From IMG/VR virus record IMGVR_UViG_3300037246_001119, positions 1 through 32,402 of that record: DNA of 32,402 nt. One strand, written 5' to 3'. This document shows positions 1 to 32,402 of this stretch, one piece after another. A model generated the notes under the pieces. The model made no database searches, was not told where the DNA came from, and worked only from the letters and a program-made list of their open reading frames with translations. Both the position numbers and the translations under genes were made by a program. The DNA comes from a virus. Every line of letters starts with the position of its first letter. Positions within the stretch are counted from its first letter, which is position 1.

Positions 1-913
1 CAACCTGGGCGCCAGGTGGCAGCGAAAAGCCGCGCGCCGCAAACTCAATGCTGCTCTCATCCCTAGCCTTGACTGCCAGAAAATCCTCGCGCTCGGTGGC
101 CCGCTCCCAAATACCCTGCCAGATAACCGCCTCAAGGCCGGTAGTATTGGCGCCCAAGAAAAATTCCAGTTTGTCCTCAAGATCGTCAAGCAAGGTACTG
201 GTATAGGGGACTTCGTTGTAGGAGAACGTGTCGGTTGGTGCAATCGGACCATCGGACAGCGTTGCCAGAAAGGACGGAATAAAGATCGCCGGCGCGGTGG
301 GCAGCACGATTGTCTCAAGGGCCGGTGCGGCTGGCAGCGTATCGTCCGGGGTCGGTGGCAGCAGCGGTTCATCCAGCACAGGATTCGCTGGAATAACGCC
401 AGTGAAATCATCCGGCGGCGCTGGAAATACGATAACCGGGTCTGAGCCACCCAATATTGGCGTGGAATCCAGTGGAAACGGGATGATATCGGCTAGAGCT
501 GGCGCATTGGGAGACACCGGAAAATCAGGCGCAACCGGGTCAACACCCTGAAATATCTGCGGCTGAAACGGCACCCCCGTAAATACCGGAATGGTGAGAT
601 CTGCCAGTGGCGGCAATGCTTCCAACTCGGGTGCGCTTGGTGGCGCCGGAATAACAACGGGCGCCGACGAAAAAACGGGTAGCGGAAAATCGCGTACCGG
701 CGGGCAAGAAACAGGGTCGCCAGAAGCCAGAGTAATCTCGTTAAATGCCGCAACCGCAGTGGATTGTATGGCTACGCCGAGATCTTGTTCGGTTAAGCAG
801 ACCGGATACTCTTGGAACGGCGTTTCGCCAATCTGAATCTGGTCGGGCGTAATGACCGCCGCATTGCCGCCGGTCGGATCGTCAACTGTAGCAATTGTTT
901 GGACTTCGGCCAT
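1..913 (-). CDS. Pro-rich tail/virion protein, partial (C-terminus beyond window)
   Basis: The reading frame opens at ATG 913-911 and stays open for 304 codons to the left edge, so the C-terminus is missing. It starts 75 bases after the previous gene, with GGGGAGGATTT upstream as ribosome binding site. Residues about 60-215 are a spaced Pro/Phe/Ala-rich tract of APxLxxIxFP-like strands with no long helices. From about residue 227 the character changes to FSYNEVPYTS followed by a helical acidic stretch (LLDDLEDKLEFFL), an ERATERED helix, and ARGFSLPPGA near residue 293. I recall this combination (F-x-Y-x-E...LL..L, then ARGF.LPPGA) from tail-associated proteins of other tailed phages, but I cannot name a characterised family. 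The position after the other tail proteins agrees. Function unknown; a structural role is inferred. Confidence 0.75.
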   Translation of the reverse strand, partial: MAEVQTIATVDDPTGGNAAVITPDQIQIGETPFQEYPVCLTEQDLGVAIQSTAVAAFNEITLASGDPVSCPPVRDFPLPVFSSAPVVIPAPPSAPELEALPPLADLTIPVFTGVPFQPQIFQGVDPVAPDFPVSPNAPALADIIPFPLDSTPILGGSDPVIVFPAPPDDFTGVIPANPVLDEPLLPPTPDDTLPAAPALETIVLPTAPAIFIPSFLATLSDGPIAPTDTFSYNEVPYTSTLLDDLEDKLEFFLGANTTGLEAVIWQGIWERATEREDFLAVKARDESSIEFAARGFSLPPGAQV

Positions 914-988
914 TACAATCCTCGAAATCCTCCCCAAGATTTGCTCGATTCTACCCTCAAATTACAGACTGATACCAGTAACCAGCCC

Positions 989-2935
989 CTACACGCAGCG
1001 CAGTTGTCCACCGACACACGCGCACTTAACGCCAAGAGCCCCACCTTCGCAGGCATCCCGGTTTGCATAGGCTTGCTCAACGGTTTTGAAGAACTGATCA
1101 ACCGGCGTTGCGCCTGGACACCGAAGCCGCTGCCAAAACAATGAAGTGAAGTCCTGTCCAGCACCGTGCGGCTCGGTCACGATAAGTCGCCAACCTCCGG
1201 GGGTGACTTGACACTGTTCTTCAACGGCATCCGTCCAGCCAATCACCGTCACCAGTTGACCAACGTCAAATTTTCCCTGTTCCACCTCGGTAAGATCTAT
1301 ACCCAATTCTTCCACATCGGTATAACCATTGGCGGGCATCACGGTTCCATAGCTGAACGATTGACACGGCGCACACGACCCTCCTTGAGCGCCATCATTG
1401 CCAAGCAACATCACATAACAAATGTGTTTGGTGGCTACATCGACCTGAACCACGCGAGCCATGTGCCAGATAACGCCAGCGCGCAGATCAAGAATGCCAC
1501 CACCATTGGAAACGACAAACCCGGATGGGTAATCCAAACTGTGTGCGGGTGGCACTATAGGGTCGCCGTCACAGCCGCCGACGCAGGCCTGATCGTTACA
1601 ACTGAATTGCACCGCAGATGCACAGTCGCCGCCGAAAAACGGCGCACCCCTGCTGGCGCCCTCAACGCTGCTGTTGCCGACCTTGACATCAATATAAATA
1701 GAGTTGTTCCACCAGCCAGCGCCACCCTCATTCGGGCCGAAAACATTGGCTGGATCGTCGCTTAATCCACAAGGCGGGTTTCCTGCAAGGGTTTTGTTAC
1801 GTAGCCACTGTTTTACGGTTTCACTGCAGGGGTTTCCGATGCCCGAGGGAAAGTAGTCAAACACTAAAATAGAACTGCCGCCGCCGCCCGGATTTATGCC
1901 ACCCAAAACGACGCGGATATGAATGTTCGCCGTTGTGGCTTCACAGTGAAAGGTTTGCGCGAAACACCCAATTTCATAGCGGCCGGACTGAATGTTTCCC
2001 GGTAAAAAGCCACCGCTATATGTTGCAGTCATTTCGGCCTCAGTGCCGCCGCCCATTTCTACTATTTGGGTCAGTGTGCCTACTGGTAAGGTAATGCCCT
2101 CACTGCCCGGAATGAAAATCGAGCGTTTCCAGTAATTATCCGGCAGCCTGTCTATCCCCGTTCCATAGGCCGCCGCCGGCGCCGTTACAAATACATCAAG
2201 ATGCTCAAAGGCATACATGCCGCCAACGCTTCCGAGGCATACACCGTCGTTACTAAAGAACCAATCACTATCCTGAAAGGTGCCTTGCTCAATGGCAAAG
2301 GCATTCAATACCCAATTTGCGCCGCCATTGATTTGAAAATACGTTTGGTCAGCACCACCTATGTCGGTTCTGCCATTCCATGCTGAGCCAACAATCAATG
2401 AGCCCGGCAAGGTTTCAACCGTTGCGGTTAATGATTGAATGGTCGAGCTGCCACCAATAGTCGGATCAAAACCAACAAGTCTAGGATCAACCGGCCAGCC
2501 CCAAAAATCCTTATTGGCGTTTCCTTCTATGCCACCGCTAAGGTTGTGGTTAAAGGCTCTAATTCCAATCCATGCCGAGGGAAAGTATTCAGGATCCGGC
2601 GGTACGGGTAAATCTTCTTCTTCTTCGGGCAGTTCTTGTTGACGAATAAAATCAACGTCATCGGCGGTAACGCCTTCTTGAAATTCCACTCTGACAACGA
2701 TGATTGGCTGTGTAATGCCCTCTTGTCTTATATAGCGAACCCGCACAAAACTATCGGGCAACCACGTTACTTTGGCGTAGCCAAGATTCGCGTCGGCACC
2801 TAACTGAACCTGTTCAAGAATAAAATTGAGTCGGTTGATTGCCCTGTTTTGATACGGGCGTAACACCGGATCTTCAAATGATATGGTGAAGTCTGTAAAG
2901 AGCCCTTGGGCGACGATCTGACCAGAGTACGTCAT
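989..2935 (-). CDS. Large Cys-rich virion structural protein, unknown function
   Basis: A 648-residue protein that starts at ATG 2935, overlapping the stop of the preceding gene by four bases (ATGA), which suggests translational coupling. Residues 1-115 look like a compact beta domain (TYSGQIVAQGLFTDF, RVRYIRQEG). An acidic linker PEEEEDLPVPPDPEYFP follows, and then a Gly/Ser/Asn-rich beta region with many aromatic residues. The C-terminal third holds most of the cysteines, in clusters such as CSETVKQWL, CNDQACVGGCDGD, CAPCQSF and CACVGGQLRC. Such clusters could bind metal or form disulfides once the virion is outside the cell. There is no signal peptide or membrane segment. I do not recognise a family. 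The place in the operon and the composition support a tail or baseplate-like component, which is inference. Confidence 0.8.
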   Translation of the reverse strand: MTYSGQIVAQGLFTDFTISFEDPVLRPYQNRAINRLNFILEQVQLGADANLGYAKVTWLPDSFVRVRYIRQEGITQPIIVVRVEFQEGVTADDVDFIRQQELPEEEEDLPVPPDPEYFPSAWIGIRAFNHNLSGGIEGNANKDFWGWPVDPRLVGFDPTIGGSSTIQSLTATVETLPGSLIVGSAWNGRTDIGGADQTYFQINGGANWVLNAFAIEQGTFQDSDWFFSNDGVCLGSVGGMYAFEHLDVFVTAPAAAYGTGIDRLPDNYWKRSIFIPGSEGITLPVGTLTQIVEMGGGTEAEMTATYSGGFLPGNIQSGRYEIGCFAQTFHCEATTANIHIRVVLGGINPGGGGSSILVFDYFPSGIGNPCSETVKQWLRNKTLAGNPPCGLSDDPANVFGPNEGGAGWWNNSIYIDVKVGNSSVEGASRGAPFFGGDCASAVQFSCNDQACVGGCDGDPIVPPAHSLDYPSGFVVSNGGGILDLRAGVIWHMARVVQVDVATKHICYVMLLGNDGAQGGSCAPCQSFSYGTVMPANGYTDVEELGIDLTEVEQGKFDVGQLVTVIGWTDAVEEQCQVTPGGWRLIVTEPHGAGQDFTSLFWQRLRCPGATPVDQFFKTVEQAYANRDACEGGALGVKCACVGGQLRCV

Positions 2936-4320
2936 CGTTTCAGGCGGTGGCCGAGATCGACAACATCGAACTCGATCTCATCCAGCACAATATCTGAGCC
3001 CTCAAAGTTTTCCATATCGAACTCCCAATAACGGGACTTGATGCCCTTTTGTAGCTTGGTGCGTTCAACCTGGGCAGCCGTTGGGGAGACTCGCAACGCA
3101 AACGGCCCGGTGGTTTTATTGCCATCAGTGCGTAACGTCAAGAATACCTGTCCCGACGAATCGAGACTCAGGTACGCGGCCAGAACACGTTTGAAATTTG
3201 ACGAACCAAAGTCCAATCGACCAGTAGATGCAATGGCATCAATGTCTGTACCGTCATCATCATCACCATCCAATAAATAAAGGCCATCGGTTTTTGCCCC
3301 AATGTAGTCATTGCCAATGCGGGCAAATGAATGGAAGTCGTGACCCTCATAGCGCGCCGGTGCGCCGGTATTCTGATTGGATACCCATGCGTAGACTTCT
3401 TCAGTGGCATCGAGCAGATAGGATTCGTCCAGCCAACCATTCAACGCCAGCCATTGCGCCAGCGCATATTCACCGTCCAGATAACCGCTGAGCGCGGTGT
3501 AAACGCTGATCGCATATTCGTCATCGAGGAAGCCACTGACCGGCAGAATTGCCGTGAGAACAAACTCGCCATCGAGGAAACCATTGAAGATTTGCTCAAC
3601 CTCAAGTTTGAACTCATCGTCAGTCCAACCAGTGAAGATCTTGAATGCTTGCAGCGTGTACTGAGCGTCTAGGAAGCTGTTTTTAGCCTCATAAATTTGC
3701 AGCTTGAACTCATCGTCCAGCCAACCTGAGAACTCATCCGGCAGGCCTTTCGCTAAGGCGTAAACATCATCAATGCCAGAGGTTAATTGCGTGAGCGATT
3801 GTAAATTGTATTCATCGTCCAGCCAGCCCGCGAGGCCAGCACCAGACTCCAACAAATAACCACTGTCGAGAAAGCCTTCGTAGACAATCGACTCAGGCAG
3901 ACTGCTTTCATCATCGAGGTAGCCGGTAAGCTCGGCCTCGATGGCAATGGCAAATTGATCACCCACATAACCGGTGTGTCCTACCGCAGCATCGAGATCG
4001 TATTCACCGTCAAGGGAACCGTTGAACTCGACCTCAATCGTGATCCCAAATTCATCGTCCAGATAGCCGGTGCTACCAAGGCCATCGGGTAATGCGTAAC
4101 CGTCCTCTAAATATCCGGTAGGCGAGGTCGTACCCGGCAGCATGTATTGGCCGTACAACAAACCGTCGAGCGGCACAGGCGCCGGCAGTGTGTACGCGCC
4201 ATCGACAAAACCATGCGGGGCCAGATAGTCGTGCGTGTACGCGCCGTCGAGATAGCCGGTTTTAGCAACACCGTTGGTCGTTAAGACCTCAAGATAGGTT
4301 TGTGTGACGCGAGCGACCAT
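2932..4320 (-). CDS. Acidic 16-residue-repeat tail protein
   Basis: A 462-residue protein. Residues 1-20 carry an ARVTQTYLEVL segment, a short motif that recurs in phage virion proteins. Residues about 22-310 are eighteen tandem repeats, nearly all exactly 16 residues, with consensus G-(Y/F/W)-(L/V)-D-(D/G)-(E/Q)-(Y/F)-x-(L/I). Unit 11 is two residues longer and a few units are degenerate (SFLDAQY, GLLYGQY). Residues 311-462 form a separate C-terminal domain (YAWVSNQNT, DGLYLLDGDDDDG, RLDFGSSNFKRV, SRYWEFDMENFEG), a type I associate with phage tail proteins. The start ATG overlaps the previous stop by one base (TAATG) and the stop overlaps the next ATG (ATGA). The acidic periodic repeat could form a beta-solenoid or bind cations; that is inference. 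The function in the virion is unknown. Confidence 0.85.
   Translation of the reverse strand: MVARVTQTYLEVLTTNGVAKTGYLDGAYTHDYLAPHGFVDGAYTLPAPVPLDGLLYGQYMLPGTTSPTGYLEDGYALPDGLGSTGYLDDEFGITIEVEFNGSLDGEYDLDAAVGHTGYVGDQFAIAIEAELTGYLDDESSLPESIVYEGFLDSGYLLESGAGLAGWLDDEYNLQSLTQLTSGIDDVYALAKGLPDEFSGWLDDEFKLQIYEAKNSFLDAQYTLQAFKIFTGWTDDEFKLEVEQIFNGFLDGEFVLTAILPVSGFLDDEYAISVYTALSGYLDGEYALAQWLALNGWLDESYLLDATEEVYAWVSNQNTGAPARYEGHDFHSFARIGNDYIGAKTDGLYLLDGDDDDGTDIDAIASTGRLDFGSSNFKRVLAAYLSLDSSGQVFLTLRTDGNKTTGPFALRVSPTAAQVERTKLQKGIKSRYWEFDMENFEGSDIVLDEIEFDVVDLGHRLKR
3391..4257 (-). repeat. Coding tandem repeat, 48-bp period (16 aa x 18)
   Basis: In-frame repeat array encoding the G-(YFW)-L-D-(DG)-(EQ)-(YF) units of the acidic tail protein. 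The repeats have diverged at DNA level but keep the 48-base period with only one six-base length change, so selection acts on the protein period. Confidence 0.8.
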
Positions 4321-5393
4321 TAGGCTCTCGACTCGTAGCCGAACTCGGCGGCTTCAACTTCGGTGACGGTCCAAGGATCAGTTGTGTCTGGATTGATTTC
4401 GTAATCTTCCATGAATATTTCAAACGATGCAGTCAAAGCCGCGTCGCCGCCATTACCAGAAGTCGCACCTTCAAAGATCACGGCGCGGAAGTTTTGCGCG
4501 GTGCCGGTGTGTCGGGCGACATTGACCACAGAAACATTGTGTATCAGTGCGCCATTGAGCGTGTCGGTGCTGGTGAAGCGGTCAATCTGAGCATCGCCGG
4601 TCGAATCATTCCAATCGGTGTCCTGATTATTCCGTGGCGCATCATCGACCATTGCAGAGTTATCGACACCGCTTTCAGGCGTGAAAGCAATCTGCGCGCT
4701 TTCCGCATCCGGCCTGAGTAACTCGACCGCCCAACGAGAACCCAAAAACGTCGCGTTGGCAGCAATCGTTCCCTGGTCATCCATCACATACAGATCGGAG
4801 ATCTCGAAATCCGCACCCTCACCAACCTCGCCAGTCTGAAACGAAATGCGGTCATAGGTGCCATCAAAATCAAGGGTATCAAGGATCGCCCACACTTCAT
4901 CGTTAACGCGCAACTCAAGCGAACCGAAGTTGTTGACGCCCTCGATTTTGAGCTCAATCTTGTATTCCGTGCCGCGGAATAAGAAGTGCTGTAGACCGTC
5001 CAGTGTTTCGGTGATGTCAGCGGAATCGAAATACTCCGCACTGGTGGTACGACTGCGGATCTGGATGCTGCCATCGTCACTAAGCCGCATGGACATTCTC
5101 GCGGTCACACCAGCCGACAACTTGAAGATCATATCGTCAAGTCCATCGTTGGTATCGAAGTCGTTAAACTTGAACCAGAAGCCGATGTAGCCAATCGTTA
5201 TTGCGGTGCCGAGATCCCGATAAAAACCCGAGTTGGATTGATCGACGCCGCCAAGGCGCACGGAACCGTTTTCGGAAGGCCCACCAGCCAACACCACACG
5301 AAGATTGTTGTTTACGCCCTCGCGGGTGTAGAGCTGATCAAAGTCCGATAGAAGGTTATAAGCAGTAAAGCCATCTGACCAAATATGCGACAC
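4320..5393 (-). CDS. LamG/concanavalin-like virion protein (paralog A)
   Basis: A 357-residue protein with a GTG start at 5393, supported by ACGGAGG seven bases upstream. The alternating beta pattern (IGYIGFWFKFNDF, IFKLSAGV, SIQIRSRTT, YKIELKIEGV, SLELRVNDEVW, FEISDLYVMDD) is typical of a jelly-roll LamG/concanavalin-like lectin fold in residues about 40-205. A C-terminal domain follows, ending in PWTVTEVEAAEFGYESRA. It is clearly paralogous to the 344-aa protein at 18477-19511: both share the (S/D)(L/M)Y(V/F)(M/L)D(D/E) strand, the TPxxG and DDxD segment, and the PW(T/S)xxEVxAxExGY C-terminus. The stop TAA overlaps the next ATG by one base. LamG folds in phages usually belong to tail or capsid-surface proteins that bind host glycans. 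The specific ligand is unknown. Confidence 0.8.
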   Translation of the reverse strand: MSHIWSDGFTAYNLLSDFDQLYTREGVNNNLRVVLAGGPSENGSVRLGGVDQSNSGFYRDLGTAITIGYIGFWFKFNDFDTNDGLDDMIFKLSAGVTARMSMRLSDDGSIQIRSRTTSAEYFDSADITETLDGLQHFLFRGTEYKIELKIEGVNNFGSLELRVNDEVWAILDTLDFDGTYDRISFQTGEVGEGADFEISDLYVMDDQGTIAANATFLGSRWAVELLRPDAESAQIAFTPESGVDNSAMVDDAPRNNQDTDWNDSTGDAQIDRFTSTDTLNGALIHNVSVVNVARHTGTAQNFRAVIFEGATSGNGGDAALTASFEIFMEDYEINPDTTDPWTVTEVEAAEFGYESRA

Positions 5394-5405
5394 AAAGCGC
5401 CTCCG

Positions 5406-6188
5406 TCATACAAAGATTCGGAAGCCGATTCGGAACGTATTATTGTCCTCTGCTGCAGATACATCGGCCGGCACGGTTCTGCGGATCCACCAGCCTTTGA
5501 AATCACCGAAAGCCATCGGTGTTGGCAGTGCGATACCGGACGCATAATCGACCGGGTTTGCCGTGTCGAAGTCCGGACCCGAGGGCGCGGTGTTCTGATC
5601 GGCAATCACTTCCAGCGCAACATTAACCGCCTCATCACCATCGGCTAAATTGATTACGTCCTGTCCTGGCGTGTTGTTCTCCACCCAAAACCTCGCGTCG
5701 GTCATGCTCTCGGATGCGTGGGCGTTCTCGAAATACAAACCTCGATAGTCGCTCTCGCCCGCCTTGGCCTCGGCCTTGGTCACATCGTCCATGATGTTTT
5801 CGGTGTTGTTCGCAATCACGATGGTATTGGTCTGGTCAGAGCTTGGCAGGGACGCATTAACAATCGTCACCAGCAGCACACCACCGTCACCACCACCTTG
5901 AATCGCGTACACACCGTCGCCGGTTACATCGACGGGCGTACCCGCAGATCCACCGGGCGGTGTCCAACGCAGAGTATTTGCGCTCTGATCGAAGAACAGT
6001 GAGCCCGAGCCCACGTTGTTACCCATTGCATCGTCAATTACGACACCGGTAATGGTTAGACCCGTATCAGACTGTGAAAGAACCCGGCCACCACCCACGG
6101 TACTCATTGCGGCACCAAGCGCCAAGAGCGGATCCGTGTTTGCAGCGCCGCCCGAAAGCCTTACTAAAAAATCAGCTAAATTTGCCAT
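5406..6188 (-). CDS. Virion structural protein with tail-type C-terminal domain
   Basis: A 260-residue protein starting at ATG 6188 with CGAGGTAAAACA upstream. Residues 1-110 are Gly/Ser/Thr-rich and beta-like (WTPPGGSAGTPVDVTGDG). The C-terminal half contains YRGLYFENAHASESMTDA, a long loop, and WWIRRTVPADVSAAEDNNTFRI. I recall this combination (a YRxxYxxN strand, then W.(K/R)RTVPA with ND and xFxI) from virion proteins of several tailed phages, often near the tail. Nothing suggests an enzyme: no conserved catalytic triad and no membrane segment. It sits between the propeller-like protein and LamG paralog A, in the same orientation with a 12-base gap on each side. Structural role inferred; exact location in the virion unknown. 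Confidence 0.75.
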   Translation of the reverse strand: MANLADFLVRLSGGAANTDPLLALGAAMSTVGGGRVLSQSDTGLTITGVVIDDAMGNNVGSGSLFFDQSANTLRWTPPGGSAGTPVDVTGDGVYAIQGGGDGGVLLVTIVNASLPSSDQTNTIVIANNTENIMDDVTKAEAKAGESDYRGLYFENAHASESMTDARFWVENNTPGQDVINLADGDEAVNVALEVIADQNTAPSGPDFDTANPVDYASGIALPTPMAFGDFKGWWIRRTVPADVSAAEDNNTFRIGFRIFV

Positions 6189-6200
6189 TGTTTTACCTCG

Positions 6201-7463
6201 TTAAATAAATGCGCCGCCCCGAGCGGTTTCCAGAGCAACATAATCGGCGGCTGCGTAAGTATTCAGCTCGCCCTCCCACAGATCAGCAACGATCTGCCGA
6301 ATCCCTTTGTATTCACGCCAGAGCATCGTGCCGTAGCCGTATTCCGCTACTGCAACGCGATCCTGCATGATGTTCAAAACTTCCCCGTTCTCGCCACCAA
6401 ATACGATGCCGCGTTTTGAGAACCAGGCCACCGCATCGAAGTTTGGAATGTTGATGCCCGTTCCAAAGACACCGCCGTATGGCAGCACTTCGCGCTGGTG
6501 AAACTGCGGCGTATCGGCGCCGGAAATCCAATATGTTTTGTCAGAACAGACATACAAGCCATCATCCACCGCCTTGACAATCGTGATGCGTTTCGGGAAC
6601 TGCAAGAAGCCCTTCATTGGTTTAACCAGTCCATAACGCAAGGGCTCGGTAAACCATAGAATGTTGTTGTTGGCTATGTAGATCCTGCCGTTGTGATATT
6701 CGAGAATGTCGCCCGGTGGTGGTGCCATCCCAAACTGAGTTTGCAGACGAAACGCGGCCGTGTTGGAAACCCGGTCAATCTCGTAGTGCGGAGCGGCCGG
6801 GTGAAGATCGGCCATGCGGTACAGGCCTTCGCCATCCATGTGCGACACATAGACGCGGATAAACGCCGTTCCCGGTGGTGAGGCCGGGAAATCCGACAAG
6901 AAGATCGAGCTGTTATCAGCGGCAACCTCAATGGTCTTTGCCAAGCCAGTACCCGATTCCTCGCCACTGTCAGCGATGTAGGTGATCGCAACCTGATAGG
7001 TTCCGGCAAATAACTCACCCGAGATCCCTTGTGTCAGGTTCGGCTGTGATCCGGGGCCAATCATGCCCCACGGCACATCGTTCCCATCGGCCAGCATCAA
7101 CCCGGTCTGTATGCCATTGGTGTAGTAGGTGTTGCCGTTGAGATCCAGATAACTCATGCGCGTATTGCCAACATTGGTTCGCACCAAACGCGGGGTATAG
7201 GTGCCGGTCGGATATTCAATCAACTCCCACAGACTACCGGACTCAACAAACAGCGTTCTTGAGAAATCATCGCTTGACCAGAGCGTACCTTTGACAATGG
7301 TTCCGGAGTAGATCTTAGTCGAACCGCCCCGCCTGGACAGCTTGCCAGCATCGTCAATGTCGTAATTGACGCAGCGGCGCAGCGCATCCACAGGCAACGA
7401 ATCCGGGCGCAAAATGGTGTTCAGGCCGTCAGGCCAGCCCTCTAATTTAATGGGAGTCGGCAT
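6201..7463 (-). CDS. Propeller-like tail/neck protein (P22 gp10-like candidate)
   Basis: A 420-residue protein coupled to the upstream gene by a one-base TAATG overlap at 7463. The N-terminus (GWPDGLNTILRPDSLPVDALRRCVNYDID, then GKLSRRGG) matches the opening of a phage protein family that begins G..N......LP..alr.a.N.d....G.l..R.G. This family includes P22 gp10-like packaged-DNA stabilisation proteins. The middle has repeated beta blades with aromatic motifs (MSYLDLNGNTYYTNG, YQVAITYIADSGEESG, DILEYHNGRIYIANNNILWF, VDDGLYVCSDKTYWISG, AWFSKRGIVFGGENGE). These suggest a beta-propeller or blade-rich fold. The role would be in the neck or tail hub just below the portal. Family assignment is from motif memory, not a search, and other tail-hub proteins remain possible. 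Confidence 0.65.
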   Translation of the reverse strand: MPTPIKLEGWPDGLNTILRPDSLPVDALRRCVNYDIDDAGKLSRRGGSTKIYSGTIVKGTLWSSDDFSRTLFVESGSLWELIEYPTGTYTPRLVRTNVGNTRMSYLDLNGNTYYTNGIQTGLMLADGNDVPWGMIGPGSQPNLTQGISGELFAGTYQVAITYIADSGEESGTGLAKTIEVAADNSSIFLSDFPASPPGTAFIRVYVSHMDGEGLYRMADLHPAAPHYEIDRVSNTAAFRLQTQFGMAPPPGDILEYHNGRIYIANNNILWFTEPLRYGLVKPMKGFLQFPKRITIVKAVDDGLYVCSDKTYWISGADTPQFHQREVLPYGGVFGTGINIPNFDAVAWFSKRGIVFGGENGEVLNIMQDRVAVAEYGYGTMLWREYKGIRQIVADLWEGELNTYAAADYVALETARGGAFI

Positions 7464-7777
7464 TACACCGTATCCTGCACCAGCAATAGACCCTCGGCCT
7501 CGACCGTATTGCCAAGCGAGGTTGAGACAACAAAGGTCACTTCATACAGCACACCATCGAGGCCGCCTGAAATACGCGCCTGCGCGACCTGTAACAAGAT
7601 CGTGGCCGTGCCAATGGTCAGATCCGAGCTGACTGTTTTAACGCCGGTGCTCTGATCAATGGTCTTTTCGGTCACGGTAGGCGTACCGATCAAGACCTCA
7701 CCGGTGGCAATACGCGGCGAAAAGTCCATGTCAAAAAGACGGGACTCAGCCGGCTGTTTTCTGAGTGTGTCGGCCAT
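7463..7777 (-). CDS. Small Ig-like protein, fiber-tail adaptor (Gp77-like) candidate
   Basis: A 104-residue protein with start ATG 7777 overlapping the stop of a short upstream ORF by one base (TAATG). It ends in another TAATG with the propeller-like gene. The sequence reads as one beta sandwich: FDMDFSPRIATGEVLIGTP near residue 16, ILLQVAQARISGGLDGVLYEVTFVV in the middle, and a final VEAEGLLLVQD strand. The pattern D(F/W)S..ia.G(E/D)..., then SGG..G..Y.VT..v.T..G, and a last strand fits small phage proteins annotated as fiber-tail adaptor or Gp77-like. The role would be joining tail parts. The match is by pattern only, so confidence in the family name is moderate. Confidence 0.6.
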   Translation of the reverse strand: MADTLRKQPAESRLFDMDFSPRIATGEVLIGTPTVTEKTIDQSTGVKTVSSDLTIGTATILLQVAQARISGGLDGVLYEVTFVVSTSLGNTVEAEGLLLVQDTV

Positions 7778-7818
7778 TACGACATCGAACTGGCCGCTTG
7801 AGGAATGTGAGTAGGCAT
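7777..7818 (-). CDS. Possible 13-residue leader ORF
   Basis: ATG 7818 opens a 13-codon ORF (MPTHIPQAASSMS) whose TAA overlaps the next gene start by one base, the same TAATG coupling seen between established genes here. A good AGGAG lies eight bases before the ATG. The frame also extends upstream to ATG 7860 (27 residues), but that start sits in the loop of a stem-loop and has no ribosome binding site. It may be a translated leader that delivers ribosomes to the 104-aa gene, or merely chance. Confidence 0.35.
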   Translation of the reverse strand: MPTHIPQAASSMS

Positions 7819-7850
7819 GAGAATGACTCCTGATTCGATGATCAGTTGGC

Positions 7851-7866
7851 GGTCACTCATGCGACC
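7851..7866 (-). promoter_or_regulatory. Stem-loop element, copy A (AUGA loop)
   Basis: On the minus strand the sequence is GGTCGCATGAGTGACC: a six-pair stem (GGUCGC with GUGACC, one G-U) closed by an AUGA loop. A further TTGG/CCAA pairing is possible outside a two-base bulge. Twenty bases (7850-7869) are identical to the copy ahead of the capsid gene. It lies in the 133-base gap between the 881-aa repeat protein and the 104-aa gene. Function unknown; an RNA processing or translational control site is a possibility. Confidence 0.55.
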
Positions 7867-7910
7867 CAATGGCTAATTTATACTCTAAATGGCGGCGGGT
7901 TTCTATTGCA

Positions 7911-10556
7911 TCAGTCGCAATCTGCGTCCCAAGTCTGTTCTGCATCGGCCTTCCAAAGCGTCAGTGACTTCTCGGCGGTCCACAGAACCGGGGCGCAATC
8001 TGCAAACCACTTGCATTCCGGATCAATGTCACGGAACGCCTCACCGATAATCGCGGCTGGCTTCCACACTGGCTGAATCGTTCGGTGGATATCTCTGCGG
8101 TAGATAACCGGCACCGTCCAACGCGCATCGCCAATGATGATCGAGGGCGGGAAAATGCGACTGAGCTGTAGCAGCGGTGGTGCAAAGGCCTTGAAGGTGG
8201 TCGCGCGCCGACGAAGGGTAGGTACAGCCAGATAAGCGGTATATGGAACCGCGGCCGGGAAGCTGGTTGTGCTGACCGTTTGTAGCGAACGATCGAACGA
8301 AACCGTGAGCGGATCCACCCTAAACGGTGCCGGGTATTGACCGTCAAAAAAGCCCGCTGGCGTTGGTGTCCACTGATCATGCTGCGGCAGTTTGGCAAGT
8401 TGCCGTTCAAACGCGGTGCGGAATGCCGGCGGTGGTGGTCGCGGCCAGCGGAAGCCCGGTGGCGTTGGTGGCGCTTGTGGCGGATATGGCAGATCCCTGC
8501 GCTGGCGCTCAAATTCCGATCTGTTTGCCGCCAGCACCGGCGTAAATGCTGTGTACGGGACCACCGGTAAGGTCGCGGCCGGGTATTCAGCCGGGATTGG
8601 TAGTGTCTGCAGGCGACGATCAAATCCGCTATGAATGGCCTCTACGCGCGCCGAACCGGGATAAAAGCCCCATTGGAAGCCAAATGGTGTGGCTGGATAC
8701 TCGTTCAGTTCCAGCTTTTGCAACTCCCGCTGGAACGCGGTGCGATTTGCCTTGAGTACCGGTGTTAAGGCGGGGTAATCGTCTGCCGATACGGGCGTCA
8801 GCGGATATTCGTCAATCTCAAGGACGGTGATCTGCTGGCGCTCAAATTCAGCCCGGAACGCGGAGACACGCGCCGAACCCGGATAGAACCCGTCGAAGAA
8901 GCCAGCCGGGGTTGGCGGTCGTTCGTCCAGCTCAAGCGGAACCTGTGCCTCGCGGTGATACGCCGAGGGGATCCGTTTCAGCCGTATTGGTGCTGGAAAG
9001 AACCCCTCGAAGAAGCCCGGCGGTGTCGGCGGTCGTTCGTTGAGCTCCACGCCCTGAACGGTGCGTTTGAACTGCCAGATAAAGACCGGCGGCAGTTGAA
9101 ATGCCACCAGTGGCGCGGTGCTTGGTGGTGTCGCCGGCCGCTCATCCAGCTCAAGCGCCTGCAGGGTTCGGTCAAACGATATCCGCAAGGACTCGACCGC
9201 CTTGGAACCCGGATAGAACCCCCATTGGAAACCGAAGGGCGTCGGTGGGTATTCCCACAACGGCGGGATTGTCTGTAGCGATCTGTCATAGACAATAGAG
9301 ATCGAATCAACACGGAACGGCGCGGGATAATGACCCTGGAAAAAGCCCGGTGGCGTCGGCGCAAATTCATCCAGCTCCGGTAATGCTTGCAGCGCCCGCT
9401 CTGCGGAGATCTCAATAGGCCGAAGCGTTAATGAGGCCGGCCATTGACCCTCAAAGAATCTCGGCGGCGTGACCTCGTATTCATCGAGTTGCGGTAGCTT
9501 TTGCAGCTCACGCTCAAACTCGGTGATGATGACTTTAAGTACCGGCGTGTAGGCGGTAAACGGCTCCGGTATTATCGGCGTCGGCGTAAATTCATCCAAC
9601 TCTGGCAGCGCCCGCAGGAATCGTTCAAAGGCAACACGATTAGCCTTGAGTGCGGGTGTTTCAGCGACTACGGACGTTGGCGGCGGCGGGGTTAATGGAT
9701 AATCCGGATTGTGTGCGATGGGTTGCAGCGCTCGCTTGAAGGCACTGCGAAACGGCGCCATCGCTTTTGCATTGGTTTCCGGTACTTCTTGTGAGCGCGG
9801 TGTGCCATAAATAATCGCCGCAGTCAGGTGCGTAATTCGTGTCGTTGGCGGTGCCTGGTTGTAGAGAATGCCAGCGGTCAGATGCGTAACGCGCGCCGTA
9901 ATGATCGGTAATTGTTCAAATTCATCCAACTCAACAGACTGAATCTGGCGCTTGAACTCAGTCCGGTTGGCCTTCGGCACTGGTATGTAGGCCGCCGGCG
10001 GCTCGGCAAACGAGGGCAAGGTAATCAGGATCGGCTCGACCGCCGTATGATCGAAGGTAGCGCCGCCGGTGGTCAGTCTAAGCTCTATAGATTCGCCGCC
10101 AGCGGTCAGCTCGGCACCACGTAAATTGAACGTGAAATACAACTCATGTTCGTTGCCACCGGTGATATTCGTACCGATCAGCCCTTCAACCTCATCGAGT
10201 ACCGAAGTCTGGAAAGTCTGTGCGCTGGTGGAAAGTCGCTCGGTCGTGCTGGTGGCATCCTCGGTGTCGCCGGATGCGGCGCTGCGAAGGTTTGAGCTGG
10301 TGGCGTTGACAGGGGCAAAACCGCCGGCGCCGTTGACTTCGTATTGAAGCTGCCAATCACCGGATGCTGACATTTGGCCTGAATTGCCGACCTTGAAGAT
10401 GATGGCGTAATCATCATCCAGCACTAGCTCGATGGTCGTATCTTCTGAGCCAAGCAGCGTCCACAGCTCATGCGAGCCTTGGTCAATAGGCACCGCCGCA
10501 GCGGATCCACCAACGATCTGCCAATGTCTAACGCTAGGTGCGGCCGGTGAACTCAT
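7911..10556 (-). CDS. Giant Pro/Phe-rich repeat virion protein, 881 aa
   Basis: An 881-residue protein; ATG 10556 overlaps the stop of the preceding small gene (ATGA). Residues about 1-180 are a separate beta domain (HWQIVGGSAAAVP, TTIELVLDDDYAIIFKV, WQLQYEVNGAGGFAPV, NLRSAASG, ERLS, HELYFTFNLRG, SIELRLTTGG), a layout I have seen in other phage tail proteins. Residues 220-250 carry two copies of an R(V/I)THLTAxI(L/I)Y motif. Residues 290-768 are thirteen repeats of about 37 residues (PxGFF(E/D)G..(P)...F.R.LQ.L...(D/N)EYP.T), with a fourteenth degenerate unit after. The C-terminus (CKWFADCAPVLWTAEKS, ending DCD) is shared with the 1098-aa protein upstream, so the two genes are paralogs. There are no membrane segments. 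A long fibrous or solenoid-like tail component is inferred. Confidence 0.85.
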   Translation of the reverse strand: MSSPAAPSVRHWQIVGGSAAAVPIDQGSHELWTLLGSEDTTIELVLDDDYAIIFKVGNSGQMSASGDWQLQYEVNGAGGFAPVNATSSNLRSAASGDTEDATSTTERLSTSAQTFQTSVLDEVEGLIGTNITGGNEHELYFTFNLRGAELTAGGESIELRLTTGGATFDHTAVEPILITLPSFAEPPAAYIPVPKANRTEFKRQIQSVELDEFEQLPIITARVTHLTAGILYNQAPPTTRITHLTAAIIYGTPRSQEVPETNAKAMAPFRSAFKRALQPIAHNPDYPLTPPPPTSVVAETPALKANRVAFERFLRALPELDEFTPTPIIPEPFTAYTPVLKVIITEFERELQKLPQLDEYEVTPPRFFEGQWPASLTLRPIEISAERALQALPELDEFAPTPPGFFQGHYPAPFRVDSISIVYDRSLQTIPPLWEYPPTPFGFQWGFYPGSKAVESLRISFDRTLQALELDERPATPPSTAPLVAFQLPPVFIWQFKRTVQGVELNERPPTPPGFFEGFFPAPIRLKRIPSAYHREAQVPLELDERPPTPAGFFDGFYPGSARVSAFRAEFERQQITVLEIDEYPLTPVSADDYPALTPVLKANRTAFQRELQKLELNEYPATPFGFQWGFYPGSARVEAIHSGFDRRLQTLPIPAEYPAATLPVVPYTAFTPVLAANRSEFERQRRDLPYPPQAPPTPPGFRWPRPPPPAFRTAFERQLAKLPQHDQWTPTPAGFFDGQYPAPFRVDPLTVSFDRSLQTVSTTSFPAAVPYTAYLAVPTLRRRATTFKAFAPPLLQLSRIFPPSIIIGDARWTVPVIYRRDIHRTIQPVWKPAAIIGEAFRDIDPECKWFADCAPVLWTAEKSLTLWKADAEQTWDADCD
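8253..9689 (-). repeat. Coding repeat array in the 881-aa protein (about 110-bp period)
   Basis: Thirteen in-frame units encoding 33-38 residues each. Some units are close copies (two PFGFQWGFYPGS units and two PAGFFDG(F/Q)YP units), while others have lost the GFF core. Near-identical short DNA blocks recur between this array and the array in the neighbouring 1098-aa gene, offering substrates for recombination. Confidence 0.8.
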
Positions 10557-10930
10557 TCAGTGCCATCCTCACGTATCGGGTCAGTGGCAGACTTGTGATC
10601 TAAGCCCGGCTCGGTTTTAGCTTGTTCGATGATCTCTTGGTAGCGATCAAACTGAATCCAGCGTCCGGTCAACACGGCACGCACGCCACCGGGACCGATG
10701 CCTTTGCCAAGATGCTGCAACAGATCCATGTATTTATTCGTGCCGTGCCAGCCGATATCGTCAGAATAAATATAGATATCCCATTGATGCAGCACCACGC
10801 GGCCAACGTCTTGAGAGCCCTTGGCCGGATCGTTCCACACGATTGCCTGCACGTTTTGCGCGGGCGCGTTCTCTGGCTCGCCTTCATAGATCGACCGATC
10901 GCCATAATAGATTCTGAAATCTAATCGCAT
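10553..10930 (-). CDS. Small conserved-type phage protein between the two repeat giants
   Basis: A 125-residue protein with ATG 10930 preceded by GGGAGG ten bases upstream. The start overlaps the end of the 1098-aa gene by ten bases, and the stop overlaps the ATG of the 881-aa gene (ATGA). The sequence RIYYGDRSIYEGEPENAPAQNVQAIVWND, then WDIYIYSDDIGWHGTNKYMDLLQHL and GRWIQFDRYQEIIEQAKTEPG, fits a small phage protein type I recall: an N-terminal YxDGS.Y......P...VQ segment, then D.Y.......W.G.D..gl.d.l, and ending in a Y..i...a helix. No function is known to me. Its conserved position between two paralogous repeat genes suggests that a giant-gene plus small-gene unit was duplicated or split here. 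Confidence 0.7.
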   Translation of the reverse strand: MRLDFRIYYGDRSIYEGEPENAPAQNVQAIVWNDPAKGSQDVGRVVLHQWDIYIYSDDIGWHGTNKYMDLLQHLGKGIGPGGVRAVLTGRWIQFDRYQEIIEQAKTEPGLDHKSATDPIREDGTE

Positions 10931-13900
10931 ATCGGGTCAGCCTCCCACGTTATCCAAGTGCTGTCGGCAGTCCAGAGGGTCGGCGCGCATTCAGCAAACC
11001 AGATCTTGCAATCCTCATCGTGCGGTATGAATACCGGCTTACCAATAATCGCAGACGGATCCCATACCGGTTGCAGCGAGCGCGTGATATCGCGGCGATA
11101 GATTGGCATAGCCGGCCACATCGCCATGCCTTCGATGATGCTTGGCGGCGTTTCCGGATACTCGTTGTGGACCGGCGGGACCAACAGGCTCCGACTGAAT
11201 GCACTCTTGTTGGCGTCCTTGACGCGGAAGAATGCGGTAAGGCCCGGCACCGGTGGAATCTGCGCCCATTCGTCGTGCTGCGGCAGTGTTACAAGGTGGC
11301 GCTCGAATGCACGATTAAGTGGTTCTACACGCCTCGATCCGGGCCAGAAGCCATCGAAGAACCCTGCTTGCGTCGGCGGGTAGATCGGGTTGTGCGCAAG
11401 CTCTTGGCGCGCGCGCGTGAACGAGACATTGAACGACTCGACACGCGGCTGCGGCGGTGTCGGTGCGGGTGTTTCGGGTCGCTCATCGAGTTGCGGCAGT
11501 AATTGCAAACGCCGTGCGAACGCGGTTCGATGCGTTGGCATAGAGGGTCGCGGCCATCTGAATCCCGGTGGTGTTTCGGGACGCTCATTCAGTTCCAGCG
11601 TTTGTAAGGTGCGTTGATACGACCAGCTAAATTTAGCAACCGGCGTAAAGGCCGCGTAATCCTCGGCCGATACCGGTGGCGGTGGATAGACGTTGATCTC
11701 AAGCGGCGTCTGCAGCACACGCTCAAAAGAAACCTTGAACGACTCGACGCGCTTGGAACCCGGATAGAAACCATCGAAGAAACCAACGGGCGTCGGTGGG
11801 CGCTCGTTCAGCTCTAACGGAACTTGCGATTCACGATGATAGGTAATCGGTATGCGTTTTAAGCGAACCGGGGCCGGGAAAAAGCCCTCGAAAAATCCCG
11901 GTGGCGTCGGTGGTCGTTCATCCAACTCAACGGCCTGAATGTTGCGCTCAAACGAGATCCGGTTGGCTTTCAGTACCGGTGTTAGGCCCGGATAATCTTC
12001 TGCAGATACCGGTGTCTCAGGATATTCAGGCGGTATGCCAAGGATCTGCAGGGTACGAGTGAACGCAACCCTGTGTGTTGGCATTGGCACCGGTGCCGGC
12101 CAATGTCCTTCAAAGAAGCCCGGCGGCGTAGCGGGATACACATGCGGATTGAGGACGCGCTGTGCTTCACGATGGTAAGTAACCGGGATCCGCTTGACCC
12201 TGAATGGAGCCGGGAAAAATCCTTCAAAGAAACCGGGCGGCGTTATGCTCCACTGATCATGCGGTGGTAGCGTCTGCAGCGTTCGATCAAAGCTAACTTT
12301 GAGCGTCGGGAAGGGTTTCGACGCAGGCCAGAAGCCTTCAAAGAATCGTGGCGGGGTCGGCGGCCGTTCATTCAGTTCCAGAGGGCTCTGCGATTCACGA
12401 TGATAGGTCAGCGGGATCCGCTTGAGGCGAACCGGCGCCGGGAAGAATCCCTCAAAGAATCCCGGTGGTGTTTCCGGATATTCATTCAGCTCAAGCGCTT
12501 GCAGCGTCCGTGTAAAGTCAACCCGATTCGCTTTCAATACTGGCGTTAGCGCCGGATAGTCCTCGGCAGAAACCGGCGTTTCTGGATAGACAGGCGGGAT
12601 CAGTACCGCTTGAATTACTCGAGTAAATTCGATCCTGAACGTGGGTGGCAGTTTCGAGGCCGGCCAGAACCCGTCGAAGAAGCCTGCGGGTGTGGGTGGA
12701 TACACATGCGGATTCAGTACACGCTGCGCCTCGCGTCCATACGTAGTTGGTATGCGTTTGACACGGAAAGGTGCGGGGAAGAAGCCTTCAAAGAAACCGG
12801 GCGGCGTTGGTGGTCGCTCGTCAAGCTCGATACGTTGAATCGTTCTTTGGAACGACCAGGTAAAACTATCAATCCGCTCGGCCGCCGGATAGAAGCCAGC
12901 AAAGAAGCCCGGTGGCGTTGGTGGATATTCGGGCGGTATTGCAAGGACTTGCAACGTGCGCGTAAACGATACCCTGAACGTCAATACTGGCGTGTAGCCC
13001 GCGTAGTTCTCGTCCGATACCGGTGGCGGCTTGTAGCGATCCAACTCCGGTATCTTCTGCAGAGCGGTGTCGAACGAGACAAATAGCGATTCAACCGCTT
13101 TGGATCCCGGCCAGAACCCATCAAAAAAGCCTGCTGGCGTCGGTGGCCGCTCATCCAATTCCAGTGGTCTTTGTGCTTCGCGCCCGTAAGTAACCGGGAT
13201 TCGTTTCAGTCTGATCGGAGCCGGGAAGAATCCTTCAAAAAAGCCCGGCGGCGTAGCGGGATAAATCGGATTGTGTGCCAGTGTTTGCAGGGTGCGCGTA
13301 AACGACACCTTGAAAGTGGGCATTGGCGGTCGCGGCCATCTGAACCCTGCAGGCGTGGCCGGGTAGTCCGGATTGTGTGCCAGCTCGCGTCGAGTGCGAA
13401 CAAACTCAACCTTGAAGGTCGGGAATGGCGGTCGCGGCCACCTAAAGCCGGGCGGCGTTACTGGACGTTCATCGAGCTGCGGTAGCGTCTGGATCTGTCG
13501 TTGGAACGCAGTGCGGTTCGCTCTGAGCAGTAGATCGAGCGCGGCGAACGGGAATACGGCCGGCGGTGTCGGCGGGTATTCCCACAGTGGCGGCAGCGAT
13601 TGGATCTGCCGTTTGAATGATGTTCGGAATGTCGGCGGTGGCCGATGGGAAGGCCATTGGCCTTCAAAGAATCCGGGTGGTGTTGGCGTGAATACGTCGA
13701 GCTGTGGAAGTCTTATTAGTCTCCGGGCAGTTGACGTATCGCCAGTGATATAGCCCCATTTTTTCTTTTTGCCTTTTTTCGGCGGGTTTGTTTCCGGGTG
13801 TCCTTGGCTTTTTGGTGCGCGGTATAAGACCTGTACGGTCAGGTGAGTAATCCGTGCCGCTGGTGGCCCCTGGCCGTACAGCACGTTCGCGGTCAGGTGC

Positions 13901-14217
13901 GTGATCCGCGTCGTTAATGGCTTGTTGTAATGGAACGGACTCGGGATCCGCTGGCGGCGTATGTCGCGCCGCTTGATCGAGGTCGCCGGATCTACGGCTG
14001 CAATAAAGAACGGGACCGCCGGTGTCGCCGGATACTCGGGGTTGTGCGGGTTTTCCTCGGGAACACGCCGATGCGTGGCGTTATCGGTGCGCTTGAAATA
14101 CGGGGTCCAAGCAGAAACCGGCTCCCCCGCTGGCGCGGGGGGAGCGGTATCAAATGCAACCGGTAGCCTCTGGATCTGGCGCTGTTTGCGCCAAAATACC
14201 CTAAAGTAAGAGGCCAC
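10921..14217 (-). CDS. Giant Pro/Phe-rich repeat virion protein, 1098 aa
   Basis: A 1098-residue protein. The first possible start after an in-frame TGA is GTG 14217, which lacks a clear ribosome binding site, so the start is less certain than the body. Residues 1-100 are basic and Pro-rich. Residues 104-132 hold two ITHLTxxVLY motifs, and KKGKKKK follows near 147. From residue 180 to 1023 there are 23 units of 33-39 residues plus a terminal degenerate one. Consensus: PPGFF(E/D)G(F/H)(F/W/Y)P(A/G)......(S/T)(F/Y).R.(L)Q.L.(L)(D/N)E(R/Y)P.T. Units also form a higher-order order: PAP(I/V/F)R(L/V)KRIP type, then DGFWP type, then PVSAEDY type. The C-terminus CKIWFAECAPTLWTADSTW is shared with the 881-aa paralog. 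A long fibre or solenoid in the tail is inferred. Confidence 0.85.
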   Translation of the reverse strand: MASYFRVFWRKQRQIQRLPVAFDTAPPAPAGEPVSAWTPYFKRTDNATHRRVPEENPHNPEYPATPAVPFFIAAVDPATSIKRRDIRRQRIPSPFHYNKPLTTRITHLTANVLYGQGPPAARITHLTVQVLYRAPKSQGHPETNPPKKGKKKKWGYITGDTSTARRLIRLPQLDVFTPTPPGFFEGQWPSHRPPPTFRTSFKRQIQSLPPLWEYPPTPPAVFPFAALDLLLRANRTAFQRQIQTLPQLDERPVTPPGFRWPRPPFPTFKVEFVRTRRELAHNPDYPATPAGFRWPRPPMPTFKVSFTRTLQTLAHNPIYPATPPGFFEGFFPAPIRLKRIPVTYGREAQRPLELDERPPTPAGFFDGFWPGSKAVESLFVSFDTALQKIPELDRYKPPPVSDENYAGYTPVLTFRVSFTRTLQVLAIPPEYPPTPPGFFAGFYPAAERIDSFTWSFQRTIQRIELDERPPTPPGFFEGFFPAPFRVKRIPTTYGREAQRVLNPHVYPPTPAGFFDGFWPASKLPPTFRIEFTRVIQAVLIPPVYPETPVSAEDYPALTPVLKANRVDFTRTLQALELNEYPETPPGFFEGFFPAPVRLKRIPLTYHRESQSPLELNERPPTPPRFFEGFWPASKPFPTLKVSFDRTLQTLPPHDQWSITPPGFFEGFFPAPFRVKRIPVTYHREAQRVLNPHVYPATPPGFFEGHWPAPVPMPTHRVAFTRTLQILGIPPEYPETPVSAEDYPGLTPVLKANRISFERNIQAVELDERPPTPPGFFEGFFPAPVRLKRIPITYHRESQVPLELNERPPTPVGFFDGFYPGSKRVESFKVSFERVLQTPLEINVYPPPPVSAEDYAAFTPVAKFSWSYQRTLQTLELNERPETPPGFRWPRPSMPTHRTAFARRLQLLPQLDERPETPAPTPPQPRVESFNVSFTRARQELAHNPIYPPTQAGFFDGFWPGSRRVEPLNRAFERHLVTLPQHDEWAQIPPVPGLTAFFRVKDANKSAFSRSLLVPPVHNEYPETPPSIIEGMAMWPAMPIYRRDITRSLQPVWDPSAIIGKPVFIPHDEDCKIWFAECAPTLWTADSTWITWEADPICD
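11149..13680 (-). repeat. Coding repeat array in the 1098-aa protein (about 110-bp period, higher-order)
   Basis: Twenty-three in-frame units, most 34-38 residues. Three unit types recur in the same order at units 5-7, 9-11, 12-16 (with two extra units) and 17-19, so larger blocks of about 330-550 bases appear to have been copied as a whole. The same type order occurs once in the 881-aa gene (units 7-9). Confidence 0.8.
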
Positions 14218-14234
14218 TCCGCATCAGACGGAGA

Positions 14235-14702
14235 TTAGCCGCCGATTTCGCGGTAAATCAGGCCGTAGCTGAAATTCATCGAGCCGCTTGGGGCAACATC
14301 GAGTCGAATACCAGCGAGCTGCGACGGAGAAATAACGATAACTTCATCGTCGTTCGCCGGTGTCCACAGCCAACCAGACAGGACGTTGAAGCCCTGCGTG
14401 ATATAGATTCCACCAGAATACGTTGGCTCAATGGTGAAGTCGGTCTTGACCACGGCGGTCGATGGAACATCGCTAGTGACCAACGGGAACGGCAACGGCG
14501 CGGTAAAGGTCGTACCCGTACCCGTTGTGGTGATGTCCTCGACTTTTGCGCCGAGGTTCTCTGAGGTATCGAAGTCGCTTTGACTGATCCACATACGCTC
14601 AAGCGTAACGATCAGGTCGGCCGCCGCAGAAATCTCAACAAGCGTCTTTGCGGTGGTTTGCGCTTGGTTTCCGATAGATGCGCTGTATAGTCTTCCAATC
14701 AT
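14235..14702 (-). CDS. Small beta-rich virion protein, unknown
   Basis: A 155-residue protein. ATG 14702 has GGAGGG eight bases upstream and overlaps the preceding stop (ATGA). The sequence begins MIGRLYSASIGNQAQTTAKTLVEISAAADLIVTLERMWISQSD. It continues with alternating beta strands (TTFTAPLPFPLVTSD, TVIEP-like DFTIEPTYSGGIYITQGFNVLSGWLW) and ends NFSYGLIYREIGG. The pattern of an early strand with A..L.vt.eR.wi.qs and a final surface strand resembles small decoration or tail-accessory proteins of phages. I cannot name the family. No cysteines, signal peptide or membrane segment. It lies just upstream of the giant repeat gene, with 17 bases between them, so a tail-associated role is plausible but inferred. 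Confidence 0.7.
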   Translation of the reverse strand: MIGRLYSASIGNQAQTTAKTLVEISAAADLIVTLERMWISQSDFDTSENLGAKVEDITTTGTGTTFTAPLPFPLVTSDVPSTAVVKTDFTIEPTYSGGIYITQGFNVLSGWLWTPANDDEVIVISPSQLAGIRLDVAPSGSMNFSYGLIYREIGG

Positions 14703-15061
14703 CGAGCTGCCCTCCGGTTATGCTCTAACTGCCAATCATCTGCTGTATCGGCCTTTCGCAAAAGCGCAGCGCCGATTTGTCGTGCTTCATTTGGTGGCAA
14801 GTCTATACCAACCCCGTTGATATTAAAAACAACTACATCACCCTTTTCTGCTTGTTGAGCCAGCCTAACCAACTGAAATCCGACAGGGTGAACAGTCGTG
14901 GTCAGAAAGGGCAGCCCGGCTCCGTCAATGAATACCACAACATAGGGTCCGGTTGCACGGACAGCTATCACAACCCCTTTAGGAATATCAAGAGGACCGA
15001 GCTTTCTTAGCTCGGTTTTCATAGCGTTATTGGGGGCCTGATATGTATTTATTTTGGGCAT
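14699..15061 (-). CDS. Small unknown protein, start uncertain
   Basis: The open frame runs far into the upstream oxygenase gene, but the likely start is ATG 15061 (120 residues, with GGAAG six bases upstream). An alternative is ATG 15022 (107 residues), four bases after the oxygenase stop but without a ribosome binding site. The protein reads MPKINTYQAPNNAMKTELRKLG, then strands IPKGVVIAVRATGPYVVVFIDGAGLPF, a VHPVGFQLVRLAQQAEKGDVVVFNINGVGIDLPPNEARQIGAAL segment, and a charged tail. The middle resembles a compact alpha/beta domain with an LPPNEARQIGAALLRKAD helix. No known family recognised. The end overlaps the next ATG by four bases. Confidence 0.65.
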   Translation of the reverse strand: MPKINTYQAPNNAMKTELRKLGPLDIPKGVVIAVRATGPYVVVFIDGAGLPFLTTTVHPVGFQLVRLAQQAEKGDVVVFNINGVGIDLPPNEARQIGAALLRKADTADDWQLEHNRRAAR

Positions 15062-15521
15062 CGCGCACTTCCATGAGTAGGTGGATCCGCTCGGAGTCGC
15101 CATTATTAAACGATTCATGCGGGATTGAGCGATCAATCCGATAAATGCCGCCTGGTTGCAAGCAAAAATCGTGCTGTCGAGCGCCCTGCCACACACGGTT
15201 AATGCACTGGTCATTATTCAGCAGCACGATATGGTAGGTGTTCCACGGATGTGCCTCGTCTACATGCTTGTGGATATTGCCGCCCGGACCAAGGCGCAAG
15301 AAGAACGCCGATTGCCAGATATCCACCGGCCAGCGATCGGTCAACTCAGGCTCTTTTTCCAGTGCCGGGCGACCATCAAACGAGGTCGAGTAATCGGTTT
15401 TCTTGCCCTTGTTGATGGCCCATTCCACGCTGCGCGCGACAACAATGGCTCTGGCGCGAAAGGCATTGGAAACCTCGCCCACCTTGGCGTAAAAGCCCTC
15501 TTTTGGGATTTTCTTTTTCAT
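15027..15521 (-). CDS. Asp/Asn beta-hydroxylase-like 2-oxoglutarate/Fe(II) oxygenase
   Basis: A 164-residue protein; ATG 15521 overlaps the propeller gene stop (ATGA). The core reads FFLRLGPGGNIHKHVDEAHPWNT, then YHIVLLNNDQ, then LQPGGIYRIDRSIPHESFNNGDSERIHLLMEV. This supplies the metal triad of the double-stranded beta-helix oxygenases: His86-x-Asp88 and distal His135, with Arg145 (S-E-R-x-H) as the expected 2-oxoglutarate ligand. The R-L-x-P-G-G-x-I-x-x-H-x-D and P-H-x-x-x-N spacing best matches the aspartyl/asparaginyl beta-hydroxylase family (PF05118-like), although this protein is small and nearly all catalytic domain. Family members hydroxylate Asp, Asn or Pro side chains or small molecules using 2-oxoglutarate and O2. 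It is embedded among virion genes, so modification of a virion or host-surface protein is an attractive but untested role. Confidence 0.7.
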   Translation of the reverse strand: MKKKIPKEGFYAKVGEVSNAFRARAIVVARSVEWAINKGKKTDYSTSFDGRPALEKEPELTDRWPVDIWQSAFFLRLGPGGNIHKHVDEAHPWNTYHIVLLNNDQCINRVWQGARQHDFCLQPGGIYRIDRSIPHESFNNGDSERIHLLMEVRDAQNKYISGPQ

Positions 15522-17779
15522 CGAGATCCGGTCTTAACGCTCAGTTGTTCCTCATCGAACAAGGGCTCAAACGGGTACAGCTCTATTTCGTTGTACATCG
15601 TTTCCTCGTTGTTTATCCCGCCGCCAGTATCAGCGTAGATAACGCTCAGAACAATAGCCGCCTTACTGAGAAGTACGCTCGCGCTTGCATATCGCAGCGT
15701 AATATCACTCACAAACACAACAGGCGTATCCCACGTTGCGCCCTGATCCTCGCTCTTGGTGTAGTAAAGATCGAAGGAAGTCGCGCTCATAAACACTTGA
15801 TGAATAACGCCGTGGCCGTCATGCACAAAAGCGTGAGAGTCACCATTGCCTAAAACAAACGGCTCGACGCCAGCAGTATCGGCATAGCCGGTGTCCAACA
15901 CAACGTCATTACTGCCATTGACCGTCGCCTGGCAATACACGCGCTCATCAGTAGTTGTTTCACGGAAGCTGGCCCACAGCATTCTGACGGTGCCATCATC
16001 GTCCCATGCAATCGGTGGTTCTCTGGCGCCGTTGCTTGCCGTTCCGGTATTAATGGCGTCGGTATCAACAGCACTCAACCCGTTCGACACCGGCTCCATC
16101 GTGCGCGCCTGCAGATCCGACGTTGCGGTATTCGGGTCTGGATCCGTCGCCGTTTGTCGCAGGAAAAAAATGTGCATATCATCGGTGAACGGATCTTTGA
16201 CAATGCCGGGGCTGACGTAATGAACGTCGCCAGCGGCATCGAGCGCGATTGGGCCGCCCCATGTGCCACCGGTACGCACGTTAGCATCGACGCGCTCCTT
16301 ATCACCGCCCATGTTGCGCCCGGTTTCGCCCCGGTACACCACGACAATATCACCATCGGATCGAACCGCAATTGAGCAGTGTGGCGCCGATGGGGGGTCG
16401 CCAGTAAGCAAGTCGATTTGTTCAGCAACTACACCCCACACTTCGGCGTCCATATCGAAGGTGTGATAGAGCACCTGAGCGGTCGCGTCACATGAGGCGA
16501 TGTGAATAAGATCACCGTCTTGTACACAATCCATAAATTGCAAATCAGTGGGATGATCAGGCTGGTTTCCAGCATCCAGTTGTTCCCACGGCGCTGGTAC
16601 ATACGGATCGCTCGACTTCAACGCAAGGATCATACTGGACTCAACGCCGACGCCTTCGGTCAAGAAAAAGTAATCGCCATCACTGGCCCGAAATATGGGC
16701 TGGTTGCCGGCGACGGTTTCGCCTTCAGCAACAATTCGGGTCGGCAAACGTGTGTGGTAAGTAAGGCGCATCTGCAGGAAGTCAACACTGACGTTGGCCG
16801 CTACACCAAGCGATTCCGCGCCAACAAAAAATCCAAAATCAGGATCTTGAACATCGGCTACGGTTACATAATCTTCAGCCCAACGATCATTAGCGTCACC
16901 AGACCCATCGGTTTGCGGGGTCGTGGTGATGAGGGCAAGGTCAATGTGTCTATTGACGGCAATACCGTCGCTATCATCGGCCAAGATCAGCAATACGGGA
17001 ATAAGACGAGAATCATTGACATCATCAAAATAATCACCGACTCGGATTTCTATGCCGTCAATGGTCGCGTTGTTCGGAATCTCGCTAAAATCGAAGTTGG
17101 TGGCCGCAAGCCCATTCGAGAAAGAAATGGCAGCGCCGAGAGCGACCGTAGCTTCATTGCCATCATCGGCTTTGACATTATCCGGATTTACCCAATTTAC
17201 TGAACCGCCGGCTACGGTTCGATTGCCAATCACGGTGCCGGGGAACTTCCAATCGGTTACGAGGACATAAAAAATCCGCATTTGCAGCGAGTCAACACTA
17301 AACACAGTGGCGCCCGCGCTGATTTGCGTAAACCCAACGAAGCATCCGAAGTCTGGATCTTGAATATCTGCAAGCGTCCAAGTTTCTCCCCACAACTCCG
17401 TTTGTAAAAGGTTTTCGTCCGTTTTTGGGAGCGTGGCTACAAGGCCGTATTCAATCCTATTATCATCGGCACCGTCAGTATTGTCTGCTTTGATAACTTT
17501 TACTGGAATCAATATAGGGTTATTGGCGCTAGTATCTACAGAATACCCACCAACCCGAACATGGATCCCTAAGATTTGGGCGTTGACTGGCAAATCACTA
17601 AAATCAAAATTAGATCCAGCCAAACCGCTCGTTTGGTCGCCTGCTCCAGTTAAGGTCGCGGTCGCAACATTACCGTCGTCCCTAGTCGCGTTATGCTCAT
17701 TCGACCAATCAGCGTCAGAACCAGCGATAGTACGATTGGCAACCATTGTGGCGGGAAACTTCCAATCGGAAACTAGCAT
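15518..17779 (-). CDS. Sialidase-like propeller tail protein with duplicated N-terminal domain
   Basis: A 753-residue protein coupled to the methyltransferase-like gene (TAATG). Residues about 4-171 and 175-341 are tandem copies of one beta domain. Both have DWKFP, N-R-T-(I/V)-A-G, DDGN-A-T, F-D-F-S, I-x-G-I-x-(V/I)-R-V-G, the QDPDFG(C/F)FVG block, and a final (S/F)LQMR(I/L) strand. Residues about 345-735 look like a six-bladed sialidase-type propeller (IVVVYRGETG, GGTWGGPIAL, MHIFFLRQ, VRMLWASFRE). There is one clear Asp-box at 676-683 (SEDQGATW), the S-x-D-x-G-x-x-W loop of sialidases and related propellers. No complete sialidase active site (arginine triad) can be confirmed by eye. A glycan-binding or receptor-binding tail protein is the best reading; enzymatic activity is unproven. 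Confidence 0.75.
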   Translation of the reverse strand: MLVSDWKFPATMVANRTIAGSDADWSNEHNATRDDGNVATATLTGAGDQTSGLAGSNFDFSDLPVNAQILGIHVRVGGYSVDTSANNPILIPVKVIKADNTDGADDNRIEYGLVATLPKTDENLLQTELWGETWTLADIQDPDFGCFVGFTQISAGATVFSVDSLQMRIFYVLVTDWKFPGTVIGNRTVAGGSVNWVNPDNVKADDGNEATVALGAAISFSNGLAATNFDFSEIPNNATIDGIEIRVGDYFDDVNDSRLIPVLLILADDSDGIAVNRHIDLALITTTPQTDGSGDANDRWAEDYVTVADVQDPDFGFFVGAESLGVAANVSVDFLQMRLTYHTRLPTRIVAEGETVAGNQPIFRASDGDYFFLTEGVGVESSMILALKSSDPYVPAPWEQLDAGNQPDHPTDLQFMDCVQDGDLIHIASCDATAQVLYHTFDMDAEVWGVVAEQIDLLTGDPPSAPHCSIAVRSDGDIVVVYRGETGRNMGGDKERVDANVRTGGTWGGPIALDAAGDVHYVSPGIVKDPFTDDMHIFFLRQTATDPDPNTATSDLQARTMEPVSNGLSAVDTDAINTGTASNGAREPPIAWDDDGTVRMLWASFRETTTDERVYCQATVNGSNDVVLDTGYADTAGVEPFVLGNGDSHAFVHDGHGVIHQVFMSATSFDLYYTKSEDQGATWDTPVVFVSDITLRYASASVLLSKAAIVLSVIYADTGGGINNEETMYNEIELYPFEPLFDEEQLSVKTGSR

Positions 17780-18477
17780 TACGGCACCAGATACCTTTGA
17801 CCATCGCGCGAGATAACCTCGGAACCGATAGCCAGTGTTTGCAGATCCGCTTGCGAGCGCGCGGCCGTACCACCGTAAATCCAGATCAGGCGTTGCGCGC
17901 CACCAAAACCGTTGCCCGCGTTTCTGGCGTTGACAATCTCCTGATCGGTCATGCTGTCATCCACGATATCTTCATAGATCACGACCGAGGGCCAGTTGCC
18001 ACCGAGCGCGGCGCGAATGTCTTGGCGCAGGGCATTGGTGGACATATCGTTTAGCAACACAAGGATGTCGGCGCGCGGCTGCGCGTCGTAGATATGCCCC
18101 ATGAGTTCAAGACCGCGACCACTATCCGGATCCAGACCCACCAGCGTAATTTGTGCGCGTAGCTCGGTTTCCTCGGTGCCGGTTTGTTCGGCGGCGATGT
18201 AGTCCGAGATATCAATGCCAACGGTGGTGGCTGACGTTTCGGCAATGAAGGCGTCCAAGCCCCAACCAAAGCCAGCGCCAACGAGACAAACGTGCTCGGT
18301 GGATGCAATGTTTAGGATCGGTGCGAGCCTAGCCCACATCGCCGCCAGAACTGGCTTCATCGCCCATCGGTGATAATGCACCTTGACTTCACGCCGCCCG
18401 CTCGGGTGGCCGCCGAAATTGCGCTCCACGCGCCAGCGGTAGGCCTCATCGTATTGGGCTTTTGTCCAGCCCGCCAT
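17779..18477 (-). CDS. SAM-dependent methyltransferase-like protein
   Basis: A 232-residue protein. The open frame extends upstream, but ATG 18477 overlaps the stop of the preceding LamG gene by one base (TGATG), matching the coupling seen across this operon, so that start is chosen. Residues 63-73 (VCLVGAGFGWG) are a class I Rossmann motif I for S-adenosylmethionine binding. TTVGIDIS at 85-91 ends beta-2 with the expected acidic Asp89 for the ribose. Later strands ADILVLLND and PSVVIYEDIVDD continue the alternating fold, and the N-terminal HYHRWAMKPVLAAMWARL is helical. There is no DPPY-type catalytic motif, so DNA methylation is not indicated. Such genes occur among virion genes of several phages. 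The substrate here is unknown; with the neighbouring oxygenase it suggests virion protein modification. Confidence 0.65.
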   Translation of the reverse strand: MAGWTKAQYDEAYRWRVERNFGGHPSGRREVKVHYHRWAMKPVLAAMWARLAPILNIASTEHVCLVGAGFGWGLDAFIAETSATTVGIDISDYIAAEQTGTEETELRAQITLVGLDPDSGRGLELMGHIYDAQPRADILVLLNDMSTNALRQDIRAALGGNWPSVVIYEDIVDDSMTDQEIVNARNAGNGFGGAQRLIWIYGGTAARSQADLQTLAIGSEVISRDGQRYLVP

Positions 18478-19511
18478 CAGGACTGTATCCTGTAGCCGGC
18501 CTCCATCGCGTTTACTTCCGCGGTTGACCACGGATTCGCGTCGGTTGGATGATCCTCGAACACGGCAATTTCATACGCATACGCAGGATCAAAGCTCGGT
18601 GCAAAATCAGCACTCTGGCCCTCGGTGACGCCATCGTGCGCCTTTAAGCGAACATCGCGCGCGCCCGAGTTTTCAAGTCGAAACATGCCATTGACTTGTA
18701 CCGCGAATACGGTCGAGGGAATGTTGACCAGATTATCCATTGCAAAGCGATCATCGTCATCCACCACTCCCGATGAATTGAAAGTCGTATCATCATCCGG
18801 CGTGGCTTCGTCAACATTTTCCTGATTTGCACCGGCCGAAGGCGTCCATTGTGCCTCGGCGCCCACGCCGCTCGGATTGAGCGTTTCTACAATCGAATCC
18901 CCGAGCCTGGCATTGCCCGGAGCAGTGCCAAGCTCATCGAGGAAGTACATATCATCGAAGTAGAAGGGGCCGCCGGCAGCGTTCGTCCAGCCGCTGAAGC
19001 GTATCTGATCGACCTCGCCGGCAATGCCGGTATTGCGGGTATCGGCCGGGCCGTAATCAATCCAGCCACCTTTCTTGCCGTTGACAAATACTTCGATGGT
19101 GCCGACCGAATCATCAATGAAAAATCTGCATTCGAGGTAGTGCCAGATGCCGGGCGTAATGGACTTGACCGAGACTTGTCGATCTATGGTGCCGTGTTCC
19201 AGCAGCAGGCGATTGGACGTATCAAGGTTGAGCGACACATGGCCGCTACTGCCAGCGCCCGTTTCATCCAAGCGAAAGATTTCAACCTCAGTGTTGGGGG
19301 TGTTGTCGTGCTTGAAGCCGAAACCAAGCACACCGGGATTGGTGGTTGGCACATCAAGAGTTAGCGTATCGGACGAACCCAGAGAAATTGAACTACCGGA
19401 CGGATCGCGCCCGGCCTGCAGGAAATTCGGCGTACCAGTACGGCCCCAAATGCCGGCAAAGTCCGTCAGTTTGGCGTAATTCTCAAAACCCTCGACAAAT
19501 AAGATGGTCAC
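18477..19511 (-). CDS. LamG/concanavalin-like virion protein (paralog B)
   Basis: A 344-residue protein with a GTG start at 19511, overlapping the previous stop (GTGA) and preceded by GAGG seven bases upstream. It opens LFVEGFENYAKLTDF, then shows jelly-roll strands (GVLGFGFKHDN, VEIFRLDETG, HVSLNLDTSNRLLLEHG, WHYLECRFFIDDSVGTIEVFVNGKK, VDQIRFSG, FYFDDMYFLDELG). In the LamG/concanavalin family W-x-x-(L/V)-E-(C/I)-x-(F/V) followed by VxVNG is typical. The C-terminal domain (PDDDTTFNSSGVVDDDDRFAMDNL, then AYEIAVFEDHPTDANPWSTAEVNAMEAGYRI) matches paralog A at 4320-5393. Two copies in one virion could decorate different places or bind different glycans. Function beyond structural or adhesive role is inferred. 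Confidence 0.8.
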   Translation of the reverse strand: MTILFVEGFENYAKLTDFAGIWGRTGTPNFLQAGRDPSGSSISLGSSDTLTLDVPTTNPGVLGFGFKHDNTPNTEVEIFRLDETGAGSSGHVSLNLDTSNRLLLEHGTIDRQVSVKSITPGIWHYLECRFFIDDSVGTIEVFVNGKKGGWIDYGPADTRNTGIAGEVDQIRFSGWTNAAGGPFYFDDMYFLDELGTAPGNARLGDSIVETLNPSGVGAEAQWTPSAGANQENVDEATPDDDTTFNSSGVVDDDDRFAMDNLVNIPSTVFAVQVNGMFRLENSGARDVRLKAHDGVTEGQSADFAPSFDPAYAYEIAVFEDHPTDANPWSTAEVNAMEAGYRIQS

Positions 19512-19882
19512 GAACTGTCCTCAAAGCGCGAGCATTTGAGCTTAATCCATCGTTCCTTGGCCTTTTCCAGATCACGATTGAGTTTCACCTTTTCGGCGTT
19601 TGTTTGTGCGTCCAGCAGAGACAGTTGGATATCAATGATTTCTTCGTCCAGCTCGTCGCACTTCCACTCGTCCTGGTTATCGTCTTGGCCGCTTTTCAGA
19701 TCTTTAAGCAGATCGTAGATCTCACTGGTCTGCTGCGTGGTCAACACGCCCAAGTGCTGCAAGCGGTATTCCTTCTGGAACACCCACCCGTAGTCGTTCC
19801 AGAACGCGACGGTAGCAGTGGCCGCGCCCGCAATCCCACCAATCGTCAGTAATATCGCGACCGCGCCGAGTTTGTGTTTCAT
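19508..19882 (-). CDS. Membrane-anchored coiled-coil protein (spanin-like candidate)
   Basis: A 124-residue protein from ATG 19882; a TTG at 19891 directly after the previous stop is a weaker choice. Residues 5-28 (LGAVAILLTIGG through TVAFW) form one hydrophobic segment preceded by basic residues, fitting an N-terminal signal anchor with the rest outside. Residues 70-118 are a strongly charged helical hairpin or coiled coil (WKCDELDEEIIDIQLSLLDAQ, then RDLEKAKERWIKLKC) bracketed by Cys75 and Cys117, which could form a disulfide. That layout (N-terminal membrane anchor, periplasmic coiled coil) is what an inner-membrane spanin has, but no lipoprotein partner overlaps it and it lies in the tail region. 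It might instead be a virion or assembly membrane protein. No family recognised. Confidence 0.65.
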   Translation of the reverse strand: MKHKLGAVAILLTIGGIAGAATATVAFWNDYGWVFQKEYRLQHLGVLTTQQTSEIYDLLKDLKSGQDDNQDEWKCDELDEEIIDIQLSLLDAQTNAEKVKLNRDLEKAKERWIKLKCSRFEDSS

Positions 19883-19891
19883 GCCAACCAA

Positions 19892-20179
19892 CTACAGTCC
19901 GAGTACGTGCATATCCGCAGCGGTAGGATTGAGCGCACCGGCCGTTGGATTGACTATGCGAACCAGTAGCACATCGTCAACCTCGCAAAAGATCGGGTTC
20001 TGAATCAACAGGCCAGCATTGAGGTCGGCGTTAGCCATTGCCACCAAATACATATTACCGGCCTGTACGCCCGGCACGGCAAGGCTGGTCGTGGTGGTGG
20101 TGATGGTCGCATTACTGTCAAGATCGGCGCTGATCGTTTTAACGAGGGTAGCGTTTATGGTTTGTCGGAACTTAGGCAT
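19892..20179 (-). CDS. Small beta virion protein, decoration-like
   Basis: A 95-residue protein with ATG 20179 and a strong AGGAG six bases upstream, overlapping the stop of the previous gene. The sequence is nearly all short beta strands with small residues: TINATLVKTISADLDSNATITTTTTSLAVPGVQAGNMYLVAMANADLNAGLLIQN, then VDDVLLVRIVNPTAGALNPTAADMHVLGL. The ending (v.r.vNpTagalnP.a..) is typical of small head-decoration or tail-completion proteins in environmental phages, in my recollection. No cysteine motif apart from a single Cys, no membrane segment. It sits between the adaptor-like gene and the membrane coiled-coil gene. Role inferred as structural. Confidence 0.65.
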   Translation of the reverse strand: MPKFRQTINATLVKTISADLDSNATITTTTTSLAVPGVQAGNMYLVAMANADLNAGLLIQNPIFCEVDDVLLVRIVNPTAGALNPTAADMHVLGL

Positions 20180-20188
20180 TGGTGTCTC

Positions 20189-20965
20189 CTAGAAAAAGTT
20201 TGTGGTAACGCGGCGTCCTAATTTATGTTCTCTGCGCCTTAATGCTTCAAGATCAGCAGAAGGGCGCTCGCCAATCCGCTCATCAAACAGACCTTTGTGT
20301 ATGCCTGCAAGGTCAGGGTTCTCAGTCTCGGCATCGCGTTTCAGGTAGGCGCGAAACATCATCCAATCGAGCATATCGTATTGATACTCGTCACGGACTT
20401 CCAGTAGCGTGTGTCGTAGCGGCCAAGACAGCCTGTTTATCGGCAACCGGTAGGTGGTCAGGTGAAGGGTGCCAGCCACACTTGGAACTCGCCAGAGTCT
20501 AAATTGTTTTTCTTCGGTGAACTCGACAAAGAACTCGACAATGCCCTGTCCGGTCGCATTGCCCTCAAGATCCCACTCGCGGTGGTGATCGTCCATCCAG
20601 CGCGGCGTTTTCTTGATAACAACATATTCGTCGGCGGTCGCATCCTCAACAAATTTCATGCGGTCGATTTTAAGAATGCGTTTGTCGTAGGTGTAGGACT
20701 GTACCCCGGCGGTCACGGTAATGTGATTGATGGCAACGCTTGTGTGCTGATCTAGGATGCCGCCAATGCGGCGCACTACTTCGGTTTGCGCCTCGTCGGC
20801 GTACTGGCAGATCTCGTCGTTTTTCCACAGCAATCCAGAATCGTCGTTTGTCCACGGTTTTGAATCATCGACAATATCACCGGGCAAATCATCGACGCGC
20901 TGGCGAAATAGCGTGGCGAGCTGCTCAAGTGTTAAGGGTGGTTTCAGTTCGCCTGTGAGCGCCAT
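20189..20965 (-). CDS. Phage adaptor/connector-like protein
   Basis: A 258-residue protein. The open frame includes a TTG at 20968, but ATG 20965, with GGAG six bases upstream, is the better start; it begins three bases after the previous stop. After an N-terminal helix (LTLEQLATLFRQRVDDLPGD) it has the sequence LLWKNDEICQYADEAQTEVVRRIGGILDQ, a beta pair (INHITVTAGVQSYTYDKRILKIDRM), a longer beta region (FFVEFTEEKQFRLWRVPSVAGTLHLTTYRLP) and a C-terminal helical part (DEYQYDMLDWMMFRAYLKRDAETENPDLA). The order LW.(N/D).Ei..Y..eA......r, then itv.aG...Y.l......i......, is that of phage adaptor or head-completion proteins that sit below the portal. The gene position after the capsid genes supports it. 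Family name not confirmed. Confidence 0.65.
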   Translation of the reverse strand: MALTGELKPPLTLEQLATLFRQRVDDLPGDIVDDSKPWTNDDSGLLWKNDEICQYADEAQTEVVRRIGGILDQHTSVAINHITVTAGVQSYTYDKRILKIDRMKFVEDATADEYVVIKKTPRWMDDHHREWDLEGNATGQGIVEFFVEFTEEKQFRLWRVPSVAGTLHLTTYRLPINRLSWPLRHTLLEVRDEYQYDMLDWMMFRAYLKRDAETENPDLAGIHKGLFDERIGERPSADLEALRRREHKLGRRVTTNFF

Positions 20966-20968
20966 CAA

Positions 20969-21544
20969 CTACTCCATCTGAATTTCTAGTTTCTCCCCTG
21001 AGACTTCTTCAACCGGAGCCAATACTGTTAAAAGCTCGGATCGCCGTTGGCCTTTTGATTCTCCGATGAGCAGTAGATCAACCTCGGATGCGTTCAGGCC
21101 CGCCACTGCTTTTACAATATCATGGACGGACTTATCGAGCATATCCTGTACCCATTCGGCCTGCAGGCGTCGCGCGACTTCCAGCGGATCCGATACAAAC
21201 GGTTTGGAATCGCGGTGGCCCAGATCGTCGCCCGCATCGAGCAGCACGGTTTCGACCGCGGGTTGGCCGCCGGTCGCAAAACTCTGGCCCTCTGGCGCCA
21301 CTCTGGGCGGCTTGCCAAATTCGTTGTAGGCCTCGGCAATCGAGAGATAGCGCTCGATGGCGCGCGGATCATCGACCACGCATACGTGCGCGAGCGAATC
21401 GCCGCCATTGGTGACTAAATCGGGTTGCGGTCGGAACCAGTAGCTCTTTCCAAAGACTCTGGATTTACTGCCATCGTCAAGGTCTTTGCGACCAACACGT
21501 TTATTAGGCCGTGCATCACGGCGCTGTCTGCACTCAATCAGCAT
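20969..21544 (-). CDS. Conserved-type head-region protein, unknown function
   Basis: A 191-residue protein; ATG 21544 follows a very strong GGGGAGGG seven bases upstream. The N-terminus is basic (ECRQRRDARPNKRVGRKDLDDGSKSRV), then YWFRPQPDLVTNGGDSLAHVCVVDDPRAIERYLSIAEAYNEFG. This is a compact domain with the pattern (Y.F.P......HV..V.D......(L)(S/L)I..aY) that I recall from short proteins located between capsid and adaptor genes in similar phages. Helical segments follow (PLEVARRLQAEWVQDMLDKSVHDIVKAVAGLN), then SEVDLLLIGESKGQRRSELLTVL. It lies after the UUCG-loop hairpin and may be the first gene of the tail-ward transcript segment. No catalytic motif seen. Confidence 0.65.
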   Translation of the reverse strand: MLIECRQRRDARPNKRVGRKDLDDGSKSRVFGKSYWFRPQPDLVTNGGDSLAHVCVVDDPRAIERYLSIAEAYNEFGKPPRVAPEGQSFATGGQPAVETVLLDAGDDLGHRDSKPFVSDPLEVARRLQAEWVQDMLDKSVHDIVKAVAGLNASEVDLLLIGESKGQRRSELLTVLAPVEEVSGEKLEIQME

Positions 21545-21571
21545 TACGTTGCCCTCCCCAGGCTAATAAGC

Positions 21572-21591
21572 GCCCGCCCCGAAGGGCGGGC
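21572..21591 (-). terminator. Stable UUCG-loop hairpin after the decoration gene
   Basis: On the minus strand the sequence is GCCCGCCCTTCGGGGCGGGC: a perfect eight-pair stem closing an ultra-stable C(UUCG)G tetraloop. It lies 12 bases after the stop of the 160-aa decoration-like gene and ahead of the next ribosome binding site. No U-tract follows (GCTTATTAG), so this is not a classical Rho-independent terminator. It may attenuate transcription or protect the 3' end of highly expressed capsid mRNA. Confidence 0.7.
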
Positions 21592-21603
21592 CACTCATGG
21601 ATT

Positions 21604-22086
21604 TTAAGCGTTTCCGTCGAACTGCGAACCGAGTTCAGGCCGTGAGGTCAGAGTCAGCCCAAGCGTACCGACAAGGCCGGTCGTTGATACTGTCTCCATC
21701 GTCACGACAATGAACCTGTCGTAGTTCTGTGCGGCAAGACCGACCGCAGCAAACGACATCACGTTCTGCCGGTTTGCTGCTGTCTGAACGTCAACCGCCG
21801 TGGCGAACAACGTCAGATCCGTGGTATCGGCAGGATCCTGAATCGAATCCTCGATGCCAATATTAATCGCTCCGGCTGTAACACCGTCCAGATCGTCATT
21901 GTCCAGCACCAGATCAACGATCCTGTGCTGCGCCGGCAGTTTGACAACTCGCAGTTGCAGAGTCGCATCTTCCGAATCCGTTGCGAGTAGATCATAACTG
22001 CCGCGAACGACAGATACCTGTCCAGCTTGAGCCGTTTGAACCGCAGGGCCGCTATTGGAACCTAATACACTTGATTTGGTAGCCAT
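21604..22086 (-). CDS. Capsid decoration-like protein
   Basis: A 160-residue protein directly after the major capsid gene (12-base gap), with ATG 22086 and GGAGGACGAA upstream. It is a beta-rich small protein: VSVVRGSYDLLATDSEDATLQLRVVKLPAQHRIVDLVLDNDDLDGV, INIGIEDSIQDP, a middle with TAANRQNVMSFAAVGLAAQNYDRFIVVTMETVSTTGLVGTLGLTLTSRPE. The lp...rivd......dLD........vGi......p pattern is commonly seen in proteins encoded next to N4-gp56-type capsid genes, which stabilise or decorate the head. No enzyme motif. The structural role is inferred from position and composition; the strong ribosome site suits a highly produced protein. Confidence 0.7.
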   Translation of the reverse strand: MATKSSVLGSNSGPAVQTAQAGQVSVVRGSYDLLATDSEDATLQLRVVKLPAQHRIVDLVLDNDDLDGVTAGAINIGIEDSIQDPADTTDLTLFATAVDVQTAANRQNVMSFAAVGLAAQNYDRFIVVTMETVSTTGLVGTLGLTLTSRPELGSQFDGNA

Positions 22087-22098
22087 TTCGTCCTCCGA

Positions 22099-23226
22099 TT
22101 AAGTGACAGGCGCCGGATCAGCAGCAGCGGTATCAACCGCCAAGATGCCAAAGTCCTTCGCTGTGCCTTCGATGGTAAACCTCGTTTTCTTCAACCCGTA
22201 GATTGAAGAAGTCGATATTACCACCTGATTACCGTTATCGCGGCTTTCTTCGTGCCAATCGAAACGGAGCCCGGTGCCTGGTGAGCCAAACGCGACCACG
22301 CCAGCTTGTGCGCCCATGAACAGGCCTCTGGCAGCAGCGACATCGGTGCCAGCACCATAGTCGGTGAAACGCAGAACGCCTTTATGGCTCTGGAGTACTA
22401 CGTTGTTGTGCATCCCAAGGCCGCCCTTGAAGATCGGAGACTTACGACCTTCTGCGGTGGCCGCGGCCTTCTGGATTTCGAGCCAGTTGGACGCGCCAGC
22501 AGCGGTCCTCAGATCGAACTCCTGCCAAGGGCTCATCAACAGAACGTAGTGTTCCTCACCGTCGATCATAATGGGTTGAATCTGCGGTGTGCCTTGCGTA
22601 CCGCCACCCATCATTACTGCTCGGGTTTTCGCCCGGTCAATAACATCGGTGTCCATGATGTCGGCTGCGTCGATGGTGGCCTTGGAAGTGGCGTCACCGC
22701 CATAAAGCCTGTGGTCTGCGTCCGGAGTCTGCAGCGGGTTGTTGGCAAATCCGGCGTAGGTGGTTGGGAAAATGAACTCGGTGTTCTCGCCGCGTTCGCC
22801 GGAAAGGTAGATGAAGAACAACTCATCGAATACCCGGCCCCACCACTCGGACTGTCTGCGACGAGAGATCCGGCGCAAGTCGTGAATGGTGCGTTTCCGC
22901 GTCATGCGACCACCTACATTGACACCGCCTCGCATTTGGTCAATGTAAACCTGGTCGGTATAGAACTTGAGATCTTCTTCGGTGCCTTCCTGAACGTCAT
23001 CGCCTTCAATCGGTTGCTGCCGAAGCTGCATGATCAGATCAAAGGTGATTTGCTCGCCCGCGTCATTCTCAAGCTCCGGAAGCATCTGAATCGGCATCCC
23101 ACTTTCGGGGCCAACTCCCATGAACTTGCGATTGAAATAACTGATACGAGCTGTATCGACGGCCAGAAACGCACTGAATCGCTTAACTGCTTTCGGATCA
23201 TTCAATCCGATGATTGTGCGCGCCAT
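22099..23226 (-). CDS. Major capsid protein, N4-gp56-type
   Basis: A 375-residue protein from ATG 23226 with CCGGAGGTAG upstream. The N-terminal 40 residues lead into MPIQMLPELENDAGEQITFDLIMQLRQQPIEGDDVQEGTEEDLKFYTDQVYIDQMRGGVNVGGRMTRKRT. This D.G..i.f.....l...pi.G......g.e..l......v.idq.r..v....m..kRt....R......L..w pattern is characteristic of the N4-gp56/DUF4043 family of HK97-fold capsid proteins. Later segments (HYVLLMSPWQEFDLRT, WLEIQKAAA, PIFKGGLGMHNNVVLQSHKGVLRF, FGSPGTGLRFDWHEESRDNGNQVVISTSSIYGLKKTRF) match its P-domain and A-domain order. The length is in the normal range. It lies after scaffold and CsrA-like genes and before the decoration gene. Confidence 0.9.
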   Translation of the reverse strand: MARTIIGLNDPKAVKRFSAFLAVDTARISYFNRKFMGVGPESGMPIQMLPELENDAGEQITFDLIMQLRQQPIEGDDVQEGTEEDLKFYTDQVYIDQMRGGVNVGGRMTRKRTIHDLRRISRRRQSEWWGRVFDELFFIYLSGERGENTEFIFPTTYAGFANNPLQTPDADHRLYGGDATSKATIDAADIMDTDVIDRAKTRAVMMGGGTQGTPQIQPIMIDGEEHYVLLMSPWQEFDLRTAAGASNWLEIQKAAATAEGRKSPIFKGGLGMHNNVVLQSHKGVLRFTDYGAGTDVAAARGLFMGAQAGVVAFGSPGTGLRFDWHEESRDNGNQVVISTSSIYGLKKTRFTIEGTAKDFGILAVDTAAADPAPVT

Positions 23227-23232
23227 GAGTAA

Positions 23233-23268
23233 CTACCTCCGGTGATTTAGGAGAGTCCGGTCACTCAT
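23233..23268 (-). other. Possible 11-residue leader ORF ahead of capsid gene
   Basis: ATG 23268 sits in the loop of stem-loop copy B and opens MSDRTLLNHRR then TAG, ending six bases before the capsid ATG. It has no ribosome binding site of its own. It shares its first four codons with the frame at copy A because the two copies are identical in DNA. Translation is doubtful. Confidence 0.2.
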
Positions 23269-23274
23269 GCGACC
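23259..23274 (-). promoter_or_regulatory. Stem-loop element, copy B (AUGA loop), ahead of capsid gene
   Basis: Minus-strand GGTCGCATGAGTGACC, the same 16 bases as copy A (20 bases identical over 23258-23277), in the 63-base leader between the CsrA-like gene and the capsid ATG. Downstream of it two GGA triplets lie 18 bases apart, the second within the capsid ribosome binding site. A role in translation or mRNA processing is inferred. Confidence 0.55.
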
Positions 23275-23289
23275 CAAGAACTTTTTTTA

Positions 23290-23505
23290 CTACGTTTCCG
23301 CTTGGAGTTTTACATCATTTCGAGGGTGCAAGTCTATGTACACCTTCTCATTTGCGATAATTTCAAAGCGGGCCGATTTTCCTTTCTTCTCTCGAAGGGT
23401 GAGAGACACTTGCCCCTCACCGCTCAAAACAGCTTCCGGCAACAACTCCGCAAAATCAATATGCAGTGTTTTGCCGGTCTTAATTTCTAAAAATACGCGG
23501 GCCAT
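23290..23505 (-). CDS. CsrA-like small protein (candidate)
   Basis: A 71-residue protein from ATG 23505, overlapping the scaffold stop by one base (TGATG). A GTG three bases upstream would add one residue. Its strand order resembles the RNA-binding regulator CsrA: RVFLEIKTGKTLHI (compare CsrA LTRRVGETLMI), QVSLTLREKKGKSARFEI (compare EVTVTVLGVKGNQVRIGV), IANEKVYIDLHPRND (compare NAPKEVAVHREEI). It has the KG turn, the A between strands 3 and 4, and an Arg (62) near the place of CsrA Arg44. It differs by an insertion of about 13 residues after strand 1. CsrA dimers bind GGA motifs near ribosome sites and repress or stabilise mRNAs. If real, it could act on the capsid leader just downstream or on host mRNAs. 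Assignment by pattern only. Confidence 0.5.
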   Translation of the reverse strand: MARVFLEIKTGKTLHIDFAELLPEAVLSGEGQVSLTLREKKGKSARFEIIANEKVYIDLHPRNDVKLQAET

Positions 23506-24428
23506 CACTCGGCCCGTAAATACTCTTGCTCTTGCTCGGTGGTCATATTTGCCAGCGCTGCTTCCAGCTCCACACCTTCAAGACTATCAATATCCGCGAA
23601 TTTATCCTTACTGGTGCTGGCATCGTCGGCCACCGGTACGTCGCTGAGCGTTTTCGGTAATTTGCCCTTGGCATCGCTGGCTGACTTGGCCGCGGCCTTG
23701 GCAGCGGCAACCGCAACGGCATTGGGATCCTTGTCCGAAGGATTGTCTTCGGCGGCCTCGGACGGTGAAATCTGGTCCCTGACCGCATTGGCAGCGGTTT
23801 GCAAATACCAGTTATGCGAAGAACCGACATTTTTATCGTCGGCGTAGAGCTCGTTCAACGCCGCGTTCAGCGCACCTTGCATGATCGTGGTCTGAAACTC
23901 GTCGTTTTCTGCCACGAAATCGTTCACAGATCGCTGCCAATCCGTTGCAGCAAAGGACTTGTTGGCGTTGGCGGTAAACTGCGCCTCACGAACGTCAGCG
24001 GTCAGATTCGAGGTTTCCTGCGTGATCAGCCGCGACTGCGCCAGATATTCCTTGGCGTCCATGTCCTCATCGTCGTACTTTTTATCCAACTCGGATTGCA
24101 GCACATCGAGATCATTCATGCGTGTGCCAATGGCTTTGAGATCGACGGGCCTGCTCGGCTGCAGATCCAGATTGGCAGCGCTACCGCGCGGAATTTCCTT
24201 AGAAGGGCCGGCGGCGGCGTCGTCGTCGGTTGATTCGGCCGCATCGGCATCCTGGGGAGGATCATCCGCGTCTTTGGCCTTATCGCCCTTACCTTCACCG
24301 TCGCCGGCTTGATCGTCCTCGGCAGCTAGTGCGGCCTTTTCCTCATCGGACAGGCCGGGTTTTGCGTTTGCCAACTCGTCTTCGGTTGGCGTGTCGTTTG
24401 CTGCTGCTGCAGCGCCATCTTTGCTCAT
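23505..24428 (-). CDS. Head scaffolding-like protein
   Basis: A 307-residue protein between portal and capsid genes, the usual place for a scaffold. ATG 24428 has GAAGGAG upstream, partly inside stem-loop copy C. Residues 1-85 are very acidic and Ala/Asp-rich with low complexity (DDPPQDADAAESTDDDAAAGP). Residues 100-180 are helical and charged (MNDLDVLQSELDKKYDDEDMDAKEYLAQSRLITQETSNL, WQRSVNDFVAENDEF). The C-terminus again has Ala/Lys-rich and acidic helices (AVAVAAAKAAAKSASDAKGKL, then LEGVELEAALANMTTEQEQEYLRAE). An elongated, charged, helical protein with flexible ends fits a scaffold that occupies the procapsid interior and leaves or is cleaved during packaging. No protease motif is visible. 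Confidence 0.8.
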   Translation of the reverse strand: MSKDGAAAAANDTPTEDELANAKPGLSDEEKAALAAEDDQAGDGEGKGDKAKDADDPPQDADAAESTDDDAAAGPSKEIPRGSAANLDLQPSRPVDLKAIGTRMNDLDVLQSELDKKYDDEDMDAKEYLAQSRLITQETSNLTADVREAQFTANANKSFAATDWQRSVNDFVAENDEFQTTIMQGALNAALNELYADDKNVGSSHNWYLQTAANAVRDQISPSEAAEDNPSDKDPNAVAVAAAKAAAKSASDAKGKLPKTLSDVPVADDASTSKDKFADIDSLEGVELEAALANMTTEQEQEYLRAE

Positions 24429-24438
24429 TTTCTTACTC

Positions 24439-24454
24439 CTTCACTCATGCGAAG
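24439..24454 (-). promoter_or_regulatory. Stem-loop element, copy C (AUGA loop), overlaps scaffold ribosome site
   Basis: Minus-strand CTTCGCATGAGTGAAG. The inner pairs and AUGA loop are the same as in copies A and B, but the outer stem is CUUC/GAAG instead of GGUC/GACC, so pairing is kept by compensating changes. It begins at the base after the portal stop, and its 3' arm GAAG is the beginning of the scaffold ribosome binding site GAAGGAG. A short frame (MSEGVRK) from the loop ATG ends in an ATGA overlap with the scaffold start. Confidence 0.6.
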
Positions 24455-26722
24455 CTATTGCTGAGTAGTGTCTTCGGGTTCATCGAACGGGGTTTCAATT
24501 TCAAGGGTCTGGGCAGGCGGGCCGGGCAATAACGCCGTTGACGCCGTATCAGATCCATCGGATTGTACGGAAGCCATCATAATATCGACAGCTTGCGCCA
24601 AATTCTTGTCTCCTTTCAAGGCCGCCACGATTTCAAGCGCGGCCTGTACTGTTTCCGCGCGCGCGCCAGCGGCTTCGGCCAGCACTTTGTCGGCCATGCT
24701 CTCATCTTTGCGCGTCTTGGCATCGGTCGAGCGGCGCTCCCGATCCGCGTCCTCTTTGTCCTGCTCGGCCGCATCGGCCTCGACGGCCTCGCGGTTTGGA
24801 TCGTCCGGATCGGTCATGCCGTTGATCTTTCGGATGCGTCGGACAATTTCATCCTTACCCGGCAGATCGGAAAGATCAATGATCAGGTCAAGAATCTGCA
24901 TAGTAACTTGCGGATCCAATTTCTGCGTCATTTCCATGAGCTGATCGAACATGGCAAGTCGGATGGTTTCGCGGAAGTCCTGCGTGTCCACAACGAAATC
25001 GGCCTGTGACTCGGTGATGGGATTCAGCACACTCAAGTTGCCATCTTCGTCCTCTTGGCCCTGGTTGATGCCCTGAAATTCGGTTTGTCCAGCGTCATTG
25101 GTAATGCGGATCATTTTTGGCTCGGCGTAGAACTGCTCAATCAGAGACAGTTCAAGCTCGCCCTGCAATTGGATGCTTTCTCTCAAGTTATCGAACAACA
25201 AAGCCGTGACTACCGAGCCTTGCGTCTGTCTGAGATTGATGGCGGTGCCGGAATTGGTGTTGGTGACTTCTCCCAAGTTTTCCTCGGTGACACCCGAGGC
25301 CGATTCCAAAAAGGTAATATCGTCATTCATCAACTGAACGTGTTCGCTCGCCAGATCAATGTTGCGATTGATCTCAAAGTTCGCGCCGCGCTTGTGTTTC
25401 AGTACGCCATCGGGCCGGCTGGCCTCGTCAATGGCTTCATCCCAATCCTCGAATGCGTCCTCGTCACCAATGAGCTGGTTGGTGGAGAGAATGAATAAGG
25501 CTTTGGATCTGCGCTTGTTCAGATCTTCCTGCGCGTCCCGCATATTGCGAATCGGCCCATACGGCATACCGTCACGGTCGCGGCGATAGGCCCAGATTGG
25601 CGTAAACGGAAAGCGGTTGTGGTTGTAGGGGCTCTTGACGTTTTGCAAGAAGTGATCGCCGGTCCAGATCGCCACCCAAACTTGCATTTCCACCGCATCA
25701 AACACCGAGGCCAGCTCACCGTCGATCAGGAATTGCTGGTTAATATCTTCGGCGTCAAACGGGGTGCCGTTGATACGGTCCAGTTGATCGAGTAAATCCG
25801 GCTGCATCAGCGCGTGGGGTTTACTGCGGAGAAATTGCCCGTTGACCGGCTTTCTGTACCAACACTCGATCAGCTTATTACGTCGCCGCCGGTTTCCGAT
25901 ATTGAAACTCGTATCAAGAAAGGATCGGCCTCGGGCAAAGACGGGATGCGAGGCGCGATGATCTGCGTACAAACTTGTGAAATTGAAATCATCATCATCC
26001 TCGAAAAAGTTTAGATCCGAATGGCGGGCCGTGCGCTGCAGTATGTCTTTGCGATCCGGAAACATGGCCTCGGCAATGTCGGTGTCGGCCCACTTGACGC
26101 GGAACAGATAGCGGGCATCACTCAGATGCGGCTCTTTGGCGAGCGCGTCCCACCAGATATTGCGCCAGTGTTCGTAACGGCTGAACAGCGGTTCCTCGCG
26201 CGGATCCGAGCGTATGCCATCTTCCATCCAGCCCACACCGACCTTCATGGAATCGGCAAACGCGCGCGAGCGCGAGAACTGGCCTTTGTTTACGTCGCTG
26301 ACGTATTTGAGTATTTTTGTTTTCGACTTGGCGACCTGTTCGTGATGGTCTTTGCGCGGCAGCACGTTGAAATCCACTCGAGTACGGCGCTCGGTGCCAA
26401 GCAACCAATTGATGTGCTGTGCGGTCTTGTTGAAAACCAGCGGCGCCTGGCCGCGCTCCCGAAGAATCTCCGAGTCGCGATCATCCCACTGCAGGCCATC
26501 GTAAAAATCGGCGTCGATGGACTGTTGAAACCGATTTTCGCTATGCGCCGTGCGCGCCTCGTTCCACCATTCCTGCAACTTTTTGAGCAGCGTCCGGTTT
26601 TCGGACGAGTCCAGATCATGCGGTGCGTTTACCGGCGTATCGTCGGCAAAGGCATCAAAACGGGCATCCAGCGCTTGCGGGCCGCGTTTCAGGTTGCGCA
26701 TATTTTCAAGACTGACGCCCAT
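24455..26722 (-). CDS. Portal protein, P22-type
   Basis: A 755-residue protein; ATG 26722 overlaps the previous stop by one base (TAATG). Typical P22-type portal features: an N-terminal helical region (LLKKLQEWWNEARTAHSENRFQQSIDADFYDGLQW), the RGQAPLVFNKTAQHINWLLGTERRTRVDFNVLPR block near residue 90-125, PFTPIWAYRRDRDGMPYGPIRNMRDAQEDLNKRRSKAL near 370-405, and ASGVTEENLG followed by NSGTAINLRQTQGSVVTALLFDNLRESIQ. These are the diagnostic order Q.P.l..N.i...i..l.g......d....P and (P)yG.ir...d.Q...Nkr.S. The C-terminal 120 residues are charged helices, as in the barrel part. The protein forms the dodecameric ring at one vertex, through which the terminase packs DNA. The length is normal for the type. 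Confidence 0.9.
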   Translation of the reverse strand: MGVSLENMRNLKRGPQALDARFDAFADDTPVNAPHDLDSSENRTLLKKLQEWWNEARTAHSENRFQQSIDADFYDGLQWDDRDSEILRERGQAPLVFNKTAQHINWLLGTERRTRVDFNVLPRKDHHEQVAKSKTKILKYVSDVNKGQFSRSRAFADSMKVGVGWMEDGIRSDPREEPLFSRYEHWRNIWWDALAKEPHLSDARYLFRVKWADTDIAEAMFPDRKDILQRTARHSDLNFFEDDDDFNFTSLYADHRASHPVFARGRSFLDTSFNIGNRRRRNKLIECWYRKPVNGQFLRSKPHALMQPDLLDQLDRINGTPFDAEDINQQFLIDGELASVFDAVEMQVWVAIWTGDHFLQNVKSPYNHNRFPFTPIWAYRRDRDGMPYGPIRNMRDAQEDLNKRRSKALFILSTNQLIGDEDAFEDWDEAIDEASRPDGVLKHKRGANFEINRNIDLASEHVQLMNDDITFLESASGVTEENLGEVTNTNSGTAINLRQTQGSVVTALLFDNLRESIQLQGELELSLIEQFYAEPKMIRITNDAGQTEFQGINQGQEDEDGNLSVLNPITESQADFVVDTQDFRETIRLAMFDQLMEMTQKLDPQVTMQILDLIIDLSDLPGKDEIVRRIRKINGMTDPDDPNREAVEADAAEQDKEDADRERRSTDAKTRKDESMADKVLAEAAGARAETVQAALEIVAALKGDKNLAQAVDIMMASVQSDGSDTASTALLPGPPAQTLEIETPFDEPEDTTQQ

Positions 26723-27135
26723 TAGTGAATACTCGCCTCGATGTGTGTGCCATCAATATTGGCAGAGATATCAGCAATTGGCTCGGGTTGGAAGTTCACC
26801 GGCGGCATATTGATCAAATCCTCAAGATTATTCAGAATCGCCTCGGCAATTTTGAACGCCTGCATCTTGGTTTCGGTAAGCCCGAGCATCTTGCAAATCT
26901 GTTGGCTGGCGGCCTGCATGTAGTACGAATGCCCGCCTTTGTGCGGATCGTCCACGTATTTGAAAGCACTGGACAACATGATGATCCACGCGCAACGCGA
27001 CTGCGATCGTTTTGCCCGGCACACGACAATGGCCGGCTCGTAATCCGAACTCAGCTCGGCCGTGCTGGTATTGACGTACTGCAAGCGCAGTACAAACTCT
27101 CCGTAGTCGCGTGTTTGGTAAACCGTGTCTTTCAT
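26722..27135 (-). CDS. Unknown protein upstream of portal
   Basis: A 137-residue protein; ATG 27135 overlaps the stop of a 51-residue upstream ORF (ATGA), and its own stop overlaps the portal start (TAATG). Sequence: YQTRDYGEFVLRLQYVNTSTAELSSDYEPAIVVCRAKRSQSRCAWIIMLSSAFKYVDDPHKGGHSYYMQAASQQICKMLGLTETKMQAFKIAEAILNNLEDLINMPP. The first half could be beta-rich with CAWIIMLSSAFKY as a buried strand or helix; the second half is helical (QICKMLGL...IAEAILNNLEDL). Four Cys are present, without a zinc spacing. No known family recognised. Tight coupling on both sides suggests it is made with the portal in a fixed ratio, for packaging or head assembly. Confidence 0.7.
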   Translation of the reverse strand: MKDTVYQTRDYGEFVLRLQYVNTSTAELSSDYEPAIVVCRAKRSQSRCAWIIMLSSAFKYVDDPHKGGHSYYMQAASQQICKMLGLTETKMQAFKIAEAILNNLEDLINMPPVNFQPEPIADISANIDGTHIEASIH

Positions 27136-27287
27136 TGTTTTTGTCGAACGTCGATGAGGTTAATGCCAGCGTCATGTTTAACAGGCTTGCCAGTTGCGGG
27201 CGTCGGCACACCTGAAAAGCGCTGCCGCACTGCACGATAAGCGGCGGCGATCTTTTGCCGGCGTTGGGCGCATCCCGAGCAGGCCAT
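27132..27287 (-). CDS. 51-residue CxxC peptide
   Basis: A short gene read directly from the sequence. ATG 27287 overlaps the previous stop (TAATG), and TGA 27132-27134 overlaps the next ATG (ATGA), giving coupling on both sides. It encodes MACSGCAQRRQKIAAAYRAV and then a KPVKHDAGINLIDVRQKQ ending. The N-terminal C3-S-G-C6 is a CxxC motif like those at the start of several short phage proteins I recall (M..C.GC..RR). It is followed by a basic helix. A single CxxC is not enough for a zinc site unless it dimerises. Function unknown. The coupling on both sides makes chance unlikely. Confidence 0.65.
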   Translation of the reverse strand: MACSGCAQRRQKIAAAYRAVRQRFSGVPTPATGKPVKHDAGINLIDVRQKQ

Positions 27288-27508
27288 TAGCGCTTTCTCC
27301 GTTTTATTTTTCGAGTGGCTTGGCTCAAAATGTCCTGTCGCGCGCGTTTTCGCAAACCGCGTCTTGTCTGATCCCGGCGTGTCTCGGCCTCGACAGCGGC
27401 CGGCACTATCGGCGGCGCGGGCGGCGGTTTCGGCGCGGGCGGCGGTGGCTGAAAGGCTTCTTCGGGCGGCACGTTTGCCAACAGTCGTTTATTTCTGATC
27501 GCGGCCAC
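27287..27508 (-). CDS. Small Pro-rich, basic-tail protein
   Basis: A 73-residue protein with a GTG start at 27508 that overlaps the previous stop by one base (TAGTG) and a stop overlapping the next gene by one base (TAATG). The layout has three parts: a short basic start (AIRNKRLLANVP), a Pro tract (PPPPAPKPPPAPPIVP) at about 21-36, and a strongly basic C-terminus (ETRRDQTRRGLRKRARQ and TRKIKRRKR). It has no cysteines and no hydrophobic core, so it is likely disordered alone. The basic tail could bind DNA or the acidic scaffold protein. I know of no family. It is one of a run of short genes between the terminase and portal. Confidence 0.6.
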   Translation of the reverse strand: MAAIRNKRLLANVPPEEAFQPPPPAPKPPPAPPIVPAAVEAETRRDQTRRGLRKRARQDILSQATRKIKRRKR

Positions 27509-27852
27509 TAGAAAGCCCTCATATTCTGTCTCGGCAGGAATCGGGCCAAATCACTGCCCGGTCGCTTGGTCGGTGGCACGTTGGCTCTCAATCCCAAACT
27601 CTGCCCGCCGATACGCGGTTGTGTTTCAATAAACTGAGCGTTCGGCCTGTTGATGGTCTCGGCGTCACCGGCAAAACTGGCTGCCGGGGCGGTTCTGGGT
27701 GTTACGGCGTTAGCGATAGCGTTTGCATTGCCAGTCTGTTGCTCAGAGTTGCCTAATCGTTGTATGGCACCGGGGCCGGGAAGATTGTTGACGCGCCGCA
27801 CATCGCTGAGATCGCCCCTACTAAATTGCCGCCGAATCGGTGTTAAAGCCAT
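27508..27852 (-). CDS. Small disordered protein (C-terminal FLxRQN motif), paralog 1
   Basis: A 114-residue protein from ATG 27852 (AAGGCAGACCA upstream). It is Asn/Ala/Arg/Pro-rich with few hydrophobic residues (RRVNNLPGPGAIQRLGNSEQQTGNANAIANAVTPRTAPAAS). The C-terminus PGSDLARFLPRQNMRAF is similar to the end of the neighbouring 130-aa protein (SSGNLSEFLRQNSRVR). The two genes are adjacent with a nine-base gap and appear to share an ancestor or a short binding motif. A disordered linker or a docking peptide for a virion or terminase partner is possible. Function unknown. The stop overlaps the next GTG by one base. Confidence 0.6.
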   Translation of the reverse strand: MALTPIRRQFSRGDLSDVRRVNNLPGPGAIQRLGNSEQQTGNANAIANAVTPRTAPAASFAGDAETINRPNAQFIETQPRIGGQSLGLRANVPPTKRPGSDLARFLPRQNMRAF

Positions 27853-27861
27853 TGGTCTGCC

Positions 27862-28254
27862 TTATCGAACGCGGGAGTTTTGCCTTAAAAACTCACTCAG
27901 GTTCCCGCTCGAAATTTTGCGCCTTGCGGGTGGCGCGTTGTTCACCAGCGTTGTTGGGCCTGATCGTCCGACTGGTATTCGGCTGTCAGCGCCGCCGGCG
28001 AGACTCGGCAGCTCCGGCTGATTTGGCAGATTCGGCAGATTCGGCAGGGCCGGTTGATCTGTTGCGCCACCGCCACCACCACCACCAAGGCCAAGCCGAC
28101 CCAGCAGGGCCGCGCTTGGGGTGCGGTTAGGCCTGGCGTCTATTTGCAGTTGAGCAATAGCCAATTCGTTGGCACGCTGCTCTCTTGCGTTTTGCAGCCA
28201 TCGCGGCGCGGCCTGTTGCCGAGCCATGCTGAGAACTGGTGCGCCAAATGCCAT
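27862..28254 (-). CDS. Small Gly/Pro-rich protein (C-terminal FLRQN motif), paralog 2
   Basis: A 130-residue protein from ATG 28254, with AAGGAG seven bases upstream; a GTG just before it is ignored. Residues 1-55 are a helical basic region (MARQQAAPRWLQNAREQRANELAIAQLQIDAR). Residues about 57-66 have LGLGGGGGGGA, followed by ALPNLPNLPNQPELPSL. The DNA for this part is a simple CCACCGCCACCACCACC tract that could slip. The end (SSGNLSEFLRQNSRVR) resembles the neighbour (SDLARFLPRQNMRAF). No family recognised. The layout (helix, flexible glycine linker, Pro-rich strand, short motif) suggests a flexible tether between partners. Confidence 0.6.
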   Translation of the reverse strand: MAFGAPVLSMARQQAAPRWLQNAREQRANELAIAQLQIDARPNRTPSAALLGRLGLGGGGGGGATDQPALPNLPNLPNQPELPSLAGGADSRIPVGRSGPTTLVNNAPPARRKISSGNLSEFLRQNSRVR

Positions 28255-28326
28255 CACAATCTCCTTGTGGTGTTGAGTACCGAGATTTGCCCGAATTTAC
28301 ACCGGCGCAAAGTTTTTTGCACGGAC

Positions 28327-28593
28327 CTACATGCGCAGATCCAGTGCGAACTGAATCCCCCACCCGGTCGTGAGCGTGGGATGCACAATATCCGGCCGTT
28401 TATAGCGAAGAAACTTGTCGATACAGAGTCGTTCCTGCCTCGATGGCGCGCCACCATCAACAGGCTTGATATAGACAACCTTCTCCATTTCGTTGCAAAC
28501 CAAGACAAAGCGGCCGAGCCTGAGTTCGACCACTGATTTTACGACGATATTAGGGAACGGGCGTTTCGCTTTCGTCGCCAACATTGTCAACAT
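28327..28593 (-). CDS. Small unknown protein, start uncertain
   Basis: An 88-residue frame from ATG 28593, overlapping the upstream zinc-ribbon gene by 44 bases. A GTG at 28533, after the upstream stop, would give 68 residues but has no ribosome site; GGAAAG before ATG 28593 is weak. The region after residue 20 (VVELRLGRFVLVCNEMEKVVYIKPVDGGAPSRQERLCIDKFLRYKRPDIVHPTLTTGWGIQFALDLRM) looks like a real alpha/beta domain: strand, strand, an Arg/Lys-rich helix, a final strand. Two Cys lie far apart. Codon use agrees with the neighbours. Function unknown. It is followed by 72 bases with no visible signal before the next gene. Confidence 0.55.
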   Translation of the reverse strand: MLTMLATKAKRPFPNIVVKSVVELRLGRFVLVCNEMEKVVYIKPVDGGAPSRQERLCIDKFLRYKRPDIVHPTLTTGWGIQFALDLRM

Positions 28594-28825
28594 GGCCGCT
28601 TTCCAGCGTTACCGCCTCTGCTTCGGCTTCTTGTGTCGTTTCAGCTTGTTCCGTTTCGGCCGGTGCATCGGTTTCCTTCTCGGGTGTTTCGGTCTGCTCG
28701 GCATTGTCGTCCTCCGCTTCGGGTTTCGATATGAACACCGGTTTCAGCGCCGGCATCATGCGCCCGCAGTGAGAACACGCTGTTTCAGGGATCTGGTTGA
28801 GCATTTCACATTTCGCGCACTTCAT
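28550..28825 (-). CDS. Zinc-ribbon protein with acidic tail
   Basis: A 91-residue protein. The open frame reaches upstream, but ATG 28825 with GGGAGG six bases upstream is clearly the start. Residues 3-20 hold Cys3-x2-Cys6 and Cys17-x2-Cys20 (MKCAKCEMLNQIPETACSHCGRMM), the four ligands of a compact zinc ribbon like those of rubredoxin-type fingers. Residues 35-91 are a very acidic Glu/Thr/Ala-rich tail (AEDDNAEQTETPEKETDAP, EQAETTQEAEAEAVTLESGH) likely disordered. Zinc ribbons of this kind bind nucleic acid or protein. A role in packaging regulation or host takeover is possible but unproven. Confidence 0.75.
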   Translation of the reverse strand: MKCAKCEMLNQIPETACSHCGRMMPALKPVFISKPEAEDDNAEQTETPEKETDAPAETEQAETTQEAEAEAVTLESGHVDNVGDESETPVP

Positions 28826-28836
28826 GGGTTCCTCCC

Positions 28837-29136
28837 TCAAGTTAGGCCGATATTTTCGATCCTGCACAGTGATTCTTCAAGCGCACTCATGGCGGCGTAC
28901 ATATCCGTTTCGGCCTGATTGCAGCGATCAAAGGCCGCCGGATGGCGGTCGGAAGCTTTCTCGTTGAAGGCCTCTCTAGGCTGACCGCCGTTGATCAAAT
29001 CACACAACACTTGAATGCGCTCGCCCAGGTGGTGTGCGCGCGTTTCCATGTTGCGGTAGTTGGTTTCGGTTCTGTCAAAAAAATTCGCCTCGGTGGCGAC
29101 TTCTGCTGATGCTGGCCCTGCTGTTTGTCCACTCAT
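28837..29136 (-). CDS. Small helical protein, unknown
   Basis: A 99-residue protein from ATG 29136, with GGGGAGGACGAA upstream; the longer open frame before it is not used. Ala/Glu-rich and helical: EVATEANFFDRTETNYRNMETRAHHLGERIQVLCDLINGG, then AAFDRCNQAETDMYAAMSALEESLCRIENIGL. Two helical hairpin-like segments are separated by a QPREAFNEKASDRHP loop. Three Cys (positions about 44-95) are spread out and not in a zinc spacing. No membrane segment. The gene lies between the two-helix membrane protein and the zinc-ribbon gene. Possible terminase small-subunit or assembly helper by size and helicity, but no diagnostic motif, so unknown. Confidence 0.6.
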   Translation of the reverse strand: MSGQTAGPASAEVATEANFFDRTETNYRNMETRAHHLGERIQVLCDLINGGQPREAFNEKASDRHPAAFDRCNQAETDMYAAMSALEESLCRIENIGLT

Positions 29137-29147
29137 TTCGTCCTCCC

Positions 29148-29339
29148 CTATGCAAAGATATCGGCAACCACCAGTGCAATCACTTCCTTGCCGATGATCA
29201 CCGCCAAGATCCAAAACGCGGCCACAATGCCCGCGCAGCAGATCATACGCATTAAGTCGTCTTGAATCGACTTGCCGGCCACATAGCCGGTCAGTAGAAC
29301 CGCCAGAATCCCCAAAACAGCGGATTCCAGCACGGTCAT
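29148..29339 (-). CDS. Two-helix small membrane protein (holin-like candidate)
   Basis: A 63-residue protein from ATG 29339. Two hydrophobic stretches, residues about 4-21 (LESAVLGILAVLLTGYVAG) and 33-60 (ICCAGIVAAFWILAVIIGKEVIALVVADIF), are joined by a short polar loop (KSIQDDLMRM). That is the layout of class II holins, although these usually have a charged C-terminal tail, which this lacks. No endolysin gene is next to it in the window, so a lysis role is weak inference; it could also be a virion-internal or host-membrane protein. The ribosome site ahead of the start is not obvious. The upstream gene is the 45-residue basic peptide. Confidence 0.6.
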   Translation of the reverse strand: MTVLESAVLGILAVLLTGYVAGKSIQDDLMRMICCAGIVAAFWILAVIIGKEVIALVVADIFA

Positions 29340-29342
29340 TAT

Positions 29343-29480
29343 TTAGCCTCGACTGCGCGGCTTATTTCGGGCAGGCTTACCCCCGCTTCTGGCGTTCTTC
29401 ATCGCCGTGTGGGAAACCCCTTTACCGCTCGTTTTACGGGCGGTCCTTTTTCTGCCTGTCGGCAAATGTGGTCGTTTCAT
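29343..29480 (-). CDS. 45-residue very basic peptide
   Basis: A short gene found by reading the gap after the terminase. ATG 29480 has TAGGAG seven bases upstream, part of the terminase stop. It encodes MKRPHLPTGRKRTARKTSGK followed by GVSHTAMKNARSGGKPARNK and PRSRG: 15 Lys/Arg and two His in 45 residues and no Asp or Glu. Such a composition suggests nucleic-acid binding without a fixed fold, like protamine-like internal proteins or ribosomal-protein tails. It could neutralise DNA during packaging, or act as a terminase partner; both are inference. The good ribosome site and tight spacing argue that it is expressed. Confidence 0.6.
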   Translation of the reverse strand: MKRPHLPTGRKRTARKTSGKGVSHTAMKNARSGGKPARNKPRSRG

Positions 29481-29489
29481 GGTTTGCTC

Positions 29490-31076
29490 CTACATGGTCA
29501 TATAACTGCCGCGGTTGCGGCGTCGTTTTTTGCCACCGCTGCGCGGTGCTTTTCGAAATCCTCTGGCAAAACACTCCATTGCCTTGCAGGGATGGCTGGC
29601 CCAATCGTGCAGCGGCGTGTCTTTCCAAGTGCCGTGCTTGTCATCCCATTCCTTGCGGTAGTGATCCAGACCATCCACCAGGCCACCGCAGTTTTGCTCG
29701 TCAATCCAACACGACGAGAGAATGGAGCGCACGGCCTCGATGCCATCGCGTTCCTCGTCAATGCGATCCACCACCGTCATATTTCTGAGGCCCAGATCCC
29801 ACAAAATGTCGTAATTGTTCTTGCCGCCGCCCTGCAGGGTCTTGGCATCGGCGTCCCACGGCAGATAGTGGCGACCCCAAACCTCGTAGCCGTAGCTCTC
29901 CATTTTTCCCACGTAATGCGGCAGAAACTCGCCACTGTTGCCGTAGGCGTTGATAAAGCGATGTTCTAGCCCGACTTGCTGGTGAAACAGGATCCAGTTC
30001 TCGTCGTTGTAGCCGAAATCCCAGAAGGTATTGACAGGATGCGATGGCACGTAGGGAACCAGCCGTATGCGCTTTTCCAGACGCATGGCGGCCATCTGCT
30101 TTTTGTAATACGCGCCCTCGATGCTGGCGTAGAACGCTTCTTCGGGTGTTGACGGGTATTCGCGCTTCATTTCCTCGCCTTGGATCTTGGCTTTTTTCAG
30201 ATACCAGAGCTTTTGGCCGCGCGTTAGCTTGCGCTCGATCTTGCCTTCCATTTCGTCAAAATATTCGGCGTATTCCTTGGGGATGACGATATCGTTGTAA
30301 TCCCTGCCATCGAGGCTGTACTGCGGGTGTCGCCACCAGGGGAAGAAGTGAAACTTGTAATCGAGTGGCGTCAGTTGCTTTTCGCTCAAAGCATCGGCCT
30401 GAGAATCCTGACAGAGCTGGTAGAAGTGGCCTGATCTGCCCTCGGCGGTGGACTCGATGGCGATGATCTGGCCGGCTTCGACGGTATTGAGCGCGCCGGA
30501 TTTAACCTCTTTGGCTTTCAGCGGCATCTGCGCGCACAGCTTTCCATATTCGGAGATATGTAAGTAATTCAAGGTTCCCGACCGTAGCGACGTTCCGACG
30601 CGAATACTTGAGTTGTTGGGGAACAGAAGCTCGCGGGCCGAGTCCGTATTCGGGTGCATGGACTGGCGTATTTCGTCGGGTAAGTTGTCGAATGGGAATT
30701 TCACCTTGTCGCGGAAAATGGTGGTGGCGTCCTCGCGATTGTGACAAATGATGCCGGCGCGTTTATTCGGCTGCCACAGGCAGTTGTCGAGAAACAGCAA
30801 GTCGATGAAGGTCGTGAAACCAAGCTGGCGGGCTTTTAAGATGATGTTCAGATACCAAAAATCCTCAAGCAGCTCGATCTGCGCCCAATTGGGTTGGAAC
30901 AAGATCTTGTCGCCGCGCTTGTCAACGATGTGATAGATGTTGTGCAGGCGCCAGAGCTGGCTTTCCCACTGCTCGGGTTTATGCGGGTACTTCGCGGCCA
31001 GATCGGTGGCTTTGGCAATCGCCGGATCTATCGGGATTGAATCGTCAAAAATATCGGACGCCAAACTATGTTCCAT
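29490..31076 (-). CDS. terL: Terminase large subunit (packaging ATPase/nuclease)
   Basis: A 528-residue protein. ATG 31076 with GAGG six bases upstream is chosen over a GTG four codons earlier. The ATPase part has a Walker A-like motif KARQLGFTT at 81-89 (phage version R-Q-x-G-x-T-T), a Walker B-type strand ending in Glu176 (YLHISEYGK), and a coupling motif IAIESTAEGRSGHFYQL at 205-221. The C-terminal nuclease domain has FWDFG (Asp353), LPWDAD (Asp408/410) and HDWASHPCKAM (Asp491) as candidate metal ligands, with ERDGIEAVRSIL between. This is a complete terminase that cuts concatemeric DNA and drives it through the portal. No clear small-subunit gene is recognisable next to it. C-terminal GGKKRRRNRG is basic. 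Confidence 0.9.
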   Translation of the reverse strand: MEHSLASDIFDDSIPIDPAIAKATDLAAKYPHKPEQWESQLWRLHNIYHIVDKRGDKILFQPNWAQIELLEDFWYLNIILKARQLGFTTFIDLLFLDNCLWQPNKRAGIICHNREDATTIFRDKVKFPFDNLPDEIRQSMHPNTDSARELLFPNNSSIRVGTSLRSGTLNYLHISEYGKLCAQMPLKAKEVKSGALNTVEAGQIIAIESTAEGRSGHFYQLCQDSQADALSEKQLTPLDYKFHFFPWWRHPQYSLDGRDYNDIVIPKEYAEYFDEMEGKIERKLTRGQKLWYLKKAKIQGEEMKREYPSTPEEAFYASIEGAYYKKQMAAMRLEKRIRLVPYVPSHPVNTFWDFGYNDENWILFHQQVGLEHRFINAYGNSGEFLPHYVGKMESYGYEVWGRHYLPWDADAKTLQGGGKNNYDILWDLGLRNMTVVDRIDEERDGIEAVRSILSSCWIDEQNCGGLVDGLDHYRKEWDDKHGTWKDTPLHDWASHPCKAMECFARGFRKAPRSGGKKRRRNRGSYMTM

Positions 31077-31103
31077 GTGGAACCTCACAGTAAAATTCGT
31101 TCA

Positions 31104-31295
31104 TTAAAATGGAATGTCGTCGTGATCGCCGTCACTCGCCGTCGTTTTCTTCACTACCGGACTCGCATACGGCATGACCCAACCACTGCCAGAACAGGTC
31201 ACGCACGGCACCGAGGGAGATCCGCCGTTGCCCTTGCACATGCCGCAACGCCTGGGACTTGGGCCTAATGAAATTTTATTGCCCCTATTTCCCAT
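31104..31295 (-). CDS. DnaJ-like double CxxCxGxG finger protein
   Basis: A 63-residue protein, ATG 31295, overlapping the stop of the upstream gene by eleven bases. It has two CxxCxGxG repeats, Cys17-GM-Cys20-KGNG at 17-24 and Cys31-VT-Cys34-SGSG at 31-38, the basic unit of the DnaJ zinc-finger domain (DnaJ has four repeats, making two sites; two repeats make one). No J-domain is present. The rest is short and charged (KKTTASDGDHDDIPF). Small proteins with this finger appear near terminase genes in other phages in my recollection. A zinc-binding assembly or chaperone-like helper is possible. It precedes the terminase by 27 bases. Confidence 0.7.
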   Translation of the reverse strand: MGNRGNKISLGPSPRRCGMCKGNGGSPSVPCVTCSGSGWVMPYASPVVKKTTASDGDHDDIPF

Positions 31296-31563
31296 GAGCC
31301 CTCAAATACTGCTGGTGATCCGGCACATTGGCCTCGAAATAACCGACTTTCCGCAATTCCTGATGCTTGTCGGTTAGCAACACCTGTTCCATTTCCTCGA
31401 TCTCATCGGCCAGCACTTGCATCGGCGCCGAAAGCTCGCAGTTAATTTTCTGGTAAGCGCCGGCATTGTCGTAATCACAGGTTTTGAACTGCTCGCGTAG
31501 ACGCTGCCAATAGGCCTCGTTGTGGCTCGTTTTTTTACGCTGGCCCTTGTTCATCGAGCGCAT
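31285..31563 (-). CDS. Small helical protein, unknown
   Basis: A 92-residue protein with ATG 31563 (a second ATG at codon 4), starting six bases after the upstream TAG. Sequence: NKGQRKKTSHNEAYWQRLREQFKTCDYDNAGAYQKINCELSAPMQVLADEIEEMEQVLLTDKHQELRKVGYF. A basic N-terminus leads into mostly helical, charged segments. No helix-turn-helix or zinc spacing is visible; two Cys only. Its place just before the terminase suggested a small terminase subunit, but nothing in the sequence supports DNA recognition, so it is left as unknown. Ribosome site is weak, so coupling to the preceding gene is likely. Confidence 0.6.
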   Translation of the reverse strand: MRSMNKGQRKKTSHNEAYWQRLREQFKTCDYDNAGAYQKINCELSAPMQVLADEIEEMEQVLLTDKHQELRKVGYFEANVPDHQQYLRAHGK

Positions 31564-31569
31564 CGGAAT

Positions 31570-31779
31570 CTACTTGGGCGCCTTTTTGCCGAATCCGGAA
31601 AGTTCTGGATATTCAGCCTTCTCATGCAAGGCGTGATCGAGCGTGATCGACCTAGCCATCTGAGACATTAAAAAATACATGGCCCTCGAAATAGCGTAGG
31701 CATGACCACCTTCCTCGGCCGAATAATTAGCCAAAGAATCCCCAAAACTACCGCTAAAACTAATTGTTATTTGTCCCAT
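31570..31779 (-). CDS. First gene of the module: small protein, unknown
   Basis: A 69-residue protein with ATG 31779 and a very strong GGGGAGG nine to ten bases upstream. It begins MGQITISFSGSFGDSLANYS, continues with a helical EEGGHAYAISRAMYFLMSQMARSITLDHALHEKAEYPELSGF and ends GKKAPK. Small, mixed polarity, without cysteines or membrane segment. I recognise no family. It is the first frame after the 147-base leader with direct and inverted repeats, and therefore probably the first gene of the head transcript. Confidence 0.6.
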   Translation of the reverse strand: MGQITISFSGSFGDSLANYSAEEGGHAYAISRAMYFLMSQMARSITLDHALHEKAEYPELSGFGKKAPK

Positions 31780-31795
31780 ATCTCATTTCCTCCCC

Positions 31796-31815
31796 TTCAA
31801 AAAAGACCATTTGAA
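31796..31815 (-). promoter_or_regulatory. Inverted repeat TTCAAA/TTTGAA
   Basis: A six-base inverted repeat (31796-31801 with 31810-31815) separated by eight bases, immediately upstream of the strong ribosome binding site of the 69-residue gene. May form an mRNA stem or a dyad operator. Confidence 0.4.
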
Positions 31816-31837
31816 CGTGGCTCCCTTTACGCACGTT
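31814..31837 (-). promoter_or_regulatory. Inverted repeat AACGTG/CACGTT
   Basis: Six-base arms at 31814-31819 and 31832-31837 with a twelve-base spacer, next to the direct repeats. It may be a protein-binding dyad or an mRNA stem in the leader. Confidence 0.4.
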
Positions 31838-31838
31838 A

Positions 31839-31885
31839 CGGCTACAGAATATGCCCGCTACTCTCCCGGCTGCAGAATATGCCCG
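31839..31885. repeat. 19-bp direct repeat, offset 28 bp, in the head-module leader
   Basis: CGGCTACAGAATATGCCCG at 31839-31857 and CGGCTGCAGAATATGCCCG at 31867-31885, 18 of 19 bases identical, with nine bases between. The spacing of 28 bp is near but not exactly three helical turns. The region is non-coding on both strands as far as I can see. Candidate binding sites for a regulator of the head operon, or early/late switch elements. Confidence 0.6.
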
Positions 31886-31926
31886 GAAGGGGAAACCACG
31901 ATTAAATAGCCCTTAAATTAAAAAAA

Positions 31927-32142
31927 TTAACTACAACTCCCATCTACCCTGGTGGTCTGACCATCCCCAACCGCCCTGCAATCGCCATAAACCGCAGGAT
32001 CCGGACTCTCACCCACAGGGCATGACACCAATACATTGTTGGCCCCACACTCGAAAAAATCCTTCTGAACTGCCGGTGGCGCACAAGCCGAAATAACGAA
32101 AATTAAAATAACTGAAATAAGAAATAGCTTAATTTTGATCAC
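31927..32142 (-). CDS. Small AT-rich lipoprotein
   Basis: A 71-residue protein with a GTG start at 32142 and AGGGGGAT eight bases upstream. The N-terminus MIKIKLFLISVILIFVISAC is a lipoprotein signal with lipobox I-S-A-C (Cys20 is the lipid site). The mature part (APPAVQKDFFECGANNVLVSCPVG, then SPDPAVYGDCRAVGDGQTTRVDGSCS) is short, with four more Cys that could form two disulfides. Flanks and signal region are strongly AT-rich, unlike the rest of the window. It could be a lysogenic or superinfection-exclusion type accessory gene, or an outer-membrane spanin, but there is no matching inner-membrane partner next to it. Not recognised as a known family. Confidence 0.7.
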   Translation of the reverse strand: MIKIKLFLISVILIFVISACAPPAVQKDFFECGANNVLVSCPVGESPDPAVYGDCRAVGDGQTTRVDGSCS

Positions 32143-32168
32143 TTCAAATCCCCCTAAATTAACGAAAA

Positions 32169-32321
32169 TTAAAAATACCTTTTTTGATGCTCTCTTAAAC
32201 CTATGATGTATATATGATGTGTTACGCCCGGCGCATCGAGTTGCGGCATACCGCCCCGGCCCGAACGACCACCCCTCGCGTTCCTATCTACCCGTCTGGG
32301 CCTGCACCCGTCGATCCTCAT
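32169..32321 (-). CDS. Weak 50-residue ORF
   Basis: ATG 32321 overlaps the stop of the partial frame to its right (ATGA), and a 50-codon frame follows. The protein (MRIDGCRPRRVDRNARGGRS, later VTHHIYIIGLREHQKRYF) is Arg/Gly-rich and unlike a folded domain, and it has no clear ribosome site. Only the coupling argument supports it. It may be non-coding leader sequence. Confidence 0.25.
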   Translation of the reverse strand: MRIDGCRPRRVDRNARGGRSGRGGMPQLDAPGVTHHIYIIGLREHQKRYF

Positions 32322-32402
32322 GTAATAGTCTCGGCAGATCCGTCGATCATCGTTCCCTTCCTATGCTTAGCGTCCAACATCGCAACTGTCTCGCTATTTG
32401 AA
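32318..32402 (-). CDS. Partial ORF at the right edge
   Basis: The last 27 codons of a frame entering from the right edge (ending TVAMLDAKHRKGTMIDGSAE-TIT, then TGA). Too short to assign. The stop overlaps the ATG of the next weak ORF. On the plus strand a 60-codon open frame also spans this region but looks like chance. Confidence 0.3.
   Translation of the reverse strand, partial: SNSETVAMLDAKHRKGTMIDGSAETIT

Follow-up and report, generated by a model that had tools for sequence, protein, structure and literature searches.

Two paralogous genes of a podovirus, A and B, encode long arrays of a 37-residue repeat rich in Pro, Phe, and Arg between conserved ends, and in related phages homologous ends at the same locus enclose repeat arrays of unrelated sequence. 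This repeat family, together with the swapping of entire arrays between these conserved ends, is the notable result of the analysis of the window (the whole stretch of DNA analyzed, a 32,402-base IMG/VR virus record, to which positions refer unless another contig is named). The reading favored here, with a probability of roughly 55%, is that A and B are modular fibers or tethers attached to the virion, encoded in the fiber zone of a Bcep22/KPP25-related podovirus, and that their central array serves as an exchangeable spacer.

Locus and architecture of the array genes

The window derives from a Caudoviricetes podovirus of the Bcep22/KPP25/F116 assemblage, with a P22-like portal (Pfam match P22_portal), a PF13252-type capsid (Pfam match Phage_capsid_3), an Hc3-type head closure, and a conserved gene order. 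Connector/virion-associated genes flank A and B on one side and the head-closure gene on the other, which is the tail-fiber position of Bcep22-like phages; the latter carry three to four tail-fiber genes followed by a head-closure gene, and mass spectrometry of JC1 virions has detected the fiber protein gp56 (PMC9144972). The tail-region setting claimed for gene A in a first-pass annotation is therefore supported by gene context, as a tail-fiber locus. The features of the variable zone are as follows (labels beginning with L denote contigs of related phages):

20189..20968, minus strand: connector-type structural protein of the head and packaging class (phrog_399), at the upstream edge of the variable zone
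18477..19511, minus strand: phrog_2448 protein, with similar genes that immediately precede the array gene of L015/L029, L032, and L043
14235..14702, minus strand: conserved 155-aa gene directly upstream of gene A, 84-94% identical in L010 and L011
10921..14217, minus strand: gene A, repeat-array protein of 1098 aa (pI 9.65; 17% Pro, 8% Phe)
13819..13908, minus strand: neck motif R[VI]THxTxxVLY of gene A, two copies, residues 104-133, with a homologous motif in the L015 and L032 proteins
11128..13731, minus strand: array of gene A, residues 163-1030, 23 contiguous ~37-aa units and a partial one, from self-similarity and the unit profile
10924..11001, minus strand: C-terminal W.AD motif array of gene A, residues 1073-1098, 9-residue spacing, with homologous C-termini in L015, L018, and L037
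10553..10930, minus strand: small 125-aa gene that separates A from B; its protein has the N-terminus MRLDFRIYYGD, and a homologue lies at L011:1484-1888
7911..10556, minus strand: gene B, paralogous array protein of 881 aa whose N-terminal ~180 aa form an unrelated domain
9807..9896, minus strand: neck motifs of gene B, residues ~221-250
8313..9740, minus strand: array of gene B, residues 273-748, 12 full units and a partial one, including one K-G-V block (see below)
7914..8009, minus strand: C-terminal W.AD array of gene B
6201..7463, minus strand: homologue of head closure Hc3, at the downstream edge of the variable zone

The JC1 tail-fiber cassette (gp56-gp60) resembles A and B in its place within the module and in having several fiber-like genes in a row, but the JC1 fibers lack sequence homology to A and B, which have very long repeat arrays. 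No homology to A or B was found among the proteins compared from JC1 (including gp56/57/59), KPP25, and Atu_ph08, and the fiber zone is thus common to these phages by position and not by homology.

The open frame of gene A comprises 1098 codons (14217 down to 10921 on the minus strand) and begins with GTG. Its exact start position is uncertain, since the GGAG-like sequence directly adjoins this codon instead of lying 5-9 nt upstream; the frame start is also kept in L010 and L011. Gene B, which adjoins gene A and ends in a C-terminus like that of gene A, carries a paralogous array that is missing from the first-pass annotation. The N-terminal domain of gene B is also found in an array-free frame (L011:1876-2496), beside the homologue of the 125-aa gene, an arrangement that suggests domain shuffling. 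Similar-looking N-termini are seen in the 125-aa protein (FRIYYGD), gene A (FRVFW), and the array protein of L018 (FRVFFGH), and these perhaps represent a shared attachment strand.

The 37-residue unit and its age

The self-similarity of gene A peaks at shifts of 38, 112, 150, and 75 residues (-0.07 to -0.42 per position, compared with a mean of -0.96, an SD of 0.07, and a maximum of -0.63 in the shuffled control). A profile built from the units delimits 23 contiguous units of 33-38 aa (residues 163-1007) with partial units at both ends, in good agreement with the ~24 copies of 37 residues claimed earlier. The column consensus (n = 92 units) is F/Y-x-R(99%)-x-L-Q-x-L-...-Y-P-P-T-P-P-G-F-F-x-G-F-W-P-..., with Arg3 at 99%, two Pro columns at 92% each, and the first position occupied by Phe (80%) or Tyr (14%). 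The first half of the unit (FxRxLQxL....YPPTP) is almost invariant, and the second half falls into a few recurring kinds, namely K (RLKRIP), G (GFFDGFWPGS), V (PVSAEDYxxxTPVLKANR), R (GFRWPRP), and others.

The fourfold recurrence of units with KRIP, GFFDGFWP, and PVSAEDY in a single order, also reported in the first-pass annotation, was recovered as four K-G-V blocks in gene A (at residues 306, 456, 643, and 756), the third of which has GFFEGHWP as its G unit:

12967..13302, minus strand: K-G-V block 1, residues 306-417
12517..12852, minus strand: K-G-V block 2, residues 456-567
11953..12291, minus strand: K-G-V block 3, residues 643-755
11620..11952, minus strand: K-G-V block 4, residues 756-866

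Across six related arrays the K-G-V order occurs seven times (four in gene A and one each in gene B, L010_A, and L011_B), compared with 0.63 expected and 0 of 20,000 shuffles (P < 5e-5). Because this order is common to paralogues and genomes, the K-G-V blocks are ancient, predating both the split between A and B and the split of the three genomes that carry the repeat.

At the DNA level, no tandem repeats were reported in gene A by Tandem Repeats Finder, and the best identity between any two of its units is 71%. Agreement between units at four-fold degenerate sites in identical residues is 0.37 (0.34 expected from gene A codon use), and within the K-G-V blocks it is 0.386 (307/796), also near expectation. 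This saturation of synonymous sites, together with the lack of a detectable DNA repeat, indicates that the units are old and maintained by selection at the protein level rather than recent copies. Recent duplication or slippage is rejected on the basis of the same saturation, the low maximum identity, and the Tandem Repeats Finder result, and the proposal that blocks of units had been copied as wholes, read as a recent event, does not stand. Some duplication within arrays has occurred too, since the nearest relative lies in the same array for 31 of the 92 units (15.7 expected).

Turnover and exchange of arrays among relatives

The repeat was found in only three other IMG/VR contigs (L009/L028, which represent the same virus as the window, L010, and L011). 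The alignment with L009/L028 extends over 15,815 nt at 99.96% identity (6 differences), and the array length is identical. A contingency-type slippage array needs near-identical DNA repeats, and none are present in gene A; length change through slippage finds no support either in the low DNA identity of the units or in the equal array lengths of two near-identical assemblies of one virus. Of the six differences from L028, five lie in a 55-nt stretch of one unit (12865-12919), and each of these five is synonymous. Gene conversion from another unit was considered as a source of this cluster and rejected, as the genome holds no donor unit; the cluster may instead stem from a sibling strain that contributed a patch, or from an assembly choice.

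Between species, the arrays are more dynamic. In the small sample of three genomes with the 37-aa repeat, the numbers of full units in A and B are 23 and 12 in the window, 17 and 16 in L010, and 10 and 14 in L011, and the order of units differs as well, while neighboring genes are 80-94% identical. The comparison of repeat number among relatives proposed in the first-pass annotation thus reveals variation in number and order and not constancy. Colinearity among genomes is kept over the first ~150-200 residues and at the C-terminal end, and the middle of the array is scrambled. Close to the C-terminus, nt 2523-2848 and 3067-3165 of gene A are contiguous in L011_A (nt 1293-1621 and 1618-1716), and the intervening gap of ~218 nt corresponds to gene A units 933-1006 (74 residues, two units) that are absent from L011_A.

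Further relatives were found by searching with the neighboring Hc3 and connector genes. At the same locus, L015/L029 (Hc3 91% identical), L032, and L037/L043 encode a protein whose repeat is 14 residues long (DHQIPIEW...), and L018 (Hc3 60%) encodes a Pro-rich protein with a period of ~34; both repeats are unrelated to the 37-aa unit in sequence and period. The ends of these proteins were compared using profiles from the ends alone of A/B-type proteins, with shuffled controls. Although the motifs are short and the profiles small, the C-terminal W.AD array was recognized in L015, L018, and L037 (domain scores 20-29 versus a shuffled maximum of 5.2), and the neck motif was recognized in L015 and L032 (best scores 14.0 and 9.3 versus a shuffled maximum of 4.0). 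The C-termini of L015 and L018 were also matched in an independent search of whole records. Five copies of the neck motif can be made out by eye in L043, between a presumably LamG-like N-terminal part and the array. These sequence comparisons show that the whole array has been replaced by unrelated repeats between homologous ends at one locus. The array gene is not needed for assembly, as A and B are absent in some relatives (e.g., L019/L020, Hc3 56%, where the connector and a 104-aa-type gene are followed by Hc3).

A modular fiber or tether as the candidate function

A and B each have two conserved ends, the N-terminal part, which bears the R[VI]TH..VLY neck motif (some members have a globular domain ahead of it), and the C-terminal W.AD array. 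If A and B are modular fibers or tethers, these ends would be the working parts, responsible for attachment and contact. The 37-residue array would then most likely be a spacer or stalk, possibly a stiff shaft, that keeps one end off the tail or neck. The length and make-up of the array would shift over evolutionary time as whole units and whole arrays are gained, lost, or traded between related phages, and not by frequent slippage within a population. Such proteins would be present in the virion, as the first-pass annotation asserted for gene A, elongated (possibly trimeric), and in contact with the host; the polarity of the ends and the stiffness of A and B are likewise predictions of this model.

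Database searches revealed no homology of A or B to a proven fiber, adhesin, or virion protein. The gene A repeat contains no known domain from Pfam, PHROG, NCBIfam, or the PDB, and the Pfam domains it fails to match include BACON and other Ig-like tandem repeats; its best hits, a dynein regulatory complex subunit (E 0.0087) and MbnC (E 0.002, far below its cut-off), were deemed composition noise. Relatives of gene A were absent from 50,697 phage records, plasmids, and GTDB genomes, and a search of GTDB genomes with Hc3 returned nothing. AlphaFold modeling of four units from 20 aligned rows gave a pLDDT of 61 and a pTM of 0.15 (as a monomer, from which a trimeric fiber would escape), and the full gene A protein, from six rows, gave 31.6 (also a monomer model); overlapping 5-unit windows had also been aligned in 61 rows, but MAFFT slid the windows and that alignment was left out. 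Neither model contains a confident fold in the array, both are too poor for a fold search, and confident secondary structure is likewise lacking there; the models thus speak neither for nor against a shaft. These results agree with the first-pass statement that no described fold was known for the repeat, which is a unit new to Pfam, PHROG, and NCBIfam with a fibrous fold as a candidate.

The same results bear on a possible, if rather unlikely, alternative, in which the array is an intrinsically disordered Pro-rich tether or decoration, either a flexible chain bearing the end modules or a weak surface binder that acts via aromatic residues and Arg, and in neither case a regular stalk. The Pro content (17%), the lack of confident structure, and the replacement of the array by unrelated repeats are all consistent with a passive linker. 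However, strict conservation of columns at saturated synonymous sites and a conserved order of units argue against disorder, and so does an aromatic content (13.5%) that is odd for a plain linker. A further reading, a new class of fibrous appendage with a fixed neck and tip and at least three unrelated exchangeable shafts, in which the 37-residue unit would adopt an undescribed regular fold with a K-G-V super-period of ~112 residues, is speculative and must be considered unlikely.

Podoviruses eject internal proteins, and A and B could in principle be long basic proteins that are packed in the head and enter the cell with the DNA. Their genes do lie among head and connector genes, and basic pI values (9.2-10.2) are seen in gene A and several homologues, but gene B is acidic (pI 5.11), the variation in unit number and order, the exchange of arrays, and the absence from some relatives suit surface appendages better, and the arrays are accompanied by phrog_2448 genes and by N-terminal domains presumed to be LamG-like, all of which makes this role improbable. 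A non-virion, moron-like late protein (e.g., a secreted decoy or host-surface modifier) would fit a zone that is an accessory insertion missing in L019/L020 and that also carries an aspartyl/asparaginyl beta-hydroxylase-like gene, yet hardly fits a collinear position inside the morphogenesis module, from connector to Hc3, where relatives hold tail fibers, and is likewise improbable.

The fiber or tether reading may be compared with known systems. BACON repeats in crAss-like phages form tail-associated tandem arrays of old, divergent, and stable units gained by duplication and transfer (PMC6949934). The arrays of A and B share with them a tandem arrangement of divergent old units in a phage protein whose tail association is, for A and B, presumed from its locus; however, the BACON unit is an Ig-like domain of known type that occurs up to eight times in a row, whereas the A/B unit is 37 aa long, contains no known domain, and is repeated up to 23 times. 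Replacement by unrelated arrays within shared ends is a further difference from BACON. In the adenovirus fiber, a shaft built as a triple beta-spiral from short repeats of variable number connects a conserved tail with a conserved distal end. The likeness to A and B is offered as an idea only, as the A/B units are ~37 aa, Pro-rich, and without sequence similarity to it. If the fiber or tether reading is correct, the locus provides a natural case of whole-shaft exchange, in which a single phage locus accommodates unrelated repeat arrays between shared end modules, and it becomes testable whether a fiber shaft is a generic spacer or a carrier of specificity. It would also mean that arrays can stay old and constrained at the protein level while the number and order of their units turn over between species.

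Several other genes of the zone deserve mention. Proteins of the phrog_2448 family are multiplied within it (18477-19511 and 4320-5393), and L043:2892-6998 apparently encodes four in tandem before the array gene. The beta-hydroxylase-like gene (15027-15521, minus strand; PF05118, E 8e-12) lies inside the fiber zone and overlaps the next gene (14699-15214), and similar proteins are encoded in L010 (apparently two adjacent) and L011. A 250-aa protein of the zone (17779-18531, minus strand) contains a GAGFGWGLD...GIDIS motif that, we presume, resembles those of SAM-dependent methyltransferases. A 462-aa protein (2932-4320, minus strand) has a 16-residue repeat of its own (GYLDDEYALP...); a putative neck motif in it (ARVTQTYLEVL) was unsupported by the neck profile, and its C-terminal part matches the KPP25 virion structural protein gp06 at 33% identity.
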